Part shown: piece after piece, positions 1-64,000 of the stretch
Layout of the letters: each line of letters starts with the position of its first letter
Position numbering within the stretch: the stretch's first letter is position 1
Origin: Puniceicoccaceae bacterium
GTDB taxonomy: Bacteria > Verrucomicrobiota > Verrucomicrobiia > Opitutales > JAFGAQ01
Direction: 5' to 3'
DNA: 64,000 nucleotides
NCBI GenBank assembly: GCA_028285755.1
Contig: JANQOQ010000006.1
Coordinates: 310,001-374,000 of the forward strand
The notes under the pieces: generated by a model
Seen by the model: the letters and a program-made list of their open reading frames with translations, nothing else
The model's database searches: none
What the model was told of the DNA's origin: nothing
Translations under genes and position numbers: made by a program

Positions 1-2302
1 GTTCCAGATCAAACTCCGGGATTTCGATCTCCACGGTATGCAATTCCGGATTAATGGCGTAGAGTAATTGTTCAGAACCCATGCTGTAGTCCGCATTATA
101 AAGCACAGCGAATGCTCTCGCATTGGGCGAATAAAAGAACTGCATGTAGCCTTCTTTCGGAGGGAATTCCAATCGAAATAGATGTCCTGCCGCTGAACGT
201 CTGAAATTAATCCAGTTTCGGAAATACTCATGCGTTTGGCTGAAGGTGATCATCCGGCTATAGTCGAGGGCATTGATATCCCCTTTTTGATAGGTATTGC
301 GAATACCGAATTTGCTGCGATTGAAATCCTGACCGGCTGAGATCATGGGTATCCCAAGTGATACCATCAGCAACGAGAGCATCAGATGATTTCTGCGGAT
401 ATCGTTAAGCGTCGGATGCGAACCGTCCCGATTTTCATTTTCGGTGATTAGATCCAGAAAGGCGTAATCATCATGTGACTCCGAGTAATTGACCGTCTGG
501 GCAGGAAAGCGCGTAAATCCCACCGGAGAGCCTTTCATATAGTATTCGAGCTCCCGCGGATCGCCATTATTACGTAGATAATGCACGAAGAAATCCCGAT
601 AGCGGTCATTCCACGAGCTGAAACCCGTCACCCTCAACTTGTCGGCGATATGCCCCCGAAAACTCCAGGGCTCCGCTATGAGGATAACAGAGGGTTTCAC
701 CTTTTTGAGTGCACGTTCGATTTCAATGAGCACATCCCGGCCAATAAGCTCAGCCAGATCAAAGCGAAACCCATCTACATTGTATTTTTTGATGAGAAAA
801 GTAAGGCTATCAATGATAATACGCTTCATCATGGGTGCTGAGCAGCGCATATCATTACCTACCCCACTCCAATTGCTCAGGTTGTAATTGGAATCGAGCT
901 CAAAGTAATAGTGCTTATCGATACTGAACAATGGATTCGGCGAGCCCAGGTGATTATAGACGACATCCAGAATCACTGAAAATCCTTCGTCATGACAGGT
1001 CCGGACGAGCTCGTGAAATTCTTCCACCTGCTTTGCCTTTTCACGATTACTACCGAATGCACTGGAAACACTGAAGTAATTAACCGGCATATAACCCCAG
1101 TGATACTCATTGGGGTCATTATATTCAAATTCCTGAATAGGTTGCAATTCGATGGCATTCACCCCGAGAGTTTTCAGGTAAGACTGATGGTGCCTCACCC
1201 ACTTCGTAACGCCCTTGAAGCCCTGCCTCTCGGAAACCTCAAGCTCAATAGGCGCCTTGGCCACGAGGTCACGCACATGGGCTTCAACTATAATCAAATC
1301 ATGCCAGAGCGGCGGATGAAAGATATCCCCATCGGTATTTAGCTCATTATCATCGATAATAATGCCGGGTCCAGATGGACTATACATAGCCTTGGCGTAC
1401 GGGTCTACAAGCGGCTGAGTATAGTCAAAAAAGGTGGAGGCATCACGATTCATCCCATCTACGTAATAATAGTAATAGGAACCCAAATAACTTCCACTCA
1501 GCTTTAATTCCCAAAGGCCATTGTTCTTTTTTTCCAGCTCATGAAATGCCTTATCACTGCCATCCAGCTGCGTGAAAAGTTCGAGCGTCACGCGTGTTGC
1601 CCGGGGCGCAAACAAGCGAAATACGGTGGATTTCATGCGCTGGATCACCCCCATATCCGCCTTGGTCTGCATCGAAAGGTAAAATTCGGATGCGGATACC
1701 AGTATTTTCTCTTCGAAGGCGACATCTTTCCAGCATAGGATCAGGTTTGAATCCAGCGAGTTTTCGGTATCTGTAATGATGCGAAACACATGACGCCCGC
1801 TTTGCCTGAGGCTCAATGAGAAATCACTGCCCTGATACTTACCGGGCACCCAGTTAGGTGCATTGTCAGGAACGTTTACCCACAGTTTATTACGCGTTAC
1901 AAATCGAAAGGTTGAGCTGAATTTACCCGCCAACAGCTCAATCGGTACACTCGCACGTATCAGCGACTTGCCCTGCCATTTAAAAGGTTTGAGCCTGAAT
2001 TTCTCATTCTCGATAGCCGCTTCCCAGCGGTTGAATTCACCGGCTACATATACCTCATCATCGCCATCTACTGCCGGATACTGGGTATGGTCCATAACAA
2101 AATGAATGTTTTCATCATCCATGTAATACCCTGACATAAGACCTGCAGCCACCAAATCGACCCGCTCGATACGCCAATTCATACCATTGGGCTCAAAGGA
2201 AATCGGCAATCGGAGGGTTTCGTCTTCCCAATCCTGGGATAAAAAAATTAAAGCTTTGTTGGCAGTTTCCCAATAGGCTTTGAGAAAAATTTTGTCCTGC
2301 AT
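1..2302 (-). CDS. GH13 pullulanase/debranching-type alpha-glucan hydrolase, 3' end cut by window
   Basis: Hydrolyses alpha-1,6 branch points in glycogen- or pullulan-like glucans (family knowledge). About 767 codons are visible; the stop lies beyond base 1, so the ORF track misses it and I read it from the complement. Start is ATG at 2302 (MQDKIFLKAYWE), with no clear ribosome-binding site. Beta-sandwich stretches of E-set/CBM48 type appear near residues 50-140 and 235-330. All four GH13 regions are intact: DVVYNH (~445), GFRFDL with the nucleophile Asp (~515), IAEPW with the acid/base Glu (~540) and ESHDD (~605). The type I pullulanase signature YNWGYDP appears as YHWGYMP (~400). There is no signal peptide, so a cytoplasmic role in storage-glucan turnover is likely. 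Isoamylase or GlgX-like specificity cannot be excluded. Confidence 0.88.
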   Translation of the reverse strand, partial: MQDKIFLKAYWETANKALIFLSQDWEDETLRLPISFEPNGMNWRIERVDLVAAGLMSGYYMDDENIHFVMDHTQYPAVDGDDEVYVAGEFNRWEAAIENEKFRLKPFKWQGKSLIRASVPIELLAGKFSSTFRFVTRNKLWVNVPDNAPNWVPGKYQGSDFSLSLRQSGRHVFRIITDTENSLDSNLILCWKDVAFEEKILVSASEFYLSMQTKADMGVIQRMKSTVFRLFAPRATRVTLELFTQLDGSDKAFHELEKKNNGLWELKLSGSYLGSYYYYYVDGMNRDASTFFDYTQPLVDPYAKAMYSPSGPGIIIDDNELNTDGDIFHPPLWHDLIIVEAHVRDLVAKAPIELEVSERQGFKGVTKWVRHHQSYLKTLGVNAIELQPIQEFEYNDPNEYHWGYMPVNYFSVSSAFGSNREKAKQVEEFHELVRTCHDEGFSVILDVVYNHLGSPNPLFSIDKHYYFELDSNYNLSNWSGVGNDMRCSAPMMKRIIIDSLTFLIKKYNVDGFRFDLAELIGRDVLIEIERALKKVKPSVILIAEPWSFRGHIADKLRVTGFSSWNDRYRDFFVHYLRNNGDPRELEYYMKGSPVGFTRFPAQTVNYSESHDDYAFLDLITENENRDGSHPTLNDIRRNHLMLSLLMVSLGIPMISAGQDFNRSKFGIRNTYQKGDINALDYSRMITFSQTHEYFRNWINFRRSAAGHLFRLEFPPKEGYMQFFYSPNARAFAVLYNADYSMGSEQLLYAINPELHTVEIEIPEFDLE

Positions 2303-2346
2303 AAATGTCGTTTATTAACCGGAAAATTAAATGAATCGCGAGTAAG

Positions 2347-2364
2347 GCTTGCAAAGCTGCAAGC
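2347..2364. repeat. 7-bp inverted repeat upstream of the debranching enzyme
   Basis: GCTTGCA-AAGC-TGCAAGC is a perfect 7-bp inverted repeat with a 4-base loop, 45 bases upstream of the minus-strand ATG at 2302. It could be an operator or a 5'-leader hairpin. It has no T-tract, so a terminator is unlikely. Confidence 0.4.
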
Positions 2365-2489
2365 GCATTCCATACCATGCCCCTACAAAGTTATAAATCA
2401 ATATAATCTTTGTAAAAATATTACACTGTTCTGAAGAGGACTTCCCAATCAGCCGAGATCTGAATTAAATCCTTTACGTCCAGTTACTT

Positions 2490-2510
2490 AGGTTCTAAAT
2501 CAAGGAACCT
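2490..2510. repeat. 6-bp inverted repeat upstream of the exonuclease-ferredoxin gene
   Basis: AGGTTC and GAACCT are perfect inverted arms separated by 9 bases, ending 31 bases before the ATG at 2542. A repressor site or leader hairpin is possible. Arms this short can arise by chance. Confidence 0.3.
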
Positions 2511-2541
2511 GACAATATTACTGTATTTATAAGTTTACCTG

Positions 2542-3537
2542 ATGCTCGGAATTGAGAACAACAGCCCCTTTCAAGAGAGGATAGATAAATTAGCAATCAA
2601 CGATTTTCCGCTCATTGAATTTAAAGGAACCATTCATCTGGTAAATTCTCAAGAATCTGCAGCCAAAATCATTCCCAAGCTGATGAAAGAAACCGTCCTG
2701 GGGTTTGATACTGAGAGTAAGCCCTCTTTCCGCCGGGATGAGCAGTTTCTGCCATCGCTCCTACAACTATCCTCTAAACGCGAAGCTTTCCTGATTCAGA
2801 TCAACAAGATCAAGGACAAATCCGACATCAGCATGATCCTGGCAAATCCTTCGATCAAAAAGGTCGGAGTCGCTATTAAGGATGATTTAAACGGGCTGAT
2901 GAAACAATTTCAATTCGCCCCGGAAGCGTTTATCGACCTTGCAGATCTCGCCCGAATTGCAGGCATTCAAAACACTGGCCTTAGGAGCCTTTGCGGGATT
3001 ATGCTCAACCGCCGTATTTCAAAAAGCGCACAGGTTTCAAACTGGGCAAAGAGTGAGCTCACTGAAAAACAGGTGGTCTATGCCGCTACTGATGCCTGGA
3101 TAAGTCGTGAGCTTTACATGGTATTTCGCAAGCACGGAATTGTGCGCAAATACAATCGCATGCTAAAGAGTGGCGACACTGTCAGCAAACAACTTAAGAA
3201 CAAAGTGGAAAAAGCAGGCCTGGATACCCTGAAACACCACATCCTTTTCTGCTCGGGGAACAGTGCCGGCCGCTGTTGCCCGAAGGAAAAATCTCAGGAG
3301 TCGCTCAAGTATTTGCAAAAGCGGCTACGTAAGATCAATGAAACAACCCGCACCGTTTACCTCTCACAGGTGGATTGCCTGGGCATCTGCAATAAGGGAC
3401 CCATCATGGTGGTATACCCGGAAGGCGCCTGGTACTATCAATGCACACCCGAGGTCATTGAACGCATCCTGCAAAACCACTTGCTCAACAATAAGGTGGT
3501 CAAGGAAAACCTGTTGGCGGTTAACCGGCTGAAGTAA
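2542..3537 (+). CDS. RNase D-like 3'-5' exonuclease fused to a thioredoxin-like [2Fe-2S] ferredoxin
   Basis: A single 331-residue ORF with two domains. Residues ~30-205 form a DEDDy exonuclease: ExoI GFDTE (D56, E58), ExoII with D114/D115 in AIKDDLNGL, and ExoIII YAATDAW (Y180, D184). All four metal-binding acids and the Tyr are present, so 3'-end trimming of RNA or DNA is expected. Residues ~230-320 match thioredoxin-fold [2Fe-2S] ferredoxins: C237, CC at 245-246, then C279-x3-C283 in CLGICNKGP, followed by VYPEGAWY. No HRDC domain is seen, so it is not classical RNase D. The start is an ATG with no clear ribosome-binding site. The 3' end overlaps the convergent GT4 gene by 17 bases. The fusion suggests nuclease activity tied to redox state or iron-sulfur supply, which is inference. 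Confidence 0.85.
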   Translation: MLGIENNSPFQERIDKLAINDFPLIEFKGTIHLVNSQESAAKIIPKLMKETVLGFDTESKPSFRRDEQFLPSLLQLSSKREAFLIQINKIKDKSDISMILANPSIKKVGVAIKDDLNGLMKQFQFAPEAFIDLADLARIAGIQNTGLRSLCGIMLNRRISKSAQVSNWAKSELTEKQVVYAATDAWISRELYMVFRKHGIVRKYNRMLKSGDTVSKQLKNKVEKAGLDTLKHHILFCSGNSAGRCCPKEKSQESLKYLQKRLRKINETTRTVYLSQVDCLGICNKGPIMVVYPEGAWYYQCTPEVIERILQNHLLNNKVVKENLLAVNRLK

Positions 3538-4684
3538 TCTCCCGGTAGATCGCAATCTGCTCTTTTACCCAGAGCATCCGGTCAAATTGTTTGCGCTTTT
3601 TTCTGGCAGCTTCCCCCATTGCAGACAAAAGGCCTGGATTTTCAATGAGCTGACGGGTCGCTGCCAAGAGTTCATCCAGGCTCCGCTCTTTCAATAACAA
3701 ACCGCTGACACCCGCCTCCACGATCTCATTGCAGCCTCGTGTATCCCGGGTGATTACGGGCAAACCCATGCTTTGAGCCTCCATGAGATTCACAGGCATT
3801 CCTTCACGCTCACTGGGAAAAAGCATAGCATCTGCAGCGATCAGATAGTCCTGCACATTATTGACCCACCCCATTTTTATGATTCCGGGATGCGCTTGCA
3901 TTGCTGTGGTTTCCGTCTCACTGAGTCCACTGGGATGCACCCGATAAGGCTGCCCGAGCAATATCAATTTAAGGTGTTCATACTCTTCGGCGAGTTTCAT
4001 ATATGCCTTTATCACCAGATCATACCCCTTAAACCACACATGCCTGCCCACGAAAATCAGAGTAATATCCTCCGGCTTTACACCGAGTTTTTCTCTGAGC
4101 ACGGTACGATCTTCATGTGTATATTTGGATGAGTCAAACAGGTCGATCCGGCAGCCAATGCCCCGTGATTGCTTATACGAACCTATTTGCCCTCTAAAAC
4201 CCGTTTTCCGCAGCCATTTCAAATCACTGACGTTCAAAACGTAATTTGCCTTTTGTTTGCCCATCGCCCAGCGCTCCGCATTTCCCAATACCCATCTCCA
4301 CCATCCTCGGGTAGCCGGGCTCAGCAGCCCATGGTGTGTAGCCATAAAGAATGGTTTTTGCTTCAAGCCGCCAAATTGCCTGGTGAGTGAGGCAGTGAAC
4401 ATGCCTGCCCCCGTGTGAGCATGCAATATGTCCGGCTGGTAATCCTCAATCACCTTCTTTAGACCCTTCATCGCTTTCCAGTGATTAGCCGGTGACATAC
4501 CCTGAGGTAGATCCAGAGGGAAATAATCACCTGCGGGTTTGTCTCCATAGCAATCGACCTGATTAAAATGCCGGGGCGATGAAACCAGGCCAACCTCGTG
4601 GCCCTCTTCGATCAGCTTTAACGTCAGCTCCTCCAAAAACATGAAGTAGTTGGTAATCGATGGAATGAGCATCAGAACTTTCAT
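3521..4684 (-). CDS. Glycosyltransferase family 4 (GT-B fold)
   Basis: Retaining cytoplasmic glycosyltransferase, 387 residues, that would add a nucleotide-activated sugar to a lipid-linked glycan. The N-terminal acceptor domain opens with MKVLMLIPSI; the C-terminal donor half carries IFVGRHVWFKGYD and the EX7E motif in EREGMPVNLMEA, followed by GLPVITRDTRG. ATG start; the ATGA overlap with the upstream 619-aa membrane gene implies translational coupling. It is the last gene of the glycan locus and its tail overlaps the convergent exonuclease gene, leaving no room for a terminator between them. Donor and acceptor cannot be told from sequence. Confidence 0.87.
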   Translation of the reverse strand: MKVLMLIPSITNYFMFLEELTLKLIEEGHEVGLVSSPRHFNQVDCYGDKPAGDYFPLDLPQGMSPANHWKAMKGLKKVIEDYQPDILHAHTGAGMFTASLTRQFGGLKQKPFFMATHHGLLSPATRGWWRWVLGNAERWAMGKQKANYVLNVSDLKWLRKTGFRGQIGSYKQSRGIGCRIDLFDSSKYTHEDRTVLREKLGVKPEDITLIFVGRHVWFKGYDLVIKAYMKLAEEYEHLKLILLGQPYRVHPSGLSETETTAMQAHPGIIKMGWVNNVQDYLIAADAMLFPSEREGMPVNLMEAQSMGLPVITRDTRGCNEIVEAGVSGLLLKERSLDELLAATRQLIENPGLLSAMGEAARKKRKQFDRMLWVKEQIAIYREITSAG

Positions 4685-6540
4685 TGATTATCCTTCACAC
4701 GGGTATCCAGCCATACTTCGTTGAGCCACTGACCTTCCTGATAAAGATTAACCGTCCTCTTAAGATCATCCAGTCTTTCAGCAATGCTGAATTGTTCATT
4801 ATAGGGCTTATCAAGCTGATCTTCAGGGATGTATATATAGGTATTGGTCCTGTAAAACTGAAGCGCATAAGGGGAAGTGCCCCACTCGATTTGATAAGGA
4901 ATATCTTCGCGCTGCAGCCAGTAACGATTGGAAGGATACCAACCCGTCCCCATAGAAACCGGCTGTTCAAGCTGATTAACCACCATAAGCTGCTGTCGGA
5001 TCATATGCGTACCAAAGATATTCCCTGAAACATACAACACGAGTATCACTAAGCTATTTAAAAAGGCATAAGTGAGTGCGACCCACGGCACCAGGCGCCC
5101 CAAGCTGGCCAGTCGATTAAGTCTAAAGGCAGGTAGTTTATTGAAGGTAATCTCCCTGGAAATCGCCGGAAGCAACATAACCATGGGCAACAGGCCAATT
5201 TGGGGTATCCATCTTGCCCAATACGTCGCCAGAAAGAGACAAGGCAACAAGATGGAAAATACACCCAGTAGTGTAATAAAGCGTTTATCAGACTTCCAAA
5301 TGTAGAGTAGCATTGCAATTAAGCTTAACACTACAGATGTTCTGAAAAACGGGCCATAACCGCCCGCCCTGGGATCTTCAAAAAAGTAATAGAAAGTCCT
5401 TAGTTCCTGCCAGTCGGTCAAAAATAGCGGCATGAGATCAATTTCATAAGCCACCGGCAATGATCGTGAGAAACTGGAATAAAACAATACCTGCCATCGA
5501 TTCATCTGAGCATAGTCCGCAACTTGATTAAATGACCCCGCACCATACCAAATACCATCGTGGTTATAAAGCTCAATTGTCTGGATGATCGTATTGAGAA
5601 CTCCTCGTTCATAACCCCATAAACCACTAAGTTGCCCCCCTATCAAGAGCAACACACCGAGTAATCCCATCGCCCCCAGTAGAATTAGCTTCTGATACCA
5701 CTTAAAATGAAAAACCAACAAAAAAACACCCAGGCCCATACTAATCAGTGCCCCGAAGCCAATGCCTGACTTTTTGCAACCCGCTAAAACCAGCATTATC
5801 ACAAAATATATTATCCAGCTGCTAATATGACGTGGATTTTTTGCCAGCCACAGAGAGATAAGAATCAGTGTAGCCATCAGGCTGGATATAAAACCATCCT
5901 GCCAATAACTGAATGATTGATATATGCTAACCGGATTAAATGCCCAGGCAAATGCCACGAGATAGGCAACTGTCGGATTGGGTATCCACTGTCTGAACAC
6001 ATAAGCAGCAATGGAAAAGCTAAGCATTATACCAATCCAGTTGATGGCCTTACCACTTTCGTGATGATTAAATGCCTTTGCAATGATTGCAGATAATTGA
6101 TAACTGAAAAACTTGGTTGTTCCCCGTTTCAACCAGGGCATATCCTCAAGCACCGGGTATTTTTCCATCAGTTCTTCAGCTTTAAAAAAGTAAGGGTCCT
6201 TAATAGGATTCCACTCCGATTGAAGCCCAAGGATTGCCTCCTGATGCGTACCCATACCATCTCCTCCCAGGTCATAGAACCAGGCACTGATGAGTATGCT
6301 CAGTCCAATTGGAATGGAGAGTATTCCGAAGTGTAACAAGCCCTTATAAATTTTGCCCCGATAACTAATGATCAAAGTAATGAGAATAATCAGACTAAAC
6401 ACCCAAAAATGGACAAACGTAATCGTGATGCCCAAAAGAAACAGCAATTGGGTAACGAGTAATACACCGCAAATACCTATGGCGAGTGCCAGTGCATTAT
6501 TTTCCCAAAACCTTAGCGTTTTCTTTTCTTCCAGTTCCAT
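4681..6540 (-). CDS. Polytopic GT-C-like membrane protein, paralogue of the 632-aa protein at 41784
   Basis: 619 residues with roughly a dozen hydrophobic segments and a soluble C-terminal tail (~520-619). The first large loop carries acidic residues (LGGDGMGTHQEAI), as in GT-C enzymes that use polyprenyl-phosphate sugars, followed by WNPIKDPYF. The order of shared motifs (DGM, GWNPI/EWNPI, DPYF, TKF, AxNP, KKSG, PSNRxWL) shows clear relationship to the protein at 41784-43682, about 37 kb away. It probably transfers a sugar at the periplasmic side of the membrane, but no named family is certain. It lies between two glycosyltransferase genes with ATGA overlap downstream and direct abutment upstream. 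Confidence 0.6.
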   Translation of the reverse strand: MELEEKKTLRFWENNALALAIGICGVLLVTQLLFLLGITITFVHFWVFSLIILITLIISYRGKIYKGLLHFGILSIPIGLSILISAWFYDLGGDGMGTHQEAILGLQSEWNPIKDPYFFKAEELMEKYPVLEDMPWLKRGTTKFFSYQLSAIIAKAFNHHESGKAINWIGIMLSFSIAAYVFRQWIPNPTVAYLVAFAWAFNPVSIYQSFSYWQDGFISSLMATLILISLWLAKNPRHISSWIIYFVIMLVLAGCKKSGIGFGALISMGLGVFLLVFHFKWYQKLILLGAMGLLGVLLLIGGQLSGLWGYERGVLNTIIQTIELYNHDGIWYGAGSFNQVADYAQMNRWQVLFYSSFSRSLPVAYEIDLMPLFLTDWQELRTFYYFFEDPRAGGYGPFFRTSVVLSLIAMLLYIWKSDKRFITLLGVFSILLPCLFLATYWARWIPQIGLLPMVMLLPAISREITFNKLPAFRLNRLASLGRLVPWVALTYAFLNSLVILVLYVSGNIFGTHMIRQQLMVVNQLEQPVSMGTGWYPSNRYWLQREDIPYQIEWGTSPYALQFYRTNTYIYIPEDQLDKPYNEQFSIAERLDDLKRTVNLYQEGQWLNEVWLDTRVKDNQ

Positions 6541-7458
6541 TTAGAGAGCCATTTGCTCAAACTGCTTTAGGATATCAATAAAGCCCGATTTTCTGAATCG
6601 TTCCTTCCAGGTAATTCTCGAAAAATCGAACCCACGATTATCTTGAGAATCAGATACATCTTTTAATCCATCAAACACAAACGCACCACCCCAGGCCACA
6701 TGAATGGTATATTGCTCCGAAACCCGCATGTTCGAAACGCTCGGATTCGCAATGATCTTCTTACCCAGTGAAGCATACTCCAGTAGTTTCGTAGGAGTCT
6801 GGAAGCAGTGAGGGCGGTGATTCGGAAAGTAACATACCGCATATTCAGCCTCACCCAGCTTCTTAAAAACTTCCTTTTGAGGAAGACTACCCGCAAAGAC
6901 AATATTTCCACACATTTTATATTGTTCCACCAATTTTGCTTCGGCCTTTCCAATCAGTAAAAAACGCTCATCCCGGTATTCGGAATCTAAAAAAGCATCC
7001 AAAAGCTTATCCATTTTTCTTTCACGCGAAATCGCACCGACATATGCAAATTTGTAGTCGAAGTGCTCATGATCGCCACGATAATCATTAATCCATTCCG
7101 GCACGCCCATATCGAGGATTATATGGGGTATCGAATCATTAAAGCGCATGATATCGCGAATTTCTTCATTGAGGAATATACGCAAATCAGGTTTCACGTT
7201 TGTCAGGCGCTTTATGGAATCCTTCGCAGAGGCAAAAAACCCGGTAGATAACGAACGATAATCGTGTATCAAATATTGATAGCCGGGAGGCCGTTTCCTC
7301 TGCTGTCCCATGAATTTCCAATAAACACCCAGATCCGACGGTTGTATTGGGTGATTGATGGTCTCAACTGTGTATTCGTAGAGATCGCGCAGTACCTCGG
7401 GGTATATGTGCATCTCAGGCAAATGAGCCTTCTGACTTTCCTGTATGTGTATAACCAA
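6541..7458 (-). CDS. GT4-like glycosyltransferase, compact
   Basis: 305 residues. The C-terminal half reads as a GT-B donor domain: YVGAISRERKMDKLLDAF, FLLIGKAEAKL, then PTKLLEYASLGKKIIANP, where the usual EX7E is reduced to its second Glu. The N-terminal domain (HIQESQKAHLPE, GVYWKFMGQQ) is shorter than in normal GT4 enzymes. The track start is a TTG three bases after the upstream stop; the first ATG, at 7413, would remove HIQESQKAHLPE, which looks like a real first strand, so TTG is kept with doubt. It sits between two membrane GT-C genes. Confidence 0.65.
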   Translation of the reverse strand: MVIHIQESQKAHLPEMHIYPEVLRDLYEYTVETINHPIQPSDLGVYWKFMGQQRKRPPGYQYLIHDYRSLSTGFFASAKDSIKRLTNVKPDLRIFLNEEIRDIMRFNDSIPHIILDMGVPEWINDYRGDHEHFDYKFAYVGAISRERKMDKLLDAFLDSEYRDERFLLIGKAEAKLVEQYKMCGNIVFAGSLPQKEVFKKLGEAEYAVCYFPNHRPHCFQTPTKLLEYASLGKKIIANPSVSNMRVSEQYTIHVAWGGAFVFDGLKDVSDSQDNRGFDFSRITWKERFRKSGFIDILKQFEQMAL

Positions 7459-7461
7459 AAA

Positions 7462-9036
7462 TTAATGTAGTGGGACAGAAACTGACTGGCTTTTGAGTCG
7501 TCCCATATTGAGATTAAATTCCTCTACCTTAAGTTTGCCATCTCCACTGAATTCATAGAGCAGCAGATGAAAGTCAGGGTATTCAGTATCAATCGCGTCA
7601 AAACGCTTTACCAATTTAAACTCTTTTTCCTCCTCCAAATACTCCCGCAGCCAGTAGTATGATTCGGTCGCTTTGTAATGTCTTTCTTTGTCTTCGATTA
7701 CCAGATATTTCACCCCGTAGTCAACCAGGAGCTTAAAGACCTCCTCAGGGCTCTCAAGTGCATTGGCTGCCAGTTCGTTAGTTTGCTCATAGGCCAGATA
7801 CTTCGTTCCGGGCAATACGTAGTATTTTTCATCTTTCCCGAATATACGCATATAGAGAGCCAAGTTCGCAGCATGTCGACTGTGCATCAAGACGGATGCT
7901 CCTTTACGATTCTCCAGTATATATTTAACTACCTCCTCATACCCCTTTACAATGGGCATTTGAAACAGCGTTAATAGCACGGAATAGTATGCTATGATCG
8001 CTAAGCCGGTAATTCCTGCCACTGTTGTATTCCATGCCTGAAGGCGCATTCCCAGATAGCCTAATCCCAATGCAATAAATGGAGCAGGATAAGTAAGGTA
8101 TCGCTCCAGCGGAAATCGAATGATACCCACCATGGTGAAGCACAAAAACAGCCCCAACCCTACAAGTATTGCGAACAACCATTCCTTGCGATAAAACATC
8201 AATACAATTCCGGCTGGTCCCAGTAACATCGCAACCCATCCAAAATTTCCAAACATGAATGTGTAACATACCTGTGTATAAAAAAAGCGGTATTCGGTAA
8301 ACAAATCCAGACTCCTTACGCCCGTGAATTGCGCGACGATTAAATTATAGGTAATTAGTACTGCCGATGCAACGACTGCAATAATCAGCATATGCCACTG
8401 CCTGAACAGCTTCCAACCATACTTTCGGAAAGCGAGAGCTGCCAAAATGGGTAGTATAAACAGGGAAAACCCTTTGGTAAGGATTGCGACAACACTCAGC
8501 AAACCGCTACAATACAGCGCCGAAATCTTACCAGACTTTAAGTGCAAACAAAAATAATAGAGTGCCAGTATACAAAAACTAAGCGAAGGTATCTCCAGCA
8601 TCACTTTCTGGGAACTGTGAAAATAGATAGGGAAAGATAAGCACATTACGCCACTGAATAGTGCCCATCCTCTGCTGAGATCAAAAAGCAGCCCCATGCG
8701 ATAAACATAAAAAGCCCCGGTAACAGCGAGTGCATACACGAGTAAGCGAGATACCTCATCGTGCACTCCGAAGATTAGAAAAGCAAATGCTTGCAACAAA
8801 TGAAAAACGGGTGGCCAGTGCAATAATCCCAGAGCTGGATATTGAATGTAAAAATCAAAAGCGTAGGCTCTCAAATCACTAACGGGAAGATCCAATAGTA
8901 GATCCCGATAGAAGATACCCGTCAATACATGACGTGCATCATCAGGCCCAAGCGGTTCCGCATGTAGGCTTTTGAAGTAAATTAAGACACCATAAAACAG
9001 GGCAAAGATGAAAAAATAGAGGCTGGCGTTTTTCAT
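7462..9036 (-). CDS. GT39/ArnT-like (GT-C) membrane glycosyltransferase
   Basis: 524 residues with about eleven transmembrane helices and a soluble C-terminal region from ~400. The first periplasmic loop carries the acidic pair typical of PMT/ArnT enzymes (LGPDDARHVLTGIF), then YPALGLLHWPPVFH, as in GT39 proteins that read a polyprenyl-phosphate donor. The likely role is sugar transfer on the outer face of the inner membrane. It starts with ATG at 9036, only 70 bases from the divergent gene at 9107, and is the first gene of the 9036-3521 block, so a promoter must sit in or near that spacer. Acceptor unknown. Confidence 0.72.
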   Translation of the reverse strand: MKNASLYFFIFALFYGVLIYFKSLHAEPLGPDDARHVLTGIFYRDLLLDLPVSDLRAYAFDFYIQYPALGLLHWPPVFHLLQAFAFLIFGVHDEVSRLLVYALAVTGAFYVYRMGLLFDLSRGWALFSGVMCLSFPIYFHSSQKVMLEIPSLSFCILALYYFCLHLKSGKISALYCSGLLSVVAILTKGFSLFILPILAALAFRKYGWKLFRQWHMLIIAVVASAVLITYNLIVAQFTGVRSLDLFTEYRFFYTQVCYTFMFGNFGWVAMLLGPAGIVLMFYRKEWLFAILVGLGLFLCFTMVGIIRFPLERYLTYPAPFIALGLGYLGMRLQAWNTTVAGITGLAIIAYYSVLLTLFQMPIVKGYEEVVKYILENRKGASVLMHSRHAANLALYMRIFGKDEKYYVLPGTKYLAYEQTNELAANALESPEEVFKLLVDYGVKYLVIEDKERHYKATESYYWLREYLEEEKEFKLVKRFDAIDTEYPDFHLLLYEFSGDGKLKVEEFNLNMGRLKSQSVSVPLH

Positions 9037-9106
9037 GAAAGTTAAGTTCTATAAACCAAGCATTGAATTGATGGAGAATTTTGATTTTGATTAATCCAGT
9101 ATTGGA

Positions 9107-10150
9107 ATGGAGCAATCAAAATATTTTCAAGTGAAGCTTAATGTCATCATTATTGCCATTATAGCGCTTCTAGGCTTGCCGGAACTCTTCGATTCGTATC
9201 GCCAAAATGCATTTAATACGATTCCCAAAGATCCCTATGAATTTTACATGCTGCATCTTGAAGGCGATCCCAATGGGTTCTTGCCGGGTTCACCCTTTAC
9301 ATACAGGGTATTTTCAATCATTCCCGCATACGCCATTTATAAGATCTTACCCTTTGCACCAATCTTTACCCATCTGGAAGGGCACTCACCTAATTATTTA
9401 GAAGCACTGTTTGCAATTTCTATCAGTAACTATATAGCAACCCTTGCACTCGCGTGGCTGGTGTTCCATTTGCTCTACAATCGTTTGAAAGTGCGATTAT
9501 CGAGTGCATGCATTGCCGCATTAAGTGTCCTACTACTAATGGGATATACCGCCTACTACATGGTGGACCCGATTGTAATCCTCTACCTTTTTTGCTGCTT
9601 TTATTATTACCAAAAAGCAATTTTGTGGACATTTCTTCTATTGATTGGCGTGGGTGTGAATGAAAAAATCCCGTTGATATTTGCTCTCTATACAACCGCG
9701 TCCTTGCTTTATAATCGCAATATAGGAGATTGGGTTCGTTTTGGGATATCTGTGTTTGCATGCCTGCTGTATTTATGGATTCGCGTATACGCATTTCCCA
9801 TGGCAGGCTATGAAAACCAAGTCAATTTAGCGAGTTACTGGGGTGGGTTTTTAAATACCTTGGCATTAACACTGAGCTTCAAGGGCATGTATCAAATCAT
9901 TCTTCCCATTTTGATTACTATTTTACTCGCCTGGCCCCTATTTACAGGCAAATCCAGCACAGGTAAGGAATTTCCCTATTCCCTGAAAACAGCTCACATA
10001 GGTATTATTTTTGCGATGATACTTATCGCATACGTAACGAATGTTGAATACAATGTTGGGAGAAATGTTATGCACTTGTTTCCTGTTTTTCTGCCCGGGT
10101 TTATCTATTATTTGGATAAATCGGTAGCCTTTCGCACAGACAGACCCTAG
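9107..10150 (+). CDS. Polytopic membrane protein, GT-C/DUF2029-like
   Basis: 347 residues, around nine hydrophobic segments, and one of only two plus-strand genes within the glycan locus. The first extracytoplasmic loop reads DPYEFYMLHLEGDP and then PFTYRVFSIIP, a PF-YR-x-L/F arrangement common in uncharacterised bacterial GT-C-like membrane proteins. The C terminus (NVEYNVGRNVMHLFPVFLPGF) is also typical of that group. ATG start. Its TAG stop lies in CTAG at 10147-10150, which also contains the stop of the convergent gene. Function as a glycosyltransferase is inferred from fold-like features and context only. Confidence 0.5.
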   Translation: MEQSKYFQVKLNVIIIAIIALLGLPELFDSYRQNAFNTIPKDPYEFYMLHLEGDPNGFLPGSPFTYRVFSIIPAYAIYKILPFAPIFTHLEGHSPNYLEALFAISISNYIATLALAWLVFHLLYNRLKVRLSSACIAALSVLLLMGYTAYYMVDPIVILYLFCCFYYYQKAILWTFLLLIGVGVNEKIPLIFALYTTASLLYNRNIGDWVRFGISVFACLLYLWIRVYAFPMAGYENQVNLASYWGGFLNTLALTLSFKGMYQIILPILITILLAWPLFTGKSSTGKEFPYSLKTAHIGIIFAMILIAYVTNVEYNVGRNVMHLFPVFLPGFIYYLDKSVAFRTDRP

Positions 10151-11145
10151 CTATCCGGGCAGCTCCAACGAGAGTTCAATTTGCCCAACACCCGCAGCAC
10201 CCAGGAATGACTCCAAAGCCTGAGTGAACGCAGTTTAGCTTTCAACCTTTGCCAACCTTTTAAATTATAAGAATAGAACGGCTCATACACATCTTCGTGG
10301 TTTAATTCAGGATTCATGCACACCACAAAATTGCTGATGCTGCTGTTGCCATGGATGAAATGATCACACTTTGACAACAGATAGGCCTCCACGATAACGT
10401 CTTCGCCCAATTTATGCTTGTTTAAGTCGGTATTTCCCTCAAGAGCTGCAATATGAGGCTCTCCCTGCTCCGTAAGTTCAGAATCGTAAGATACAACTCT
10501 CTCACCAAACTCTTCACTCACACGCTTGATCACCTTTTTTGAATCAGAACAGATAAATATCTTAGCATCTTTATTCTGGCTTAAATAATTACGAATCAAC
10601 TCAAAGTATTTTTCATAGGGCACTCCATCCTCCAATTTACAGCTACGATAAAACAACGAGGTGCCTCCATCCTTACGCCCGGACCCTCTCAGGTGCACTC
10701 CACAGATTTTAGACTTCCCAAAATGCTGTTGAATAAAAGCATCGATCAATGCCTGCAGGCGTTCATTCGGCGAAAGGTATTCATGAATGATAGCTGACAA
10801 CTTCTGGCGATCCCCATCTCGGGGCGGCAAAAGCTCTCTAGCATTTGCACGCCCCAGTTTGGTCATATAACCAGCCCGGGCTATAAGGAGCTTTTGAGCA
10901 ACCGGTAAATGGATCACGCGGTTGGGTTTGGCAGCTAGTTGCTGACGCTTAAAATAATAATCGTAAACATCCTCGGCGGAACCACTCTGATACATGGTAT
11001 AATTGTCGAGGCTAATTTGAAAACGAGTATTCGGATGCCGTAACTCTTGATTAACCAGATAATCTACAAAATAGCTCAACACGGCAAACATGCCCGCCAG
11101 CTTAATTTTAGGACTTAGACGTAACTCTACCAGTTCCATACTCAT
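10147..11145 (-). CDS. Fucosyltransferase-like protein (GT23/NodZ-like)
   Basis: 332 residues, soluble. The central part has GVHLRGSGRKDG, the position of the conserved basic motif of GDP-fucose-using alpha-1,6- and O-fucosyltransferases, then AKIFICSDSKKVI and GEDVIVEAYLLSKCDHFIHG with NSSISN, which resembles the C-terminal signature of that fold. The first 130 residues are not recognised. Family knowledge suggests GDP-fucose as donor, but the match is by motif pattern only. It is the last gene of the 40140-10147 block, overlaps the GT4 gene upstream by four bases (ATGA), and ends on a shared convergent stop. Confidence 0.55.
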   Translation of the reverse strand: MSMELVELRLSPKIKLAGMFAVLSYFVDYLVNQELRHPNTRFQISLDNYTMYQSGSAEDVYDYYFKRQQLAAKPNRVIHLPVAQKLLIARAGYMTKLGRANARELLPPRDGDRQKLSAIIHEYLSPNERLQALIDAFIQQHFGKSKICGVHLRGSGRKDGGTSLFYRSCKLEDGVPYEKYFELIRNYLSQNKDAKIFICSDSKKVIKRVSEEFGERVVSYDSELTEQGEPHIAALEGNTDLNKHKLGEDVIVEAYLLSKCDHFIHGNSSISNFVVCMNPELNHEDVYEPFYSYNLKGWQRLKAKLRSLRLWSHSWVLRVLGKLNSRWSCPDS

Positions 11146-12413
11146 GCTAAGAGTGATTCATACAATTCAATCATTCGAGTTGCCTGCCGTTTAGCATTGA
11201 ATTGATCGGATATTTTAAGGCGTGCTTTCAACGCCTGCGACTCCCTTAATTCTCGATCAGATTTCAGGTATTTTGAAAGGGCATCAGCCAACTTTTCCAT
11301 ATTCCTGGACTCCACTAAATGGCCATTGACCTGATCTTCTACCATGTCGCTAACACCGCCGACATCATAGGCAATACATGGTGTCCCACAAGCCATCGCC
11401 TCCATAACCGTATTAGGCAAGTTGTCCTGCTTTGAGGTTAACACAAAGCAGTCAGCCGCACCGTAAACCTGCATGAGTTTATATTCCTCATTAATAAACC
11501 CCAAAAAGTGGCATGGGGTATTAAAGGGTAGTTCCTTACCCGGGTGATCCGAACCAAATACCAGAATCTCAAAGTTTTGATTATGCTTTTCCAGTTTTTG
11601 AATGGCCTTCACAAAATCCCAGTAACCTTTGTTCTTATCCTGGGTGGCGAAGTTTGCGCCAAATAGGATATATTTCTTCTCTTTAGTTAATCCCAGAGCT
11701 TTGCGACAGCTTGCTTTGTCCGCAGGATTAAATACGTCCATATCCAGTCCATTCGGGATATGGTGTACTTCCCTACCCTCAAACATAACACTCTTTTTCG
11801 CATCCTCGTACATCCAGCGACTCAATGCGACAACATGGTAGTTTAATCCGGCCAGGTATTTTCGCTTTCGCTGCCAAACCCAGCGATCCATATCCAAGCC
11901 TCCATCTTCAGTATCACGATTATCCTTATTGAACCCCTCATAAAAGCGCCTTGATTGATCGCTATGTAAATGCTGCGCACCATTAAATAACCAACGCCCA
12001 TGGAGCGTAAAAACTACCGGCATCCTGAAATCGGGTAAACGATGCAATGGCACAAGCCCATCCCCGATCCAATGAAAATGCACAATCCGGGGTTTTAGGG
12101 TCTTCACAATCTCTGAGAGTCGCGGATGAGGCAAATAGTTGAAGGAACCATAGGCCCAGTGCCTGCTGTTGGTCAATAGAGCCGGAAGTTTGTCCAGGCG
12201 AGTCCGCATACGGTAGTATTGAAGATCGAACCATTTTTGTGGGGCGAGCACCTTCGGGTCGTGAGTTCTTTTGGTTTCGACCCACATCCAGGAATCGTAG
12301 TTTTGCTTACCCAATGCTTCGTGCAAACGGTATGCAGCCTTGCCTACCCCTCCTCCGGAGTCACTTATATTTACATGTAAAACTTGTGGAGAACTTGGCA
12401 CACTGAAACTCAT
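11142..12413 (-). CDS. Glycosyltransferase family 4
   Basis: 423 residues from the ATG at 12413; the track's TTG at 12422 adds only three residues and overlaps the upstream stop. GT-B fold: a glycine-rich N-terminal loop (NISDSGGGVGKAAYRL) contacting the donor phosphates, a histidine-containing PRIVHFHWIGDG strand, the donor domain (ILFGANFATQDKNKGYWDF) and the EX7E position as D-x7-E in DNLPNTVMEAMACGTP. Such Glu-to-Asp change at the first position is common in GT4. Cytoplasmic chain extension is expected. It lies five bases after the GT2 gene and overlaps the fucosyltransferase-like gene. Confidence 0.85.
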   Translation of the reverse strand: MSFSVPSSPQVLHVNISDSGGGVGKAAYRLHEALGKQNYDSWMWVETKRTHDPKVLAPQKWFDLQYYRMRTRLDKLPALLTNSRHWAYGSFNYLPHPRLSEIVKTLKPRIVHFHWIGDGLVPLHRLPDFRMPVVFTLHGRWLFNGAQHLHSDQSRRFYEGFNKDNRDTEDGGLDMDRWVWQRKRKYLAGLNYHVVALSRWMYEDAKKSVMFEGREVHHIPNGLDMDVFNPADKASCRKALGLTKEKKYILFGANFATQDKNKGYWDFVKAIQKLEKHNQNFEILVFGSDHPGKELPFNTPCHFLGFINEEYKLMQVYGAADCFVLTSKQDNLPNTVMEAMACGTPCIAYDVGGVSDMVEDQVNGHLVESRNMEKLADALSKYLKSDRELRESQALKARLKISDQFNAKRQATRMIELYESLLA

Positions 12414-12418
12414 TTGAG

Positions 12419-13399
12419 TCAACGCAGGCCTGCTTTTCTTGCCAGTAGTAACCCCTTCCGGGTGCAGGATATGGGCAGTTTCAAAAGGGCACCCACACTT
12501 AGCTCATGAATTAGCGAATATGCTGAGATATAGGTGTAGCTTTGAATAATATTGCTAACTGCTTTGGATTCAAACTGTCCACTTTGGATTAAAGCTCGCT
12601 GCAGGCGTTCTAACCAACTTAGAATTTCGTCCAGCTGATCCGTCAATTCAGCATACTGACCCTCGCACACCGCATGATGTAGATATATATCTGTATCGCT
12701 GAAGTCAGTGAGTTTTTTAAGAAACCCTTCACGAATTTCCCGGCCTCCGGCATGCTGTTGTTTGAGGTAATTGCTTATTTTAATGCTCGTATCCACACGG
12801 TACTTCAAAAGGGGCTTTGCTATATTTGCAACCGGTGCCAATGCACAAAATTCAACCCAAAGTTGATAATCTTCAGCCGTCGGCGGATCTTCCTGATAGC
12901 GCAAGCCGTTTTCCGCTGCAAAATCACTGCGCCACATGACTGTAGGGTGCGCAAAGGATGAGTTAAAGTGCAACTGTACGCGAATGTCATCATCGCTCAA
13001 AGGATATCTAAAAACACCTGCTTTTTCACCCAAAAATATGACACTCGAACCCACCAACATGACGTCCGGATTTTGCCTTAAATAGGAAACCTGGGTTTGT
13101 AGACGATCCGGCATGCAAATATCGTCGCTATCCATACGAGCGATATACTGTCCGTTTGAGGCTTCAATTGCCCGGTTCAAACTTTTGGCAACCCCCACAT
13201 TCTGTGGATTCTTAATCAGCCTTATTCGTAGATCTTCGTAGCTTTCAACAATGGAGACACTTGCATCCAAAGAACCGTCATCCACTACTATTAGCTCCCA
13301 ATCCTCATAAGTCTGATTGATAACGCTATCAATGGCCTCGGCTAAATAACGTTCCCCGTTATACACCGGCATGATTACGCTTACTCTGGGATGAGTCAT
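12419..13399 (-). CDS. Glycosyltransferase family 2
   Basis: 326 residues. A GT-A domain covers ~1-230: VSVIMPVYNGERYLAEAIDSV at the N terminus, ELIVVDDGSLD, then the metal-binding DxD region in ARMDSDDICMPDRL and the acceptor-side EDYQLW. Inverting transfer of a nucleotide sugar to the growing chain on the cytoplasmic face is expected. The C-terminal 100 residues are helical with no catalytic motif. ATG start, overlapping the stop of the FkbM methyltransferase gene by four bases. Confidence 0.88.
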   Translation of the reverse strand: MTHPRVSVIMPVYNGERYLAEAIDSVINQTYEDWELIVVDDGSLDASVSIVESYEDLRIRLIKNPQNVGVAKSLNRAIEASNGQYIARMDSDDICMPDRLQTQVSYLRQNPDVMLVGSSVIFLGEKAGVFRYPLSDDDIRVQLHFNSSFAHPTVMWRSDFAAENGLRYQEDPPTAEDYQLWVEFCALAPVANIAKPLLKYRVDTSIKISNYLKQQHAGGREIREGFLKKLTDFSDTDIYLHHAVCEGQYAELTDQLDEILSWLERLQRALIQSGQFESKAVSNIIQSYTYISAYSLIHELSVGALLKLPISCTRKGLLLARKAGLR

Positions 13400-14274
13400 C
13401 CTTTAGCTGGAAGAGCAAGTATCGTATCGCTGAAACCACCGCGAGGCTTTCCGCCCGTTCGCGCATCGATCACTTGGTAGCCAAAATCTTCTAAAAAAAG
13501 AACCACTTCAGATGCACGGGTACCAAATTGAGTCAGTAATGAATCGTCCATCTCAGACAATAGGATGGGCTGATGATCCTTTAAGAGTGCACGTGCTCCT
13601 TTTAATACTTCATACTCTGCGCCTTCTACGTCCATTTTTACAAAACCAGGCACTAAGTCATATTCAGAAACAAGCCCATCCAATGGACGGGTTGCAACCC
13701 GAAAGACCTCCTTATCGAATTGCCTGGCGTGCATATGCGATATGGGGTTTAGCGATGAGTACTCCTCCATTCCAGGAACACCATGCAACTCTAATTCACC
13801 CCCGTTCTCACTCAACGCCCCTTCGTATAGAATCACGTTAGCTACCTCATTGAGCTGAAGATTTCGCTTTAGTTTGCGAATGGCACCCGGGTTCGGTTCC
13901 GCTGCAAGAATCCGGGAATCCGGGTTCAATCGTTTTGCAAAATAAACTGAAAACAATCCCACATTTGCCCCAATATCAATAACGTCTCCTTCAGGATTGA
14001 GATATTTATCAATAATCTCCGTAAGCTCGGGTTCATAGCCCCCTTCCTTGAGAATGTGGCGAAGCATCAGGGAGCGAGTACTAATTTCGTAATTTGCTTC
14101 GAAATTCGGAACATAGATCGTAAGTGATTCATTGCCCACCCATTTAAAAATACGATCGAAATTTCGATTAAACTGACTTACCGACCGCCTGATAAATTGT
14201 CGTTTTATCCAGATATAAGGGAAAAGGACGAAGCGTAGAATCGGGTTTTGTTTAAGTCTGGCAACTTTGCTCAT
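13396..14274 (-). CDS. FkbM family SAM-dependent methyltransferase
   Basis: 292 residues. Class I methyltransferase: SAM-binding motif I VIDIGANVGLFSVYFA (~95-110), motif II with acidic AAEPNP, and the FkbM hallmark FVKMDVEGAEYEVLKGA. FkbM enzymes O-methylate sugars or polyketides, so methylation of a hydroxyl on a sugar residue is the likely role here. The basic, aromatic N terminus (FPYIWIKRQFIRR) may lie on the membrane. ATG start with four-base overlap to the downstream GT2 gene; a 51-base gap separates it from the STELLO-like gene. Confidence 0.82.
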   Translation of the reverse strand: MSKVARLKQNPILRFVLFPYIWIKRQFIRRSVSQFNRNFDRIFKWVGNESLTIYVPNFEANYEISTRSLMLRHILKEGGYEPELTEIIDKYLNPEGDVIDIGANVGLFSVYFAKRLNPDSRILAAEPNPGAIRKLKRNLQLNEVANVILYEGALSENGGELELHGVPGMEEYSSLNPISHMHARQFDKEVFRVATRPLDGLVSEYDLVPGFVKMDVEGAEYEVLKGARALLKDHQPILLSEMDDSLLTQFGTRASEVVLFLEDFGYQVIDARTGGKPRGGFSDTILALPAKG

Positions 14275-14325
14275 GAGTTAAACGCTTTAGAAAGTATGAA
14301 CTAATCTCACTGTATCGACTTTATA

Positions 14326-15333
14326 CTAAAGATTAAGCAGGCGATCTACATCTTCACACCAGGCCTGAACCAGGGCGAGCTCTTCTTCAGGCACAACCTG
14401 GATTTCAACGAGTGCTTCATAACAATGATTGAGATTATCCAAAACGGACTCTCTGCCCTTTTGTAAATTGAGCGCCCCGAGGGTATCAATTATAGCGGGA
14501 TTGTTTAAATAGCCCACAACCTCATCCTCAAAATCCTGCAATGGATCATGAGGATTTCTGAGTTGGTAGGCCTCTGCCGCGTGAAAAACGAGTTCATATT
14601 CCAGCTCCCATAGGCAGCGCTGAGCAATAAAACTGCGCCAAATATCGGTCATTCTGAAAGAACAATAACTGGGCAGATACATCAGCGCATATGCCTCGGG
14701 CCACCACCAGGTAGATTGGCTGTTAAATGGGCACCATACGTTTTTCCCAAGGCGAATGCTGGGAGCCTTATCAAATGTGAATTCCCGATCCAGAGCCAAT
14801 CGCCAAATGGCATCCACATCCGGGGATCCATCTGCCAAACCCTGCTGGATCGGACATTTCGCACGGGTGAGTGCATTACTCGGCGCCGGCATTTCCATAT
14901 TGATATCTCTTAGGTGCAATCCCCGGGGCCAGATATTCTGATCGGTAAAGTACCGGTATACGTTGTTCCAGCCTGGCTTATCCACACGCTGGCTTTCACA
15001 AGCTAAATCCCGGAGCTGCCAATTGGGCATAGGCTCGTTATCATCATCCGTCTCATAGATACATGCTGCGCCTTTGGAGAATGCTTCCAGATACCCCAGG
15101 TTCTTACGCGCGTAGTGTTTTTCGGGTAAAACAGATGTGAGCTTGTAGGGCATTTGCACCTGTTCATTGATATCAATAAGCCGCGCCTTAGGTAATGCAT
15201 ACTCATAAGGCCCTTTGCGATCACCCACGATCAGGAGCGAACCCTCCTCTCCCGGCCAACGCTCAGCCAGCTCGCGCATACAACCGGTCGGGTCCTGGAT
15301 TGTCGTAATGATTCCGTAGTATTCCTGGGTCAT
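14326..15333 (-). CDS. STELLO-like glycosyltransferase (DUF288 family)
   Basis: 335 residues, soluble, no signal peptide. The opening YYGIITTIQDPTGCMREL, then LLIVGDRKGP, ARKNLGYLEAFSKGA and the acidic ETDDDNEP match the DUF288/STELLO family, known from plant Golgi proteins that aid cellulose synthase assembly and from nematodes. ETDDD sits where a GT-A enzyme carries its metal-binding DxD. A second conserved stretch is NSQSTWWWPEAYALMYLPSYC. Enzymatic activity of the family is poorly defined, so a role in adding a sugar is inference. ATG start; ten bases after the epimerase-family gene. Confidence 0.6.
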   Translation of the reverse strand: MTQEYYGIITTIQDPTGCMRELAERWPGEEGSLLIVGDRKGPYEYALPKARLIDINEQVQMPYKLTSVLPEKHYARKNLGYLEAFSKGAACIYETDDDNEPMPNWQLRDLACESQRVDKPGWNNVYRYFTDQNIWPRGLHLRDINMEMPAPSNALTRAKCPIQQGLADGSPDVDAIWRLALDREFTFDKAPSIRLGKNVWCPFNSQSTWWWPEAYALMYLPSYCSFRMTDIWRSFIAQRCLWELEYELVFHAAEAYQLRNPHDPLQDFEDEVVGYLNNPAIIDTLGALNLQKGRESVLDNLNHCYEALVEIQVVPEEELALVQAWCEDVDRLLNL

Positions 15334-15342
15334 AAACTAATC

Positions 15343-16296
15343 TTAAACACGGGCTAACCAATCATCCATCACGGCTTGCAGGGTGTCCTGCATGCTATAT
15401 TGGCGTTGCCAACCAAGCTCCAGTAGACGACTCTGATCACCGAGTAATACCGCTTCGTCTGAATGGCGTAACAAGCTGTCATCCTGTTCAATGCTTACAT
15501 CTACATTGGCGATCTGTAGAAGTGCATCCAGTACATCTCCAATCTTCCAAGCCTCCCCATTACATATATTGACCGGAATTCCAGGCCTTCCCTTTTCCAG
15601 AAGCAAGACCATACCGGCCACTCCGTCACGGACGTCGATAAAATCGCGCGCAGTATCGAGACGACCCACTTTGAGAACGGGTTCCATTTTGCCTTTTGCG
15701 ATTAAGGCGATTTGCCGTGCAAAACTCTGAATAGCTGTAGCGGGGGGATGCCCCGTTCCCACATGGATAAACAGCCTTGGCAGATACACTGCCATCCCAT
15801 AGTTCGCAAAATACTGATAACCCAAAGTTTCCGTCGCAGCTTTACTTACCCCGTAAGGGGTGACCGGCCTAAGGAGACGATCTTCCTTCAAGGGGGGCTC
15901 TCCAGGTTCAGTCAAACCATATTCAGCACTGCTACATGCGAGTAATATCTGGGCCTTCGGGGAATATTCACGGGCAGCATTCAGGAGATTTAACGTCGAG
16001 TTAAAATTCACGAGATGGGTATAATGCTCCTGACTCCACGAATTTCCATTAAAGGCCTGGGCAGCCATGTGGATTATAATATCAGGCTCAACTGATTTTA
16101 AAACCTCCTGAGTGGCAGGTAAATCGAGTAAATCCATGCGACGGATAAGATAATCATACTGATCGTGCAAACGACTGGATGCACTTGCCCGGGCTACCCC
16201 GATAACATTATGCCCTAAAGTCTGATAATGCTCCACTAAGTGGCTGCCTATCATGCCCGTTGAGCCAGTAATCAATACGGTTTTAGCAGTTTCCAT
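15343..16296 (-). CDS. NAD(P)-dependent sugar-nucleotide SDR, GDP-6-deoxy-4-keto-mannose reductase-like
   Basis: 317 residues of the extended SDR class. Rossmann motif GSTGMIGSH at ~11, catalytic Ser in ACSSAEYG, YGVSKAATE with the catalytic Tyr and Lys, and DTARDFIDVRDGV near 230. The last motif and PRLFIHVGTGHPP match the GDP-4-keto-6-deoxy-D-mannose reductases (Rmd), which make GDP-D-rhamnose, and the related GMD dehydratases. No gmd partner is in the window, so the substrate would come from elsewhere. A dehydratase or other 6-deoxyhexose enzyme remains possible. It supplies a cytoplasmic donor for a nearby transferase. Confidence 0.72.
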   Translation of the reverse strand: METAKTVLITGSTGMIGSHLVEHYQTLGHNVIGVARASASSRLHDQYDYLIRRMDLLDLPATQEVLKSVEPDIIIHMAAQAFNGNSWSQEHYTHLVNFNSTLNLLNAAREYSPKAQILLACSSAEYGLTEPGEPPLKEDRLLRPVTPYGVSKAATETLGYQYFANYGMAVYLPRLFIHVGTGHPPATAIQSFARQIALIAKGKMEPVLKVGRLDTARDFIDVRDGVAGMVLLLEKGRPGIPVNICNGEAWKIGDVLDALLQIANVDVSIEQDDSLLRHSDEAVLLGDQSRLLELGWQRQYSMQDTLQAVMDDWLARV

Positions 16297-16317
16297 ATAA
16301 ATTGTAATATGTTAGCA

Positions 16318-17472
16318 CTAGGCAACTTTGGTGAGCTCATCGATAAAATAAATCGCAAGGGCTCGGGGGTGCCACTTTTTCTCAAACATTTCCAAAATCG
16401 CCCGCGACCGATTTTCCTTCAGGTCTATGGATTCGTAGATTCCCAGTAATCTTTTGGCAGTCACCTCCCAGTTGACATTGGAGGCTGATTCATACCCCAA
16501 TTCTCCGTATTCTTGCAATTCGATTTCTGGGTCAAAGTCCTGATACCAACGAGTGCCCAGATTATCGCTAAGAATACCGCAGCCAACCTGGAAAGAATCC
16601 AGGACTCTAAAGGGAATACTCCGTCGGAAGCCGGAGACATTTACATTAAAAACCGATCTGGCCACCGTATTCAGATAATCGGACCAACTCAGTGCGTCCC
16701 CCTGAATTGCCGGGTCATTACTACTCCAAATGCGTGCATCCACATCTGCTTTTTGCCAGCTCCTCAAAATGCGGACTATCTCAGCACGCTTCTCATTCGG
16801 ATGCTGCACGATATCCTCAAGCGAAGTCACTATGGATTTTTCATTTTGGTAATTATGAGGTGCAGGAGGAGCATCTTCGACAACCCAGGGTTTGGGGCCG
16901 CGATCCCCCCCAAAGGAAGCAAACATACGGATTTCCTTATTCGCGACAGCGCGCTTAGCATTTAGCTCAAGTGCTTCCAAATTCCTTTTAAGGTTCAGGG
17001 TATTTGTGATAGGTCCCGTAGACATGCAGGGGCGGATTTTAAAAGTCTGCCCCAAAACAGCCGGGTGATATGGGATACGCACCTGCGTGGACAAAGGGAA
17101 GCCTCGTTGCTCAATCTGGATCGGGCACTGCATCTTAAAGTAGACTTCTGCCAACTCAAGATGTGCGAGCGCGTAGGTAAAAGGTGAATCCGTAGCATCG
17201 TAAGCAAAGCGAACCTTCTTATCGTTTAGCTCCAACCTGCCGAACATGCTGAACTGATCCACAGGAAAAAGATACTTACTAAGTTCCGGGAATTTGCTTT
17301 CAAATTTGCCGTAAACCCGGGGATGTTGGCGCAGAAACCGGTCTATAGCATGGCCTTCATGTGCAATTTCCACCTTTCCTTCCTGCTCCAGAATTTGAAG
17401 TCCCGTATAAATCCACTCAAAATACCCCTTATTGCGTATGGGAAAACTGCTTATGACTACTTTCGGTTTCAT
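16318..17472 (-). CDS. Glycosyltransferase-like protein (GT1/GT4-like, family uncertain)
   Basis: 384 residues, soluble. It opens with a Rossmann-like strand (PKVVISSFPIRNKGYFEWI) and ends with a domain like the C-terminal half of GT-B enzymes and spore-maturation CgeB-type proteins: SIPFRVLDSFQVGCGILSDN, where a conserved Arg/Leu-Asp pair replaces EX7E, then HPRALAIYFIDEL. The central part (SFGGDRGPKPWVVEDAPPAPH) is not recognised. A transferase role rests on fold-like pattern and position between the SDR and the GT8-like gene. ATG start. Confidence 0.45.
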   Translation of the reverse strand: MKPKVVISSFPIRNKGYFEWIYTGLQILEQEGKVEIAHEGHAIDRFLRQHPRVYGKFESKFPELSKYLFPVDQFSMFGRLELNDKKVRFAYDATDSPFTYALAHLELAEVYFKMQCPIQIEQRGFPLSTQVRIPYHPAVLGQTFKIRPCMSTGPITNTLNLKRNLEALELNAKRAVANKEIRMFASFGGDRGPKPWVVEDAPPAPHNYQNEKSIVTSLEDIVQHPNEKRAEIVRILRSWQKADVDARIWSSNDPAIQGDALSWSDYLNTVARSVFNVNVSGFRRSIPFRVLDSFQVGCGILSDNLGTRWYQDFDPEIELQEYGELGYESASNVNWEVTAKRLLGIYESIDLKENRSRAILEMFEKKWHPRALAIYFIDELTKVA

Positions 17473-17473
17473 A

Positions 17474-18244
17474 CTAACCGGATTTACCCAATAGGCGTTT
17501 CAGGAACGATTTAAGCAGTTGCCAGATACTGCGCAGACGGATCACTTCCCCGTTATATTGGCTTACATATGAATCGATCATGACTCTCGGTTTGTCGTTC
17601 TTGTTGAGTCTCTGGGCAAGCTTCGCAAAGTCTTTATGACGCCCGTGGATAATCTTAACGGGAGAACCTCCTCCAATAAATCCTGGCACGATCGTTCGGA
17701 AATTATACTCCGAAGGTAATACATAAAATTTAATCTGTTGGTTCTCCCAAAGGGTTTTGCGGAGAGCCGGTTGATCTGCCTTATGCTCAAGCTCACCATA
17801 TATCTTTACCCATTCCTGCAAGACTCTAGTCACATTTTCTGAACGCTTAAAGGCAATGACCCCTGTATTAAATTCAGTGAAACTTGGAGGTATCCCGTCA
17901 ATTGGATTGGGATCCCGGATGGGTGTATGCGTCAACATCAGCTCAAATCTATCTAACAAGCGCCAGATTTCGTCGATTTCCTCACACAGGTAAGTATCAG
18001 TATCCAGAAACAGGGTTTTCTCGAAAGGGCTTTCCAGGAGAGGTTCCACCTTATCGTAGCAGTTGCCCCTCACTTCATTTAACGAAATCACCTGATTAAA
18101 CAGCGGGTCTTTTTCCTGGATATCGGTATAGAGAACAATCGGCATCTCGGGATACACCTTGCGGACGGATCGCGCAGATACCTTCGCCTCATCAACGAAG
18201 CGTTGGCCAGTCGCTACATAAATTATTCCCTTATCAGTATTCAT
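17474..18244 (-). CDS. GT8-like nucleotide-diphospho-sugar transferase
   Basis: 256 residues, GT-A fold. After IIYVATGQRFVDEAKVSARSV, which resembles GT8 openings, comes the metal-binding DxD in TLFLDTDTYL, then FNTGVIAFKRSE, a conserved acceptor-side stretch in GT8/Nucleotid_trans proteins, and KIIHGRHKD with a His near the C terminus. A cytoplasmic retaining transfer from a nucleotide sugar is expected. ATG start; the ATGA overlap places it in the same transcript as the sulfotransferase gene, and it ends one base before the next gene. Confidence 0.68.
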   Translation of the reverse strand: MNTDKGIIYVATGQRFVDEAKVSARSVRKVYPEMPIVLYTDIQEKDPLFNQVISLNEVRGNCYDKVEPLLESPFEKTLFLDTDTYLCEEIDEIWRLLDRFELMLTHTPIRDPNPIDGIPPSFTEFNTGVIAFKRSENVTRVLQEWVKIYGELEHKADQPALRKTLWENQQIKFYVLPSEYNFRTIVPGFIGGGSPVKIIHGRHKDFAKLAQRLNKNDKPRVMIDSYVSQYNGEVIRLRSIWQLLKSFLKRLLGKSG

Positions 18245-19047
18245 ATGGGCAAAGGAATGATGGGAGTGTTTAATGGGCCGCTCTTAAAACACGCCTCAAT
18301 GAATTTCTCATCCTCATCGATATTCTCAGGTAATGAGCGTTCATTCTTATTCACCGAAAAGTCACCTGCTTTCACGTATCGGTTCTTCAAGTATTTAAGA
18401 CGATTGATTAAGCCCGGTTTTCTCAAATCAAGCTCATCGATGAGGCGCATATAGCCGCGCCACTCCACCAGCTCGGACAGGTCAATCCGGCAAACTCTCC
18501 CACCCTTTCGTTCGACGTAATCAGCATAAACCTGGGCACGTCTTTCGATTTCCAGGGTATACCAATAGCACAATTGATAATCTGACCATTCCTGCCAGCC
18601 CGGACTGCTTATTACATTGGGATCATCCGGCTGAAGGTAAAACATACTACCCTTGTCTGTCCGGCTGGGTATGGTATTCAGCTTAAACAGGCTGGTCGCA
18701 ATTTTGCGTTTATCACGGGTCAATATGATGAGATCCGGCGTTATACCTAACTCAAAAAAAGCCTCCATAAAGCCTTTGCAAATCAAATGGCTCGTCTCTG
18801 CAAAGATGGGTTGTTTTTGAGAATTAATGAAGGGCAACTTACGCGTTCTGATAAATTCCCTAGCAATTTCAGCATTGCCCTGGGCGGGGCGCAGAACTTC
18901 GTGATAAGGGTGTGCTTTCTCCTCATGAAAGACATCTATACCGGGAAGATAATTCAGCAGACGCGTGAGATAGTGAGTTCCGCTTCTTCCGGTAGTAACC
19001 GTGCATAGAATCCTTTTGTTTCCCAAGTTTTCGCTGATATCATTCAT
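18241..19047 (-). CDS. Sulfotransferase-family protein
   Basis: 268 residues. The N terminus carries a P-loop-like 5'-phosphosulfate-binding loop, TVTTGRSGTHYLTRLL, and a later RKIATSLFKLN segment gives the Arg/Ser pair expected of the 3'-phosphate-binding motif of PAPS enzymes. It would transfer sulfate from PAPS to a glycan hydroxyl in the cytoplasm, making an acidic polymer of the kind common in marine bacteria. PAPS synthesis genes are not in the window. ATG start with four-base overlaps on both sides (TGA/ATG). Confidence 0.72.
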   Translation of the reverse strand: MNDISENLGNKRILCTVTTGRSGTHYLTRLLNYLPGIDVFHEEKAHPYHEVLRPAQGNAEIAREFIRTRKLPFINSQKQPIFAETSHLICKGFMEAFFELGITPDLIILTRDKRKIATSLFKLNTIPSRTDKGSMFYLQPDDPNVISSPGWQEWSDYQLCYWYTLEIERRAQVYADYVERKGGRVCRIDLSELVEWRGYMRLIDELDLRKPGLINRLKYLKNRYVKAGDFSVNKNERSLPENIDEDEKFIEACFKSGPLNTPIIPLPI

Positions 19048-19847
19048 ATCTTTGCCTGAAAAAACCCACTTACGTCCAGCGTATGCAGTTCCCCGCGCAT
19101 ATAGGTTTCGTTCTTCATTTTTGCCGCCGGCTCACGCCCAATTAAACGACCTGCAAAATAGCGTAGCTTCTGCAGTTTGGACATCGCATTTTTCTCGGCG
19201 ATGTTTGCTCGGGCTTCTTGCTGAGGGGATTGCCGGGAGCTGCGATTAATAAAAACCGTGTGCAGACAGCGAAAAGTAGCCTCTCCCCAATCCAACTCCG
19301 ATTCACTTGTGTCTTTTGAATTAGCTGAAGCCCTGTCTTTAAACCGGATATTGCCATGGTGCAGTCGCTCAGTACAAGGGCCTTCCCAGTCATTAATCAG
19401 TGAAAAGTTATAGAGCTTGGTCATCGATCGTGATGGGCGTGCCAGATAACCCTTGGCTACCTTCTTATCCGGATCTAAGTCGCAGCAATGGAGTGCTTTA
19501 CCAAGCACTTGCCAGCTTTCCTGAAAGCGGCCGTTGCGAAGTTGCTCTTTAAAAATTGCGAGCTTATCAGGTTCATACAATTCATCACCATCTACGCCGA
19601 ACACCCAACAATTTTGGCCTGCATAAGACCTGATTAAATCGTGCGATTCAGAAGGATGCTGGATACGGTGGTAACTCACGTGATCATACTCTGTAGCCAA
19701 CTCTTTGGCAATGGCCGGCGTATTATCTGTCGATTTGTGATCTGTGATGATCATTTCATCACAGAAGTCCATGGTGTTTAAGATCACCTGCTTTAGAAAG
19801 CGATCATCGTTACGAACGAGGCTTATGCCGATTACCTTTATACTCAA
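19044..19847 (-). CDS. Glycosyltransferase family 2
   Basis: 267 residues. GT-A fold starting at once with IKVIGISLVRNDDRFL, then MIITDHKSTDNT and the metal site in FGVDGDELYEPDKL. The opening and the DGDE variant resemble GT2 enzymes of the WaaE/KdtX type. The start is TTG in a TTGA overlap with the stop of the upstream methyltransferase; no ATG lies before the first beta strand, so TTG is well supported. Role: cytoplasmic addition of one sugar to the chain. Confidence 0.78.
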   Translation of the reverse strand: MSIKVIGISLVRNDDRFLKQVILNTMDFCDEMIITDHKSTDNTPAIAKELATEYDHVSYHRIQHPSESHDLIRSYAGQNCWVFGVDGDELYEPDKLAIFKEQLRNGRFQESWQVLGKALHCCDLDPDKKVAKGYLARPSRSMTKLYNFSLINDWEGPCTERLHHGNIRFKDRASANSKDTSESELDWGEATFRCLHTVFINRSSRQSPQQEARANIAEKNAMSKLQKLRYFAGRLIGREPAAKMKNETYMRGELHTLDVSGFFQAKI

Positions 19848-20623
19848 CCCGTAGTTGATTCCTTAATGGGACTATTCAGCAGAATCCATTGCCAGTCTGC
19901 GTCCGTTTCTACTTTCACAACTTTCTTGTAGTGCTTCAGCATCATCTGAAAGATCACCGCATCCGAGTCCCAACTCACGGCTTCAAAAATCCCGCCCTTG
20001 GCATCGACTCCAATGTCATAGATTGCAAAACCATCCGGCTTTACGACCCGGGCATGCTCCTTAAAGAATTGATCCAATTCAAAGGCATGATCCACTGCAT
20101 TGGTGTAAAAGAGATCTATGCTCGAATCCTCGGCATCAATATTCATAAAATCGCCTTCGACAACCCAGCGATTCTTGGGGCCGGGGTTTAGATCAATACC
20201 GTAAGCATTCTTAAAGCCCAGATCCCACAATACTTCCACCTCCGTTCCCTGCCTAGCGCCGGCGCAGAGGATCTTCGCATCCATACCGAGGTAATTCTTC
20301 AAATGCTTAAATCGATTATAAAAACGCCTGCGGTAGAGCCCAACTACATCGTTGGTGTAGCCCACTCCCATTTTCAGAATCTCATCAAACTTCTGCACCT
20401 GATGAGTGACATACTCGTCGTAGCTCTCATAGCTGCGATATTGCAGACCTTCGCTCTTTTCGTCTTTCCAACCCTCCTCTCCGTAGTGTTTGCGGCGAAC
20501 TTCGTGCTTATCACGTTCGTGCTCGTAGTCCTCCTTTTTGAGACTACGCAAATAGCGGTAGTAGCCCCACCCTCCGGGAGTTCTCTTGTAGAGCTGACTC
20601 TTAAAATGATACAGTAATGACAT
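19844..20623 (-). CDS. Class I SAM-dependent methyltransferase
   Basis: 259 residues. The SAM-binding core begins near residue 110: KILCAGARQGTEVEVL (motif I with Ala for the usual first Gly), AYGIDLNPGP, then GDFMNIDAEDSSIDLFYTNA and HARVVKPDGFAIYD, as in Methyltransf_11 proteins. The first 100 residues are rich in charge and Tyr and are unassigned. A role in methylating a glycan or a lipid-linked intermediate is inferred from position between a GT2 and another methyltransferase. ATG start. Confidence 0.68.
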   Translation of the reverse strand: MSLLYHFKSQLYKRTPGGWGYYRYLRSLKKEDYEHERDKHEVRRKHYGEEGWKDEKSEGLQYRSYESYDEYVTHQVQKFDEILKMGVGYTNDVVGLYRRRFYNRFKHLKNYLGMDAKILCAGARQGTEVEVLWDLGFKNAYGIDLNPGPKNRWVVEGDFMNIDAEDSSIDLFYTNAVDHAFELDQFFKEHARVVKPDGFAIYDIGVDAKGGIFEAVSWDSDAVIFQMMLKHYKKVVKVETDADWQWILLNSPIKESTTG

Positions 20624-20630
20624 GTAGTTT

Positions 20631-21329
20631 TTAGCTTTTAACTTTGTGTTTTATGGATCGTAACTTCTGACGCAATCGCCTGATCGTTAAATCCAGACTC
20701 ACGGAAATCGAGGAACTCAGTGTTGTTCCAACCTTTACTTTATGAATAACCCCAAGGCCTTGAGAGTACGGGAGGGTTAAACACTCGAGCGATTTATCTT
20801 TTGCGAGTATCGGCATGATGCGACTTACCGGATACCGCTTATCTGAAACATCGTGAATTGCCAGTACTCCCCCCTCATTCAAATGCTTTAGAAATTGCCG
20901 GGTTTGTAATACACAAAAGTCCAAAGAAACCCCCTCTCCCGAAAAATAGTCTAAAAAGATCATATCGAATTGCTCATTTAAATAGACCGGATCCTTTAAC
21001 AGCATATCTGAGGTCCCCTGAAAGAATGTGGTGTGCTCAGCCTCAGCCTTTGTATATATGTAGGAAAAATCTCGGGTGTCGCATGAAATAAAATGACCGC
21101 TGTTTTCAACTGCGATCCGCGCAAAAACCAGAGACGTTCTGCCGAAACCCACTTCCAAAATATTCTTTGCCTGTATTCCTTTTGTGATGGAATACAAATT
21201 CAGCATATGTTTGGAGACTGAATGCCCTTCACGATACCATTTTAGCAATAATTCGTCGGAGATTGTTTCACGCCCCTCCAAATCTTTGAGGAAAGCCTCA
21301 TGTTCACGAATTTTAGCCGGTTGTGACAT
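20631..21329 (-). CDS. Class I SAM-dependent methyltransferase (Methyltransf_24-like)
   Basis: 232 residues from the ATG at 21329, two bases after the upstream stop; the track's TTG at 21347 would add six residues and overlap the upstream gene. Core motifs: NILEVGFGRTSLVFA (motif I), SCDTRDFSYIYTKAE, then FDMIFLDYFSGEG and GGVLAIHDVSD, the DYF/HD pair typical of O-methyltransferases with a metal-supported active site. The substrate is probably a sugar hydroxyl of the exported glycan (inference). Confidence 0.68.
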   Translation of the reverse strand: MSQPAKIREHEAFLKDLEGRETISDELLLKWYREGHSVSKHMLNLYSITKGIQAKNILEVGFGRTSLVFARIAVENSGHFISCDTRDFSYIYTKAEAEHTTFFQGTSDMLLKDPVYLNEQFDMIFLDYFSGEGVSLDFCVLQTRQFLKHLNEGGVLAIHDVSDKRYPVSRIMPILAKDKSLECLTLPYSQGLGVIHKVKVGTTLSSSISVSLDLTIRRLRQKLRSIKHKVKS

Positions 21330-21331
21330 AC

Positions 21332-23389
21332 TTAATACAGATGGCAATCCCGCACCACATCAATATACTTTTGTGCCAGATCATCGATATGATCTACCCA
21401 AATCGGATTTGCGAATGCGCTTAAATTTTCAGAGAGTAGTTTAAGCTTTTCCGTTATTTCTTCCTTTGCATGAAAACCAAGCCCGCCAAACCCCGCCAGT
21501 TCCGGATGCCCACCATCATCATAGTAAAGCGCCGGTAACCCGCAGTTCAACGCTTCCACCAGCGCATTCGAACATGGGTCCTTCTGGCTTGCCGTCACAT
21601 AGATGTCATGCTCCCGGATCAGGTCAGCTAGCTCTTCTGAGCCTACAGGCTCGATCACCTGTATGTTTTGAAATGCTTCATTTATACGCCCAACAAAGAT
21701 ATATTCATAACGATCCCAATCAAGGTTTTCATCCAGCCACTTATAAGTATCTTTGCCCTTCCTTGGATTATCGGACCACGAGGTCGATATCAGCCTAACT
21801 TTCCGATTTTTGACTTCCTGGATTTTCTCTTTGCGCCCGAAAATATCAGGATCGCATGAATTCCACATCAATACCGGCTTTTTAGGCTTAAAGCCAAGGT
21901 TGTACGTTTGATCCATGCTCCAACTACTTTGCATCACCGTTACATCCGCCAATGCTGCGTTGATTTCGTAACACTCAGCATCGCTCTTAAAGTCATTGCC
22001 TCGATACAGCTGAATGGGCCCGTCTACACGGTGTATCACGACAGAATCCGGCTCACACTCTGCCTCAAATTGCTTACGATCAAACCAGATCGACTGAAAA
22101 ACATGAGCGTCCGCACCCGCACCAGTATTACGCTGAGTCTTCATGCCCTTTCGTTGCAAGGCTTTCTCAAGCGCAATCATAAACTGGTTGCCGCCACCGT
22201 AGGGCGGTGGGCGAAAATCATTCCAAAGTGCAAATGTGTAGCTGCTTTTACCTTTGGTTCGTTTATGAATCAGTGCCTTCCGTTCTTCCTTATCGCCTTC
22301 TGCGATAATTTTTTTCTTTCGAAAACCAAATAAGCCTTTGGACTGCGGGCTATAGGCATTTGTAAGGTTTCGCTTTCCATAGCAACGGGTGGCTTGTTGG
22401 TAAATGTACTTTAAGCGTTCAGCGATCGCGTCATAGGTATTCCACTTATGGATATGGTCGTATGCCGCTTCCGTTTTGGCTCCCAGCCAACCGGATTCAA
22501 TATCATTTGCAATTAAGTCAGCACCTTTTACCGCGTGGTAATAGATTTGCTCATTGGCCAGTATATCGGGAGATTGCCCGACATGAGTGCTGATAACCGG
22601 TGTTTTTGTACTTGAGCACTCAAGAACGGAATTGGGGGCCCCTTCCCATCGGCTTGCAATGATATAGGCATCCAAACCCCGATACAATTCCGCAATCTGA
22701 TCCAGGTTCAACGTATTGACATCAATATCATCCCGATCGATCTCCTCTCCGACATAAGTGTAGGGAATACCACATTCCTTCATGTGGTTCCTTAACCAGT
22801 GCCGCCGCGGACCCGCCAATAGAAAGTGGACGGGTAACCCTCGCTTATTCAATTGATCCGCAACCTCCAAAAACACATCTGCCCCTTTTTGCTTTTTAGG
22901 CCTCTGTAAATTGCCTCCCAGCGAATCCCGATGGAAGTTGCCGATCAGGTAGCAATCATCAGCTATGCCATACTTGGCTTTCAAACTACTAACACTCGCC
23001 TGGCGATCAGTAGGCGCAGAAAACTGATCCACATCAATCGCATCCGGGAATAGCATACAGGGTAGCCCACAATTACTGACGAAGTGTAAGGATTCGTAGT
23101 ATTCGCATAACCACACATCGATCTTGTTCCTCACTTTAAGATACTCAGGCCTGGAAAATACGATTTGGGGTTTGTCCGCAATACTCGCGATGACAATCTT
23201 GGACTGCAGATACTTTTCAGGAACCGTCAAAAGCGCGCCCCAGTAAACGGAGTGTATGATATCCGCTTTTTCGATGGAAGTTACCTCAACAAAATCTTCC
23301 GAAAGATTTGTGAGGTGCAAAATATCATGGTCCAGCGCCCAGTTTATGCCTTCTCCACCCAGAAAGTGCACTTTGAATTTAGAGCTCAT
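21332..23389 (-). CDS. Tandem GT4 glycosyltransferase (two GT-B units)
   Basis: 685 residues made of two GT-B units. Unit 1 (~1-340): KADIIHSVYWG, LIGNFHRDSLGG, FLLAGPRRHW, and the EX7E motif in WEGAPNSVLECSSTKTPVIS. Unit 2 (~385-680): PPPYGGGNQFMIAL, VRLISTSWSDNPRKGKD, YIFVGRINEAF and D-x7-E in KDPCSNALVEALNCGLPALY. Both donor sites look intact, so this protein may add two sugars in turn. ATG start. It abuts the methyltransferase gene downstream and follows the GT-C gene after 12 bases. Confidence 0.8.
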   Translation of the reverse strand: MSSKFKVHFLGGEGINWALDHDILHLTNLSEDFVEVTSIEKADIIHSVYWGALLTVPEKYLQSKIVIASIADKPQIVFSRPEYLKVRNKIDVWLCEYYESLHFVSNCGLPCMLFPDAIDVDQFSAPTDRQASVSSLKAKYGIADDCYLIGNFHRDSLGGNLQRPKKQKGADVFLEVADQLNKRGLPVHFLLAGPRRHWLRNHMKECGIPYTYVGEEIDRDDIDVNTLNLDQIAELYRGLDAYIIASRWEGAPNSVLECSSTKTPVISTHVGQSPDILANEQIYYHAVKGADLIANDIESGWLGAKTEAAYDHIHKWNTYDAIAERLKYIYQQATRCYGKRNLTNAYSPQSKGLFGFRKKKIIAEGDKEERKALIHKRTKGKSSYTFALWNDFRPPPYGGGNQFMIALEKALQRKGMKTQRNTGAGADAHVFQSIWFDRKQFEAECEPDSVVIHRVDGPIQLYRGNDFKSDAECYEINAALADVTVMQSSWSMDQTYNLGFKPKKPVLMWNSCDPDIFGRKEKIQEVKNRKVRLISTSWSDNPRKGKDTYKWLDENLDWDRYEYIFVGRINEAFQNIQVIEPVGSEELADLIREHDIYVTASQKDPCSNALVEALNCGLPALYYDDGGHPELAGFGGLGFHAKEEITEKLKLLSENLSAFANPIWVDHIDDLAQKYIDVVRDCHLY

Positions 23390-23401
23390 CTTTAAGTTTA
23401 A

Positions 23402-24934
23402 TTATGCAGTATGTTTATCTATTTTGAGCTGGCCCAGCTTTATGACATTCGAGAGGCCCAAAATACCCACCATGATCAGGATAGGATCAAAAGGAAAGCG
23501 AAATTGGGGTTCAGGGTTCGCCATCGCAGTTGCCGCCAACATAGACGTGATAACTCCTGTTATCACGAGCAATCGTATGTAATCGTATCTCATACGCGCA
23601 TTCAACAATCCCAGAACAGCAAACACTAATAAGAGATATACGGATGGTCTCAAATATCCTGCCAGGTAAGTAATTCTCTGTAACGTATACTGCCCTTCTC
23701 TAACATTAAGCTGCCAAGGTTTTGCCCATGTTCCCGGTTCCGCCTTGTATCTTTCGGGCTGGAACGTTAACTGCGATAAAACGCCCGGAATTAAATCGTC
23801 CTCATCCGGAACATCCAAACCGATTTCCTGGTAGTAAGTATATCGCTCACTCTTTAAACGTTGATAATCCGTATGCACCTGGCTTCTCGGTCTTAATGAC
23901 AGCCGCCTTGGATATTCGAAAATTTCCCTCAAGGATTCAATGTAACTTAGAACAAACACCTCGGGATAGACCCTAATGGCCTCAATTGATACCTTCCTAA
24001 GCAGGGAGTTGTTATCCAAGTAACCATATTCCTGATTCAATGCATCGACCAGATGAATCCAGAATCGTGGAGTCGCAGCACGGTAGAATAACTCGCTATC
24101 GATTTGATACTCCATGAACACATCCCGCTGGAGTATGTCCTGGGTAACGATTCTGTGTAACTCGGCTGAAGCCGGTCCGGAATCGGGGCGTATCATCTTT
24201 TCATGGATGAAGAGTCGGTAAAATGGCATATGGGCAGGACCCAGATGGGCTACTTCATATTTGTCATAGCGCACCCAGTTATATGCTGAATATAGGTTAA
24301 TACCGATAATGATTGTTACCAGAAGGACTGCAGCATTTCTAATACGAATGTGCCAGGAAACTTGAGGAATAAATAACGCTAGCAAGGCAATGACCGAAAG
24401 TACGATATGGTTGGGCCGCACTAATACCATGAAAACGGTCATCAAGCCCAATAGCATCCAGAGGGTAAAGGACTTACGATTTCTTATCTGGTATGCCAGA
24501 AAGAACCATACGATAATGGCTATCGCAGTGACATTTTCGGATGCGACGCTTCTATAAAAGGTTACAAACTCAGAGCTGATACAAATGACCGCTATAATTG
24601 AATAAGCCGTGGTCAACCCCCATGGTCTGACAAGGGTGTAAATAATACTCAATATCCCTATAAATCCCAGATAAAAGTGCAGTCCAAGCAGTATTGAACT
24701 ACCCGATTGAAATAATCCCCCAAAGACCAATGATGTAACCGGTGTGCGAAATAACATAATAACCGGGTACTCCGGATTTTCTGAAAACAGGTCTCTGAAA
24801 TACAGAAAATAGGTATTAAAATCACGTCCCTCCACTACAGGCCTAGCGAGTATGTGAATGAAATATGCAATAGATACCCCAAGTATAAGTATAGTGTATT
24901 CCCTATATTTTGTACCGATACCCGAAATCCCCAT
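23402..24934 (-). CDS. Polytopic GT-C-like membrane protein
   Basis: 510 residues with about ten to twelve transmembrane segments. The first periplasmic loop has ARPVVEGRDFNTYFLYF with acidic residues where GT-C enzymes bind metal or donor phosphate. A long soluble segment between helices (~225-415) is rich in charged and aromatic residues (YLDNNSLLRKVSIEAI, RRLSLRPRSQVHTDYQRL). The last helices are followed by a short Lys-rich tail. Probable periplasmic glycosyltransferase using a polyprenyl-phosphate sugar; no family assigned. ATG start, after a 128-base spacer. Confidence 0.55.
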   Translation of the reverse strand: MGISGIGTKYREYTILILGVSIAYFIHILARPVVEGRDFNTYFLYFRDLFSENPEYPVIMLFRTPVTSLVFGGLFQSGSSILLGLHFYLGFIGILSIIYTLVRPWGLTTAYSIIAVICISSEFVTFYRSVASENVTAIAIIVWFFLAYQIRNRKSFTLWMLLGLMTVFMVLVRPNHIVLSVIALLALFIPQVSWHIRIRNAAVLLVTIIIGINLYSAYNWVRYDKYEVAHLGPAHMPFYRLFIHEKMIRPDSGPASAELHRIVTQDILQRDVFMEYQIDSELFYRAATPRFWIHLVDALNQEYGYLDNNSLLRKVSIEAIRVYPEVFVLSYIESLREIFEYPRRLSLRPRSQVHTDYQRLKSERYTYYQEIGLDVPDEDDLIPGVLSQLTFQPERYKAEPGTWAKPWQLNVREGQYTLQRITYLAGYLRPSVYLLLVFAVLGLLNARMRYDYIRLLVITGVITSMLAATAMANPEPQFRFPFDPILIMVGILGLSNVIKLGQLKIDKHTA

Positions 24935-25062
24935 ATTGATACTTAAAGTCTTTTATAACGGTGAGAACTACCCGCTTTTGCTACCCGATGGACGTAATGT
25001 CACAACCTCAACAAGCCCTGATTGCGTTTTTACACTATTAACCATTTTCGCTTATTGTAGCA
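24935..25062. other. 128-base spacer with a 7-bp direct repeat
   Basis: This gap lies between the GT2 gene at 25063 and the GT-C gene at 23402, both on the minus strand. On the plus strand CTACCCG occurs twice (24968-24974 and 24981-24987) with a 13-base period, about 35-50 bases upstream of the ATG at 24934. It could be a binding site or part of an internal promoter. No terminator hairpin was seen. Confidence 0.3.
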
Positions 25063-25914
25063 TTAACTAAATGTATGATCATGGATCATGTAGTTCGTAT
25101 GGCCCCACATTTGATCAAATACGCGGCTGGAAAAACGCCTTAATTTTCTATAAACGTTGAATGAGCTTTTTTTCTCCAGGCTGTAAAAGAATTCAAGAAC
25201 CTTAAATGAAACATAATTTTTATTAAAAATACCCCCGTATTGTCTGCCTATCTGCGCTATCTCTAAAGATCGCTTATAACCGCCCAAACTCGTTTTGGTA
25301 TTATTGTGTATCCTTAAATCAGCAAGAATTTTGGGTATACTAACCGTTTCACTGTCTCTACTAAGTCTCAATACAAATTCCCAATCCATTGCGTAATCTA
25401 GATTTTTGTGGGGTCCGCCAAGTTTCCGGGTTATTTCTGTATTAAAAAAGCAGGCGGGTTGGGTCATAAAAAAAATGTCCTTCAGGCGTTTTTTTGAGAA
25501 GGGATGGTATTTACCCTCTTTAATGGTAATTCCATTTTCATCTATTTTATTTGCAATGCCATAGATAAACCCGGGCTTGTTACTTTGCACCCAATAATCA
25601 GCAGCGGTATTGAGTGCTTCTGAGCGAAACTGGTCATCGGCATTAATCCACCCCCAAATCTCGCCATCCACTTGTTTAAATCCCTTCAAAATCGCATCAG
25701 ATTGCCCTTCATCCGGTTCACTAATTAGTAAATCCACAATATCAGAGTATTTATCTATTTGCTTAAGAGTGGAATCATCAGAACTGCCATCAACGACAAT
25801 TAATTGTAAATTCTCATAATTTTGACTTCGAATGCTATCTAAACAGTCACATATGTATTTCTCCGCATTAAAGCAGGGTAATACTAAACTGATTCTGGTT
25901 AGATGATTATTCAT
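25063..25914 (-). CDS. Glycosyltransferase family 2
   Basis: 283 residues from the ATG at 25914 (MNNHLTRISLVLPCFN); the track's TTG adds four residues. GT-A core: SLVLPCFNAEKYICDCLDSI, LIVVDGSSDDSTLK, DEGQSDAILKGF and the metal-binding region GWINADDQF, in the style of WcaA/WcaE enzymes. A probable acceptor-side DWEFVLRLSRD follows. Cytoplasmic addition of one sugar is expected. It sits just downstream of the Wzt/Wzm transporter genes. Confidence 0.83.
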   Translation of the reverse strand: MNNHLTRISLVLPCFNAEKYICDCLDSIRSQNYENLQLIVVDGSSDDSTLKQIDKYSDIVDLLISEPDEGQSDAILKGFKQVDGEIWGWINADDQFRSEALNTAADYWVQSNKPGFIYGIANKIDENGITIKEGKYHPFSKKRLKDIFFMTQPACFFNTEITRKLGGPHKNLDYAMDWEFVLRLSRDSETVSIPKILADLRIHNNTKTSLGGYKRSLEIAQIGRQYGGIFNKNYVSFKVLEFFYSLEKKSSFNVYRKLRRFSSRVFDQMWGHTNYMIHDHTFS

Positions 25915-25936
25915 TTCATCTGACAAGCACTACATC

Positions 25937-27196
25937 TTATAAACTCTCAAGTTTCTTATAATCCGTAGTTAAATTGGGATACACTACACCGCGTGACTGG
26001 ATCAAAACTTCATCATCCCTACCAATCAATCCTACATCAAATTTAATAATATCCTCCAGGCGTAGTAGATATTTTTCATTCACAGAAACGGCAAGAACAC
26101 TTAAGACAAAGTTACCCTGATTTATCAATTTAGGAGGTAATGAGAATTTATACAAATATCTGCCGGGATCAATAAATCCAGATCTGGCAGGATCATCAAA
26201 ATTGCTAAGCGTAAAAATATCGACACCCGTGAGAGTTTGCACAGACAATTTGAGGGCAAAAGACCAAATTCGCTCACTTACCTCAAACTCAACCGCAAAT
26301 ATAATACTATCAAAAACCCCAAAGTTATTGGTAATCGCACCTGTATCATTCGTTAACCTGATGGAATGCACTTTAAATTGGGTAATACCCGGATCTGCAA
26401 TGCCGTCGGGCCAACTATAATCTCCCATTCCCTCCATTCCATCACTCAAATATTCATTGATAACATCGTTCGTGTCGCCATCACTGATCAAGTTTCCATC
26501 TTTTAAATAGAGTGTCCTGTTACACAATTGACTGATGGTGAGCATATTATGGCTTACGATGATAATGGTGCGGCCATGGCGTGCGATCTCACCCATTTTA
26601 GTGATACACTTTTTTTGAAAATCACGGTCCCCCACAGCCAAAACTTCATCGATTATCATAATTTCCTGCCTTAAATGGGCAGCAACCGCAAACGCAAGCT
26701 TCACACGCATACCGCTTGAATATCTCTTAACGGGCGTATCCACAAATTTTTCGACTCCGGCAAATTCCACGATTTGGTCAACTAGACGGTTAATCTCAGG
26801 CCTGCGCATTCCAAGGATTGCACCATTCAAGTATATATTCTCTTTTCCGGTAAGCTCTGGATGAAATCCAGTACCGACTTCCAGCAGTGCAGCTACCTTG
26901 CCATATATGTCAAAATAGCCTTGGGTGGGAGTAGTAATACGGGCTAGAAGCTTCAGTAGTGTAGACTTACCTGCGCCATTCCTGCCGATTAATCCAACGG
27001 TTTCGCCTTCGTGAACATCAAAGTTTATATTTTTGATCGCCCAAAAATTATTAACAGGATTTAAGCTATCTTTTTTGGCTGAAACTATGTTTTTGTATAA
27101 TTGCGTTAGCTCATCTCTGAAGGAGGTTATACCATAACCCCCTAAACGATACCTCTTACCAAGATTACGGCACGAAATAACTGTATTATCAGGCAT
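25937..27196 (-). CDS. wzt: Polysaccharide ABC transporter ATPase (Wzt) with C-terminal glycan-binding domain
   Basis: 419 residues from the ATG at 27196, two bases after the Wzm stop. The ATPase domain (~1-245) has Walker A GRNGAGKST, signature YSSGMRVKLAFA, Walker B IMIIDEVLAVGD and the switch His in IIVSHNM. Residues ~270-415 form a beta-rich C-terminal domain like that of Wzt proteins which recognise the modified non-reducing end of a finished O-polysaccharide (family knowledge). With the Wzm gene upstream it forms an export system that flips the undecaprenyl-linked glycan across the inner membrane. Specificity for methyl or other caps would fit the many methyltransferases nearby (inference). 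Confidence 0.88.
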   Translation of the reverse strand: MPDNTVISCRNLGKRYRLGGYGITSFRDELTQLYKNIVSAKKDSLNPVNNFWAIKNINFDVHEGETVGLIGRNGAGKSTLLKLLARITTPTQGYFDIYGKVAALLEVGTGFHPELTGKENIYLNGAILGMRRPEINRLVDQIVEFAGVEKFVDTPVKRYSSGMRVKLAFAVAAHLRQEIMIIDEVLAVGDRDFQKKCITKMGEIARHGRTIIIVSHNMLTISQLCNRTLYLKDGNLISDGDTNDVINEYLSDGMEGMGDYSWPDGIADPGITQFKVHSIRLTNDTGAITNNFGVFDSIIFAVEFEVSERIWSFALKLSVQTLTGVDIFTLSNFDDPARSGFIDPGRYLYKFSLPPKLINQGNFVLSVLAVSVNEKYLLRLEDIIKFDVGLIGRDDEVLIQSRGVVYPNLTTDYKKLESL

Positions 27197-27198
27197 AA

Positions 27199-28038
27199 TC
27201 AAATACTATCAGCAAAGCGTTTTTGGGTCTTTTCAAAAGTAAATGCCCCTATTACCAATAAGGCAGACGAAAACAGGAATGAATAAAATATGGCGACCCA
27301 GTCAATTGCACCAACCCCCAACAAACTGTAGCGATAACCTTCCAGTATTGGGCTCACAGGATTGTATCTAAGTAAGCTCATGTATCCTTCCGTAATGGTT
27401 TCCATAGGGTAAATTACGGGAGATAAATACATCCATAACTGTATCAAAAAGGCAGATAATTGCCCCAAATCTCTATATTTTGATGTAATCGATGAGAATA
27501 TAAGCCCAATCCCTAAGCTTAACATCATCAGTACGCCCAACAATAATGGCAGGTAAATAATACTTGCGCCTACTCCACCCCCTAAATCTTCGCCTAAGTT
27601 CACTTTGTAATAGATCCAAACTAGCCAGAACAATAAAAATTGAACTAAAAAACTCATCAAACTGGATATTGAGTTAGCAATAGGTATTGTTAAGCGGGGG
27701 AAATAAACCTTCGTATAAAGTGGGGCATTTACTAAAAACAGATTTGAATTATTACTGAAATTCTGGGCAAAGAAATTCCATGCAGACAAACTACATATGT
27801 AAAAGAGAGGACCTGGTACACCGGAAGTTGGAATCTGCGCTATACCTCCAAATACAATAGTAAATACCAGTGTCATAATAAGAGGTTGCAGCACAAACCA
27901 AGCAGGCCCTAAAAGGTTTTGTTTATATTTACTAATAAAATCTTTTTTAACAAAAAGATATACCAAGAACCTGTATTGCTGAAGCTCCCACAACGAAGGC
28001 AAACCAATCTTACTCTCAGAATTAACTCTTATTCTCAC
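27199..28038 (-). CDS. wzm: Polysaccharide ABC transporter permease (Wzm, ABC-2 type)
   Basis: 279 residues, six transmembrane helices in the usual ABC-2 layout. The N-terminal amphipathic part WELQQYRFLVYLFVKKDFISKYK precedes GPAWFVLQPLIMTLVF, a hallmark of Wzm/KpsM/TagG permeases. Later come SKYRDLGQLSAFLIQLWMYLSPVIYP and NPVSPILEGYR, also conserved in the family. It forms the membrane channel with the adjacent Wzt. The start is GTG in a GTGA overlap with the stop of the 571-aa gene; no ATG precedes the conserved N terminus. Confidence 0.88.
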   Translation of the reverse strand: MRIRVNSESKIGLPSLWELQQYRFLVYLFVKKDFISKYKQNLLGPAWFVLQPLIMTLVFTIVFGGIAQIPTSGVPGPLFYICSLSAWNFFAQNFSNNSNLFLVNAPLYTKVYFPRLTIPIANSISSLMSFLVQFLLFWLVWIYYKVNLGEDLGGGVGASIIYLPLLLGVLMMLSLGIGLIFSSITSKYRDLGQLSAFLIQLWMYLSPVIYPMETITEGYMSLLRYNPVSPILEGYRYSLLGVGAIDWVAIFYSFLFSSALLVIGAFTFEKTQKRFADSI

Positions 28039-29750
28039 GCTTTAAAGCTTCCCAGGAGATCTGGATTGGATGAGTTTAGTATCCAATCCGATATCAACTT
28101 AAAATCCTCCATATCACTTAAATTCCTTTTTCCACTGTGAATAAAGCTGAGTTCCTTACTAGCCTCAGTGCCGCCATTCAACGAGCTCTCCTCGTTTATT
28201 TTAAAGGATTGCCATTGCAAAGGTCGCAAATGAAACAGAGAATAAAAGTGTAACTTCGCCAAATATACAGAGTGACTATCCATTCTTGGTATTTGCGTGA
28301 TTGAACTAAGCTTTTGTAAGTATTCCTCCTTGCTACTTGAATCATTGGTAAAACCTAATCCAGAATAACGACCTGTACCGGCAGTCAAAACGGGGATACC
28401 GAAACAGGCAAATTCCATTCCAACAGTCCCCCTCACAGTAATGCAATAGTCCACCACACCAAACAGAGATGAGGTCGTAAATGGGCAATCCGCTGTAACC
28501 ACCTTCACGTGATCGGGAAGATCACCAACTTTGTCTTGTATTAATTTGTAGTCAGCGGGTTCTGAGGCTGCATTTTCCTGCTTAAGTTTCCATATATTGA
28601 CCGGGTGTACTTTGATCAACCATTGCACATCTGTATTCAATACTGCCGCTTTTACCGTTTGTACTAACCAATCTGAATAATCCTCAAACAAATCTTTCCC
28701 ATAAAAGAACGATCCATCCCATAATATATGTGAAAAGACTACTGCCGTTTTCTTATTCCTGTCTAATGCAAGCAGATCTGTAATCTCTTCACTATTAAAG
28801 AACCTTTTACCTTCTTGCGTCCCTACTCTGCTAAACCAGTTATTCGTCTTATAGTTCTTCTTGTGAATATTTAGATATTCATCCAATATAGTTTCACCGA
28901 TATTCTCTTTTAGCAAATCACCCCAAGTCTGTCTGTCTATCGATACCGGGTGAGCCAAAATATTCTTACGACTATATCTTTTAAATTGAAATTTATCATA
29001 TTGTGACCCAATAACCGATTGAACGATATCAATTTCGTTCTTAATTCCTAGTTGGAGTAGCTCCCCATTGGGAGTATAGCCCTTTTCAAATATCAAGAGC
29101 TTATCCGGTTTAACAGACGCAAATACTCGATTTAATTGAATACAATAGATAATTGACTGCTGTACTTTTTTCCATAGCAGCTTTCTAAATTTTACAGAGC
29201 TCATATTAATCTCATTTGCATGCAGCTCACGTATTAGTGTAGATAGAGCATGAAGACCTATTTCCACCCCTTCGTAATTTAGCTCAAAAATTTCCTCTTT
29301 CTCTATTTTTATAAAACTCTCTTCGGATATATATGCATTCGAAATATCTCGGTCTCCTTCTTCCGCGTATTCATACATAAATTTTATATTACGTAGACCT
29401 AGTGACTTATAATACTCTTTTTGCCTATCCAATGAATACCTACTGGGAAGTAGAACGGTAGGATTAATCCCATTCTCCATGAACATCCTTAGCATCAAAC
29501 ATTGAATTTTAACCAAATATTGATAATTAATAAACCCTAGAGTAAGAATACTCAGATTTGATTTTAAGTTATCTGATGCTATTTTGGGCAGCTTATTTCT
29601 TAATTCAATTTGAAATGCTTTTAAATCATGCCTTGATTGATTCCATTGAATCTTATTGTTTTTTGCTCTCCTTATTTTCCGATGATTAAAGTACATCCTG
29701 GAGGTCTTATAATTGCTTAGAATAGATTCTATTATTTTTTTGCCAGGCAT
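28035..29750 (-). CDS. Capsule polysaccharide biosynthesis-like protein (possible CMP-sugar transferase)
   Basis: 571 residues, soluble, with a basic N terminus. The C-terminal half resembles Capsule_synth/KpsS-like GT-B proteins: VQWLIKVHPVNIWKL, a conserved Lys-x-His-Pro, then YCITVRGTVGMEFACFGIPVLTAG, which resembles the donor-binding SS/RGT-x-E-x-x-x-GxP motif. Such proteins often use CMP-activated acids. The N-terminal half (LTLGFINYQYLVKIQCLMLR, LLIFEKGYTPNGELLQ) fits the acceptor domain. With neuA 67 bases upstream, it is the best candidate in the window for the nonulosonic acid transferase. That function is inference. ATG start; GTGA overlap with wzm downstream. Confidence 0.55.
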   Translation of the reverse strand: MPGKKIIESILSNYKTSRMYFNHRKIRRAKNNKIQWNQSRHDLKAFQIELRNKLPKIASDNLKSNLSILTLGFINYQYLVKIQCLMLRMFMENGINPTVLLPSRYSLDRQKEYYKSLGLRNIKFMYEYAEEGDRDISNAYISEESFIKIEKEEIFELNYEGVEIGLHALSTLIRELHANEINMSSVKFRKLLWKKVQQSIIYCIQLNRVFASVKPDKLLIFEKGYTPNGELLQLGIKNEIDIVQSVIGSQYDKFQFKRYSRKNILAHPVSIDRQTWGDLLKENIGETILDEYLNIHKKNYKTNNWFSRVGTQEGKRFFNSEEITDLLALDRNKKTAVVFSHILWDGSFFYGKDLFEDYSDWLVQTVKAAVLNTDVQWLIKVHPVNIWKLKQENAASEPADYKLIQDKVGDLPDHVKVVTADCPFTTSSLFGVVDYCITVRGTVGMEFACFGIPVLTAGTGRYSGLGFTNDSSSKEEYLQKLSSITQIPRMDSHSVYLAKLHFYSLFHLRPLQWQSFKINEESSLNGGTEASKELSFIHSGKRNLSDMEDFKLISDWILNSSNPDLLGSFKA

Positions 29751-29817
29751 TTATCTATTTAAGAGCTCCAAATTTCAGAAGAGCAAAAGAGCAATTTGCT
29801 ATGATACAAATCGTTGC

Positions 29818-30537
29818 TCACGTTGAAGCACCTGCCCTCTCATACTTTTCATATAGAAACCGGGCAAACTCGAGGTCCATGGGGTCGTTTATATCAATCG
29901 ATCTTTCTCTAGGCATAATATAGCCAACACAATTTTCATCGATTACCTTATGTTCATCAATTACAGAGCGTTTGCTCGCATAAACTGAACCGTTACGGAT
30001 AAATAAACGGGGAAGTTCATGAGCTGCCATCCGGTTATTTTCTTTTTCAATGTAAGCATTAAGTCTTCCATCCGCTAGCATCACTTTAATTTTGGCGGGT
30101 TGAATGGCGTGATCCAACTCTACTACGCTAACCGCTGAACTGTATTGTGAGTCCCGCAGTAAATCTATCGTTTTATCAATGTCTACACCGCGAGTGAAGG
30201 GTGAAGTTGGCTGGATAATGACGACTAAATCTACCACGTGTCCCGACTGCGATTCAATAAACTCTACTGCATGTCGTACATAATCTATAGCCGGCGAGTT
30301 ATCCTGCGAAATCTCAGCAGGTCGTTGAATAGCCATTAGTTGAGGATATTGAGTTGAAATATCTTTAACTTCAGCAGAATCCGTACTAACTACACAAAGA
30401 TCTACATACTTTGAAGCTATTGCAGCCTCAATTGCCCATGCCACCAGTGGTTTACCACCCACTAGCTGTGTATTCTTATTGGGGATACGCTTAGAGCCGG
30501 CCCTTGCGGGAATAATGCCTAGCTTAATACGTTTCAA
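29818..30537 (-). CDS. neuA: CMP-N-acylneuraminate (nonulosonate) cytidylyltransferase
   Basis: 239 residues. Activates a sialic-type acid with CTP to give the CMP-sugar donor. The signature IIPARAGSKRIPNKN at the N terminus is the CTP-binding loop of NeuA/KdsB enzymes, followed by GGKPLVAWAIEAA, VIIQPTSPFTRGVDID and DINDPMDLEFA near the end. The length fits a single-domain NeuA with no esterase. The start is TTG in a TTGA overlap with the upstream methyltransferase; no ATG precedes the CTP loop. Whether the substrate is Neu5Ac or a modified nonulosonate is open. Confidence 0.86.
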   Translation of the reverse strand: MKRIKLGIIPARAGSKRIPNKNTQLVGGKPLVAWAIEAAIASKYVDLCVVSTDSAEVKDISTQYPQLMAIQRPAEISQDNSPAIDYVRHAVEFIESQSGHVVDLVVIIQPTSPFTRGVDIDKTIDLLRDSQYSSAVSVVELDHAIQPAKIKVMLADGRLNAYIEKENNRMAAHELPRLFIRNGSVYASKRSVIDEHKVIDENCVGYIMPRERSIDINDPMDLEFARFLYEKYERAGAST

Positions 30538-31490
30538 GTAATCTCTTTAGAGGTATGTAGGTGAATCTGTGCATCAAAGTCATCAAACTCTTTGATCGTT
30601 TCACTGGGGACATCTTTTAAGCCACCTTCGATTACTACATCCAATTCAGACTGTGTAGGTATAGTTATTGCTCTACCAACGCAATAACCATTGCCCTCTC
30701 GCTGCACATTCACTCCACATACAGGATCATCCGTTGCAATAAATGGCTGCCAACCATGTTTGATCATCATCAGCTGTATGTGTGTTTTTCGCAAATAACG
30801 GTGATGGTTATGATTAAAGAAATTCTTGCTTAATCCCAAAGGTCTAAAGCGGCCTTCTAACACCAAGAGCCCCCCCTCTTTCGATGCCTGTCGGCATTTC
30901 TTCAATATGATATTGGGGTCATATACATGTTCCAAAGATCCCATGATGATGATGAGATCGAAAGAATTGGGCTCTAACTGCATTTCTTCAGCATCTATGA
31001 ATTCGATCGGTAGCTTTAACTCATTGATGCCATACTCAACATGCTCCTTATCCGGATCATTTCCATATACATCCCAACCCATATCTCGGAAAGGAATCAG
31101 AAATCCACCCGAAGAGGAACCCACATCGAGAACTGCTCCTCGTTCTGGCAAATAATCTTTTAAATAGTCGATCATATTATTCGCGCGTACCACCTGATTT
31201 TCAACAAATTCGTGCATGGGTTTAGTATTATGATGAGTCATACGACGATAATACTTTCGATAAAAATCCTGATAAAAGGTTTTCTCAAACCGAGGATTAT
31301 GCATAAGAAACCCGCAATGATTACATGCCTGAACCGGGTATTTTCCATAGACACCCTGACCTAGACTGATTTCTTCGCGCACCACTGTAAATTCCATGCG
31401 CCCACATACTTCGCAAGGAACCATTTTAACCTCGTAATCAAATCGATCCGATTGAATGTGCTCGAGGTATTTTATTATATATTCTTCCAT
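30534..31490 (-). CDS. Class I methyltransferase with N-terminal zinc-ribbon
   Basis: 318 residues. Residues ~20-65 have two CxxC pairs (CEVCGRMEF and CNHCGFLMHNPRF), a zinc-binding knuckle like that at the N terminus of sugar C-methyltransferases. The SAM core follows: AVLDVGSSSGGFLIPF, VYGNDPDKEH, FDLIIIMGSLEHVYDP and GGLLVLEGRF. The usual C-terminal TylC-type domain is missing, so it is shorter than that family. Its position between neuA and the CmoA-like gene suggests it acts on the nonulosonic acid or its precursor (inference). ATG start; TTGA overlap with neuA. Confidence 0.68.
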   Translation of the reverse strand: MEEYIIKYLEHIQSDRFDYEVKMVPCEVCGRMEFTVVREEISLGQGVYGKYPVQACNHCGFLMHNPRFEKTFYQDFYRKYYRRMTHHNTKPMHEFVENQVVRANNMIDYLKDYLPERGAVLDVGSSSGGFLIPFRDMGWDVYGNDPDKEHVEYGINELKLPIEFIDAEEMQLEPNSFDLIIIMGSLEHVYDPNIILKKCRQASKEGGLLVLEGRFRPLGLSKNFFNHNHHRYLRKTHIQLMMIKHGWQPFIATDDPVCGVNVQREGNGYCVGRAITIPTQSELDVVIEGGLKDVPSETIKEFDDFDAQIHLHTSKEIT

Positions 31491-31495
31491 TTCAG

Positions 31496-32203
31496 TTATT
31501 TAATAGCCAGAAATCCTTCAAATGGGATGTACTTCATAACAGATAAAATATCTACAAAACCTGCTCTCTGTAGTAACTCATAGTTCCCCTTGGACGAAAA
31601 GGGTTCAAGTACGCCTTTTAAACTCCTGCTCTTATAAATTATCTCGTCGGGCCCGTAGCCTTGTTCTAACTTAAAGTCATTATAAACTGCCGTACATATA
31701 TCTTGGAATCGTGCATCAGAGGCACGCACTTTCTCAAACATTAGAAATGCCCCGCCCCATTTTAAACTGCTATAGATTTTATCGATAATCGTTTGACGCT
31801 CACTCGGACGTATGAACTGAATCGTATAGTAAGCCACGACCAAATCCGAGGGTTCAAATTCGGTCTCAAGCACATTTTCGCAACGAAATTCTAGATTAGG
31901 CAATCCATAGCGCTCATTCGCTTTGACAACCATATCTTCCTCGACATCAATCCCAATAAAAGTGCTTTTTCTTGAAGAGTGATGTTTTGCGAGATTTGAA
32001 GACAATACCCCCGTTGAGCAGCCAAGTTCATAACAAACGGAATCATCCTTAACGAAGAAGTCACTCAACCTACGGATCAAATCATGCCCCTCTGCATACA
32101 TCGGAACTGACTTTTTGACATGCTCATCAAAAGTATTAACAACCTCACCACTAAACTTCCAGGATGAGTTTTCAGCCACAATATTATCTCCTACATTACT
32201 CAT
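31496..32203 (-). CDS. CmoA-like SAM-dependent methyltransferase
   Basis: 235 residues. The N-terminal FDEHVKKSVPMYAEGHDLI and VCYELGCSTGVLSSNLA (motif I), then IGIDVEEDMVVKA, VVAYYTIQFI and GGAFLMFEKV closely follow the CmoA layout, a family best known for making carboxy-SAM. Here it sits between a zinc-ribbon methyltransferase and a hydroxyacid dehydrogenase in the nonulosonate module, so it is probably a relative recruited for sugar modification rather than the tRNA enzyme; no CmoB partner is present. ATG start. Confidence 0.65.
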   Translation of the reverse strand: MSNVGDNIVAENSSWKFSGEVVNTFDEHVKKSVPMYAEGHDLIRRLSDFFVKDDSVCYELGCSTGVLSSNLAKHHSSRKSTFIGIDVEEDMVVKANERYGLPNLEFRCENVLETEFEPSDLVVAYYTIQFIRPSERQTIIDKIYSSLKWGGAFLMFEKVRASDARFQDICTAVYNDFKLEQGYGPDEIIYKSRSLKGVLEPFSSKGNYELLQRAGFVDILSVMKYIPFEGFLAIK

Positions 32204-32214
32204 AGTTAAAATTA

Positions 32215-33168
32215 TTAATTAGCACTAGCTCTAAGGGTATTTAGCAACTTTTTGAACATAAAACGTTCTGTTTTATCGATGGATTCCTCAGTAAATCCGC
32301 CAATATGGGGCGTTAATATCAAATTCTGATTATTCTTGGCATATTGTATCAGCGCATTCTCAGAGCTTACTGTAGATTCATTTTGAACCACATCCAAGGC
32401 GGCTCCCGCCAGATGGCCTTCAGAGAGTGAGTTTAAGAGAGCAACTTCATCAATAATAGCACCACGCGAGGTGTTTACAAGGTAAGCGTGTCTCTGCATT
32501 TTGCTGAGAAATGCAGCATTCACGAATTTCTCAGTCTCAATATTGAGCTTAAGGTGGACAGAAATGAGATGGGATTGCGCTATAAACTGATCCAGGTGCT
32601 CAATACGTTGTATAGAATTTTGCGTAGAATTCACGTAAGGGTCATAATAGCTAACATCCGCCCCGAATGCCTGGAATAGTTGAGCGACTAATTGCCCGAG
32701 TCTGCCATAACCCAGGATACCAACGCGCTTACCATATATTTCGTTACCTAGAAAGGGATAGCGATCCCAAGCACCCTCCAGGACATGATTCGCCGCATGC
32801 AAGGATCTGCGTAACAACATTAAACATAAGCATAGGGTGTGCTCAGCAGTAGCTCTAATGTCTCTCAAAAACTCGTACTCATTGGCCAAGCTGAGCACTT
32901 CTATACCGTGTGCTTTGCATGCTTCTAAGTCAATGTGATCCAGCCCGGTCGCGGGGCATACTATCCATCGACATCGCGTATCCTCATTGATATGACTAGC
33001 ATCGATGGAATATCCCAATCTGCACCAAAATACATCGTAATCCTGCAGGGCTTTAGCCACATCTAACTTCGCTGAATCGTTGTGACAGTATACCTCACCC
33101 AGCTCCCCTAAATCTTCCAAAACAGCCTTACTAAAATTGACCGGCTCTGAAATACAGATTTTTAACAT
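32215..33168 (-). CDS. D-isomer-specific 2-hydroxyacid dehydrogenase
   Basis: 317 residues. NAD-binding domain in the middle: VGILGYGRLGQLVAQLF with GxGxxG, then the acidic YYDPY. The catalytic triad is complete: Arg in NTSRGAIID, Glu in QNES and His in TPHIGG. The enzyme interconverts a 2-keto acid and a D-2-hydroxyacid with NAD(H). Placement between neuC and the methyltransferase genes is unusual and hints that a keto or hydroxy acid of the nonulosonate pathway, or an acyl substituent precursor, is its substrate. That is inference. ATG start, 17 bases after the NeuC stop. Confidence 0.78.
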   Translation of the reverse strand: MLKICISEPVNFSKAVLEDLGELGEVYCHNDSAKLDVAKALQDYDVFWCRLGYSIDASHINEDTRCRWIVCPATGLDHIDLEACKAHGIEVLSLANEYEFLRDIRATAEHTLCLCLMLLRRSLHAANHVLEGAWDRYPFLGNEIYGKRVGILGYGRLGQLVAQLFQAFGADVSYYDPYVNSTQNSIQRIEHLDQFIAQSHLISVHLKLNIETEKFVNAAFLSKMQRHAYLVNTSRGAIIDEVALLNSLSEGHLAGAALDVVQNESTVSSENALIQYAKNNQNLILTPHIGGFTEESIDKTERFMFKKLLNTLRASAN

Positions 33169-33185
33169 TACTTAATAACGGCAAT

Positions 33186-34346
33186 CTAATACGTTAGTCG
33201 CTTCTTGAATGTGAGCGGCATACGCAGTAAATAGTCCGCGATGCGTTGCGCTGAATATCCATCGCCATATAAATTACTTTGTATATAACTTCCGTGTTTG
33301 ATTTGCTTCAGTATGGCTTCTTTGATCTGTGCTTTGTCATAATCAATGCTTAAAACGTTCGAAGCTTTTTCGCGGCCACTTTGACGGTTCCCTATATTAA
33401 CAACCGGGATTCCCAAGAATGAACTCTCCCGGATCCCAACACTGGAATTACCAATAAGGCATTTGCTCTTTTTTATAACTCTCAGAAAATCCACACCATC
33501 CATATTCTTAAAAAAATGGATGCGGTTGTTTGGGTTTTTTTCCCGATATAGCCGAAGGCTTTTAGAGATCGCATCTGAACCGGCGTCAATATTTGGCCAA
33601 AACCAAATCGTGGGTAAATCCAGCTTGTGAACAGCGTCAAGTGTTTCCTGTATTTGTGAAAAGGCCGAGCTGTATTCCGTGGTAACCGGATGCTGCATTA
33701 CCACAATGTAATCACGGTCGTAGTCAAGAACCGGTCCCACACCCGAGTACTTTGAGAAGGGATTAAAGTCATCATCTTGTGCCTCCAAAACCTCTCTCGC
33801 TATATCAAGAGACGGGCATCCTGTAACACTGATATTATTCTCATTCTCTCCCATCTTAATCAGCCTTTCCATGGCTTTTTCTGAAGAGACCAGGTGAAAA
33901 TCAGATAGCTTGCTTACCGCATGTCTTACTTTTTCATCGATTGAGCCCGTAACCTCTCCTCCCTGGATATGAACTAAGGGTATATTCTGATAAGCAGCTG
34001 CGATAGCGGTTGCAATAGTCTCATATCGATCCGCAATGGTTACCACAACATCAGGTTTAAGGCGTGCAAATGTGGATGAAAGCTCCAGCAAGCTAATGGC
34101 CGTAGTCTTCGACATGTTTTCAAGGGCATGCCCTTCTATAACCGAGTATATTCGCTCGGAAATCTGGAAACCGTCTTTTTCGATAACTGTTTCAACGCGC
34201 CCGTACCGCTCAAGCAAAGTAGATGCAGATAATACAATATCCAGTTGAAGCCCGGGTGTATTGCGAATCGCATCAAGCGCGGTCTTAATCCGAGAGTAGC
34301 TTGGACGTGCGGTTATTACGACTGCTATTTTTCTTTTGTCAGACAT
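33186..34346 (-). CDS. neuC: UDP-N-acetylglucosamine 2-epimerase, hydrolysing
   Basis: 386 residues from the ATG at 34346, which has GGGAGA a few bases upstream; the track's GTG at 34364 would add six residues. NeuC-type enzymes convert a UDP-HexNAc to free ManNAc or a related sugar plus UDP. Visible markers: IAVVITARPSYSRIK at the N terminus, VTIADRYETIATAIAA, HIQGGEVTGSIDEKVRHAVSK (typical of NeuC), TGCPSLDIA, and IGNSSVGIRESSFLGIPVVNIGNRQ with the UDP-binding residues. It would feed NeuB, whose gene lies just upstream. Confidence 0.88.
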   Translation of the reverse strand: MSDKRKIAVVITARPSYSRIKTALDAIRNTPGLQLDIVLSASTLLERYGRVETVIEKDGFQISERIYSVIEGHALENMSKTTAISLLELSSTFARLKPDVVVTIADRYETIATAIAAAYQNIPLVHIQGGEVTGSIDEKVRHAVSKLSDFHLVSSEKAMERLIKMGENENNISVTGCPSLDIAREVLEAQDDDFNPFSKYSGVGPVLDYDRDYIVVMQHPVTTEYSSAFSQIQETLDAVHKLDLPTIWFWPNIDAGSDAISKSLRLYREKNPNNRIHFFKNMDGVDFLRVIKKSKCLIGNSSVGIRESSFLGIPVVNIGNRQSGREKASNVLSIDYDKAQIKEAILKQIKHGSYIQSNLYGDGYSAQRIADYLLRMPLTFKKRLTY

Positions 34347-34370
34347 AGATTCTCCCGAAATCACTAACTA

Positions 34371-35402
34371 TCATTTCAGCTCCTCAAATTTCAAAAAATG
34401 ATCTGCTGGAAGGTCCTTAATGACTTCACTACCGATTACTTTTTTATAATCATGAGCGGGGATACCACTGCCCGGCTTTTTATAGCAAATATCCTCTTGG
34501 CTAATCACAGTGCCCGCATTAATGGCTCTTCGCGTTACGATACTCTTAGTAAATATTGACCGCATGGATTCATATTGCTTCGCCTCGAAATCCTTCTGCA
34601 ATGGATTTAAAAGCATACGCTCAATAGTTCTTACAGCCTTAATAAATTCATCTAATTTCCTTATTTCTATCGATGCACTTACATCTGGGCCAAACATTGC
34701 CTTATCAAAGCATATGTGAAACTCGAGTATATTCGCACCTAAGGAAATCGCTGCTAAGCCTGCCCAAATATCACCGCTATGGTCAGATAATCCGGATGGG
34801 CAATCAAAGTGAGATTTGATCTCCTTGATCACATTCAAACCCACTTTTTCAGGGGGGCACGGATATTGGGATGAGCACTGTAAAATGGCAAAATCAATCT
34901 TGCTTCTACACAACGCAACAGCTTGTTCCAATTCTCTCCAATGACTCATACCCGAAGAGAAAACAATTGGTTTTCTTGTTTCGGCTACTCTTTCAATAAG
35001 CGGTAGATTCGAAACCTCACCGGACGCTATTTTCCAAGCAGCGATATCCAAGTCATCCAGTAAATCAACTGCTTCAAAGGAAAATGGAGAACTCAGGAAA
35101 ACTAAACCCATTTCATCAGCGTGTTGCTTTAGACCCACCCATTGATCTCGAGTAAACTCCATACGTTTCCAGTAATCGAACCTGCTTTTATCCTGTTTAC
35201 TGAATTTCACCCTCCAGGGTTCCTGGTGTGTGGTTTCCGCGTCTGCAATATGAGTTTGAAATTTTATCGCCTGGATATCCGTCTTTGCGACAGCATCAAT
35301 GTAAGCGTGTGCCATACCCAGGCTACCGTCATGCGAGTTACCGACTTCGGCGATTAGGAAAGACTTATGTTTATCTCCTATTGAATGTCCGTCTATTTTC
35401 AT
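34371..35402 (-). CDS. neuB: N-acetylneuraminate/nonulosonate synthase with SAF domain
   Basis: 343 residues. Condenses phosphoenolpyruvate with a ManNAc-type sugar to give a nine-carbon sialic-type acid. The TIM-barrel part (~10-275) starts FLIAEVGNSHDG, with AIKFQTH, AAWKIASGE, ILQCSSQYPCP and GLSDHSG. The C-terminal SAF (antifreeze-like) domain (~285-343) has SIVTRRAINAGTVISQEDI and KPGSGIP. Both domains look complete. First gene of the nonulosonate module after the regulator, following a 78-base gap that could hold an internal promoter. Neu5Ac is the simplest product with this gene set; a different nonulosonate is possible. Confidence 0.9.
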   Translation of the reverse strand: MKIDGHSIGDKHKSFLIAEVGNSHDGSLGMAHAYIDAVAKTDIQAIKFQTHIADAETTHQEPWRVKFSKQDKSRFDYWKRMEFTRDQWVGLKQHADEMGLVFLSSPFSFEAVDLLDDLDIAAWKIASGEVSNLPLIERVAETRKPIVFSSGMSHWRELEQAVALCRSKIDFAILQCSSQYPCPPEKVGLNVIKEIKSHFDCPSGLSDHSGDIWAGLAAISLGANILEFHICFDKAMFGPDVSASIEIRKLDEFIKAVRTIERMLLNPLQKDFEAKQYESMRSIFTKSIVTRRAINAGTVISQEDICYKKPGSGIPAHDYKKVIGSEVIKDLPADHFLKFEELK

Positions 35403-35480
35403 AATCAGGCACAGCTACCGCACTCGCTCATTTTGTGAAAAGCGATCCTCAATCTTTGCTTATTCGCTGTCTGTTGGTTG

Positions 35481-35972
35481 CTATTTATCAAAAACTTTAC
35501 CTAGCAGAGGGAGGACTAGGTCTAATTTTTTAAAGAGCTTGTTCAAAATTTGAATGCGTTTCTTTAACTCGTCATCAATATGGTCACTATCAGATGTAAC
35601 ATGTGTCTGCATCTCGCCAATTTTTGCCTTGGACTCGCTCACTCGGGGCAAAAACACTTCGGAAAGGTATCTCGATAAGACAAAGCGATAGTCCAAATTT
35701 GCTTCATAGTGGGCTTTGCGGGCTCCTGGCACATAAACAGTGCGGATTGCTCCCAAATTTTGCAGGGTTCTTAAACCCTGGCTCACCGAGCCGGCACTTA
35801 TTTTAACGGTCTGAGAGATTTGCTCTGAATTGACCGGCTTGAGTGATACGAACAAAAAACCATAGATAACCCCCAGGGAATTGGGAAACCCCATGAGACG
35901 GCTCAATTGAACAAAAATATCGATAATTTCGATTTGGTGTTCAGAGAGAGAGTTATCATAACTTTTGATCAT
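35481..35972 (-). CDS. GbsR/MarR-family transcriptional regulator
   Basis: 163 residues from the ATG at 35972 (the track start is the TTG just before it). A winged helix-turn-helix covers ~30-95: IYGFLFVSLKPVNSEQISQ, ISAGSVSQGLRTLQNLGAI as recognition helix, and the wing VYVPGARKAHYEAN. The rest is helical, probably for dimerisation. GbsR proteins repress or activate neighbouring genes in response to a small ligand. An AT-rich inverted repeat lies directly upstream of the start (35980-36003), suggesting self-control. It sits between a GT-C gene and neuB inside an otherwise metabolic operon. Confidence 0.8.
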   Translation of the reverse strand: MIKSYDNSLSEHQIEIIDIFVQLSRLMGFPNSLGVIYGFLFVSLKPVNSEQISQTVKISAGSVSQGLRTLQNLGAIRTVYVPGARKAHYEANLDYRFVLSRYLSEVFLPRVSESKAKIGEMQTHVTSDSDHIDDELKKRIQILNKLFKKLDLVLPLLGKVFDK

Positions 35973-35979
35973 CAATTAT

Positions 35980-36003
35980 TTATTTCATTATTTTTTGAAA
36001 TAA
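35980..36003. promoter_or_regulatory. Inverted repeat upstream of the GbsR/MarR gene, candidate operator
   Basis: TTATTTCA (35980-35987) and TGAAATAA (35996-36003) are perfect 8-bp inverted arms around an 8-base AT spacer. The set lies 8-31 bases upstream of the ATG at 35972, in the 42-base gap after the GT-C stop. A wider pairing, TCAATTATTT/AAATAATTGA (35972-36007), overlaps the start codon. Operators of MarR-like proteins are often AT-rich palindromes of this size. An RNA hairpin is the alternative. Confidence 0.5.
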
Positions 36004-36014
36004 TTGAAGTCAAG

Positions 36015-37577
36015 CTATTTCACACTCTCATACAGCCCTAGCTGATAGGTCCGATTTTGGTATGATTCTATGAGTTTTGCTCCTGAATAATCAAAATCCT
36101 GGTCAATAGGTCTTACAAGCCAAACCCTATCATTCTCTCGGATCATGGCAGCAAATAGTTGATCCAATACTTCCACCGAATCCTCAGTTCGCCCCTGAAT
36201 ATTATTTTGAATGATTGTATTGAAGTGGATGTTTTTGTTAAACACTCCAAAATACCTATAAGCATTTGAGAGGGTTATGTTAGATTGATGAGAGATTAAA
36301 GGATACTTTTTCGGATAATGCTCATAGTTACTGATTAGCTCTTTATCATCCCGAGAGTCTGCAAACAGAATTATTTGCGTGGTTTTCCACGCATTAAAAA
36401 CCCCTAGCATCAAAACCACCAATACGAAGCTCAATGGGTAGGAATACCTTGGTAATCTATTGAGATACTTAGAGTTGATCCAAATTACCAATGGGATTGC
36501 CAATGGGATGACGCCCGTTAAGAGGTAGTGCTGCCTGAACTGCTTACCAACAATGAAAAAATGCCCCAAAACAGCAATTAATGTCAGAATAAATAGTCGA
36601 GATTCTATGTCAGGGCTCAATAATCGATTCTTAACAATAGGAAGTTTAAAACACAGTATCCCAAATATAAGGATCATAGCTGCCACACTCATAACTAATA
36701 GCGGATCGCTAAACCCTGTTCGCAGCATATTCTCACCATATTGAATAAGACTAAGTTGCTCAGTACCGTAATTCTCTCCACCTAAAAATATCTGTTCAAG
36801 AAAACCAATATAGTAAGCAATCGATGGAGTAGCCATTAACCAAAAGCCAGACCAAACAATCAACGCACTAACTAGAGCTACAAACCTTTGTTTCCAGGTT
36901 TCGAGCACCAACAGGTAGATGCCGATTACGGGTAATGCCGTAAGCTTAGTACCTATTGTCAATGCTATGAACAAACCGGAAATCAGGCCATGATAGTATC
37001 GATCCCTGCGGATTAAATCAGAATAGGTATAACGAATGATCCAGCCAACACCCAATATTGTCACCAAAATCAATGGAGCCTCAGAGGATACCCCTGTCAT
37101 CCTGTATATTGTAAATGAAGAGCCCAATGTAACAAATACAACTGCCAACAGAACGCTCCAGCCCGACTTAAATGAAGACTTAATCATATGCACGAATGCG
37201 AGCAAACCCAGCAGGATAAGCATATTCATGCAGATAGAAATGACATACAAATAGTACTCGGAATGGATGATTATCGATTCCGGGTAACTCAAACCATCCT
37301 GTCTCACAAAATAAATGATCTTAGAAATTACGGTGCCAATGATATGCATCGTAAACCCCGGATTATCTACAAAATCAGTATAATCTCCGCTTCCTAATAC
37401 CGCAAATGAAGAAAGGTATAAATAACTGGGGTCCTGATTATTGATGTAAAAGGGAGTTCTTGCATTCAATATGACAAATAGAATGACACCTACAATGAGG
37501 ATGTAAGCATACAGAAGAATGGTTGCGATCCTCTCACTGTTTTCACCTATATATGCTGAGCATTTATTTAAGATCAT
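36015..37577 (-). CDS. Polytopic GT-C-like membrane protein
   Basis: 520 residues with about ten or eleven transmembrane helices. Near the N terminus the loop FYINNQDPSYLYLSSFAVLG carries the acidic residue expected at the GT-C active site, then FVDNPGFTMHIIG. The helices end near residue 405 and a soluble tail (VSHQSNI... region, ~410-520) follows, as in GT39-like enzymes. Likely periplasmic sugar transfer from a polyprenyl-phosphate donor, but the family is not certain. ATG start overlapping the GT4 stop by four bases. Confidence 0.55.
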   Translation of the reverse strand: MILNKCSAYIGENSERIATILLYAYILIVGVILFVILNARTPFYINNQDPSYLYLSSFAVLGSGDYTDFVDNPGFTMHIIGTVISKIIYFVRQDGLSYPESIIIHSEYYLYVISICMNMLILLGLLAFVHMIKSSFKSGWSVLLAVVFVTLGSSFTIYRMTGVSSEAPLILVTILGVGWIIRYTYSDLIRRDRYYHGLISGLFIALTIGTKLTALPVIGIYLLVLETWKQRFVALVSALIVWSGFWLMATPSIAYYIGFLEQIFLGGENYGTEQLSLIQYGENMLRTGFSDPLLVMSVAAMILIFGILCFKLPIVKNRLLSPDIESRLFILTLIAVLGHFFIVGKQFRQHYLLTGVIPLAIPLVIWINSKYLNRLPRYSYPLSFVLVVLMLGVFNAWKTTQIILFADSRDDKELISNYEHYPKKYPLISHQSNITLSNAYRYFGVFNKNIHFNTIIQNNIQGRTEDSVEVLDQLFAAMIRENDRVWLVRPIDQDFDYSGAKLIESYQNRTYQLGLYESVK

Positions 37578-38650
37578 AGTAATGCTTTAACATAAGAGAG
37601 CATGCTGTCCTCAAATTTTTCAATGCCTACATTCTTGAGTATTTCGTTCATATTTTCCTCCTTCGAAACAGCATTCTCTGATTGATTTTCCCATTTTCGA
37701 ACTGCATTTTCCAATGCATGAATGTCATTTTTTTCTACTAAGATACATTGATCTATTTCAGCTAAAAAATCGGGATCCCAAAGACCCTTAGTGCGCGTCA
37801 TGATAACCGATTTCCCCATAGCCAGAGCCTGCATCGCGGTACTTTGGCCTGATGGCTGAGATACATCTTTCAGAGTGATAAGAACTACCTCCGCATGATG
37901 GTAAATCGAGCGCAGCTCTCCACTGATTTTAACCTTGATTTGTTCATAGTTGTTCCCTCTATCGGGCAAGGGTAACTGAGTCACAATTTTGAGTGGAGAA
38001 TCAAAGCTTGCACTAAGCAAGGTGCCATAATCGCGGTTCATATCACTCCCCACTGAAAGCAAGTAGCTTTCAGCTATGGATGATTTGTGGACTACCTTTT
38101 GTGCACTCCAGAAACTTAAGTCGACACCAAATGGAACATACTTTGAATCAACACCCAGGTATGATTTTAGTGCTTCCCGGGCACCCTTACCGAGAACAAC
38201 CAGACTATCCACCTGCAGCAGTAATCTTTTAAGCCATTTTCGCGATAACCAGGCATAAAAACGCCGGATCTGCTTTGACTCATAGGCGTTTGTCAACCCT
38301 TGGGATATATGAATGATTTTGCCTGTAAATCGCCCTTTGCGCTTTAAGTGGCACAATGCCAGTGCAATAGAATCGATATTGGTGTAAGCAATAAAGTTGC
38401 TGCCTTCTTGTTCCAGTACTTTGTTCACTGCTGATAAATGAAAATTCTGACCGCACCAAACCTGAGTCATTCGATTTATCAGCCTGTTCTGAAAGCGATT
38501 GTCACTATGAACCTCAACTATTTTAGCAATTTCGGGATAGACTTCCAGAACCTTGCGAAAGCCATACAAAAAATCAGCCGGTTCCTCACCTAGAAGATAT
38601 TTCTTATACAATTTTAGCCTGCCGGAACGGGTTAGATATAGAATCTTCAT
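37574..38650 (-). CDS. Glycosyltransferase family 4
   Basis: 358 residues from the ATG at 38650, which overlaps the upstream TGA by one base (TGATG); the track adds a TTG codon. GT-B pattern: MKILYLTRSGRLKLYKKY start, DSLVVLGKGAREALKSYLG, VPFGVDLSFW, LLSVGSDMNRDYGTL, and SGQSTAMQALAMGKSVIMT, a known GT4 variant in which Ser/Gln replace the EX7E acids. Cytoplasmic chain extension is expected. It lies between the GT2 fusion and a GT-C gene. Confidence 0.8.
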   Translation of the reverse strand: MKILYLTRSGRLKLYKKYLLGEEPADFLYGFRKVLEVYPEIAKIVEVHSDNRFQNRLINRMTQVWCGQNFHLSAVNKVLEQEGSNFIAYTNIDSIALALCHLKRKGRFTGKIIHISQGLTNAYESKQIRRFYAWLSRKWLKRLLLQVDSLVVLGKGAREALKSYLGVDSKYVPFGVDLSFWSAQKVVHKSSIAESYLLSVGSDMNRDYGTLLSASFDSPLKIVTQLPLPDRGNNYEQIKVKISGELRSIYHHAEVVLITLKDVSQPSGQSTAMQALAMGKSVIMTRTKGLWDPDFLAEIDQCILVEKNDIHALENAVRKWENQSENAVSKEENMNEILKNVGIEKFEDSMLSYVKALL

Positions 38651-40140
38651 CAAGTTTTTTTGCCCAGATGCGTCTCTTGTTTTTCCCGGTTTTCCGAGGA
38701 ATAATATGCATCCTCCAGAAGAGATTGGAGTGATTTTCGAGGCTTTACTTGGAATAAAAACTGGAAAGCAAACGCATCCTTAAATATCGCAATGCCCCAT
38801 TGATTGATAGTAGATAGGAGTGCATATATAAAGCGCTGACGAATCGTTAATGCAAAGGGCGCAGGGAATCCCTTTATGAATTGAGTATCAAAACCACTTT
38901 GATTCAGCATACTTTTCAAATTCTTTCGGGTAAAAAGGCGCTGGGACTGATGTCGTAAAATGCCGCGCTTGCCATAATTAAAGTGTCCCAGCAATAACAT
39001 CAGGCGCACTGTAATAAAAGCCACATTGGATGTTATAATATAAAGCGCAGTATCTGGTTTGTTACCCAAATACCTATTTGTCAGCAGCAGTATATCAAGG
39101 GGGTTAGCGAATACCTCCACGCCCTCGATAAAAACAAAGGCATCATAAGATTCAGACGGTTCCTGCTGTATCATCGCCAGATACTCCGCATTGGAAATAT
39201 AAGTAACCTCCTTACCTTTAGATATCAGCTTTTCATGAAGTTTTTCTGCATCATTACCGATCAATAAGAGCTTCTTAGGTTCAGTCAGTTGCTGAAGCAG
39301 AAATTTTTCGGGAGTATTTAACTCAAGACGTTTCGACTGGATATGCAGGGTGTTTTGATCCTTATGATAACAATCGTACTTGGCATTATAAAAGATGCGA
39401 AAACGCTGCAATTTAGCTAAAATACTTTGCACGATCACGTCTTTTGCATACTTGAAACCATTTACGTGACATACTTCATCTCCATAAAACGTAGGGATTG
39501 AGTGCTCGCGAATCGGTATTTTAGCAAAAAAGAGCTGGATAATAATCTCTGTATCAAAATGGAAATCATTACTGTTTAAGTAAAACGGGATCCTGCTCAA
39601 AGATTTTACGGAATAAATACGAAACCCGGAGTGGAACTCAGTCAGAGATGTATTAAACAACAAATTCTGAGTTTTGGTAAGTATCTGGTTTCCAACATAC
39701 TTATAAAAGGGCATCCCGCCTTTAAGTGCACGCCTTTTTTCCATCATTCGAGACCCAAAAACTGCACCCACTTCTCCTGAAAAGTGCTTCATGAGATCGG
39801 GCACCATTTCCGGCGGGTACTGACCATCGCCATGTATCATGGCAACATAATCAAAGTTATTCTGAATAGCGTAATGATAGCCTATCTTCTGATTTCCACC
39901 ATAACCCTGATTCTCAGGATTAAACAACACGGTCAAAGGGAAATCGAATGCGCCCGCGTCACGCTCAAAAACAGCTTTTTCAAATGTCTGATCTTTAGAG
40001 GAATCATCTATTACCAAAACCTCAGTCTCATAGGTATCCCTTAGCTCAATTGGAATGCGTTCTAAAACCTGTTTAATCGTCTTTTCTGCATTATAAGCAA
40101 CGATTAGCAGGAGCAGTTTTTTCTTTTGAACTTTTTCCAT
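38650..40140 (-). CDS. GT2 glycosyltransferase (DPM-like) fused to a degenerate methyltransferase-like domain
   Basis: 496 residues. Residues ~1-245 form a GT-A domain of the DPM1/polyprenyl-phosphate glycosyltransferase style: LLLLIVAYNAEKTIKQVL, VLVIDDSSKDQT, MIHGDGQYPPEMVPDLM and GSRM. Residues ~285-470 resemble a class I methyltransferase: the C-terminal signature HFNYGKRGILRHQSQRLFTRKNLKSML is clear, but motif I is reduced to LLLIGNDAEKLHEKL with no GxGxG. The second part is therefore probably inactive as a methyltransferase and may bind a partner or acceptor. ATG start. Its start is 27 bases from the divergent gene at 40168. Confidence 0.75.
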   Translation of the reverse strand: MEKVQKKKLLLLIVAYNAEKTIKQVLERIPIELRDTYETEVLVIDDSSKDQTFEKAVFERDAGAFDFPLTVLFNPENQGYGGNQKIGYHYAIQNNFDYVAMIHGDGQYPPEMVPDLMKHFSGEVGAVFGSRMMEKRRALKGGMPFYKYVGNQILTKTQNLLFNTSLTEFHSGFRIYSVKSLSRIPFYLNSNDFHFDTEIIIQLFFAKIPIREHSIPTFYGDEVCHVNGFKYAKDVIVQSILAKLQRFRIFYNAKYDCYHKDQNTLHIQSKRLELNTPEKFLLQQLTEPKKLLLIGNDAEKLHEKLISKGKEVTYISNAEYLAMIQQEPSESYDAFVFIEGVEVFANPLDILLLTNRYLGNKPDTALYIITSNVAFITVRLMLLLGHFNYGKRGILRHQSQRLFTRKNLKSMLNQSGFDTQFIKGFPAPFALTIRQRFIYALLSTINQWGIAIFKDAFAFQFLFQVKPRKSLQSLLEDAYYSSENREKQETHLGKKT

Positions 40141-40167
40141 TTTATCTGTGAATTTACTGCTGTCTCT

Positions 40168-41805
40168 ATGAATCAGTCAATCGAACAAAAGCCATCTGTG
40201 TCCCGAAAATGGCATTCTGTATCCTTTTGGTTGATGCTAAGTAGCTTTGTGTTGCTCGTGGTCATAAACCTAGCATTCAAGTTCATTAGTCTGGAAGATC
40301 CGTTTTCCGGCAACCATTTATTTCGTCAGTTGCAAACCCTGTCCACCATTGAAGCTTATCAAAACGATGGGATTGATCTTTTAAAGCCCCGGGCAAACTA
40401 CATTGGATATCCCGGTTATCTGTTGCTGGAGTTCCCCATTTATCAGGCCAGTATGGCTAAATTATCAGAATGGACTGGGAACGAACCCCTGCTAATATCA
40501 CGTGTATATAATCTTATAGTAGGCCTGCTCAGTGCCGTCATGGTGTATATCATTGCGCGGATTTGGACAGATCGGCTCAGTGCTGCCGGAGCGGTCCTGC
40601 TTTATCTGTTTACGCCCTTAAATATGATGTATCATTGGTCCACACTTTTGGACCCAACGGCTGTATTGTTTGCGCTATTCTCGTTTTACGTGTGTTATCA
40701 AATTATCGAAAACCGGACAAAGCGTATGGGGGTATATATGCTATTCGCGCTTTGCTCATGCCTGGTGGTACTATTAAAGCCGCTTTACTATCTGCCCGTT
40801 TGCCTTCTCTTTGCCTATGCATTAATTCAGCCTTTTATCGTCCGTTCTAGCCCTTTGGATTTAAAGAATTTAGGCATTTTTAAGCTGAATATCATTATTC
40901 CCGTGGGTGCTGCATTTCTGGTAATGTTGGGCTGGATGACCATTTCCCGCTCCTATTCAAGCGCTCAGGATATCAGTTCGCATATTGGCTGGCAAGCGAT
41001 GCTCAACCCCGGTTTTTATGTTACCATCACGTTACGCTATTTATTTTATATTCAAACTCCTCTGATCCTACTCCTGGGCATATTTGCGATCATTCTCAGT
41101 ACTGAAAACCCGAAGCTGAGAATATTGATGCTTTTGCTCGTGGCACTGCCTCCGCTGTATTACTTGCTGTTTGCAAACATAAATACACCTCACGATTACT
41201 ACTCCCTGATCCTGGTTCCGTTTCTCTGCATTGCAGCTGCTGTGGGTTTGCAACACTTATCCCGAAAATTGTTCGCCCATTCTGAAAATCCAAAATCGTT
41301 AATTATCCCCTCAGCGATCGTTGTCTTAGGATGCATACTGGGAACTTATCTTTACATAGCTAATTACTGGATTAAGCCCAATCTGGATAATCGCTATGCA
41401 GTAATTCATGCCTTCGCAGAAAATCGCCTCGAACCCTTCCAATACAGTCTGGTATATGTAAATACGGATGGAAACTTCCAGCTATCGGAGTATCTGGCAG
41501 AATCCCGAAGACATTTGATTCTGGCCGGCATTGGGCGACTCGATGAGAGTAAAATCAGGAAAACCATCAAGCCAATTTACGGGCCTCCTACCCTTTACGC
41601 ATTTAATCATCAATACGGTGAAATGCACTGGAAAAATGCTAACGTAAGCTCCTCAGATATACGGAAGGATGTGGATACCTACGAAGGCCATTTACGCTAC
41701 ATCATTTTCTACATGTTCGACCAGGAGTCTGTACCCGATGACATACCAGGAACCCCAATTCATAAATTCGACGATCTGGTAATCTATGATTTAGCAGGCT
41801 CATAA
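40168..41805 (+). CDS. GT39-like (GT-C) membrane glycosyltransferase
   Basis: 545 residues from the ATG at 40168 (MNQSIEQKPSVS); the track's TTG at 40126 would extend it into the divergent gene. About eleven hydrophobic segments. The first loop carries LEDPFSGNHLFRQLQT and then PGYLLLEFPIYQ, the arrangement of ArnT/PMT-like enzymes. ANINTPHDYYSLILVPFLC is a further conserved GT39-type stretch. The soluble C terminus from ~420 is acidic. It probably acts at the periplasmic face. It is one of two inverted genes in the locus, and its 3' end overlaps the convergent 632-aa gene by 22 bases. Confidence 0.7.
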   Translation: MNQSIEQKPSVSRKWHSVSFWLMLSSFVLLVVINLAFKFISLEDPFSGNHLFRQLQTLSTIEAYQNDGIDLLKPRANYIGYPGYLLLEFPIYQASMAKLSEWTGNEPLLISRVYNLIVGLLSAVMVYIIARIWTDRLSAAGAVLLYLFTPLNMMYHWSTLLDPTAVLFALFSFYVCYQIIENRTKRMGVYMLFALCSCLVVLLKPLYYLPVCLLFAYALIQPFIVRSSPLDLKNLGIFKLNIIIPVGAAFLVMLGWMTISRSYSSAQDISSHIGWQAMLNPGFYVTITLRYLFYIQTPLILLLGIFAIILSTENPKLRILMLLLVALPPLYYLLFANINTPHDYYSLILVPFLCIAAAVGLQHLSRKLFAHSENPKSLIIPSAIVVLGCILGTYLYIANYWIKPNLDNRYAVIHAFAENRLEPFQYSLVYVNTDGNFQLSEYLAESRRHLILAGIGRLDESKIRKTIKPIYGPPTLYAFNHQYGEMHWKNANVSSSDIRKDVDTYEGHLRYIIFYMFDQESVPDDIPGTPIHKFDDLVIYDLAGS

Positions 41806-43682
41806 AGCAGCGGCACCCATTGCACCCATTTATCCCGAGAGCCACTCCGGAAGTTCAGATAGCCTATCCACTCATAAAAACTACTCCAACTCTCACCATT
41901 AACCGTCATCGGTTTATCCAGGTTTAATCCATCCAGGGAGATCAAAGTATCCGTTCGGTGCAGGACCATATAGTTGCCCTCGTCCTTCAGCGTTTGCCAG
42001 TCATTGGGGTCGTAATCAATGCCCTGCGCTTCCAACCAATCTCTGTTAGAAGGAAAATTGTTAAATGCCACACTGATCGGCTCAGCGTTCTGGCTTTCCA
42101 GAAATTCGAGCTGTTGGCTGAGAATATGGCTCGAATTTGCATGTCCCAATAAATTCAAACTTGCTAGCAATATGCTGTTGATAAGCAACACTATCAAACC
42201 CAGGCAGGATAATTGCCTCCAAAAATACGCGCGCGTCACTACGCTCCAATTAAAAAATCCGATGCTACTCCGAATTTCACCATTCGACGGATGTAAAGTA
42301 GCGAGCACTAGCACAACCGGCAATAGCCATATGTGACCAATCCAACGCGCAAAATATGCCGGCTGGAAAAATAGTAAAAACCAAAGCGCAAGCGCCCACG
42401 CTATAACCCACCCATTGACTTTGCGCGCGGTAATAATAACTCCCAGGCTACTGCAAACGATTAAGGCTAGACCGAAGCCAAACCAGGGGCCAAACCCACC
42501 CATCCACAAACCGGGAAATGTATTGTAGTAAATACTCCATTCATTCTGTGTTACTTCGAAAGGCCACTTAAACTGATAACCCTGAGTAACCATACTTGCT
42601 TCGGATGTCGCATTGGCAAGGAATTGCAACGGACCAGGTAGCGAATTATAAATGGGCATCGATCTCAATAACTCGGGATTTCTGATAATGTAGGACAACT
42701 CATTTACCCTAAAGACATACTCTATCTTAAACGGTAAACCATCACCGGTTCGCCATAGACCGAGCTGGGAACCTAAAATGACCAATAATAACAAAGCAAC
42801 TGCACCTGATGATAGGCTAATTATCCAAAACCTCAGAGAACGCCGCACGCTCAAAACCAGCACCAGGAAGGTATATACGACCAGAAAACCAGTAAAGGCT
42901 ACACCCGACTTTTTAATCCCAAAGAGTAAAATCAAACTCAGCAGCCAGGCAGCGATAGAAAACACACTCACACGCTTCAAAAAACTGATACTGAGTAATA
43001 ACGACACGCTCGCCATGGAAGTGAAGTAAATATCCTCCCAAAAACTGAATAGTTGAAACAGTATAATGGGGTTGAGCGCCGCCAGTTTCGACAAGGTAAA
43101 TACGTAAAACCGATCGATATCAAAGCTGCGAAAGCAGTAATAAGCCGCCAAAAAGGGTAAAATCAGGAATAGGCCATTAATGCCCTTTGAGGCCTCAATA
43201 TTATTCCACAATGATGCATTAATCGCGCGATAGATATAGCCGAACTTGGTGCTAAATCCACTCCAGGTAAGCTTATCCAGCAGCACCTGGTTCTCCCATT
43301 CCGTGGTATTTACTCCCTGCTCAAAATAAGGGTCCTGTATGGGATTCCACCCCTTCTTGAAAGCAATAATGACCTCTTTTTGAATCAGCATGCCATCCCA
43401 ATTCACCCCATAAATATGCTTTGCCCATAAGCTATTTACGCCTATCAAAACGGCTATGAATGTTAAAGTCATGAGCAGCTGCTTTCGGTATTTTACGTGT
43501 AGAACAGCGACTATAAGGGAGGGAATGGCACCGAATATCACATGATAAGCGGTGATGCCAAAACCCAAAAAAAACAGCAGAAATGTCAATACAATGGTGG
43601 TTGTAAGACCTACTAAAAGGCTAAGTAATAATCGCAAGCTGAACTCCCCGAAATCAAACGGCTCACTGCTTGCATTATTCAT
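41784..43682 (-). CDS. Polytopic GT-C-like membrane protein, paralogue of the 619-aa protein at 4681
   Basis: 632 residues with around twelve transmembrane segments. The first large loop has VNWDGMLIQKEVI and GWNPIQDPYFEQG, then TKFGYIYRAIN, ALNPIILFQLFSFWED, KKSGVAFTG and, in the soluble tail, NFPSNRDWLEAQG. These motifs occur in the same order in the protein at 4681-6540, so the two are paralogues placed at opposite ends of the locus. Likely a periplasmic glycosyltransferase; the family is unnamed to me. ATG start; last gene of the 59806-41784 block. Confidence 0.6.
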   Translation of the reverse strand: MNNASSEPFDFGEFSLRLLLSLLVGLTTTIVLTFLLFFLGFGITAYHVIFGAIPSLIVAVLHVKYRKQLLMTLTFIAVLIGVNSLWAKHIYGVNWDGMLIQKEVIIAFKKGWNPIQDPYFEQGVNTTEWENQVLLDKLTWSGFSTKFGYIYRAINASLWNNIEASKGINGLFLILPFLAAYYCFRSFDIDRFYVFTLSKLAALNPIILFQLFSFWEDIYFTSMASVSLLLSISFLKRVSVFSIAAWLLSLILLFGIKKSGVAFTGFLVVYTFLVLVLSVRRSLRFWIISLSSGAVALLLLVILGSQLGLWRTGDGLPFKIEYVFRVNELSYIIRNPELLRSMPIYNSLPGPLQFLANATSEASMVTQGYQFKWPFEVTQNEWSIYYNTFPGLWMGGFGPWFGFGLALIVCSSLGVIITARKVNGWVIAWALALWFLLFFQPAYFARWIGHIWLLPVVLVLATLHPSNGEIRSSIGFFNWSVVTRAYFWRQLSCLGLIVLLINSILLASLNLLGHANSSHILSQQLEFLESQNAEPISVAFNNFPSNRDWLEAQGIDYDPNDWQTLKDEGNYMVLHRTDTLISLDGLNLDKPMTVNGESWSSFYEWIGYLNFRSGSRDKWVQWVPLLYEPAKS

Positions 43683-43694
43683 GTCATTTCTAAA

Positions 43695-46052
43695 TTAAAA
43701 ACTCTGAAAACTGATCAAAACCTTAAGCTCCTTATCTACAAAATCTGAAGAGTGGATAATGATCTGTGGATCCTGACCTGTAGAAAGTATATGCAAGTTA
43801 GAATCAGTGATCCCTACCCGCTCAGCAGTACCTGCAATCTCTATTCCAGCAAAATCATTATCCATATTTGCAGCGATAAGCTCTGTGTTGGTATGCATAT
43901 CGATAACGGCTATCTCACGAATGTGAAAGGTCTTGTAGTCATCGCAGGGATCCAGCCGTAACGAGTTGATCTCTCCCTTGCCGGTCAGCTTAAACTCCAA
44001 CTGGTTCATTGCACCCATAGAGTATGCCTGGATTATGGAGTTTTGCTCTGAAAATGCATCATCCACTGCCCAAAAAATCTGGAAGCGTTCCTGCATGAGT
44101 TCCTCAACCTTCATTTCGGACTCTTTCCATAGGCGGCTCATCACTTTAACCATTGTGGCCGCGTGGGATTGCCATGCGGATTGGTGCTTTTGGAGCATGT
44201 ATTGGATGAGGCTTGCCCGCTGGGGGTTGGCCACTGTGAAAACCATTGAACCGTAGTTCCGACGGTAATAAAATAATTCCATGGGCAACACATCGCCTTT
44301 TATGAATTTTTCATGCAGACCGAGCAGCAAATCCCAGTCTTCGTAAGAATTCATCGACTCATCATAGCCTCCTACCCTTTCCAAAACTGATTTGCGATAG
44401 AGATTTGTGCACTTGCCCTGCGTATTTAAAAAGGGCATAAGATTGGGCACATATCCTACCGGTATGTAGGGGCTGTAGAAGGCTCCGAAATTGCGCGTAT
44501 AACAGGAAACGTACCCCAAATCAGGATTATTACGCAACGCATCGATCGCGATTTTAATGTAATTGGGGTGGATTTTATCATCACTATCCAGGGGTAATAC
44601 GAAATCGCCGGTCGCAGCGGTGATGCCGGCATTACGTGCTGAACTTAAGCCTCCATTGGGTTTTTCGATCTTCGTAACTCCTTCGAGGGCATCAAATGTT
44701 TCATTCGCATTTTCACTGGTTGAGCCATCGTTGATTACAATGGTCTCTATATTCGGATAACTCGACAGGCGTATACTCTCCAGGGTCTCTTTGAGGGTGT
44801 CAGGCTGGTTAAAATACGGGACAACGACTGACACGAGCGGCTTTTCATCCGCCACCCAGTGGCGTGTATTCTGAGGGGCCTCATAATTTTGCATGATCCT
44901 CTGAATGACGCTCTCTGGCTCTGTGAGTTCCCTAGCACGCTCGATCGCCGCCTGTGAAATTCTTTGCATTTCAGAGATATCTCCAGTTATCCCCAAAAGG
45001 CGATTGGCAAGCGCTTCTACATCTTTAGGATCAATGGTATAACCGTTCACACCATCTTCAATAATCTCACCCATACCTCCTTGATCGGATGCAAAAACGA
45101 CGCATCCCTTGGCCATGGATTCCAGGCATGCATTTGCCCAGTTCTCCCATCGCGAAGGCAAAACACATACGGTCGTATTCTCGAGCAATGCACCCACTTC
45201 TGAGTATTCAATGCCTCCTTTGAAAACAATTTTATCCTTCCACTCTTCGGGAATTTGCTTCTCCAACACCTCAGTGTAAGTGCGATTCAGGATGTATGCA
45301 TTCCGTTCCTTACCATAGATTTCGAATCGGTAAGTATCATCGACTTCGAGCACCTTTTTCGCTGCTTCAATAAATACATCCACACCCTTCCTGACCTGCA
45401 CAGACCCCAGAAAGCGGATGGTCTTAATATTTTCGGTTTCCCAGGGCTTTTCTACATCCAGATAATCCAGACTTAGTGGATATGGACATTGAGCAATATC
45501 ACTGCGGCCTACCCGATTCTTAAAATAATCCGCCAATGAAAGCGAGGGGGACGTGACCTTATCTGCATAGCGAACGCTGTAATCTTCCATCTCAATGTCA
45601 CAACTCACCGACGCATGAAACTGAAACTCCTCATTAATCTTTTCCAGCAGCGAGAGGGGCGTGTGACACTTAACGATAAGTCGCGTATCTTTGAATTGGT
45701 TGAGTAGCTTTTTAGCCCTTATCGTGGTAAATCCCTCTCCGCAATACTCAGGAAATTCGACTACATCTACCGGGATTTCTTCAGTCAGCTGAAGGAGTGT
45801 GTAATAAACTCTTTCGGCATATTCATGGTTTGCGGAAAAGAAGCCTCCGACAAGCTCTTCTGGAGTCGGTACAGTCGTCCGCCATTCAATATCCGCATCG
45901 AGCTGATCTGCATTTTCAGCATTTACACAATCGGAAACCAATATGACCCGATGCCCCTGTTGAGCCATGGTTTTACAAACGTGATAAACATAGGTGCCTA
46001 TACCTCCTCCGGTGATTGGCCCATATTCCCTGCTGACGTAAACGATATTCAT
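43695..46052 (-). CDS. GT4-GT2 fusion glycosyltransferase with C-terminal beta domain
   Basis: 785 residues from the ATG at 46052 (MNIVYVSREYGP); the track's TTG adds five. Unit 1 (~1-385) is GT4: GGGIGTYVYHV glycine loop, IRFLGSVQVRKGVDVFIEA and EX7E in WENWANACLESMAKG. Unit 2 (~400-640) is GT2: LVSVVVPYFNQPDTLKETL, TIVINDGS and PLDSDDKI. The last ~120 residues are beta-rich (NSLRLDPCDDYKTFHI, DPQIIIHSSDF) and resemble the domain of the 197-aa and 440-aa proteins at 55678 and 58484. Two cytoplasmic transfer activities in one chain are likely. Confidence 0.82.
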   Translation of the reverse strand: MNIVYVSREYGPITGGGIGTYVYHVCKTMAQQGHRVILVSDCVNAENADQLDADIEWRTTVPTPEELVGGFFSANHEYAERVYYTLLQLTEEIPVDVVEFPEYCGEGFTTIRAKKLLNQFKDTRLIVKCHTPLSLLEKINEEFQFHASVSCDIEMEDYSVRYADKVTSPSLSLADYFKNRVGRSDIAQCPYPLSLDYLDVEKPWETENIKTIRFLGSVQVRKGVDVFIEAAKKVLEVDDTYRFEIYGKERNAYILNRTYTEVLEKQIPEEWKDKIVFKGGIEYSEVGALLENTTVCVLPSRWENWANACLESMAKGCVVFASDQGGMGEIIEDGVNGYTIDPKDVEALANRLLGITGDISEMQRISQAAIERARELTEPESVIQRIMQNYEAPQNTRHWVADEKPLVSVVVPYFNQPDTLKETLESIRLSSYPNIETIVINDGSTSENANETFDALEGVTKIEKPNGGLSSARNAGITAATGDFVLPLDSDDKIHPNYIKIAIDALRNNPDLGYVSCYTRNFGAFYSPYIPVGYVPNLMPFLNTQGKCTNLYRKSVLERVGGYDESMNSYEDWDLLLGLHEKFIKGDVLPMELFYYRRNYGSMVFTVANPQRASLIQYMLQKHQSAWQSHAATMVKVMSRLWKESEMKVEELMQERFQIFWAVDDAFSEQNSIIQAYSMGAMNQLEFKLTGKGEINSLRLDPCDDYKTFHIREIAVIDMHTNTELIAANMDNDFAGIEIAGTAERVGITDSNLHILSTGQDPQIIIHSSDFVDKELKVLISFQSF

Positions 46053-46067
46053 AGATCTGGATAGCAA

Positions 46068-48497
46068 CTACTCTACGATGAACTGAAACAGTTTTGCTTC
46101 CGCGCTGTAAAGATCAACTTTTTCTGATTTACCCTCAGACACCATATTTACCTGCCCACTGTGATCATGCATAAGGAAAGTAATCTGGGTGCATGCAGGC
46201 AATCTTATGTCAAAACTACCAGTGCCCCGTGAAAACAACACATGCTCTGAAACCGCATGATCATTCGGCTTAAGCGTCCACCCTGCCGGGAGCAAAGTCT
46301 GCATAGCAGGCTCCACCCATTCATTACCCTCAGGGTCACGCATACTCAGTATCCATATTTCACTGCCCTGGCTCTGGCTATTCGTCTCGGCACAGACTTC
46401 TACCTTGAGATTCCGGGTGGTCGGGTCACGATAGCCTTCCCAAAGTTCAGGCAAATACCGTTTGGACTCTGCAACGCTGCTATTGAGTTTGCCTATTTCA
46501 CTAAAATGCGTTCTGGCATATCGTTTTTTCCATTCCGGTAGTTTATGATGATAGCTCTCGCTAAAGAAAGAGCTGCACTGACTATATATACCAAGCCCCA
46601 GAAGCCACTCTATCACTTGCTCTGATTGGGAATTCAGCACGCGTGGATCCACTAGACTTAAGTATTCATGGGAGGCAATATCCTGAGTGATCGCTTGATT
46701 CTCGAACAACACGGTCACCTGCAAATCCCGATTAACCAGGCTATTTATGGTCGGATAAATGTCATTTTGGCTCATGAAATCGCAGTTGAACAGCAATAAA
46801 AGCCGCTCGCGCTCATTAGTGGGACGGTATGCGGTCAAATCTTCCGGCTCCAAGCCAATCACCGGATTTACATCACTTAACCCACCAGAAGTATTTTCTT
46901 TTTTAAATTTCTCAATACTCTCGACAATCACCCGCCTTTGAGAATCAACATCCGGCACTTTGCCTGATTGTTTGCTCAAACTACCTTTGTCATGCACCCG
47001 GTATTGGAAAAGCGTTTCACTAGCGAGATTTTGAATGTTCGCTCCCATAAATGCGCACTTTACCCAAAAGTGCCAGTCCTCATGGATATGATCTTCGCCG
47101 AGACCGAAATCCTCATATCCACCCACTGCCTGCCAAAGTGATTTTTTAAAAAGCGCAGCAGTTATGAGCTGATTTTGCTCAAGTAAGGAATCGTAATCAC
47201 ATGCCACCGGGACGCCCATAACCGCATCATCGGCTCCAAAACTCATTGCAGCAGTACCCATGATGTCTGCATCCGCTGCCAGCAGTTTGAGAACTGTTTT
47301 GAGTATAAAATCCGGTGCAATCTTATCATCCGCATCCAGGCAACAGATCAATTCGCCATTCGCCCGGGTTATGCCATAATTGCGATTATCTCCGACTAAA
47401 TGCCTACCCTCGCGAAAATGAATCGTTACTCCACTTGCTTCTAAATCCTTTAATACTTCAATCGTATGCGAATCGTCAGATCCTCCATCGACAACAATAA
47501 GCTCCACAAACGGGTAAATCTGATCTTTTACCGATTGAACAGCCTCAAGCACAAATTGGCCGTAATTAAAGCAAGGAATGACCACCGTTACGAGGGGATA
47601 TCCGGTGTTATCTCTTTCATCCAGATTTTCCGGATGCTCCCGGATGCAATCAGTAAAAGCGACCTCCACGATCTGGTGCGCTGCTTTGGGAATCATACCG
47701 GTTATCGCCTCCCAATGAATGCGTTTATTGGCACTAAACTGCCTCAATAAGGCATCCGCTGTGTAAGTATCGTCCGCAAGATAGCGATTATCACTTGCAC
47801 TATCCTGAACCAGATTAAGGGGAAGTGAAAAGCTGACGGATGAATCAAAACATACGACCTGAAAATACTGTGAACGGACTTCAACGGCCTTGCCGGCCAG
47901 GGTGTGTTCGAGCTGATTTGGGTTCAAGATAACATCCTCACCTCCCAATAAACTCAGTATCTTCTGGCTTCTATGAATGCTGCAAGAGACATCAAACGGG
48001 TATCCGAAATCGCCCTCTGCTCCCTGCCATTCAAATAACATCTGATCATTCCCAATCATTGCATGACTGGGTAATGCCTGAGTCTGACCATCCTTCATGT
48101 AGCACTCACGGGTGTTTAGCCCCAGTCTGAGTGAATACGCTAGGGCTCTTGGATGTTGATTTAGAGCTTCAAAACAACCCCGAAGATCAAATTGGCGCAC
48201 GAATAAAGTATCGTCCACCATCATCAGAATTTGTTCCGATTTCCTGAGTTGCAGCAGCACGTTGTCGTAAAAATGAGTCTGACTCTGAAAAACAACACCC
48301 GGAAATGTGCGCCTAAGTTGCGCGTATTGATATTCATGCGCTGCGTTGGTTGTTTTGTAGAGCACCGTGATAGCCATGGTGTCACCCAGCTTCCGGGATT
48401 CCCATACACTCGCCCATAGAAAGCTATGGAGCGTTGCTTCCAGCTGGAGTGCACGATCCTTACTGAATATTAGGATGCTGCGTTGTTGTGTCTCCAT
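46068..48497 (-). CDS. Large GT2 glycosyltransferase with extra N-terminal GT-A-like and C-terminal beta domains
   Basis: 809 residues from the ATG at 48497 (METQQRSILIF); the track start is a TTG four codons earlier. Residues ~5-250 look like a separate GT-A-type unit: SILIFSKDRALQLEATLHSF, then ILMMVDDTLFVR with a DD metal site. Residues ~305-530 are a canonical GT2: LVTVVIPCFNYGQFVLEAV, LIVVDGGSDDS, CLDADDKI. The part from ~560 to 690 is unassigned, and the final ~110 residues are beta-rich. It may carry two transferase sites; the first is uncertain. Ends 15 bases before the GT4-GT2 fusion. Confidence 0.72.
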   Translation of the reverse strand: METQQRSILIFSKDRALQLEATLHSFLWASVWESRKLGDTMAITVLYKTTNAAHEYQYAQLRRTFPGVVFQSQTHFYDNVLLQLRKSEQILMMVDDTLFVRQFDLRGCFEALNQHPRALAYSLRLGLNTRECYMKDGQTQALPSHAMIGNDQMLFEWQGAEGDFGYPFDVSCSIHRSQKILSLLGGEDVILNPNQLEHTLAGKAVEVRSQYFQVVCFDSSVSFSLPLNLVQDSASDNRYLADDTYTADALLRQFSANKRIHWEAITGMIPKAAHQIVEVAFTDCIREHPENLDERDNTGYPLVTVVIPCFNYGQFVLEAVQSVKDQIYPFVELIVVDGGSDDSHTIEVLKDLEASGVTIHFREGRHLVGDNRNYGITRANGELICCLDADDKIAPDFILKTVLKLLAADADIMGTAAMSFGADDAVMGVPVACDYDSLLEQNQLITAALFKKSLWQAVGGYEDFGLGEDHIHEDWHFWVKCAFMGANIQNLASETLFQYRVHDKGSLSKQSGKVPDVDSQRRVIVESIEKFKKENTSGGLSDVNPVIGLEPEDLTAYRPTNERERLLLLFNCDFMSQNDIYPTINSLVNRDLQVTVLFENQAITQDIASHEYLSLVDPRVLNSQSEQVIEWLLGLGIYSQCSSFFSESYHHKLPEWKKRYARTHFSEIGKLNSSVAESKRYLPELWEGYRDPTTRNLKVEVCAETNSQSQGSEIWILSMRDPEGNEWVEPAMQTLLPAGWTLKPNDHAVSEHVLFSRGTGSFDIRLPACTQITFLMHDHSGQVNMVSEGKSEKVDLYSAEAKLFQFIVE

Positions 48498-48517
48498 GAG
48501 AATTTTCAAACTAGCTG

Positions 48518-49990
48518 CTATGATTGCACCTTAAAAGACTCTACGTAGTAATCATCAAAACTGACTATGTGGTGGCGTTGGCTGAGGTTATCCGAACGCA
48601 CCTCAAAAGTCAGACACTCCGCTATGCCGCAAATATGCTCGTGGTTTTCATAAGTGCCGTTGGAGAGACCAAATAGTAATGTGTAATCTCCATTCCGGAG
48701 CTTGGGAATTTTACAACCAAACTCAAATATGTAAGATTTATCCGCTTCAAGCGGATGTAGCTTAATTTTAGCCAGCGAAGTATTACAGCCAAAGATCAAG
48801 TTGCCTTTAATGTCGTAGATATCAGCGCAAACAATCGGCTGATCCAGGCTATCTTTGGCATTCAGGTGCAGGAAAATACGGACTTCCTCATCACCTTCGA
48901 ACAATTTCGATTGAGACGGATCTTTACGGTTTTGCAGTGCAGCGTGCAGGAACTTCACTTTCCCCGTGCCATCACAGGGCAAACCAGAGACATCCTCCCA
49001 GGGAATATTGGTGGGCAAATCAGATTTACCTTCGACAGTCAGATCCAGCTCGACCCTTTTGGTCTGCGATTCACTCTCCTCATCGTTGAACGAATCCGAT
49101 AATTCTGCTGCTTTTTCCGCAACCTGGTCGCTGCTTTCTTCGTCACCCGGTTCGGTAGTCACTCCGTAGTGCATAAAGTTGGAATACTCCAGAGCCACAG
49201 AGCGGGGATTGCCCTTTCGCACAACCTGACCTTCGTTGATCCACATTACCTCCTGGCAGAAATTTACGATGCTGGATAAATCGTGAGACACGAAGAGTAA
49301 GGTCGTATCATTTTCCTGCAGCTCTTTCATGCGGCGTATGCACTTCATGGTAAAGCGGATATCGCCCACTGCAAGTGCCTCATCGATAATGAGAATATCC
49401 GGATCAATCTCCGCCTGAACAGCAAATGCGAGGCGGACGCGCATTCCGCTCGAATAGGTCTTGATGGGTTGATCAATGAAATCTCCGATATTGGCAAACT
49501 CAGTGATCCGCTCAAAACGTTCGTCAATTTCATCCCGAGTCAAACCCAGGATGGATGCATTAAGATACACGTTTTCGCGCCCCGTAAACTCATCATTAAA
49601 ACCGGCACCCAGTTCCAGTAGTGCGGCCACCCTGCCCCTTGTAAACACTGTACCGCTTGTAGGGTTTAGAGTTCCTGCGATCATCTGCAGCAACGTGCTC
49701 TTTCCAGATCCATTTTTGCCGATAATGCCAAGACTCTGTCCCTTTCTCAGCTCGAGATCCACTCCCTGTAATGCGCAGAAATCGTGGTAATACTTATGCG
49801 TATTGTAGATACGCCCGTTGATCTCAGGATTATCCGGTTCGATATCACTATTTCCATTGCGCTTATGGGGAGTGAAAACACTCTCCAGTGCATCAAACAA
49901 AGGAGCCTTCAATCGTGCCGAAGGATCCCGCCAAATGCGGTAAGACTTACTGAGATTTTTGACTGAAATAACTACTTCCGGGTCATTCAT
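48518..49990 (-). CDS. Second Wzt-type ABC ATPase with extended C-terminal domain, no adjacent permease
   Basis: 490 residues. The ATPase domain has Walker A GKNGSGKST (~91-99), signature YSSGMRVRLAFA, Walker B ILIIDEALAVGD and the switch His in LFVSHDL. An acidic, Ser-rich linker (DEESSDQVAEKAAELSDS) leads to a Wzt-like C-terminal beta domain (~335-485: VKFLHAALQNRK, FEFGCKIPKLRNGDYTLLFG). It is longer than the Wzt at 25937. No Wzm lies beside it, so it may share the permease at 27199 or use one outside the window. ATG start; four-base overlap with the WecA-type gene upstream. Confidence 0.85.
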   Translation of the reverse strand: MNDPEVVISVKNLSKSYRIWRDPSARLKAPLFDALESVFTPHKRNGNSDIEPDNPEINGRIYNTHKYYHDFCALQGVDLELRKGQSLGIIGKNGSGKSTLLQMIAGTLNPTSGTVFTRGRVAALLELGAGFNDEFTGRENVYLNASILGLTRDEIDERFERITEFANIGDFIDQPIKTYSSGMRVRLAFAVQAEIDPDILIIDEALAVGDIRFTMKCIRRMKELQENDTTLLFVSHDLSSIVNFCQEVMWINEGQVVRKGNPRSVALEYSNFMHYGVTTEPGDEESSDQVAEKAAELSDSFNDEESESQTKRVELDLTVEGKSDLPTNIPWEDVSGLPCDGTGKVKFLHAALQNRKDPSQSKLFEGDEEVRIFLHLNAKDSLDQPIVCADIYDIKGNLIFGCNTSLAKIKLHPLEADKSYIFEFGCKIPKLRNGDYTLLFGLSNGTYENHEHICGIAECLTFEVRSDNLSQRHHIVSFDDYYVESFKVQS

Positions 49991-51861
49991 GACTGAATAT
50001 CAATTAATGTGCTGGTGAAGCGTCGTATTCTGGGTTTGCCTTTAAATGCGGTCGCAAAAGCCTCTACCTCTGCGTTTTCAATATTATCATCTGCAAGAAT
50101 GATCTCAGGGGTGCCCCCGAAATCGTAATCTTGCCAGTATTCAGGATCTCTAAAGGGGATCCCAAGCAACTTGGAGGATATCTTGGATTTGCTGGTATTG
50201 ACGATGCCTACCGCTGAATAATTGCCCCATCTTTCATAATTTTGAAAGATTTCTTCTGCGAGTACAATTGCTTCACGCCCATAGCCGTAAATTAAAATGG
50301 GGATTTTGCCGGTGGGACTGTGTGTCTTGCGAAACTTGAGCAGGAGATCATCAATAAACCGAAAACTGAAGCGCGATGAGATCATCCCAATAAAGTAAAT
50401 CATCGCAAAAATTACATAGGCTCCCCGGGAAAATCCATCTTCGAAACGAAAAACCAGTGTTATGATGGCAAGGCTGGCCGCCATGCCTACCATTGCAGCC
50501 AGTCCATAATTCAGTATATCCCGAAAACTCGCAAGACGCCAGCTGAACTCATAAACGCGAAATATAAAATTAGCGCTCAGACAACAGACGATGACCACCG
50601 GAAATGAGTTAATCAATGCATTGAGGATTTCCGGACTCACCCGAAAATCAAAGCGGATCAAGTACCCCCCATAGAGGCTCAGGCTGATCAAGAACACATC
50701 GAGAATCATTTTGATCAGGGGTACGCGGTAGGTGATTGAGGTTACCAACTGCTGCCAGCCCTCCTGGCGGATGGGTGATACCTGCATTTGCACCCTGGCC
50801 AGATAGATTGCAACCATCAACAGGGCTACGAGCGCTATACCGAATATAAATACCCCGATCGACGGGTAAATATCCATGAATATAGCTACCACCACACAGA
50901 GTGCAGATACGGAATACAGAAAACCAAGCGTTTGCCAGTTGGAGAGGCCTGACTGAGCCAACCGATGCGTCGAGTGATCCCTCCCCCCCACAGAGGGGCT
51001 TTGCCCACGCATTAAGCGCGTTATGGTTACCAGAGTTGTATCTAAAATCGGGATACTCGCGAGCGTGATGGCAATCAGGATCTGCATGTAGGTGCTCAAA
51101 AGCTCTATTCCCGCGCCTGCATAAAACCCGTTTAGATTGGAAGGCAAAGAAAATGCGGCGAGGGTGAAACCCAGAAACAGGCTTCCGGAATCTCCCATAA
51201 AGATTTTTGCTGGTGGCTTATTAAGCATCCAAAAACCCAATGCCGAAGCCACTAAAATCGCTCCCCATACCGCAGCAAAGTAATTAGGCCCCTGTTGGCC
51301 TACCAATGCAATAACCACCAAGCCTAATACACTGATGATGACCACACCGGAGCTCACGCCATCCATGTTGTCGAGCAGGTTGACCGCATTCATAATACCC
51401 ACAAACCAGAGATAGGTGATTATAATATTGAATAGCTGATACGGGCTAACCACGAACGTTAAACCCAATAATACAACGAAGCTGATAATTAATAGCTCCA
51501 TCAACAATTTCACACCGGGTTTTAACTGGATGAAATCGTCTACCAATCCCAGTAAGAAGCATAAAGTGGCACCACCCAGAATAATCCAAAACTCCTTATG
51601 CTGAAAAACAAGCGACAGCAACCATTCTGAGCCAAAGTTTGCTATACCCTCCCCAAAGTAGATCGTGATCCACGCAACCGAGCCGACTATAAAGGCAAGT
51701 GCCATGCCCACACCCCCGTGAAGCGCGGTCACGTTTTCGTGCCAGCGGTCTGCCCGGGGATTAGCAACCCAGTTGTATCGGATTGCAATCCGCCTGACTG
51801 CAAGCACGGCAAAGTAGCTCAACAGGAAAGTTGAAAGAATAACTGTAATGGCAATCAGCAT
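49987..51861 (-). CDS. WecA/MraY-type phosphoglycosyltransferase fused to a CapD-like N-terminal module
   Basis: 624 residues. Residues 1-365 form a polytopic undecaprenyl-phosphate HexNAc-1-phosphate transferase: LVDDFIQLKPG (DD at 108-109), NLLDNMDGVSSG (161-172), FMGDSGSLFLGF (221-232) and the loop motif HSTHR (296-300). It would start glycan synthesis at the inner membrane. Residues ~378-510 hold four more helices like the membrane part of CapD/PglF, and ~519-624 a Rossmann domain (PILIYGYGREA). The SDR dehydratase domain that normally follows in CapD is absent, so the second half is probably regulatory or binding. ATG start. Confidence 0.83.
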   Translation of the reverse strand: MLIAITVILSTFLLSYFAVLAVRRIAIRYNWVANPRADRWHENVTALHGGVGMALAFIVGSVAWITIYFGEGIANFGSEWLLSLVFQHKEFWIILGGATLCFLLGLVDDFIQLKPGVKLLMELLIISFVVLLGLTFVVSPYQLFNIIITYLWFVGIMNAVNLLDNMDGVSSGVVIISVLGLVVIALVGQQGPNYFAAVWGAILVASALGFWMLNKPPAKIFMGDSGSLFLGFTLAAFSLPSNLNGFYAGAGIELLSTYMQILIAITLASIPILDTTLVTITRLMRGQSPSVGGRDHSTHRLAQSGLSNWQTLGFLYSVSALCVVVAIFMDIYPSIGVFIFGIALVALLMVAIYLARVQMQVSPIRQEGWQQLVTSITYRVPLIKMILDVFLISLSLYGGYLIRFDFRVSPEILNALINSFPVVIVCCLSANFIFRVYEFSWRLASFRDILNYGLAAMVGMAASLAIITLVFRFEDGFSRGAYVIFAMIYFIGMISSRFSFRFIDDLLLKFRKTHSPTGKIPILIYGYGREAIVLAEEIFQNYERWGNYSAVGIVNTSKSKISSKLLGIPFRDPEYWQDYDFGGTPEIILADDNIENAEVEAFATAFKGKPRIRRFTSTLIDIQS

Positions 51862-51899
51862 GAAATCGCTTCTAGTAGTCCAGTGCTCGCAGCCCTCTA

Positions 51900-54677
51900 C
51901 TAAGCATGATCCAAATAGGGCTTCCAGGGATCATTGACCCTGGGCGGCCATGCAAGGAAGAACTGTGTGTCATACTTGGTCAAATTGGGGTTGTAGTAGG
52001 GGTCTGCTTCGATTTCCGCTGCCCAATTCTTGTACATGTATACGGATTCTTTTTCGAGTCGCTGTTTTTTCTCATCGGAAATCTCATAACCGCGAGAGAT
52101 GGATTCATGATGAATCAGTTTTGAGTAAGGAGTCCAAACGGTCTTCAATCCCAATTCACGCTTAGCCCGCAGGCAATAATCCACATCGTTGTATGCGACT
52201 GTTAATGCCTCCTCATTGAAGCCTCCTAACTTCTCGAAAACATCCTTACGCGTAGCGAGACAAGCTCCGGTCACTGCAGAATAGTTCTGCGTAAGGTGGG
52301 CACGACCCATGTGGCCGATGTTCCATTCGAGCTGATTTTTAAAGGCCTCTACTGCGACTCCCCCCACTCCCATTACAACTCCGGCGTGTTGAACGCGATG
52401 ATCCGGATAGAGCAGCCAGCCGCCGGCAGCCCCGATTTCTTCCCGCATCGCCTGGGAAACGAGTTCTTCCAGCCAGCCGCCATCAGTTACCTCGATGTCG
52501 TTATTCAAAAACAGGAGCACATCGCCCTGTGCTTGTTGGGCACCCCAGTTATTGATCGCAGAGAAGTTGAAAGGATGATCATAATCCAGAATGCGAACCA
52601 TGGGATTCCCCTGAAGGGATTTAAAGTATTCCAGTGTCTCCGGCTGCTCGGACTGGTTGTTGAGTAACAGGATCTCGTAGTGGGAATATTCGGACTGCTT
52701 TAAAATGCTATCGATGCATTGCCGGGTGACCTCCAACTGATCCCGGGTGGGTATAATTATGGAGATCTGGACGGGATTCGGCAGATGATACTTCACGCGA
52801 AATGCGCCTGCCCACATTCCTTCGCTCACCGTGGCGGCTATCCCCCGGTTTTTGAGGTGATTTTCGATCGCCTTCTGGCCTGCAGTTACGGCGTAGGGTT
52901 TGCTCTCTATGGACATGGCCGTGGAGCTTTCCAAATAACGCCAGTGATACAGGATACGGGGAATATGGCGGATTCGCGATGCGTCTGTCTTCTCAATAAA
53001 GCGCAGTGCCATATCCCAGTCCTGAGAACCAAAGAGGTCCTCCTGAAAGCCATTGATTTCGCGCAAGATCGAAGTGCGGTAAACACCGAGGTGAGAAATG
53101 CAGTTATGTGAAAGAAAAAGGTCGTGATTCCAGTCAGACTTAAAGTAGGGGTCGAAACGTACCCCCTTGGAGTCCACTTTATCCTCATCGCTAAAGATCA
53201 GGTCGGTCTCCGGATACTCATTCAGTTCGTTGGCAACGAAGTAAAGGGCGTGTTTGGGTAATAGATCATCATGATCAAGCAATGCACAAAACTCACCGGT
53301 AGCGACTTCCAGAGCACTATTTGTAGATGCAGAGATATGCCCATTCTCAGACCGAAAGACGATTTTGATGCGTTCGTCCTTTTTGGCATATTCCTCGAGG
53401 ATGTTTCTTACGTGTGGCTCGGGCGATGCATCGTCTGCGATGCATAATTCCCAATGCGGATATATCTGATCGCGTACCGACTCAATAACTTCGCAAAGTA
53501 ATTGCTCATCCGTGTTATAGACAGGCATCAGTATGGAAATGAGTGGCTTAGACTTCATCTCAGCCAAGTGTTTTTCGATCGCGCGTATATCCGCATTTGA
53601 GAGCGAATCAAAACATTCGACCCAGGTGCTGTAATCCTGATCCAGCTGCCGCTTGGGCGTGCGATTGATGCCGAGATTAATAACCAGGCGCTTGAAGAGG
53701 AATTCCTCAGCACCGTTTTCAAACTCCGCATAAATATCTATAATATTCTCTCCCGGACCGGTACTGAGTTCTACATTAAACCCACACTTGCGCTCCACGT
53801 TTAGCTGGTGTGCAAATTCGCTGACCACATCTTCCCGGGGCCACCCACTTGCACAGGGAATTCTTTTATCGCCCAGAATGGCCCACACTCTTTTAGGTGC
53901 ACGGCCTTCCTTATCAAAACACCATCCCCCGATATGAACCACATGACCAATTTCGCGGGATAAGTAAGATCTTGGCGTATCAAGGCCACAGCGGAATTCA
54001 TCCATCAGGTCTTTATTGGGCTCAAGCACTTTATCAAAACTTGCATAGGGCTTCTCCTCATCCAGCTTAAGCGCTGGAACTGGATCCGGGTAGCTGGGTT
54101 CAGGGGGCAATTCTGCGATATCCAAAGGAGGGATTACTTCAGGTATGGGTTTTTCAATCGATTTCTTGTTCCAGGCTTTGGACTTCAGGTCATAATATTG
54201 CCTGAGTTCCTCACGGTATCTGCTTTCGGCAGCAATGACCTGTTCCTTATTTTCAACGACTTGATTCTTCTCGTCGATTACGCGATGTTTGTAACTAATG
54301 AGCTCGTCCAGTTTACTGATATGCTCTTCGAGCTTTAAGTTGTGCTCCAGTAGTTTTTCAATCCGGCCTTGGAGAAATTGCTGACGCTGTTGCGAAACTT
54401 TTTCGATGTGCCTATGATGCTCGATATTGTGTTCAAGATCGCGGATATACTCATCTCTAACGGCGACCGTGTGCTTAACTTTTTCTACTTCTTCTCCGGA
54501 AATTTCAGTAATTTCCAAAAGTCGCTTTAACGTATCATGATAGATTTTGAGTTCACCGCGTTTTTCATCGAGATTTTTTAAAAGAATACCGACATGTTGC
54601 TCCCAATTATGCTCCAGGGATGCACTGAGCGCCCCGTTTTCTGTTTCATGCATGGGGTCTTGTGGGCTACTTTTCAT
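51900..54677 (-). CDS. Double GT2 glycosyltransferase with N-terminal coiled coil
   Basis: 925 residues. A long coiled coil covers ~10-165. A beta domain (~215-340: HIGGWCFDKEGRAPKRVW) like those of RfbC-type O-antigen enzymes follows. GT2 unit A (~380-620): LISILMPVYNTDEQL, CIADDASPE, ALLDHDDLLP, metal site complete. GT2 unit B (~650-900): QISIIIPTRDQLEVTRQCI, LLLNNQSEQPET, LFLNNDIEV and a C-terminal HHESISRGYE. Both units look active. It is a paralogue of the 56372-58405 protein. It could add alternating sugars, as in rhamnan synthesis (inference). ATG start. Confidence 0.84.
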   Translation of the reverse strand: MKSSPQDPMHETENGALSASLEHNWEQHVGILLKNLDEKRGELKIYHDTLKRLLEITEISGEEVEKVKHTVAVRDEYIRDLEHNIEHHRHIEKVSQQRQQFLQGRIEKLLEHNLKLEEHISKLDELISYKHRVIDEKNQVVENKEQVIAAESRYREELRQYYDLKSKAWNKKSIEKPIPEVIPPLDIAELPPEPSYPDPVPALKLDEEKPYASFDKVLEPNKDLMDEFRCGLDTPRSYLSREIGHVVHIGGWCFDKEGRAPKRVWAILGDKRIPCASGWPREDVVSEFAHQLNVERKCGFNVELSTGPGENIIDIYAEFENGAEEFLFKRLVINLGINRTPKRQLDQDYSTWVECFDSLSNADIRAIEKHLAEMKSKPLISILMPVYNTDEQLLCEVIESVRDQIYPHWELCIADDASPEPHVRNILEEYAKKDERIKIVFRSENGHISASTNSALEVATGEFCALLDHDDLLPKHALYFVANELNEYPETDLIFSDEDKVDSKGVRFDPYFKSDWNHDLFLSHNCISHLGVYRTSILREINGFQEDLFGSQDWDMALRFIEKTDASRIRHIPRILYHWRYLESSTAMSIESKPYAVTAGQKAIENHLKNRGIAATVSEGMWAGAFRVKYHLPNPVQISIIIPTRDQLEVTRQCIDSILKQSEYSHYEILLLNNQSEQPETLEYFKSLQGNPMVRILDYDHPFNFSAINNWGAQQAQGDVLLFLNNDIEVTDGGWLEELVSQAMREEIGAAGGWLLYPDHRVQHAGVVMGVGGVAVEAFKNQLEWNIGHMGRAHLTQNYSAVTGACLATRKDVFEKLGGFNEEALTVAYNDVDYCLRAKRELGLKTVWTPYSKLIHHESISRGYEISDEKKQRLEKESVYMYKNWAAEIEADPYYNPNLTKYDTQFFLAWPPRVNDPWKPYLDHA

Positions 54678-54696
54678 CTTACAAATTAGATTTTAT

Positions 54697-55647
54697 TTAT
54701 TGTGAATCGTCCTTCAGCTTATAGGTCTTCTTATTCTGCGATTCATAATAGGTTCTCGTCATCAGTTCAGCCAATAAACCATTCATAATGGAAAAAATAC
54801 CGACAGATGCGAGACCAATACACAAGATAGGCAGAGGCGTAGATGATAGGGTGCGTATATCTGCAAACTTCAGGTATAGAGCTATTATTCCCACTATGCC
54901 TGAAATCATCAGGTTTATGAGGCCGAACCCCCCAAAAATGTACATGGGCTTCTGAGAGTAATGATAGAGGAATTTTACAACGATCAGATCGAGTACGACC
55001 TTAAAAATCCGCTCCATCCCATAGTTGGATGTACCCTTGGTGCGCGGGTAGTGTTCTACGACTATTTCAGTGACCTTGCCCCCATTCCACGACGCATAAA
55101 TAGGGATAAACCGATGCATTTCACCGTAGAGGCGTACATCATTGATAGCAACGCGGCGATAGGCCTTCAATGAGCAGCCATAGTCATGCAAGGTGACGCC
55201 TGATATCTGTGATATGATCTTATTGGCCACCCTACTTAAAAAAACTCGCTTGATGGCCTTATCCTTGCGGTTCTTGCGCCAACCCGAGACCACGTCGTAG
55301 CCCTCATCCAGCTTTTCAAGCAATCGCGGAATATCGGCAGGATCATTTTGCAGGTCTGCATCCATAGGTACGATTACATCTCCCCGTGCCGCATCAAAGC
55401 CTGCCTGCATCGCGGCGGTTTGACCATAATTTCTAAGGAATCGAATCGCGATATAACGACTGTCTTCAGCAGCCTGTTGGGAAATGAGCTCCGCACTGTT
55501 ATCCCTGCTGCCATCATCGACCAAAAGCACTTCCCAGCTTGCATCATTCTCCGGTAGTACGGCATTCAGTTTTTCAAAAAGATCCGGCAAATTCTCAGAC
55601 TCGTTGTAAATGGGAATCACAACTGAAATCTTTATCTCGTTTTCCAT
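54697..55647 (-). CDS. Polyprenyl-phosphate glycosyltransferase, GtrB/DPM1-like GT2
   Basis: 316 residues from the ATG at 55647 (MENEIKISVVIP); the track's TTG at 55674 is nine codons earlier. The GT2 domain (~5-220) has ISVVIPIYNESENLPDLF, LLVDDGSRDNSAE, PMDADLQNDPADIP and VSGWRKNRKDKAIKR, all typical of GtrB/ArnC/DPM1. Two C-terminal helices follow (~230-300). The enzyme loads a sugar from UDP- or GDP-sugar onto undecaprenyl phosphate, giving a donor that GT-C enzymes use on the other side of the membrane. Several such GT-C genes are in this locus. Confidence 0.88.
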   Translation of the reverse strand: MENEIKISVVIPIYNESENLPDLFEKLNAVLPENDASWEVLLVDDGSRDNSAELISQQAAEDSRYIAIRFLRNYGQTAAMQAGFDAARGDVIVPMDADLQNDPADIPRLLEKLDEGYDVVSGWRKNRKDKAIKRVFLSRVANKIISQISGVTLHDYGCSLKAYRRVAINDVRLYGEMHRFIPIYASWNGGKVTEIVVEHYPRTKGTSNYGMERIFKVVLDLIVVKFLYHYSQKPMYIFGGFGLINLMISGIVGIIALYLKFADIRTLSSTPLPILCIGLASVGIFSIMNGLLAELMTRTYYESQNKKTYKLKDDSQ

Positions 55648-55677
55648 ATAAATAATCCAATTATGCGCACACAATGA

Positions 55678-56271
55678 TCAGCCATTGAGGTAACCCATGA
55701 CCAATCGATAGAGTACAACCAGTAACAATGATGCCAGTATCCCCCAGAATATACCCTTAACCAGGACCCAGACTCTTGAAGGAGCTTCACTGCTGGAGGG
55801 AATTTGGGTAAACACGAGGTATGGATCGATATCACCGGGTTTCACATTAAATTCAATGCCGCGGTCCAAGATATCATAGTCGGTGATTTGATTCATGGGG
55901 ATAATGGACTCGGGTCTTAGTTGATAGCTCTCATAACCACCGTAATAATTGACGACTATACGATCTACAAACACTTCGGCACCGCGATCATGCTCGATAA
56001 TATCCCAGCGCATCCCAACAAAGTGATCCGCATCCGGCAGGATAAACTGCAAATCCGTCAATCCTTCCGATTCAGGTATGGGCGAACGCACGGTTTCGTC
56101 TTCATTGTAGCCATTGCCCACATTGTAAAAGAGGCGACTGTCTCCGGGCTCTGTGATAGAAAGGCGTATATCAAGCGTATTGATGGCCAAGGGCGCATCG
56201 AGAGCCGTTTTAACCGCGATCGACATACATATAATCACCAGCAGAATCTGTATTCCGTATTTCTTAAGCAT
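55678..56271 (-). CDS. Small membrane protein: one TM-beta domain-TM unit, unknown function
   Basis: 197 residues. TM at ~5-22, extracytoplasmic domain ~33-158, TM at ~168-190, so both ends face the cytoplasm. The domain opens LDIRLSITEPGDSRLFYNVGNGYNEDE and closes with IDPYLVFTQIP. The same pattern occurs twice in the 440-aa protein at 58484 (ELATPGNVQVFWDSGEGYSE and FNLVDTETENVHLFYDTGYGI). I do not recognise a named family. Position right after the GtrB-like gene's start suggests an accessory of membrane glycan assembly, which is speculation. ATG start. Confidence 0.6.
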   Translation of the reverse strand: MLKKYGIQILLVIICMSIAVKTALDAPLAINTLDIRLSITEPGDSRLFYNVGNGYNEDETVRSPIPESEGLTDLQFILPDADHFVGMRWDIIEHDRGAEVFVDRIVVNYYGGYESYQLRPESIIPMNQITDYDILDRGIEFNVKPGDIDPYLVFTQIPSSSEAPSRVWVLVKGIFWGILASLLLVVLYRLVMGYLNG

Positions 56272-56371
56272 TGGTATACATTTACTTAATCATGTAACTT
56301 GAAGAGTATGGAACTCTAATTTGCAAACGTAAAGCTATCGGACTTTTTGGGGAACCAAGATTATGATACTC

Positions 56372-58405
56372 CTATTCATTCGGGAAAATGGGGATATTGC
56401 GATAGAGCTTTTGCTCATGGGGAGTGGTTAGAGTAAAGTCCTCTTTGAAACGTGTTAGCATCGGATTGTAGGCCGGATCATCAAGTAGAATGTTTTCCCA
56501 ACGCTTCCACATGTATTCTACTTCCTTGAGGTATCTTTGCTTTTTTTCGGGTGTGTCCTCAGGCCCTCGCGTAGCAGATTCATGGTGATACAGCGTCGCA
56601 TGTGGCGTATAGACATTATAGTAGCCACTTTCGTAGATTTTAATGCATAAATCCACATCATTGTAGGTGATGGCGAGGTTTTCGGCATCAAAGCCGCCAA
56701 CCTCTTCGAAAATCGCTTTACGCATCAAAAGGCATGCAGCGGTAAGGGCGGTGTAGTTATTTACTAATTTTGCACGCTTTGGATCGACTGCACCTTCGGG
56801 TTCCAGAAAGCGGTATGCATGGGCAGCAACATGACCCACGCCTAAAATCACTCCGGCGTGTTGCAGTCGGTCATCCGGATAAAGTAAATGAGCACCTACC
56901 GCACCCACCGAAGGACGCACCGCATGGGCCATCATTTCATTGAGCCAATCCCCATCAATCACTTCCAGGTCGCTATTCAACAGGCAGATATAACTGCCCT
57001 CAGCATTTTCGACACCCCGGTTATTGATCGCCGCATAATTAAACTTACCGGGACAAGGGATGATCCTGCAGCCCTTCTGCGTTATTTGGTCAAAATACTC
57101 CACAGTTTCCGATTCTTTCGAATCATTATCGAGTATGATAACCTCATAATTGGGGTAATTCGTTTTTTCAAGTATGGTATCTACGCATACTTTAAGCACC
57201 TCAACCCCATCCCTTGTCGGAATAATGAGGGATACCTTGGGGCAATCTTCCGACTCGGGCAATGGGTATTGAATACGGAATGACCCCGACAGTTTTTCAT
57301 GGTGCACTGCCCTGGCATCCGGGTTTTCAGATTTAACAAAGTCGGTTATTACTGCTAAAACGTCCTTTGGCTGAACTGATGAATCGAAGCTGTAATATTG
57401 ATGGAAATAGATTCCGGGTAATCGCAGAATAGCATTCCTTTTTACTGAACTTGATAGACGAAGCTGCAAATCCCAGTGCTTCAGATCACTGGGGTAGTTT
57501 TTAAATCCTTCAAGAGCTGTAAATTGCTCTACTGTAATGAAATAATTGCGACCGATATAGGGTGTGCTTCGCAGGAAATCGGGATTCCATGCAGGTTTAA
57601 CTTCTGGATCGCTACGGTTACCCTGGACATCTACGCTATCATGGTCTGTGTAGATCAGACTCGATTGGGTTAAATCTATTTTCTCTAATGCGCGCTCCAG
57701 ACTGTCCGAAACGACATCTCCCTGATTCAAAAAGCAAATAAGGCCTTTCTTAATGCCTAATAATTGAGTGTTAATCGATGATACAGAAGGATTCTTCAAG
57801 CATATCAAACGTGTATCACCCAATGCTGATCTTTCATCGAATAATCCAACACTGTCTAACAAAATAATACGGGAAAGACTATTAAGTTTAAAAAGAGAAT
57901 CCAGTGTACATTGGAGAGCATCCAAATTTTTGTTATTCACCTGAATAACCCAATTTAGTTCTGGTAGCGGATATAGCTGGGTCTTCTTTTCAAAGATCGT
58001 TTCCATTACGGATTGCTCCATGCGATCAACCCAATCCTGGTAGTCCGTTTCAGGCTTATTTTCTATGAGAGTATGCGCTTTGCGGCTTAGCTGAAATACC
58101 CATAGTGATGTCAATTGGCGAGTCTCACCGGATTTGAATTTCACATGGATCTTAACATGTTTGATACCCGGTTTCGTGCTGAACGATCCCTCTACCCGAC
58201 AATAACCTAATGCCGTAGCCGTAAGCTGCAGCGGAATAGCACGCTTACCCAACCGTGCTTCCACAGCTACAATTTCATCTGGCGAGTTTGTGTATAAACA
58301 TCCTTTAATCTCGACATTCCCACGATTCAGGGTATAGCGCTTGGGCGTCGGCTTATAAAAAAGTAATTCTATGTCTAGGGAATCTGAAGCGCTTGATTTG
58401 GCCAT
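56372..58405 (-). CDS. Double GT2 glycosyltransferase with a degenerate first domain
   Basis: 677 residues from the ATG at 58405, preceded by GAGGG at usual spacing; the track's GTG at 58426 is seven codons upstream. A beta domain occupies ~10-110. GT2 unit A (~145-370) is decayed: the first strand reads ELNWVIQVNNKNLDAL and the DHDD metal site of its paralogue is replaced by FLNQGDVVSDSLERAL. GT2 unit B (~385-640) is intact: VSLIIPTRDGVEVLKVCV, ILDNDSKE, CLLNSDLEVI and HHESATRGPED. One active transfer site is therefore likely. It is a paralogue of the 925-aa protein at 51900. Confidence 0.8.
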   Translation of the reverse strand: MAKSSASDSLDIELLFYKPTPKRYTLNRGNVEIKGCLYTNSPDEIVAVEARLGKRAIPLQLTATALGYCRVEGSFSTKPGIKHVKIHVKFKSGETRQLTSLWVFQLSRKAHTLIENKPETDYQDWVDRMEQSVMETIFEKKTQLYPLPELNWVIQVNNKNLDALQCTLDSLFKLNSLSRIILLDSVGLFDERSALGDTRLICLKNPSVSSINTQLLGIKKGLICFLNQGDVVSDSLERALEKIDLTQSSLIYTDHDSVDVQGNRSDPEVKPAWNPDFLRSTPYIGRNYFITVEQFTALEGFKNYPSDLKHWDLQLRLSSSVKRNAILRLPGIYFHQYYSFDSSVQPKDVLAVITDFVKSENPDARAVHHEKLSGSFRIQYPLPESEDCPKVSLIIPTRDGVEVLKVCVDTILEKTNYPNYEVIILDNDSKESETVEYFDQITQKGCRIIPCPGKFNYAAINNRGVENAEGSYICLLNSDLEVIDGDWLNEMMAHAVRPSVGAVGAHLLYPDDRLQHAGVILGVGHVAAHAYRFLEPEGAVDPKRAKLVNNYTALTAACLLMRKAIFEEVGGFDAENLAITYNDVDLCIKIYESGYYNVYTPHATLYHHESATRGPEDTPEKKQRYLKEVEYMWKRWENILLDDPAYNPMLTRFKEDFTLTTPHEQKLYRNIPIFPNE

Positions 58406-58483
58406 AAAGCCCTCAACACAACACACTGTTTCAAATTTTCAAAGTAATTCTTAGCAAAATGAAAATTCGCTTGTAAGGGAACT

Positions 58484-59806
58484 CTAGCTATTTTGCTGCT
58501 TAATTAATTCCCCAATGTCCTGCCCTTCGCTGAGCAGTCGATTCCAAAAGGCGGTCGCAATAAAAGCAATACTGCCAAAGAGCAGAAAATAAAAGAATGG
58601 AAGTGGAAACTGAAAATGCTGCTTTGGAAAATAATCTGAATGCACGAAATAGAGAACCGGGTCACCCCCCTTTGATTCAAAAACCAGGCGATTCTCGGAA
58701 ATATCCCGGATACTTATTTGATCGTTATGATCCCACTTATGGAACGAGAGCGGTGTCCAGTTTCCCGGACTTCTACGTACCTTAAAATCCTCAAGAATCG
58801 CTATGCCCGGTCGGTTGAGTACATCGAGTCGCAATTGCTGAATCTCCAAATCATCCAGAGTTATGAGAATATTATGGTTCAACTGCCCCTCCTCAAGCCA
58901 CAACAACTCAGATTCGGTGGCGTTAATTCCGTAGCCGGTATCATAAAACAAGTGAACATTCTCCGTCTCAGTGTCGACCAGATTAAAGCGCAATTCGATC
59001 TGGTTCTGATAAGACTCAGGTGCATTCCAATAGGCGATGAGCCCAATAATAATCGCAAAAACCAAACAGCTGATCCAATTGAGGAGTTTCATACGAGCAC
59101 TCCATGCGTCACACCAATTCTGGAATCGCTGCCTTTGCTTTTCCAGATACATCATTCCGACTAAAAATCGCAAAGTGACAAACTTCCAAAACTCATGAAA
59201 AAAAATCGAGATGCCTGCCGCAAGAACAGCCACTACCAATAAGCTGAGGATGACGTTGAATATTTTTTGCTGCAATGAGGGGAGATCCGGTATCTCACTG
59301 ATAATAAAATGAGGATCTCCATTTCCGCTTATGGGTTTTACGACAAGACCGCCTGACCTCGTATCCGCAACGAGATTCGCAATTCCACTGGAAGCCATAT
59401 CCTCGGTAAATATGTATCTGCGGCTAAAAAGCTCCCCCGAATATTTCAAGCGGAACTGGTAGATATCGATAAGCCCGTCGTTGTCAGCCGGATCGATGCG
59501 CAAACTCTGAACGCCCGTAAAATCGAATGGATTGGACCATTGAGTCGGAGTTTCAGCCTCGGCTACTGCAAATCGCAAAGACTGTGCTTCTGAATATCCC
59601 TCTCCTGAATCCCAGAAGACCTGCACATTCCCCGGTGTGGCAAGCTCAATCTCTATTTCAATGCTGCTGGAGTAAAAGCGAAAATGCCAGACTACCAATG
59701 TAGCGAGTAGAAATAACGCAATGGGAAACCAAAAGCTGATGTAATACCTGCGTCTAAGCTCTTCAGCTTTCATAAGTTGAGTATCTCTTTCGCTTGGCAT
59801 TTTCAT
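58484..59806 (-). CDS. Membrane protein with two TM-beta domain-TM units, unknown function
   Basis: 440 residues. Unit 1: TM ~24-41, domain 48-172, TM ~182-203. A basic cytoplasmic loop (~205-242) follows. Unit 2: TM ~243-260, domain 268-392, TM ~401-421. Each domain begins with an IE-x-E/LRF strand then VFWDSGEGYS or LFYDTGYGI, continues with LRIDPADNDG or LRLDVLNRPG, and ends with GDPHFIISEIP or GDPVLYFVHSDYF. It therefore looks like a tandem duplicate of the 197-aa protein at 55678. No known family name comes to mind. As first gene of the 59806-41784 block it may have a structural role in the assembly complex (inference). ATG start. Confidence 0.6.
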   Translation of the reverse strand: MKMPSERDTQLMKAEELRRRYYISFWFPIALFLLATLVVWHFRFYSSSIEIEIELATPGNVQVFWDSGEGYSEAQSLRFAVAEAETPTQWSNPFDFTGVQSLRIDPADNDGLIDIYQFRLKYSGELFSRRYIFTEDMASSGIANLVADTRSGGLVVKPISGNGDPHFIISEIPDLPSLQQKIFNVILSLLVVAVLAAGISIFFHEFWKFVTLRFLVGMMYLEKQRQRFQNWCDAWSARMKLLNWISCLVFAIIIGLIAYWNAPESYQNQIELRFNLVDTETENVHLFYDTGYGINATESELLWLEEGQLNHNILITLDDLEIQQLRLDVLNRPGIAILEDFKVRRSPGNWTPLSFHKWDHNDQISIRDISENRLVFESKGGDPVLYFVHSDYFPKQHFQFPLPFFYFLLFGSIAFIATAFWNRLLSEGQDIGELIKQQNS

Positions 59807-59825
59807 TCGTATAAGTGTTTAGAAC

Positions 59826-59836
59826 GACTGCCAGTC
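59826..59836. repeat. Short palindrome in the gap between the AraC gene and the 440-aa gene
   Basis: GACTG-C-CAGTC is a perfect 5-bp inverted repeat with one central base, 20-30 bases upstream of the minus-strand ATG at 59806. It could be an operator for the first gene of the glycan locus. The short arms make chance quite possible. Confidence 0.25.
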
Positions 59837-59854
59837 TGCCTCAAGTCAAAAGAC

Positions 59855-60778
59855 CTACCACTCGAGTTGTTGCCTGCGATATTCCGTAGGTGATAGATCC
59901 ATCAGGCGTTTAAAAGATCGGTTGAATTGAGAGAGCGACTCAAAGCCCACTTCAAAGGCCACTTCACTGATACGCCGGTTGGGATTGAGCAAGAGGCTCT
60001 TGGCTTTCTCGATGCGCACCCGGGAAAGGTAGTCGGTAAAAGTCATCCCGGTTGCCTGTTTGAATACTTTGCAAAAGTAGCGAACACTCGTATTTACCAC
60101 TTTGGCAGCGGATTCGAGCGAAAGGGACTCGCTGTAGTGTTGATCAATATAATTGCGGGCTTTTTTGATCGATTCCGGCTCGCGCTCCTGCTCCTGTATA
60201 GAGAGTTGGTTGCTAATGATTGCCAAGTGTGAAGCAAAGGTGCTGAGCATGTTTACAAAAGCTTTGTATTGCTCCTCATCCAGTACTTTCGTTTGAAAAT
60301 AGGCCTCCTCGAGCGTTTTAAGGTCCACATCCATCCCCCAGGCAAGTAATTGCCGAGTTACTTTTGTAAAATGCTCCTTATCAGGTTTATGCAGAAGAAC
60401 CTGACCGGTTTGTAAAAAAGCGATTATTTTATCCCCGACCCGTATCGGAACGAGTGTATCACAAAGCCCTGCAAAGCAGCTGAGTGTTGCAGGTGCAAGC
60501 TGCGCCTTTTCTTCAAGACTGGCCTGCATGCTCAGGCATGCGGCACAGCTGCGGTTGGTTTTGCCCATAATCGCACAGAAGCGATTCTCATGAGAGTTGC
60601 CCTGGAGGCCCAGGTGAAACGATTCTACAGGGCGTATTGATAAAGGCAGGCCCGTTGCCTGAGAAAATGACTTCACATAGTCCTCATATATCTGGGATTC
60701 GGTAAGTTTTTTAACCAAAGCCCGACTCTCCTTGTTATTTGTAAAATGGCGCGTATGGCTGACCAATTCCGTATTCAT
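59855..60778 (-). CDS. AraC-family transcriptional regulator with PocR sensor domain
   Basis: 307 residues. Residues ~28-190 match the PocR ligand-binding domain: NRFCAIMGKTNRSCAACLSMQ, LSCFAGLCDTLVPIRVGDKIIAFLQTGQV, with six cysteines grouped in the first part of the domain. Two AraC helix-turn-helix motifs follow (~205-307): LSLESAAKVVNTSVRYFCKVFKQATG and RRISEVAFEVGFESLSQFNRSFKRL, ending in SPTEYRRQ. It binds DNA and activates or represses in response to a small ligand or redox state. It is divergent from hemN and points toward the glycan locus, 48 bases from its first gene, so either may be its target. ATG start. Confidence 0.85.
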   Translation of the reverse strand: MNTELVSHTRHFTNNKESRALVKKLTESQIYEDYVKSFSQATGLPLSIRPVESFHLGLQGNSHENRFCAIMGKTNRSCAACLSMQASLEEKAQLAPATLSCFAGLCDTLVPIRVGDKIIAFLQTGQVLLHKPDKEHFTKVTRQLLAWGMDVDLKTLEEAYFQTKVLDEEQYKAFVNMLSTFASHLAIISNQLSIQEQEREPESIKKARNYIDQHYSESLSLESAAKVVNTSVRYFCKVFKQATGMTFTDYLSRVRIEKAKSLLLNPNRRISEVAFEVGFESLSQFNRSFKRLMDLSPTEYRRQQLEW

Positions 60779-60915
60779 TCTCTTAATACTTCAGGGGCAC
60801 TCACCCAGCCGTCCTTATCCTCATCATTACAAAAAATAACGGTTTGGTGAATATATGCATAACAAAAGACCAAAAATGCGAAGTCATCAACTCAAAGTTC
60901 ACGATAATAGCAAAC
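60779..60915. promoter_or_regulatory. Divergent promoter region between the AraC gene and hemN
   Basis: The two genes start back to back, so this 137-base spacer should hold both promoters. It is AT-rich toward hemN. I looked for an FNR/ANR box (TTGAT-N4-ATCAA), expected upstream of hemN-cco genes, and found no convincing match. No -35/-10 pair can be named with confidence. Confidence 0.4.
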
Positions 60916-62298
60916 ATGTCTTTTCACCACCTGACACAAGCCCATGTGCCGGTATCCCAATTACTACTTTCCAAGTATAATGTACCCGGCCCCCGATACA
61001 CCTCGTATCCTACTGCTTTGCTGTTTGGTGATGTGGATGACCCTAAACGCTTTTTCAAAGATTCAAAAAAATCCAAGGCCCCCCTCTCGCTCTATTTTCA
61101 TATCCCGTTTTGTGCGAGCCGATGCTGGTTTTGCGGTTGCCATAAATTGATCACTACCGATTCCAAAATGGCCGACGTGTATCTGGATTACCTGGAAAAG
61201 GAAATCGCGCTGACGCTTAAATCGATCGATATCGACCGGGAGGTCGTTCAAATCCACCTGGGCGGGGGAACTCCGAATTTCCTCAACGAAGATCAAACGG
61301 AACGCTTGGGTAAAATCATTCGATCGTCCTTTAAAATTGCTGCGGATGCGGAAATTGGAGTCGAGTTTGACCCAAGGACACTCACCCATGAAAAAGTGCT
61401 CAATTATCGGGACTGGGGCGTCAATCGGGCCTCTATCGGTATTCAGGATTGCAATCCAGAAGTACAACAGGCCGTTCACCGCATACAAACCACCGAGCAG
61501 AATTTAAATGCAGTCTCCTGGCTGAGATCTGCGGGCATCCAGTCGCTGAATCTGGATTTGATTTACGGACTGCCCTATCAAACGGTTGAGAGTTATGCGG
61601 ATACGCTGAAAGAGGCCATTAGCTACGATCCGGATCGCTTTGCGGTATTCAGCTATGCACATGTGCCCTGGAAGCAACCTGCGCAAAAGATACTCGAAAA
61701 GCACAGCCTACCGAGTGCCGATCTTAAGCTGGAGCTCCTGCAGCTCATCCTGGAAACCATGCAGGAGCATGATTATGACTACATCGGCATGGATCACTTT
61801 GCAAAGAAAGAGGATCCGCTCGTGGTAGCTCAAAACCGCAAGAGTCTTCAACGCAATTTCCAGGGCTACAGCACCCATGCGAATGTTGAGATTTGCTCCT
61901 TTGGTATATCCGCGATTGGCCAATCTCAGAATGTCTATCGCCAGAACACGAAGGACCTCAATGAGTATTACGCGATGCTGGATGCCGGCCAGCTGCCCAT
62001 CAAAAAGGGCTACATGCTCAATGAGGACGACCAAATACGCCGGGACACCATTATGCGGATCATGTGCGATATGGGCCTGGACTATGATAAAATCAGCAAC
62101 CGCTGGAACATTCAGTTTAAGGACTACTTCGCCAAGAGCCTTAAGGCACTTGAGAGCTTTCAGCAGGACGGCCTGGTAGAGATCGGCAACAAGGCCATCC
62201 AGGTAACCGAAGCGGGCCGATACTTTATCCGAAACATTGCAATGCAGTTCGACGCTTACCTATCCCAAGGCCCCAAGGGATATTCCAAGACCGTATAA
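60916..62298 (+). CDS. hemN: Oxygen-independent coproporphyrinogen III oxidase (radical SAM)
   Basis: 460 residues from the ATG at 60916 (MSFHHLTQAHVP), close to the usual ~455 of HemN; the track's TTG at 60844 would add 24 residues that do not fit the family. It decarboxylates coproporphyrinogen III to protoporphyrinogen IX for heme synthesis without oxygen. The [4Fe-4S] motif CASRCWFCGC (C-x3-C-x2-C-x-C) lies after SLYFHIPF, and HLGGGTPNFL, SIGIQDCNPEVQQAVHRIQ, LNLDLIYGLPYQT and YSYAHVPW follow as in HemN. It leads a plus-strand group with the cbb3 oxidase genes two bases downstream, a link that makes sense for life at low oxygen. Confidence 0.93.
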   Translation: MSFHHLTQAHVPVSQLLLSKYNVPGPRYTSYPTALLFGDVDDPKRFFKDSKKSKAPLSLYFHIPFCASRCWFCGCHKLITTDSKMADVYLDYLEKEIALTLKSIDIDREVVQIHLGGGTPNFLNEDQTERLGKIIRSSFKIAADAEIGVEFDPRTLTHEKVLNYRDWGVNRASIGIQDCNPEVQQAVHRIQTTEQNLNAVSWLRSAGIQSLNLDLIYGLPYQTVESYADTLKEAISYDPDRFAVFSYAHVPWKQPAQKILEKHSLPSADLKLELLQLILETMQEHDYDYIGMDHFAKKEDPLVVAQNRKSLQRNFQGYSTHANVEICSFGISAIGQSQNVYRQNTKDLNEYYAMLDAGQLPIKKGYMLNEDDQIRRDTIMRIMCDMGLDYDKISNRWNIQFKDYFAKSLKALESFQQDGLVEIGNKAIQVTEAGRYFIRNIAMQFDAYLSQGPKGYSKTV

Positions 62299-62300
62299 CC

Positions 62301-62471
62301 ATGGAAATTTTGTTTTTAACCGTTTTTCTCAGCCTCTTCTTAGCAGGTTTCTTCATGGTTTCCTTCTTCCTGAACCGTAAACAGGATCGTATTTCCAGCC
62401 CCGAAAGCGATTCTCTCATTCCTCTTAGGGAAGAAGAAACCTCAGTTTCAATCAAAGGACGCAAACAATAG
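62301..62471 (+). CDS. ccoS: CcoS-like cbb3 oxidase assembly protein
   Basis: 56 residues, too short for the ORF track; read directly from an ATG two bases after the hemN stop. One N-terminal transmembrane helix (EILFLTVFLSLFLAGFFMVSFF) is followed by a short polar tail with several acidic residues. Size, topology and the MEILFL-x-SL-x-L start agree with CcoS, needed for metal and heme loading of cbb3 oxidase. The usual GQFDD motif after the helix is not evident, so the call rests mainly on position directly upstream of ccoN. Confidence 0.6.
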   Translation: MEILFLTVFLSLFLAGFFMVSFFLNRKQDRISSPESDSLIPLREEETSVSIKGRKQ

Positions 62472-62474
62472 TCT

Positions 62475-64000
62475 ATGAGCACTCAGAAAATCACAATCGA
62501 ATACGATGATACCACGGTTCGTTACTTCATGATCGCCTCGGTGATCTGGGGTGCTGTGGGATTACTGGTAGGAGTTCTAATTGCCTCACAATTGAACTTC
62601 TGGCAGATGAACTTCAACATGTCTTGGCTGACATTTGGCAGGCTTAGGCCGCTTCACACCAATGCGACGATATTCGCGTTTGTGGGCAATATGATGTTTG
62701 CCGGGGTGTATTACTCAACCCAACGGCTTTGCAAAGCGCGAACAGCCTCTGATTTGTTGAGTAAGATTCACTTCTGGGGTTGGCAATTGATCATCGTTGC
62801 TGCAGCCATCACTCTCCCGCTGGGCTACAGCCGCGGTAAGGAGTATGCGGAGCTGATCTGGCCAATCAATATTGCCGTTGCCGGTATCTGGGTGATCTTT
62901 GGTATCAATTTCTTCTGGACGTTGGCAAAGCGCAATGAGAAATCACTCTACGTAGCGATCTGGTTCTACATCGCAACGATTGTAACGGTTGCGATGCTCT
63001 ACATCGTCAATCACCTTTCCTTACCGACCGGACCGCTGCACAGTTATCCGCTATTTGGCGGGGTGCAAGACGCGCTGGTGCAATGGTGGTATGGGCACAA
63101 TGCAGTCGCGTTCTTCCTGACCACGCCGATCCTCGGTATCATGTATTACTTCATACCAAAGGCGGTGGAGAGGCCAGTGTATTCCTATCGATTATCGGTC
63201 ATCCATTTTTGGTCGCTGGTATTCATTTACATCTGGGCCGGGCCTCACCACTTGTTAAATACCTCCCTGCCCTCCTGGTTGCAAAGCCTGGGGATGATCT
63301 TCAGCCTGATGCTATGGGCACCGAGCTGGGGAGGTATGTTAAACGGGCTGCTCACCTTACGGGGAGCCTGGCACCTGTTGAGGACTGACCCGGTGGTCAA
63401 ATTCCTCGCAGCGGGGGTGACCTTCTACGGGATGTCTACTTTTGAAGGGCCGTTGCTCTCCATTAAGTCCGTAAACGCGCTCTCGCACTACACGGACTGG
63501 ACGATTGGCCACGTGCATGGCGGAACCCTGGGATGGAATGGATTTATGGCGGCAGGTATGTTCTACTGGCTTGCGCCAAGACTTTTTAAGACCAAGTTGC
63601 ACTCAGTCGCCATGGCGAACATGCACTTCTGGTTGGGCATGATCGGTATCCTGCTCTATGTGGCGTCGATGTGGGTATCCGGAATTATGCAGGGACTCAT
63701 GCTGAATGGAACCAACGAAGATGGTACTTTGCTGGCATACCCGAACTTTTTGGAAACGTTGCAGGCGATCCGCCCCATGATGTTGACCCGCGTTGTGGGC
63801 GGAACGCTCTATTTCGTCGGTTATCTACTGATGGTCTACAATTTGTTTAAGACCTTTGCCAGTGGTAGCCCCGTAAATGGCACTGTCGAAGTGGAAGCGG
63901 ATGAGAAGACCATTGCTAAGATCGAACAAAAGTTCCCCGGCTTCATCAACGCACCGGTTCTTTATTCCTGCGGATTGATCCTGTTCTCATGCATCTGGAT
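62475..64000 (+). CDS. ccoN: cbb3-type cytochrome c oxidase subunit I, 3' end cut by window
   Basis: 508 codons visible; open at the right edge, hence absent from the track. ATG three bases after the ccoS stop. It forms the heme-copper catalytic core that reduces oxygen at high affinity in the inner membrane. The visible histidine ligands are RPLHTNATIFAF (low-spin heme), QWWYGHNAVAFF, GPHHLLNTSLP (CuB pair) and GHVHGGTLGWNG (heme ligands); the Tyr of FYGMSTFEGP suits the cbb3 cross-linked Tyr. After the final helices a charged stretch (EVEADEKTIAKIEQKFPG) leads into another hydrophobic segment, so the gene may continue as a CcoN-CcoO fusion, as in Bacteroidota. That needs sequence to the right. 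Confidence 0.93.
   Translation, partial: MSTQKITIEYDDTTVRYFMIASVIWGAVGLLVGVLIASQLNFWQMNFNMSWLTFGRLRPLHTNATIFAFVGNMMFAGVYYSTQRLCKARTASDLLSKIHFWGWQLIIVAAAITLPLGYSRGKEYAELIWPINIAVAGIWVIFGINFFWTLAKRNEKSLYVAIWFYIATIVTVAMLYIVNHLSLPTGPLHSYPLFGGVQDALVQWWYGHNAVAFFLTTPILGIMYYFIPKAVERPVYSYRLSVIHFWSLVFIYIWAGPHHLLNTSLPSWLQSLGMIFSLMLWAPSWGGMLNGLLTLRGAWHLLRTDPVVKFLAAGVTFYGMSTFEGPLLSIKSVNALSHYTDWTIGHVHGGTLGWNGFMAAGMFYWLAPRLFKTKLHSVAMANMHFWLGMIGILLYVASMWVSGIMQGLMLNGTNEDGTLLAYPNFLETLQAIRPMMLTRVVGGTLYFVGYLLMVYNLFKTFASGSPVNGTVEVEADEKTIAKIEQKFPGFINAPVLYSCGLILFSCIW

Follow-up and report, generated by a model that had tools for sequence, protein, structure and literature searches.

Two small membrane proteins of 197 and 440 amino acids are encoded among glycosyltransferase genes in the 64,000-nucleotide stretch of verrucomicrobial DNA analyzed here (hereafter the window; Table 1), which raises the question of what they contribute to a glycan locus. 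An earlier note on this DNA described both as built from a repeated unit of a transmembrane (TM) helix, an exported beta-rich domain and a closing TM helix, and proposed that the copies arose by duplication within the locus.

Table 1. Features of the minus-strand gene run in the window, with the evidence for each.
Feature	Position	Strand	Evidence or remark
197-aa single-unit protein	55678..56271	-	ORF; AlphaFold2 model; solo-unit profile match
440-aa tandem protein	58484..59806	-	ORF; four TM helices, two beta domains (presumably outward)
Unit 1 of 440-aa protein (TM-beta-TM)	59162..59749	-	Independent profile; nearest to unit 1s of other genomes
Unit 2 of 440-aa protein (TM-beta-TM)	58493..59089	-	Independent profile; AlphaFold2; tree
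684-aa GT2 protein, between 440-aa and 197-aa genes	56372..58426	-	PF00535 2e-19, one domain
GtrB-like GT2 protein, two C-terminal TM helices	54697..55674	-	PF00535 2.5e-34; adjoins 197-aa gene
925-aa protein, two GT2 domains	51900..54677	-	PF00535, two stretches
Wzt-type ABC ATPase with Wzt_C domain	48518..49990	-	PF14524 3e-19
Soluble domain copy, no TM helices	43698..44150	-	C-terminus of 790-aa GT4+GT2 protein (43695-46067)
632-aa polytopic membrane protein, candidate GT-C partner	41784..43682	-	Operon of a relative

Architecture of the two proteins

Open reading frames of both lengths are present on the minus strand, as previously described, and hydrophobicity indicates two helices in the shorter protein and four in the longer. 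The AlphaFold2 model of the 197-aa protein places a TM helix at residues 2-25, beta strands at 31-154 and a second TM helix at 166-196. Lysine and arginine residues precede TM1 and occupy the middle loop, a distribution that fits beta domains outside the cytoplasm and is consistent with an outward orientation. The motifs quoted in the earlier note recur across the three units, namely an F-W/Y-D/N-type motif (FYNVGNGY, FWDSGEGY and FYDTGYGI), an LR-D/W-D-type strand (MRWDI, LRIDP and LRLDV) and a closing DP motif (IDPYLVF, GDPHFII and GDPVLYF). The domain family is defined here by FxDxGxG(F/Y), R-x-D(P) and (G)xDP motifs within an all-beta domain, a combination present in all three units. A profile of seven other single-unit proteins, which excluded both window proteins and the orthologs of the 197-aa protein, detected one unit in the 197-aa protein (iE 1.8e-21) and two in the 440-aa protein (1.5e-22 for unit 1 and 1.3e-7 for unit 2; Z=1e6 throughout), in agreement with the earlier count; single-sequence searches were weaker (3.3e-5 each way). 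Chance likeness of TM-flanked domains was considered and rejected, given that the matches of the independent profile extend across the beta core: as judged from sequence, the likeness among the three units is far above chance.

Predicted fold and database searches

The 197-aa protein is predicted to form a helix, an all-beta domain and a helix (mean pLDDT 90.0, pTM 0.78). Unit 2 of the 440-aa protein, modelled alone because the full-length alignment set tandem relatives out of register, is likewise predicted to be all-beta with the same strand order (mean pLDDT 86.8). The common beta fold anticipated for all three copies is thus seen in two models and extends to unit 1 by sequence homology. 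The predicted beta-sandwich is of the fold required of a carbohydrate-binding module (CBM). The domain is apparently unnamed: neither the window proteins nor 24 domain copies matched Pfam or NCBIfam above curated cut-offs, the best E-value among the copies being 0.0033 for a single member. This upholds the earlier view that no named family applies, and the profile match to a well-known domain that would have contradicted it was looked for and not found. Sequence searches of the PDB with the units yielded nothing usable, solved structures gave no match to the predicted fold at E<=1e-3, and a viral fold search found nothing. The matches of high probability (6e7k and 6n2w; prob 0.9-1.0) were PLAT-type sandwiches of lipases and lipoxygenases rather than CBMs, and were weak (TM about 0.3-0.36, rmsd 5-9 A, E>1e-3); the likeness is one of overall beta-sandwich shape, and PLAT domains differ from the unit in lacking sequence similarity and a common enzymatic context. 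The one CBM-like match by sequence was marginal (E 0.001, domain iE 0.0044) and came from the soluble form of the domain alone; its target, 4mgq, is a presumed CBM domain within a GH10 protein.

Distribution of the domain

The TM-beta-TM unit is one of several forms taken by a widespread module, of which the earlier note took too narrow a view. Alignment of the copies, profile construction and searches of related genomes, as that note had suggested, recovered a family that includes all three window units and occurs in Verrucomicrobiota, Lentisphaerota, Bacillota and a deltaproteobacterium. The domain is located N-terminally on GT-C-like polytopic proteins and is also fused to YfhO, AlgX-type and GDSL proteins; the AlgX-type and GDSL fusions indicate that it is not restricted to GT-Cs. 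Soluble forms without TM helices occur on glycosyltransferases, methyltransferases and sulfatases, among them a WbdD-like methyltransferase-coiled-coil protein (L091) and sulfatases of the PVC group, in which the domain is circularly permuted.

Such breadth bears on a possible but rather improbable alternative, in which the module serves assembly or docking: a PLAT/C2-like sandwich would bind protein partners (GtrB, GT-C) or the polyprenyl lipid at the membrane surface, not sugar, and hold the complex together. The best-probability fold matches, the position of the module between two TM helices and its fusion to diverse enzymes on either side of the membrane are in keeping with docking, but those fold matches are weak, and secreted sulfatases carry the module without a membrane or glycosyltransferase partner, which suits glycan binding better.

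Linkage to GtrA, GtrB and GT-C genes

In eight loci, solo units abut a same-strand gene for a protein of 10-15 TM helices, and in seven of these the polytopic partner belongs to one family (one of the seven members matches PMT, PF02366, at 5e-6). The region following the domain in a fused protein (F_L045) is homologous to this partner family (1e-14 to 1e-39), so that the split solo unit and partner form a Rosetta-stone pair with the fusion. Across the seven genomes surveyed (that of the window and six further), four GtrA genes were found, each of them next to a gene that carries the domain. The three components GtrB-like GT2, GtrA and GT-C accompany a domain gene at G000:C15:680-684 kb, G002:C6 and G004:C67, and GtrA and a polytopic gene do so at G004:C168, while a run in G025 reads Wzm-GtrII-GtrB-solo unit-Wzt (GtrII by PF14264, 6e-22). 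The expectation of regular co-occurrence with GtrB and GT-C genes is therefore borne out across genomes. Within the genome of the window, four of nine domain loci are within 3 kb of a GT2 gene, compared to 4.7% of the genome (P 5e-4), and three of eight remain so when the window cluster is left out (P 0.005). The sole GtrA gene of this genome has a GtrB-like gene on one side and a domain-fused polytopic gene on the other, and is located more than 300 kb from the window locus; no GtrA was found at the locus itself, where another flippase would be needed. Collectively, this context points to extracytoplasmic glycosylation from polyprenyl-phosphate sugars. It is very unlikely that the units are independent envelope or structural proteins that merely happen to be located in glycan loci; no catalytic residue is evident in them, as would befit such proteins, but the occurrence of one polytopic family both fused to and split from the domain, and the position of all four GtrA genes next to domain genes, argue otherwise.

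The gene run of the window was described in the earlier note as a double-GT2 gene and a GtrB-like gene flanked by the two proteins. The 684-aa GT2 gene is indeed flanked, while the GtrB-like gene lies beyond the 197-aa gene. By Pfam, the 684-aa protein contains a single GT2 domain instead of two, though it aligns over 622 residues with a relative of the two-GT2-domain protein. Adjacency of the 197-aa and GtrB-like genes is kept in G001, G002 and G004, and the full order 440-aa, GT2, 197-aa, GtrB in G002 and G004, with parts of it in G001. The candidate GT-C partner in the window locus, the 632-aa protein, has no Pfam match and its gene is not adjacent to either unit-encoding gene; a 27%-identical relative is encoded in a Wzm/Wzt operon of G043 together with a solo unit (L117).

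Solo and tandem units occur in Wzm/Wzt operons (L117, L121, L128 and L129). Together with the TM-periplasmic domain-TM topology shared with Wzz/PCP regulators of polysaccharide loci, and the soluble domain in the WbdD-like protein, this could suggest a chain-length or export-coupling role, in which a Wzz-like co-polymerase analogue senses or counts polysaccharide in the Wzm/Wzt pathway. Such a role is unlikely, as the units are predicted to be all-beta without long helices and most solo units adjoin polytopic GT-C-like genes, not polymerases. Membership of the Wzz/PCP family itself is rejected on the predicted fold and the absence of a Wzz Pfam match.

Proposed function and comparison with known systems

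We regard the 197-aa and 440-aa proteins as probable detachable subunits, for sugar binding or docking, of surface-sugar-decorating enzymes, since the module is found either fused to extracytoplasmic enzymes of this kind or encoded next to them. More specifically, we infer that they are CBM-like acceptor-binding or docking subunits supplied in trans to a GtrB/GT-C machine (probability roughly 0.55). The unit would serve extracytoplasmic glycan assembly as a beta-sandwich module, anchored by its two helices with the beta domain outside the cytoplasmic membrane. The GtrB-like protein would load a sugar onto undecaprenyl phosphate, the product would be flipped, and a polytopic GT-C, for which the 632-aa protein is the candidate, would transfer the sugar to the polysaccharide that the Wzt system exports, with the beta modules keeping this polysaccharide near the GT-C active site.

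Parallels exist in several characterized systems. Mycobacterial EmbB, like its Emb relatives, has an N-terminal periplasmic jelly-roll domain (the Emb PDN), located between TMH1 and TMH2 of a polyprenyl-phosphate-sugar GT-C (PMC7305291). The fused relatives share this layout in sequence and the window proteins correspond to that part alone, whereas the unit described here occurs in separate and tandem proteins as well; no Emb chain appeared in the PDB sequence search, and Emb was absent among the 50 fold matches listed. In the GT-C ORF12, a C-terminal CBM binds acceptor LPS but is dispensable for activity (PMC11127046). The CBM of ORF12 (GT136) and AftD is likewise a beta domain carried by an extracytoplasmic GT-C, here in an O-antigen pathway of the Wzt/WbdD type (PMC11127046), but, compared by description, differs in being C-terminal after TM11 and covalently attached. 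Domain genes also lie in gtrB-gtrA-GT-C cassettes resembling the GtrA/GtrB/Gtr(GT-C) systems and Gram-positive YfhO/CsbB/GtcA, and YfhO can carry the domain. However, no fourth, CBM-like subunit is described in those systems; one review of multi-component transmembrane glycosylation only speculates on one, proposing that acceptor binding by small GT-Cs may call for a second protein, and poses as an open question whether they require additional proteins for recognition of the acceptor polymer (PMC8035078). The module supplies specific candidates for such proteins, and one polytopic protein occurs naturally in both fused and split versions. Tentatively, the units may be the missing separate acceptor-recognition subunits of GT-Cs, used in trans by some and fused to others, and soluble on cytoplasmic transferases of the same operon, such that the same type of module would hold one glycan before and after export. 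Literature searches limited to open-licence papers returned no report of a separate acceptor-binding subunit, nor of the domain on sulfatases. A name for the domain would aid the annotation of many membrane proteins that currently carry the label hypothetical or DUF.

Copy history and a fourth copy

The tree does not support duplication within the locus: the 197-aa protein joins its orthologs (99/95), unit 2 of the 440-aa protein falls in one group with the second units from other genomes (96/91), and unit 1 is placed closest to other unit 1s. As every unit is thus found with its counterparts from elsewhere, the split between the copies predates the divergence of the family. The window also contains a fourth copy of the domain, missed in the earlier note, which is soluble, carries the family motifs and forms part of the 790-aa glycosyltransferase; it matches profile A3, which includes that copy, at E 3.9e-33, and two independent profiles at 0.0026 and 0.0009 (Z=1e6).

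Sequence and predicted fold of the unit

The 197-aa and 440-aa open reading frames are present as the earlier note gave them, with one and two units, respectively, of a predicted all-beta domain between transmembrane (TM) helices. Against a profile of seven single-unit proteins, from which the window proteins and orthologs of the 197-aa protein were left out, E-values (Z=1e6) were 1.8e-21 for the 197-aa protein, 1.5e-22 and 1.3e-7 for units 1 and 2 of the 440-aa protein, and a weaker 0.0026 for the C-terminus of the window's 790-aa glycosyltransferase. AlphaFold2 models, computed from alignments of window and database-locus sequences, predict a helix, about ten strands and a helix in both the 197-aa protein (pLDDT 90.0) and unit 2 (pLDDT 86.8), with a common strand order; the two runs are not fully independent, their alignments being mostly shared.

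Gene order and history

In this 4.25 Mb Verrucomicrobiota genome, the genes form a minus-strand run: 440-aa protein, GT2 (684 aa), 197-aa protein, GtrB-like GT2, 925-aa protein with two GT2 domains, Glycos_transf_4 protein, Wzt with a Wzt_C domain, 813-aa GT2, 790-aa GT4+GT2 and 632-aa polytopic protein.

Coordinates of features in the window and in other loci
Feature	Position	Strand	Observation
440-aa protein	58484-59806	-	units 1 and 2
197-aa protein	55678-56271	-	one unit
GtrB-like GT2	54697-55674	-	
624-aa protein	49987-51861	-	Glycos_transf_4 membrane domain, then weak CoA_binding_3 match
Wzt, Wzt_C domain	48518-49990	-	
790-aa GT4+GT2	43695-46067	-	soluble C-terminal domain copy
632-aa polytopic protein	41784-43682	-	candidate GT-C partner
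NeuA-, NeuC-, NeuB-like genes (by eye)	29818-35402	-	resemble nonulosonic-acid pathway
Second Wzt, Wzt_C domain	25937-28038	-	the only one of the two with Wzm permease seen beside it
gtrB-gtrA-GT-C cassette, same genome (L101, L015)	G000:C15:680679-684130		unit N-terminal on GT-C-like protein; holds the genome's only GtrA
GtrA of this cassette	C15:681667-681987		
Two transferases, genome G002	L092:2363-4747 and 4963-7320		soluble C-terminal domain copy
Neobacillus protein	L091:5101-7686		methyltransferase, domain copy, coiled coil; layout like chain terminator WbdD
Two adjacent tandemly repeated genes, an Opitutaceae	L079:9848-15976		~1020 aa, YfhO-like by eye; N-terminal unit on both

The order 440-aa, GT2, 197-aa, GtrB is kept in G004 and, followed by a GT2 of ~900 aa, in G002; in G001 it is seen in parts, split by contig ends. 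Tandem proteins occur in these three genomes and, separately, in Opitutaceae. In a tree of 63 domains (125 columns; many deep branches unresolved, some rows long), the window's unit 2 shares a group with three solo units and the remaining unit 2s (96/91), the 197-aa protein joins its own orthologs (99/95), and unit 1 has other unit 1s as nearest neighbours. The duplication within the locus that had been proposed thus does not fit as a recent event, the window's units grouping with counterparts from other genomes. Relatives of the window's NeuB- and NeuC-like genes lie near a tandem-unit gene in another genome (G312, L129).

Link to extracytoplasmic glycosylation

Three kinds of evidence connect the unit with extracytoplasmic glycosylation. 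First, in eight related loci, which are not independent events, a solo unit adjoins a same-strand gene with 10-15 TM helices (hydropathy scan); for comparison, genes with nine or more such helices make up 10.6% of the ORFs in the loci examined, partners included. Seven of the eight partners form one family; one member matches PMT (5e-6), and a relative is fused behind the domain on contig C386 of G003 (1e-14 to 1e-39). Second, GtrA stands beside a domain gene in all four cases in seven genomes: one in the window's genome, flanked directly by a GtrB-like gene on one side and a domain-fused polytopic gene on the other, one in G002 and two in G004. Third, G025 carries an unbroken run of Wzm, GtrII (PF14264, 6e-22), GtrB, solo unit and Wzt. 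A Wzm/Wzt operon of G043 holds a solo unit and a relative of the 632-aa protein.

GtrB-like enzymes produce undecaprenyl-phosphate sugars, and GtrA-type proteins are proposed flippases, the sugar then being transferred outside by GT-C enzymes (PMC11127046, PMC8035078). The preferred reading gives the unit an acceptor-binding or docking role in the GT-C step, with some systems carrying it as a fusion and others as a separate protein. In the window, both the 197-aa and the 440-aa protein would then serve the GtrB-like enzyme and a polytopic partner, perhaps the 632-aa protein, and the putative target would be the polysaccharide that the Wzt system exports; for this locus we infer the polytopic partner, a flippase and glycan binding. 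Cytoplasmic recognition of the same glycan is suggested, though not proved, by the soluble copy that the 790-aa transferase carries. Fold searches with the unit gave no match at E<=1e-3; since the high-probability matches are PLAT-type sandwiches, all above that threshold, a protein- or lipid-docking module is a serious rival to acceptor binding. The one CBM-like match in the PDB is marginal.

Spread, host proteins and circular permutation

Of 388 Verrucomicrobiota genomes sampled, 51 have the domain when searched with an alignment of 20 copies; scanning a genome collection extends its range to Lentisphaerota, Bacillota (Lysinibacillus, Paenibacillus, Eubacterium, Neobacillus) and one deltaproteobacterium. 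Polytopic hosts include YfhO (2.9e-75), DUF2142, DUF6056 and, sub-threshold, DUF6020, and the unit anchors AlgX- and GDSL-type enzymes. Soluble hosts are GT2/GT4 proteins, methyltransferases, a methyltransferase-coiled coil protein and sulfatases, the last labelled from sequence rather than a profile run. Lysinibacillus and Eubacterium hold relatives of the Neobacillus protein (L081, L088).

The sulfatase-type form, which had no Pfam match in the region tested, places the GxDP hairpin first. Because its profile-comparison score against the membrane-type core rises from 105.6 (single copy) to 124.5 when the core is duplicated, crossing the junction, this is the sign of a circular permutation relating the membrane and secreted forms. 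In PVC sulfatases (L069, L074, L075, L076) the permuted domain stands at the end, sometimes two in tandem.
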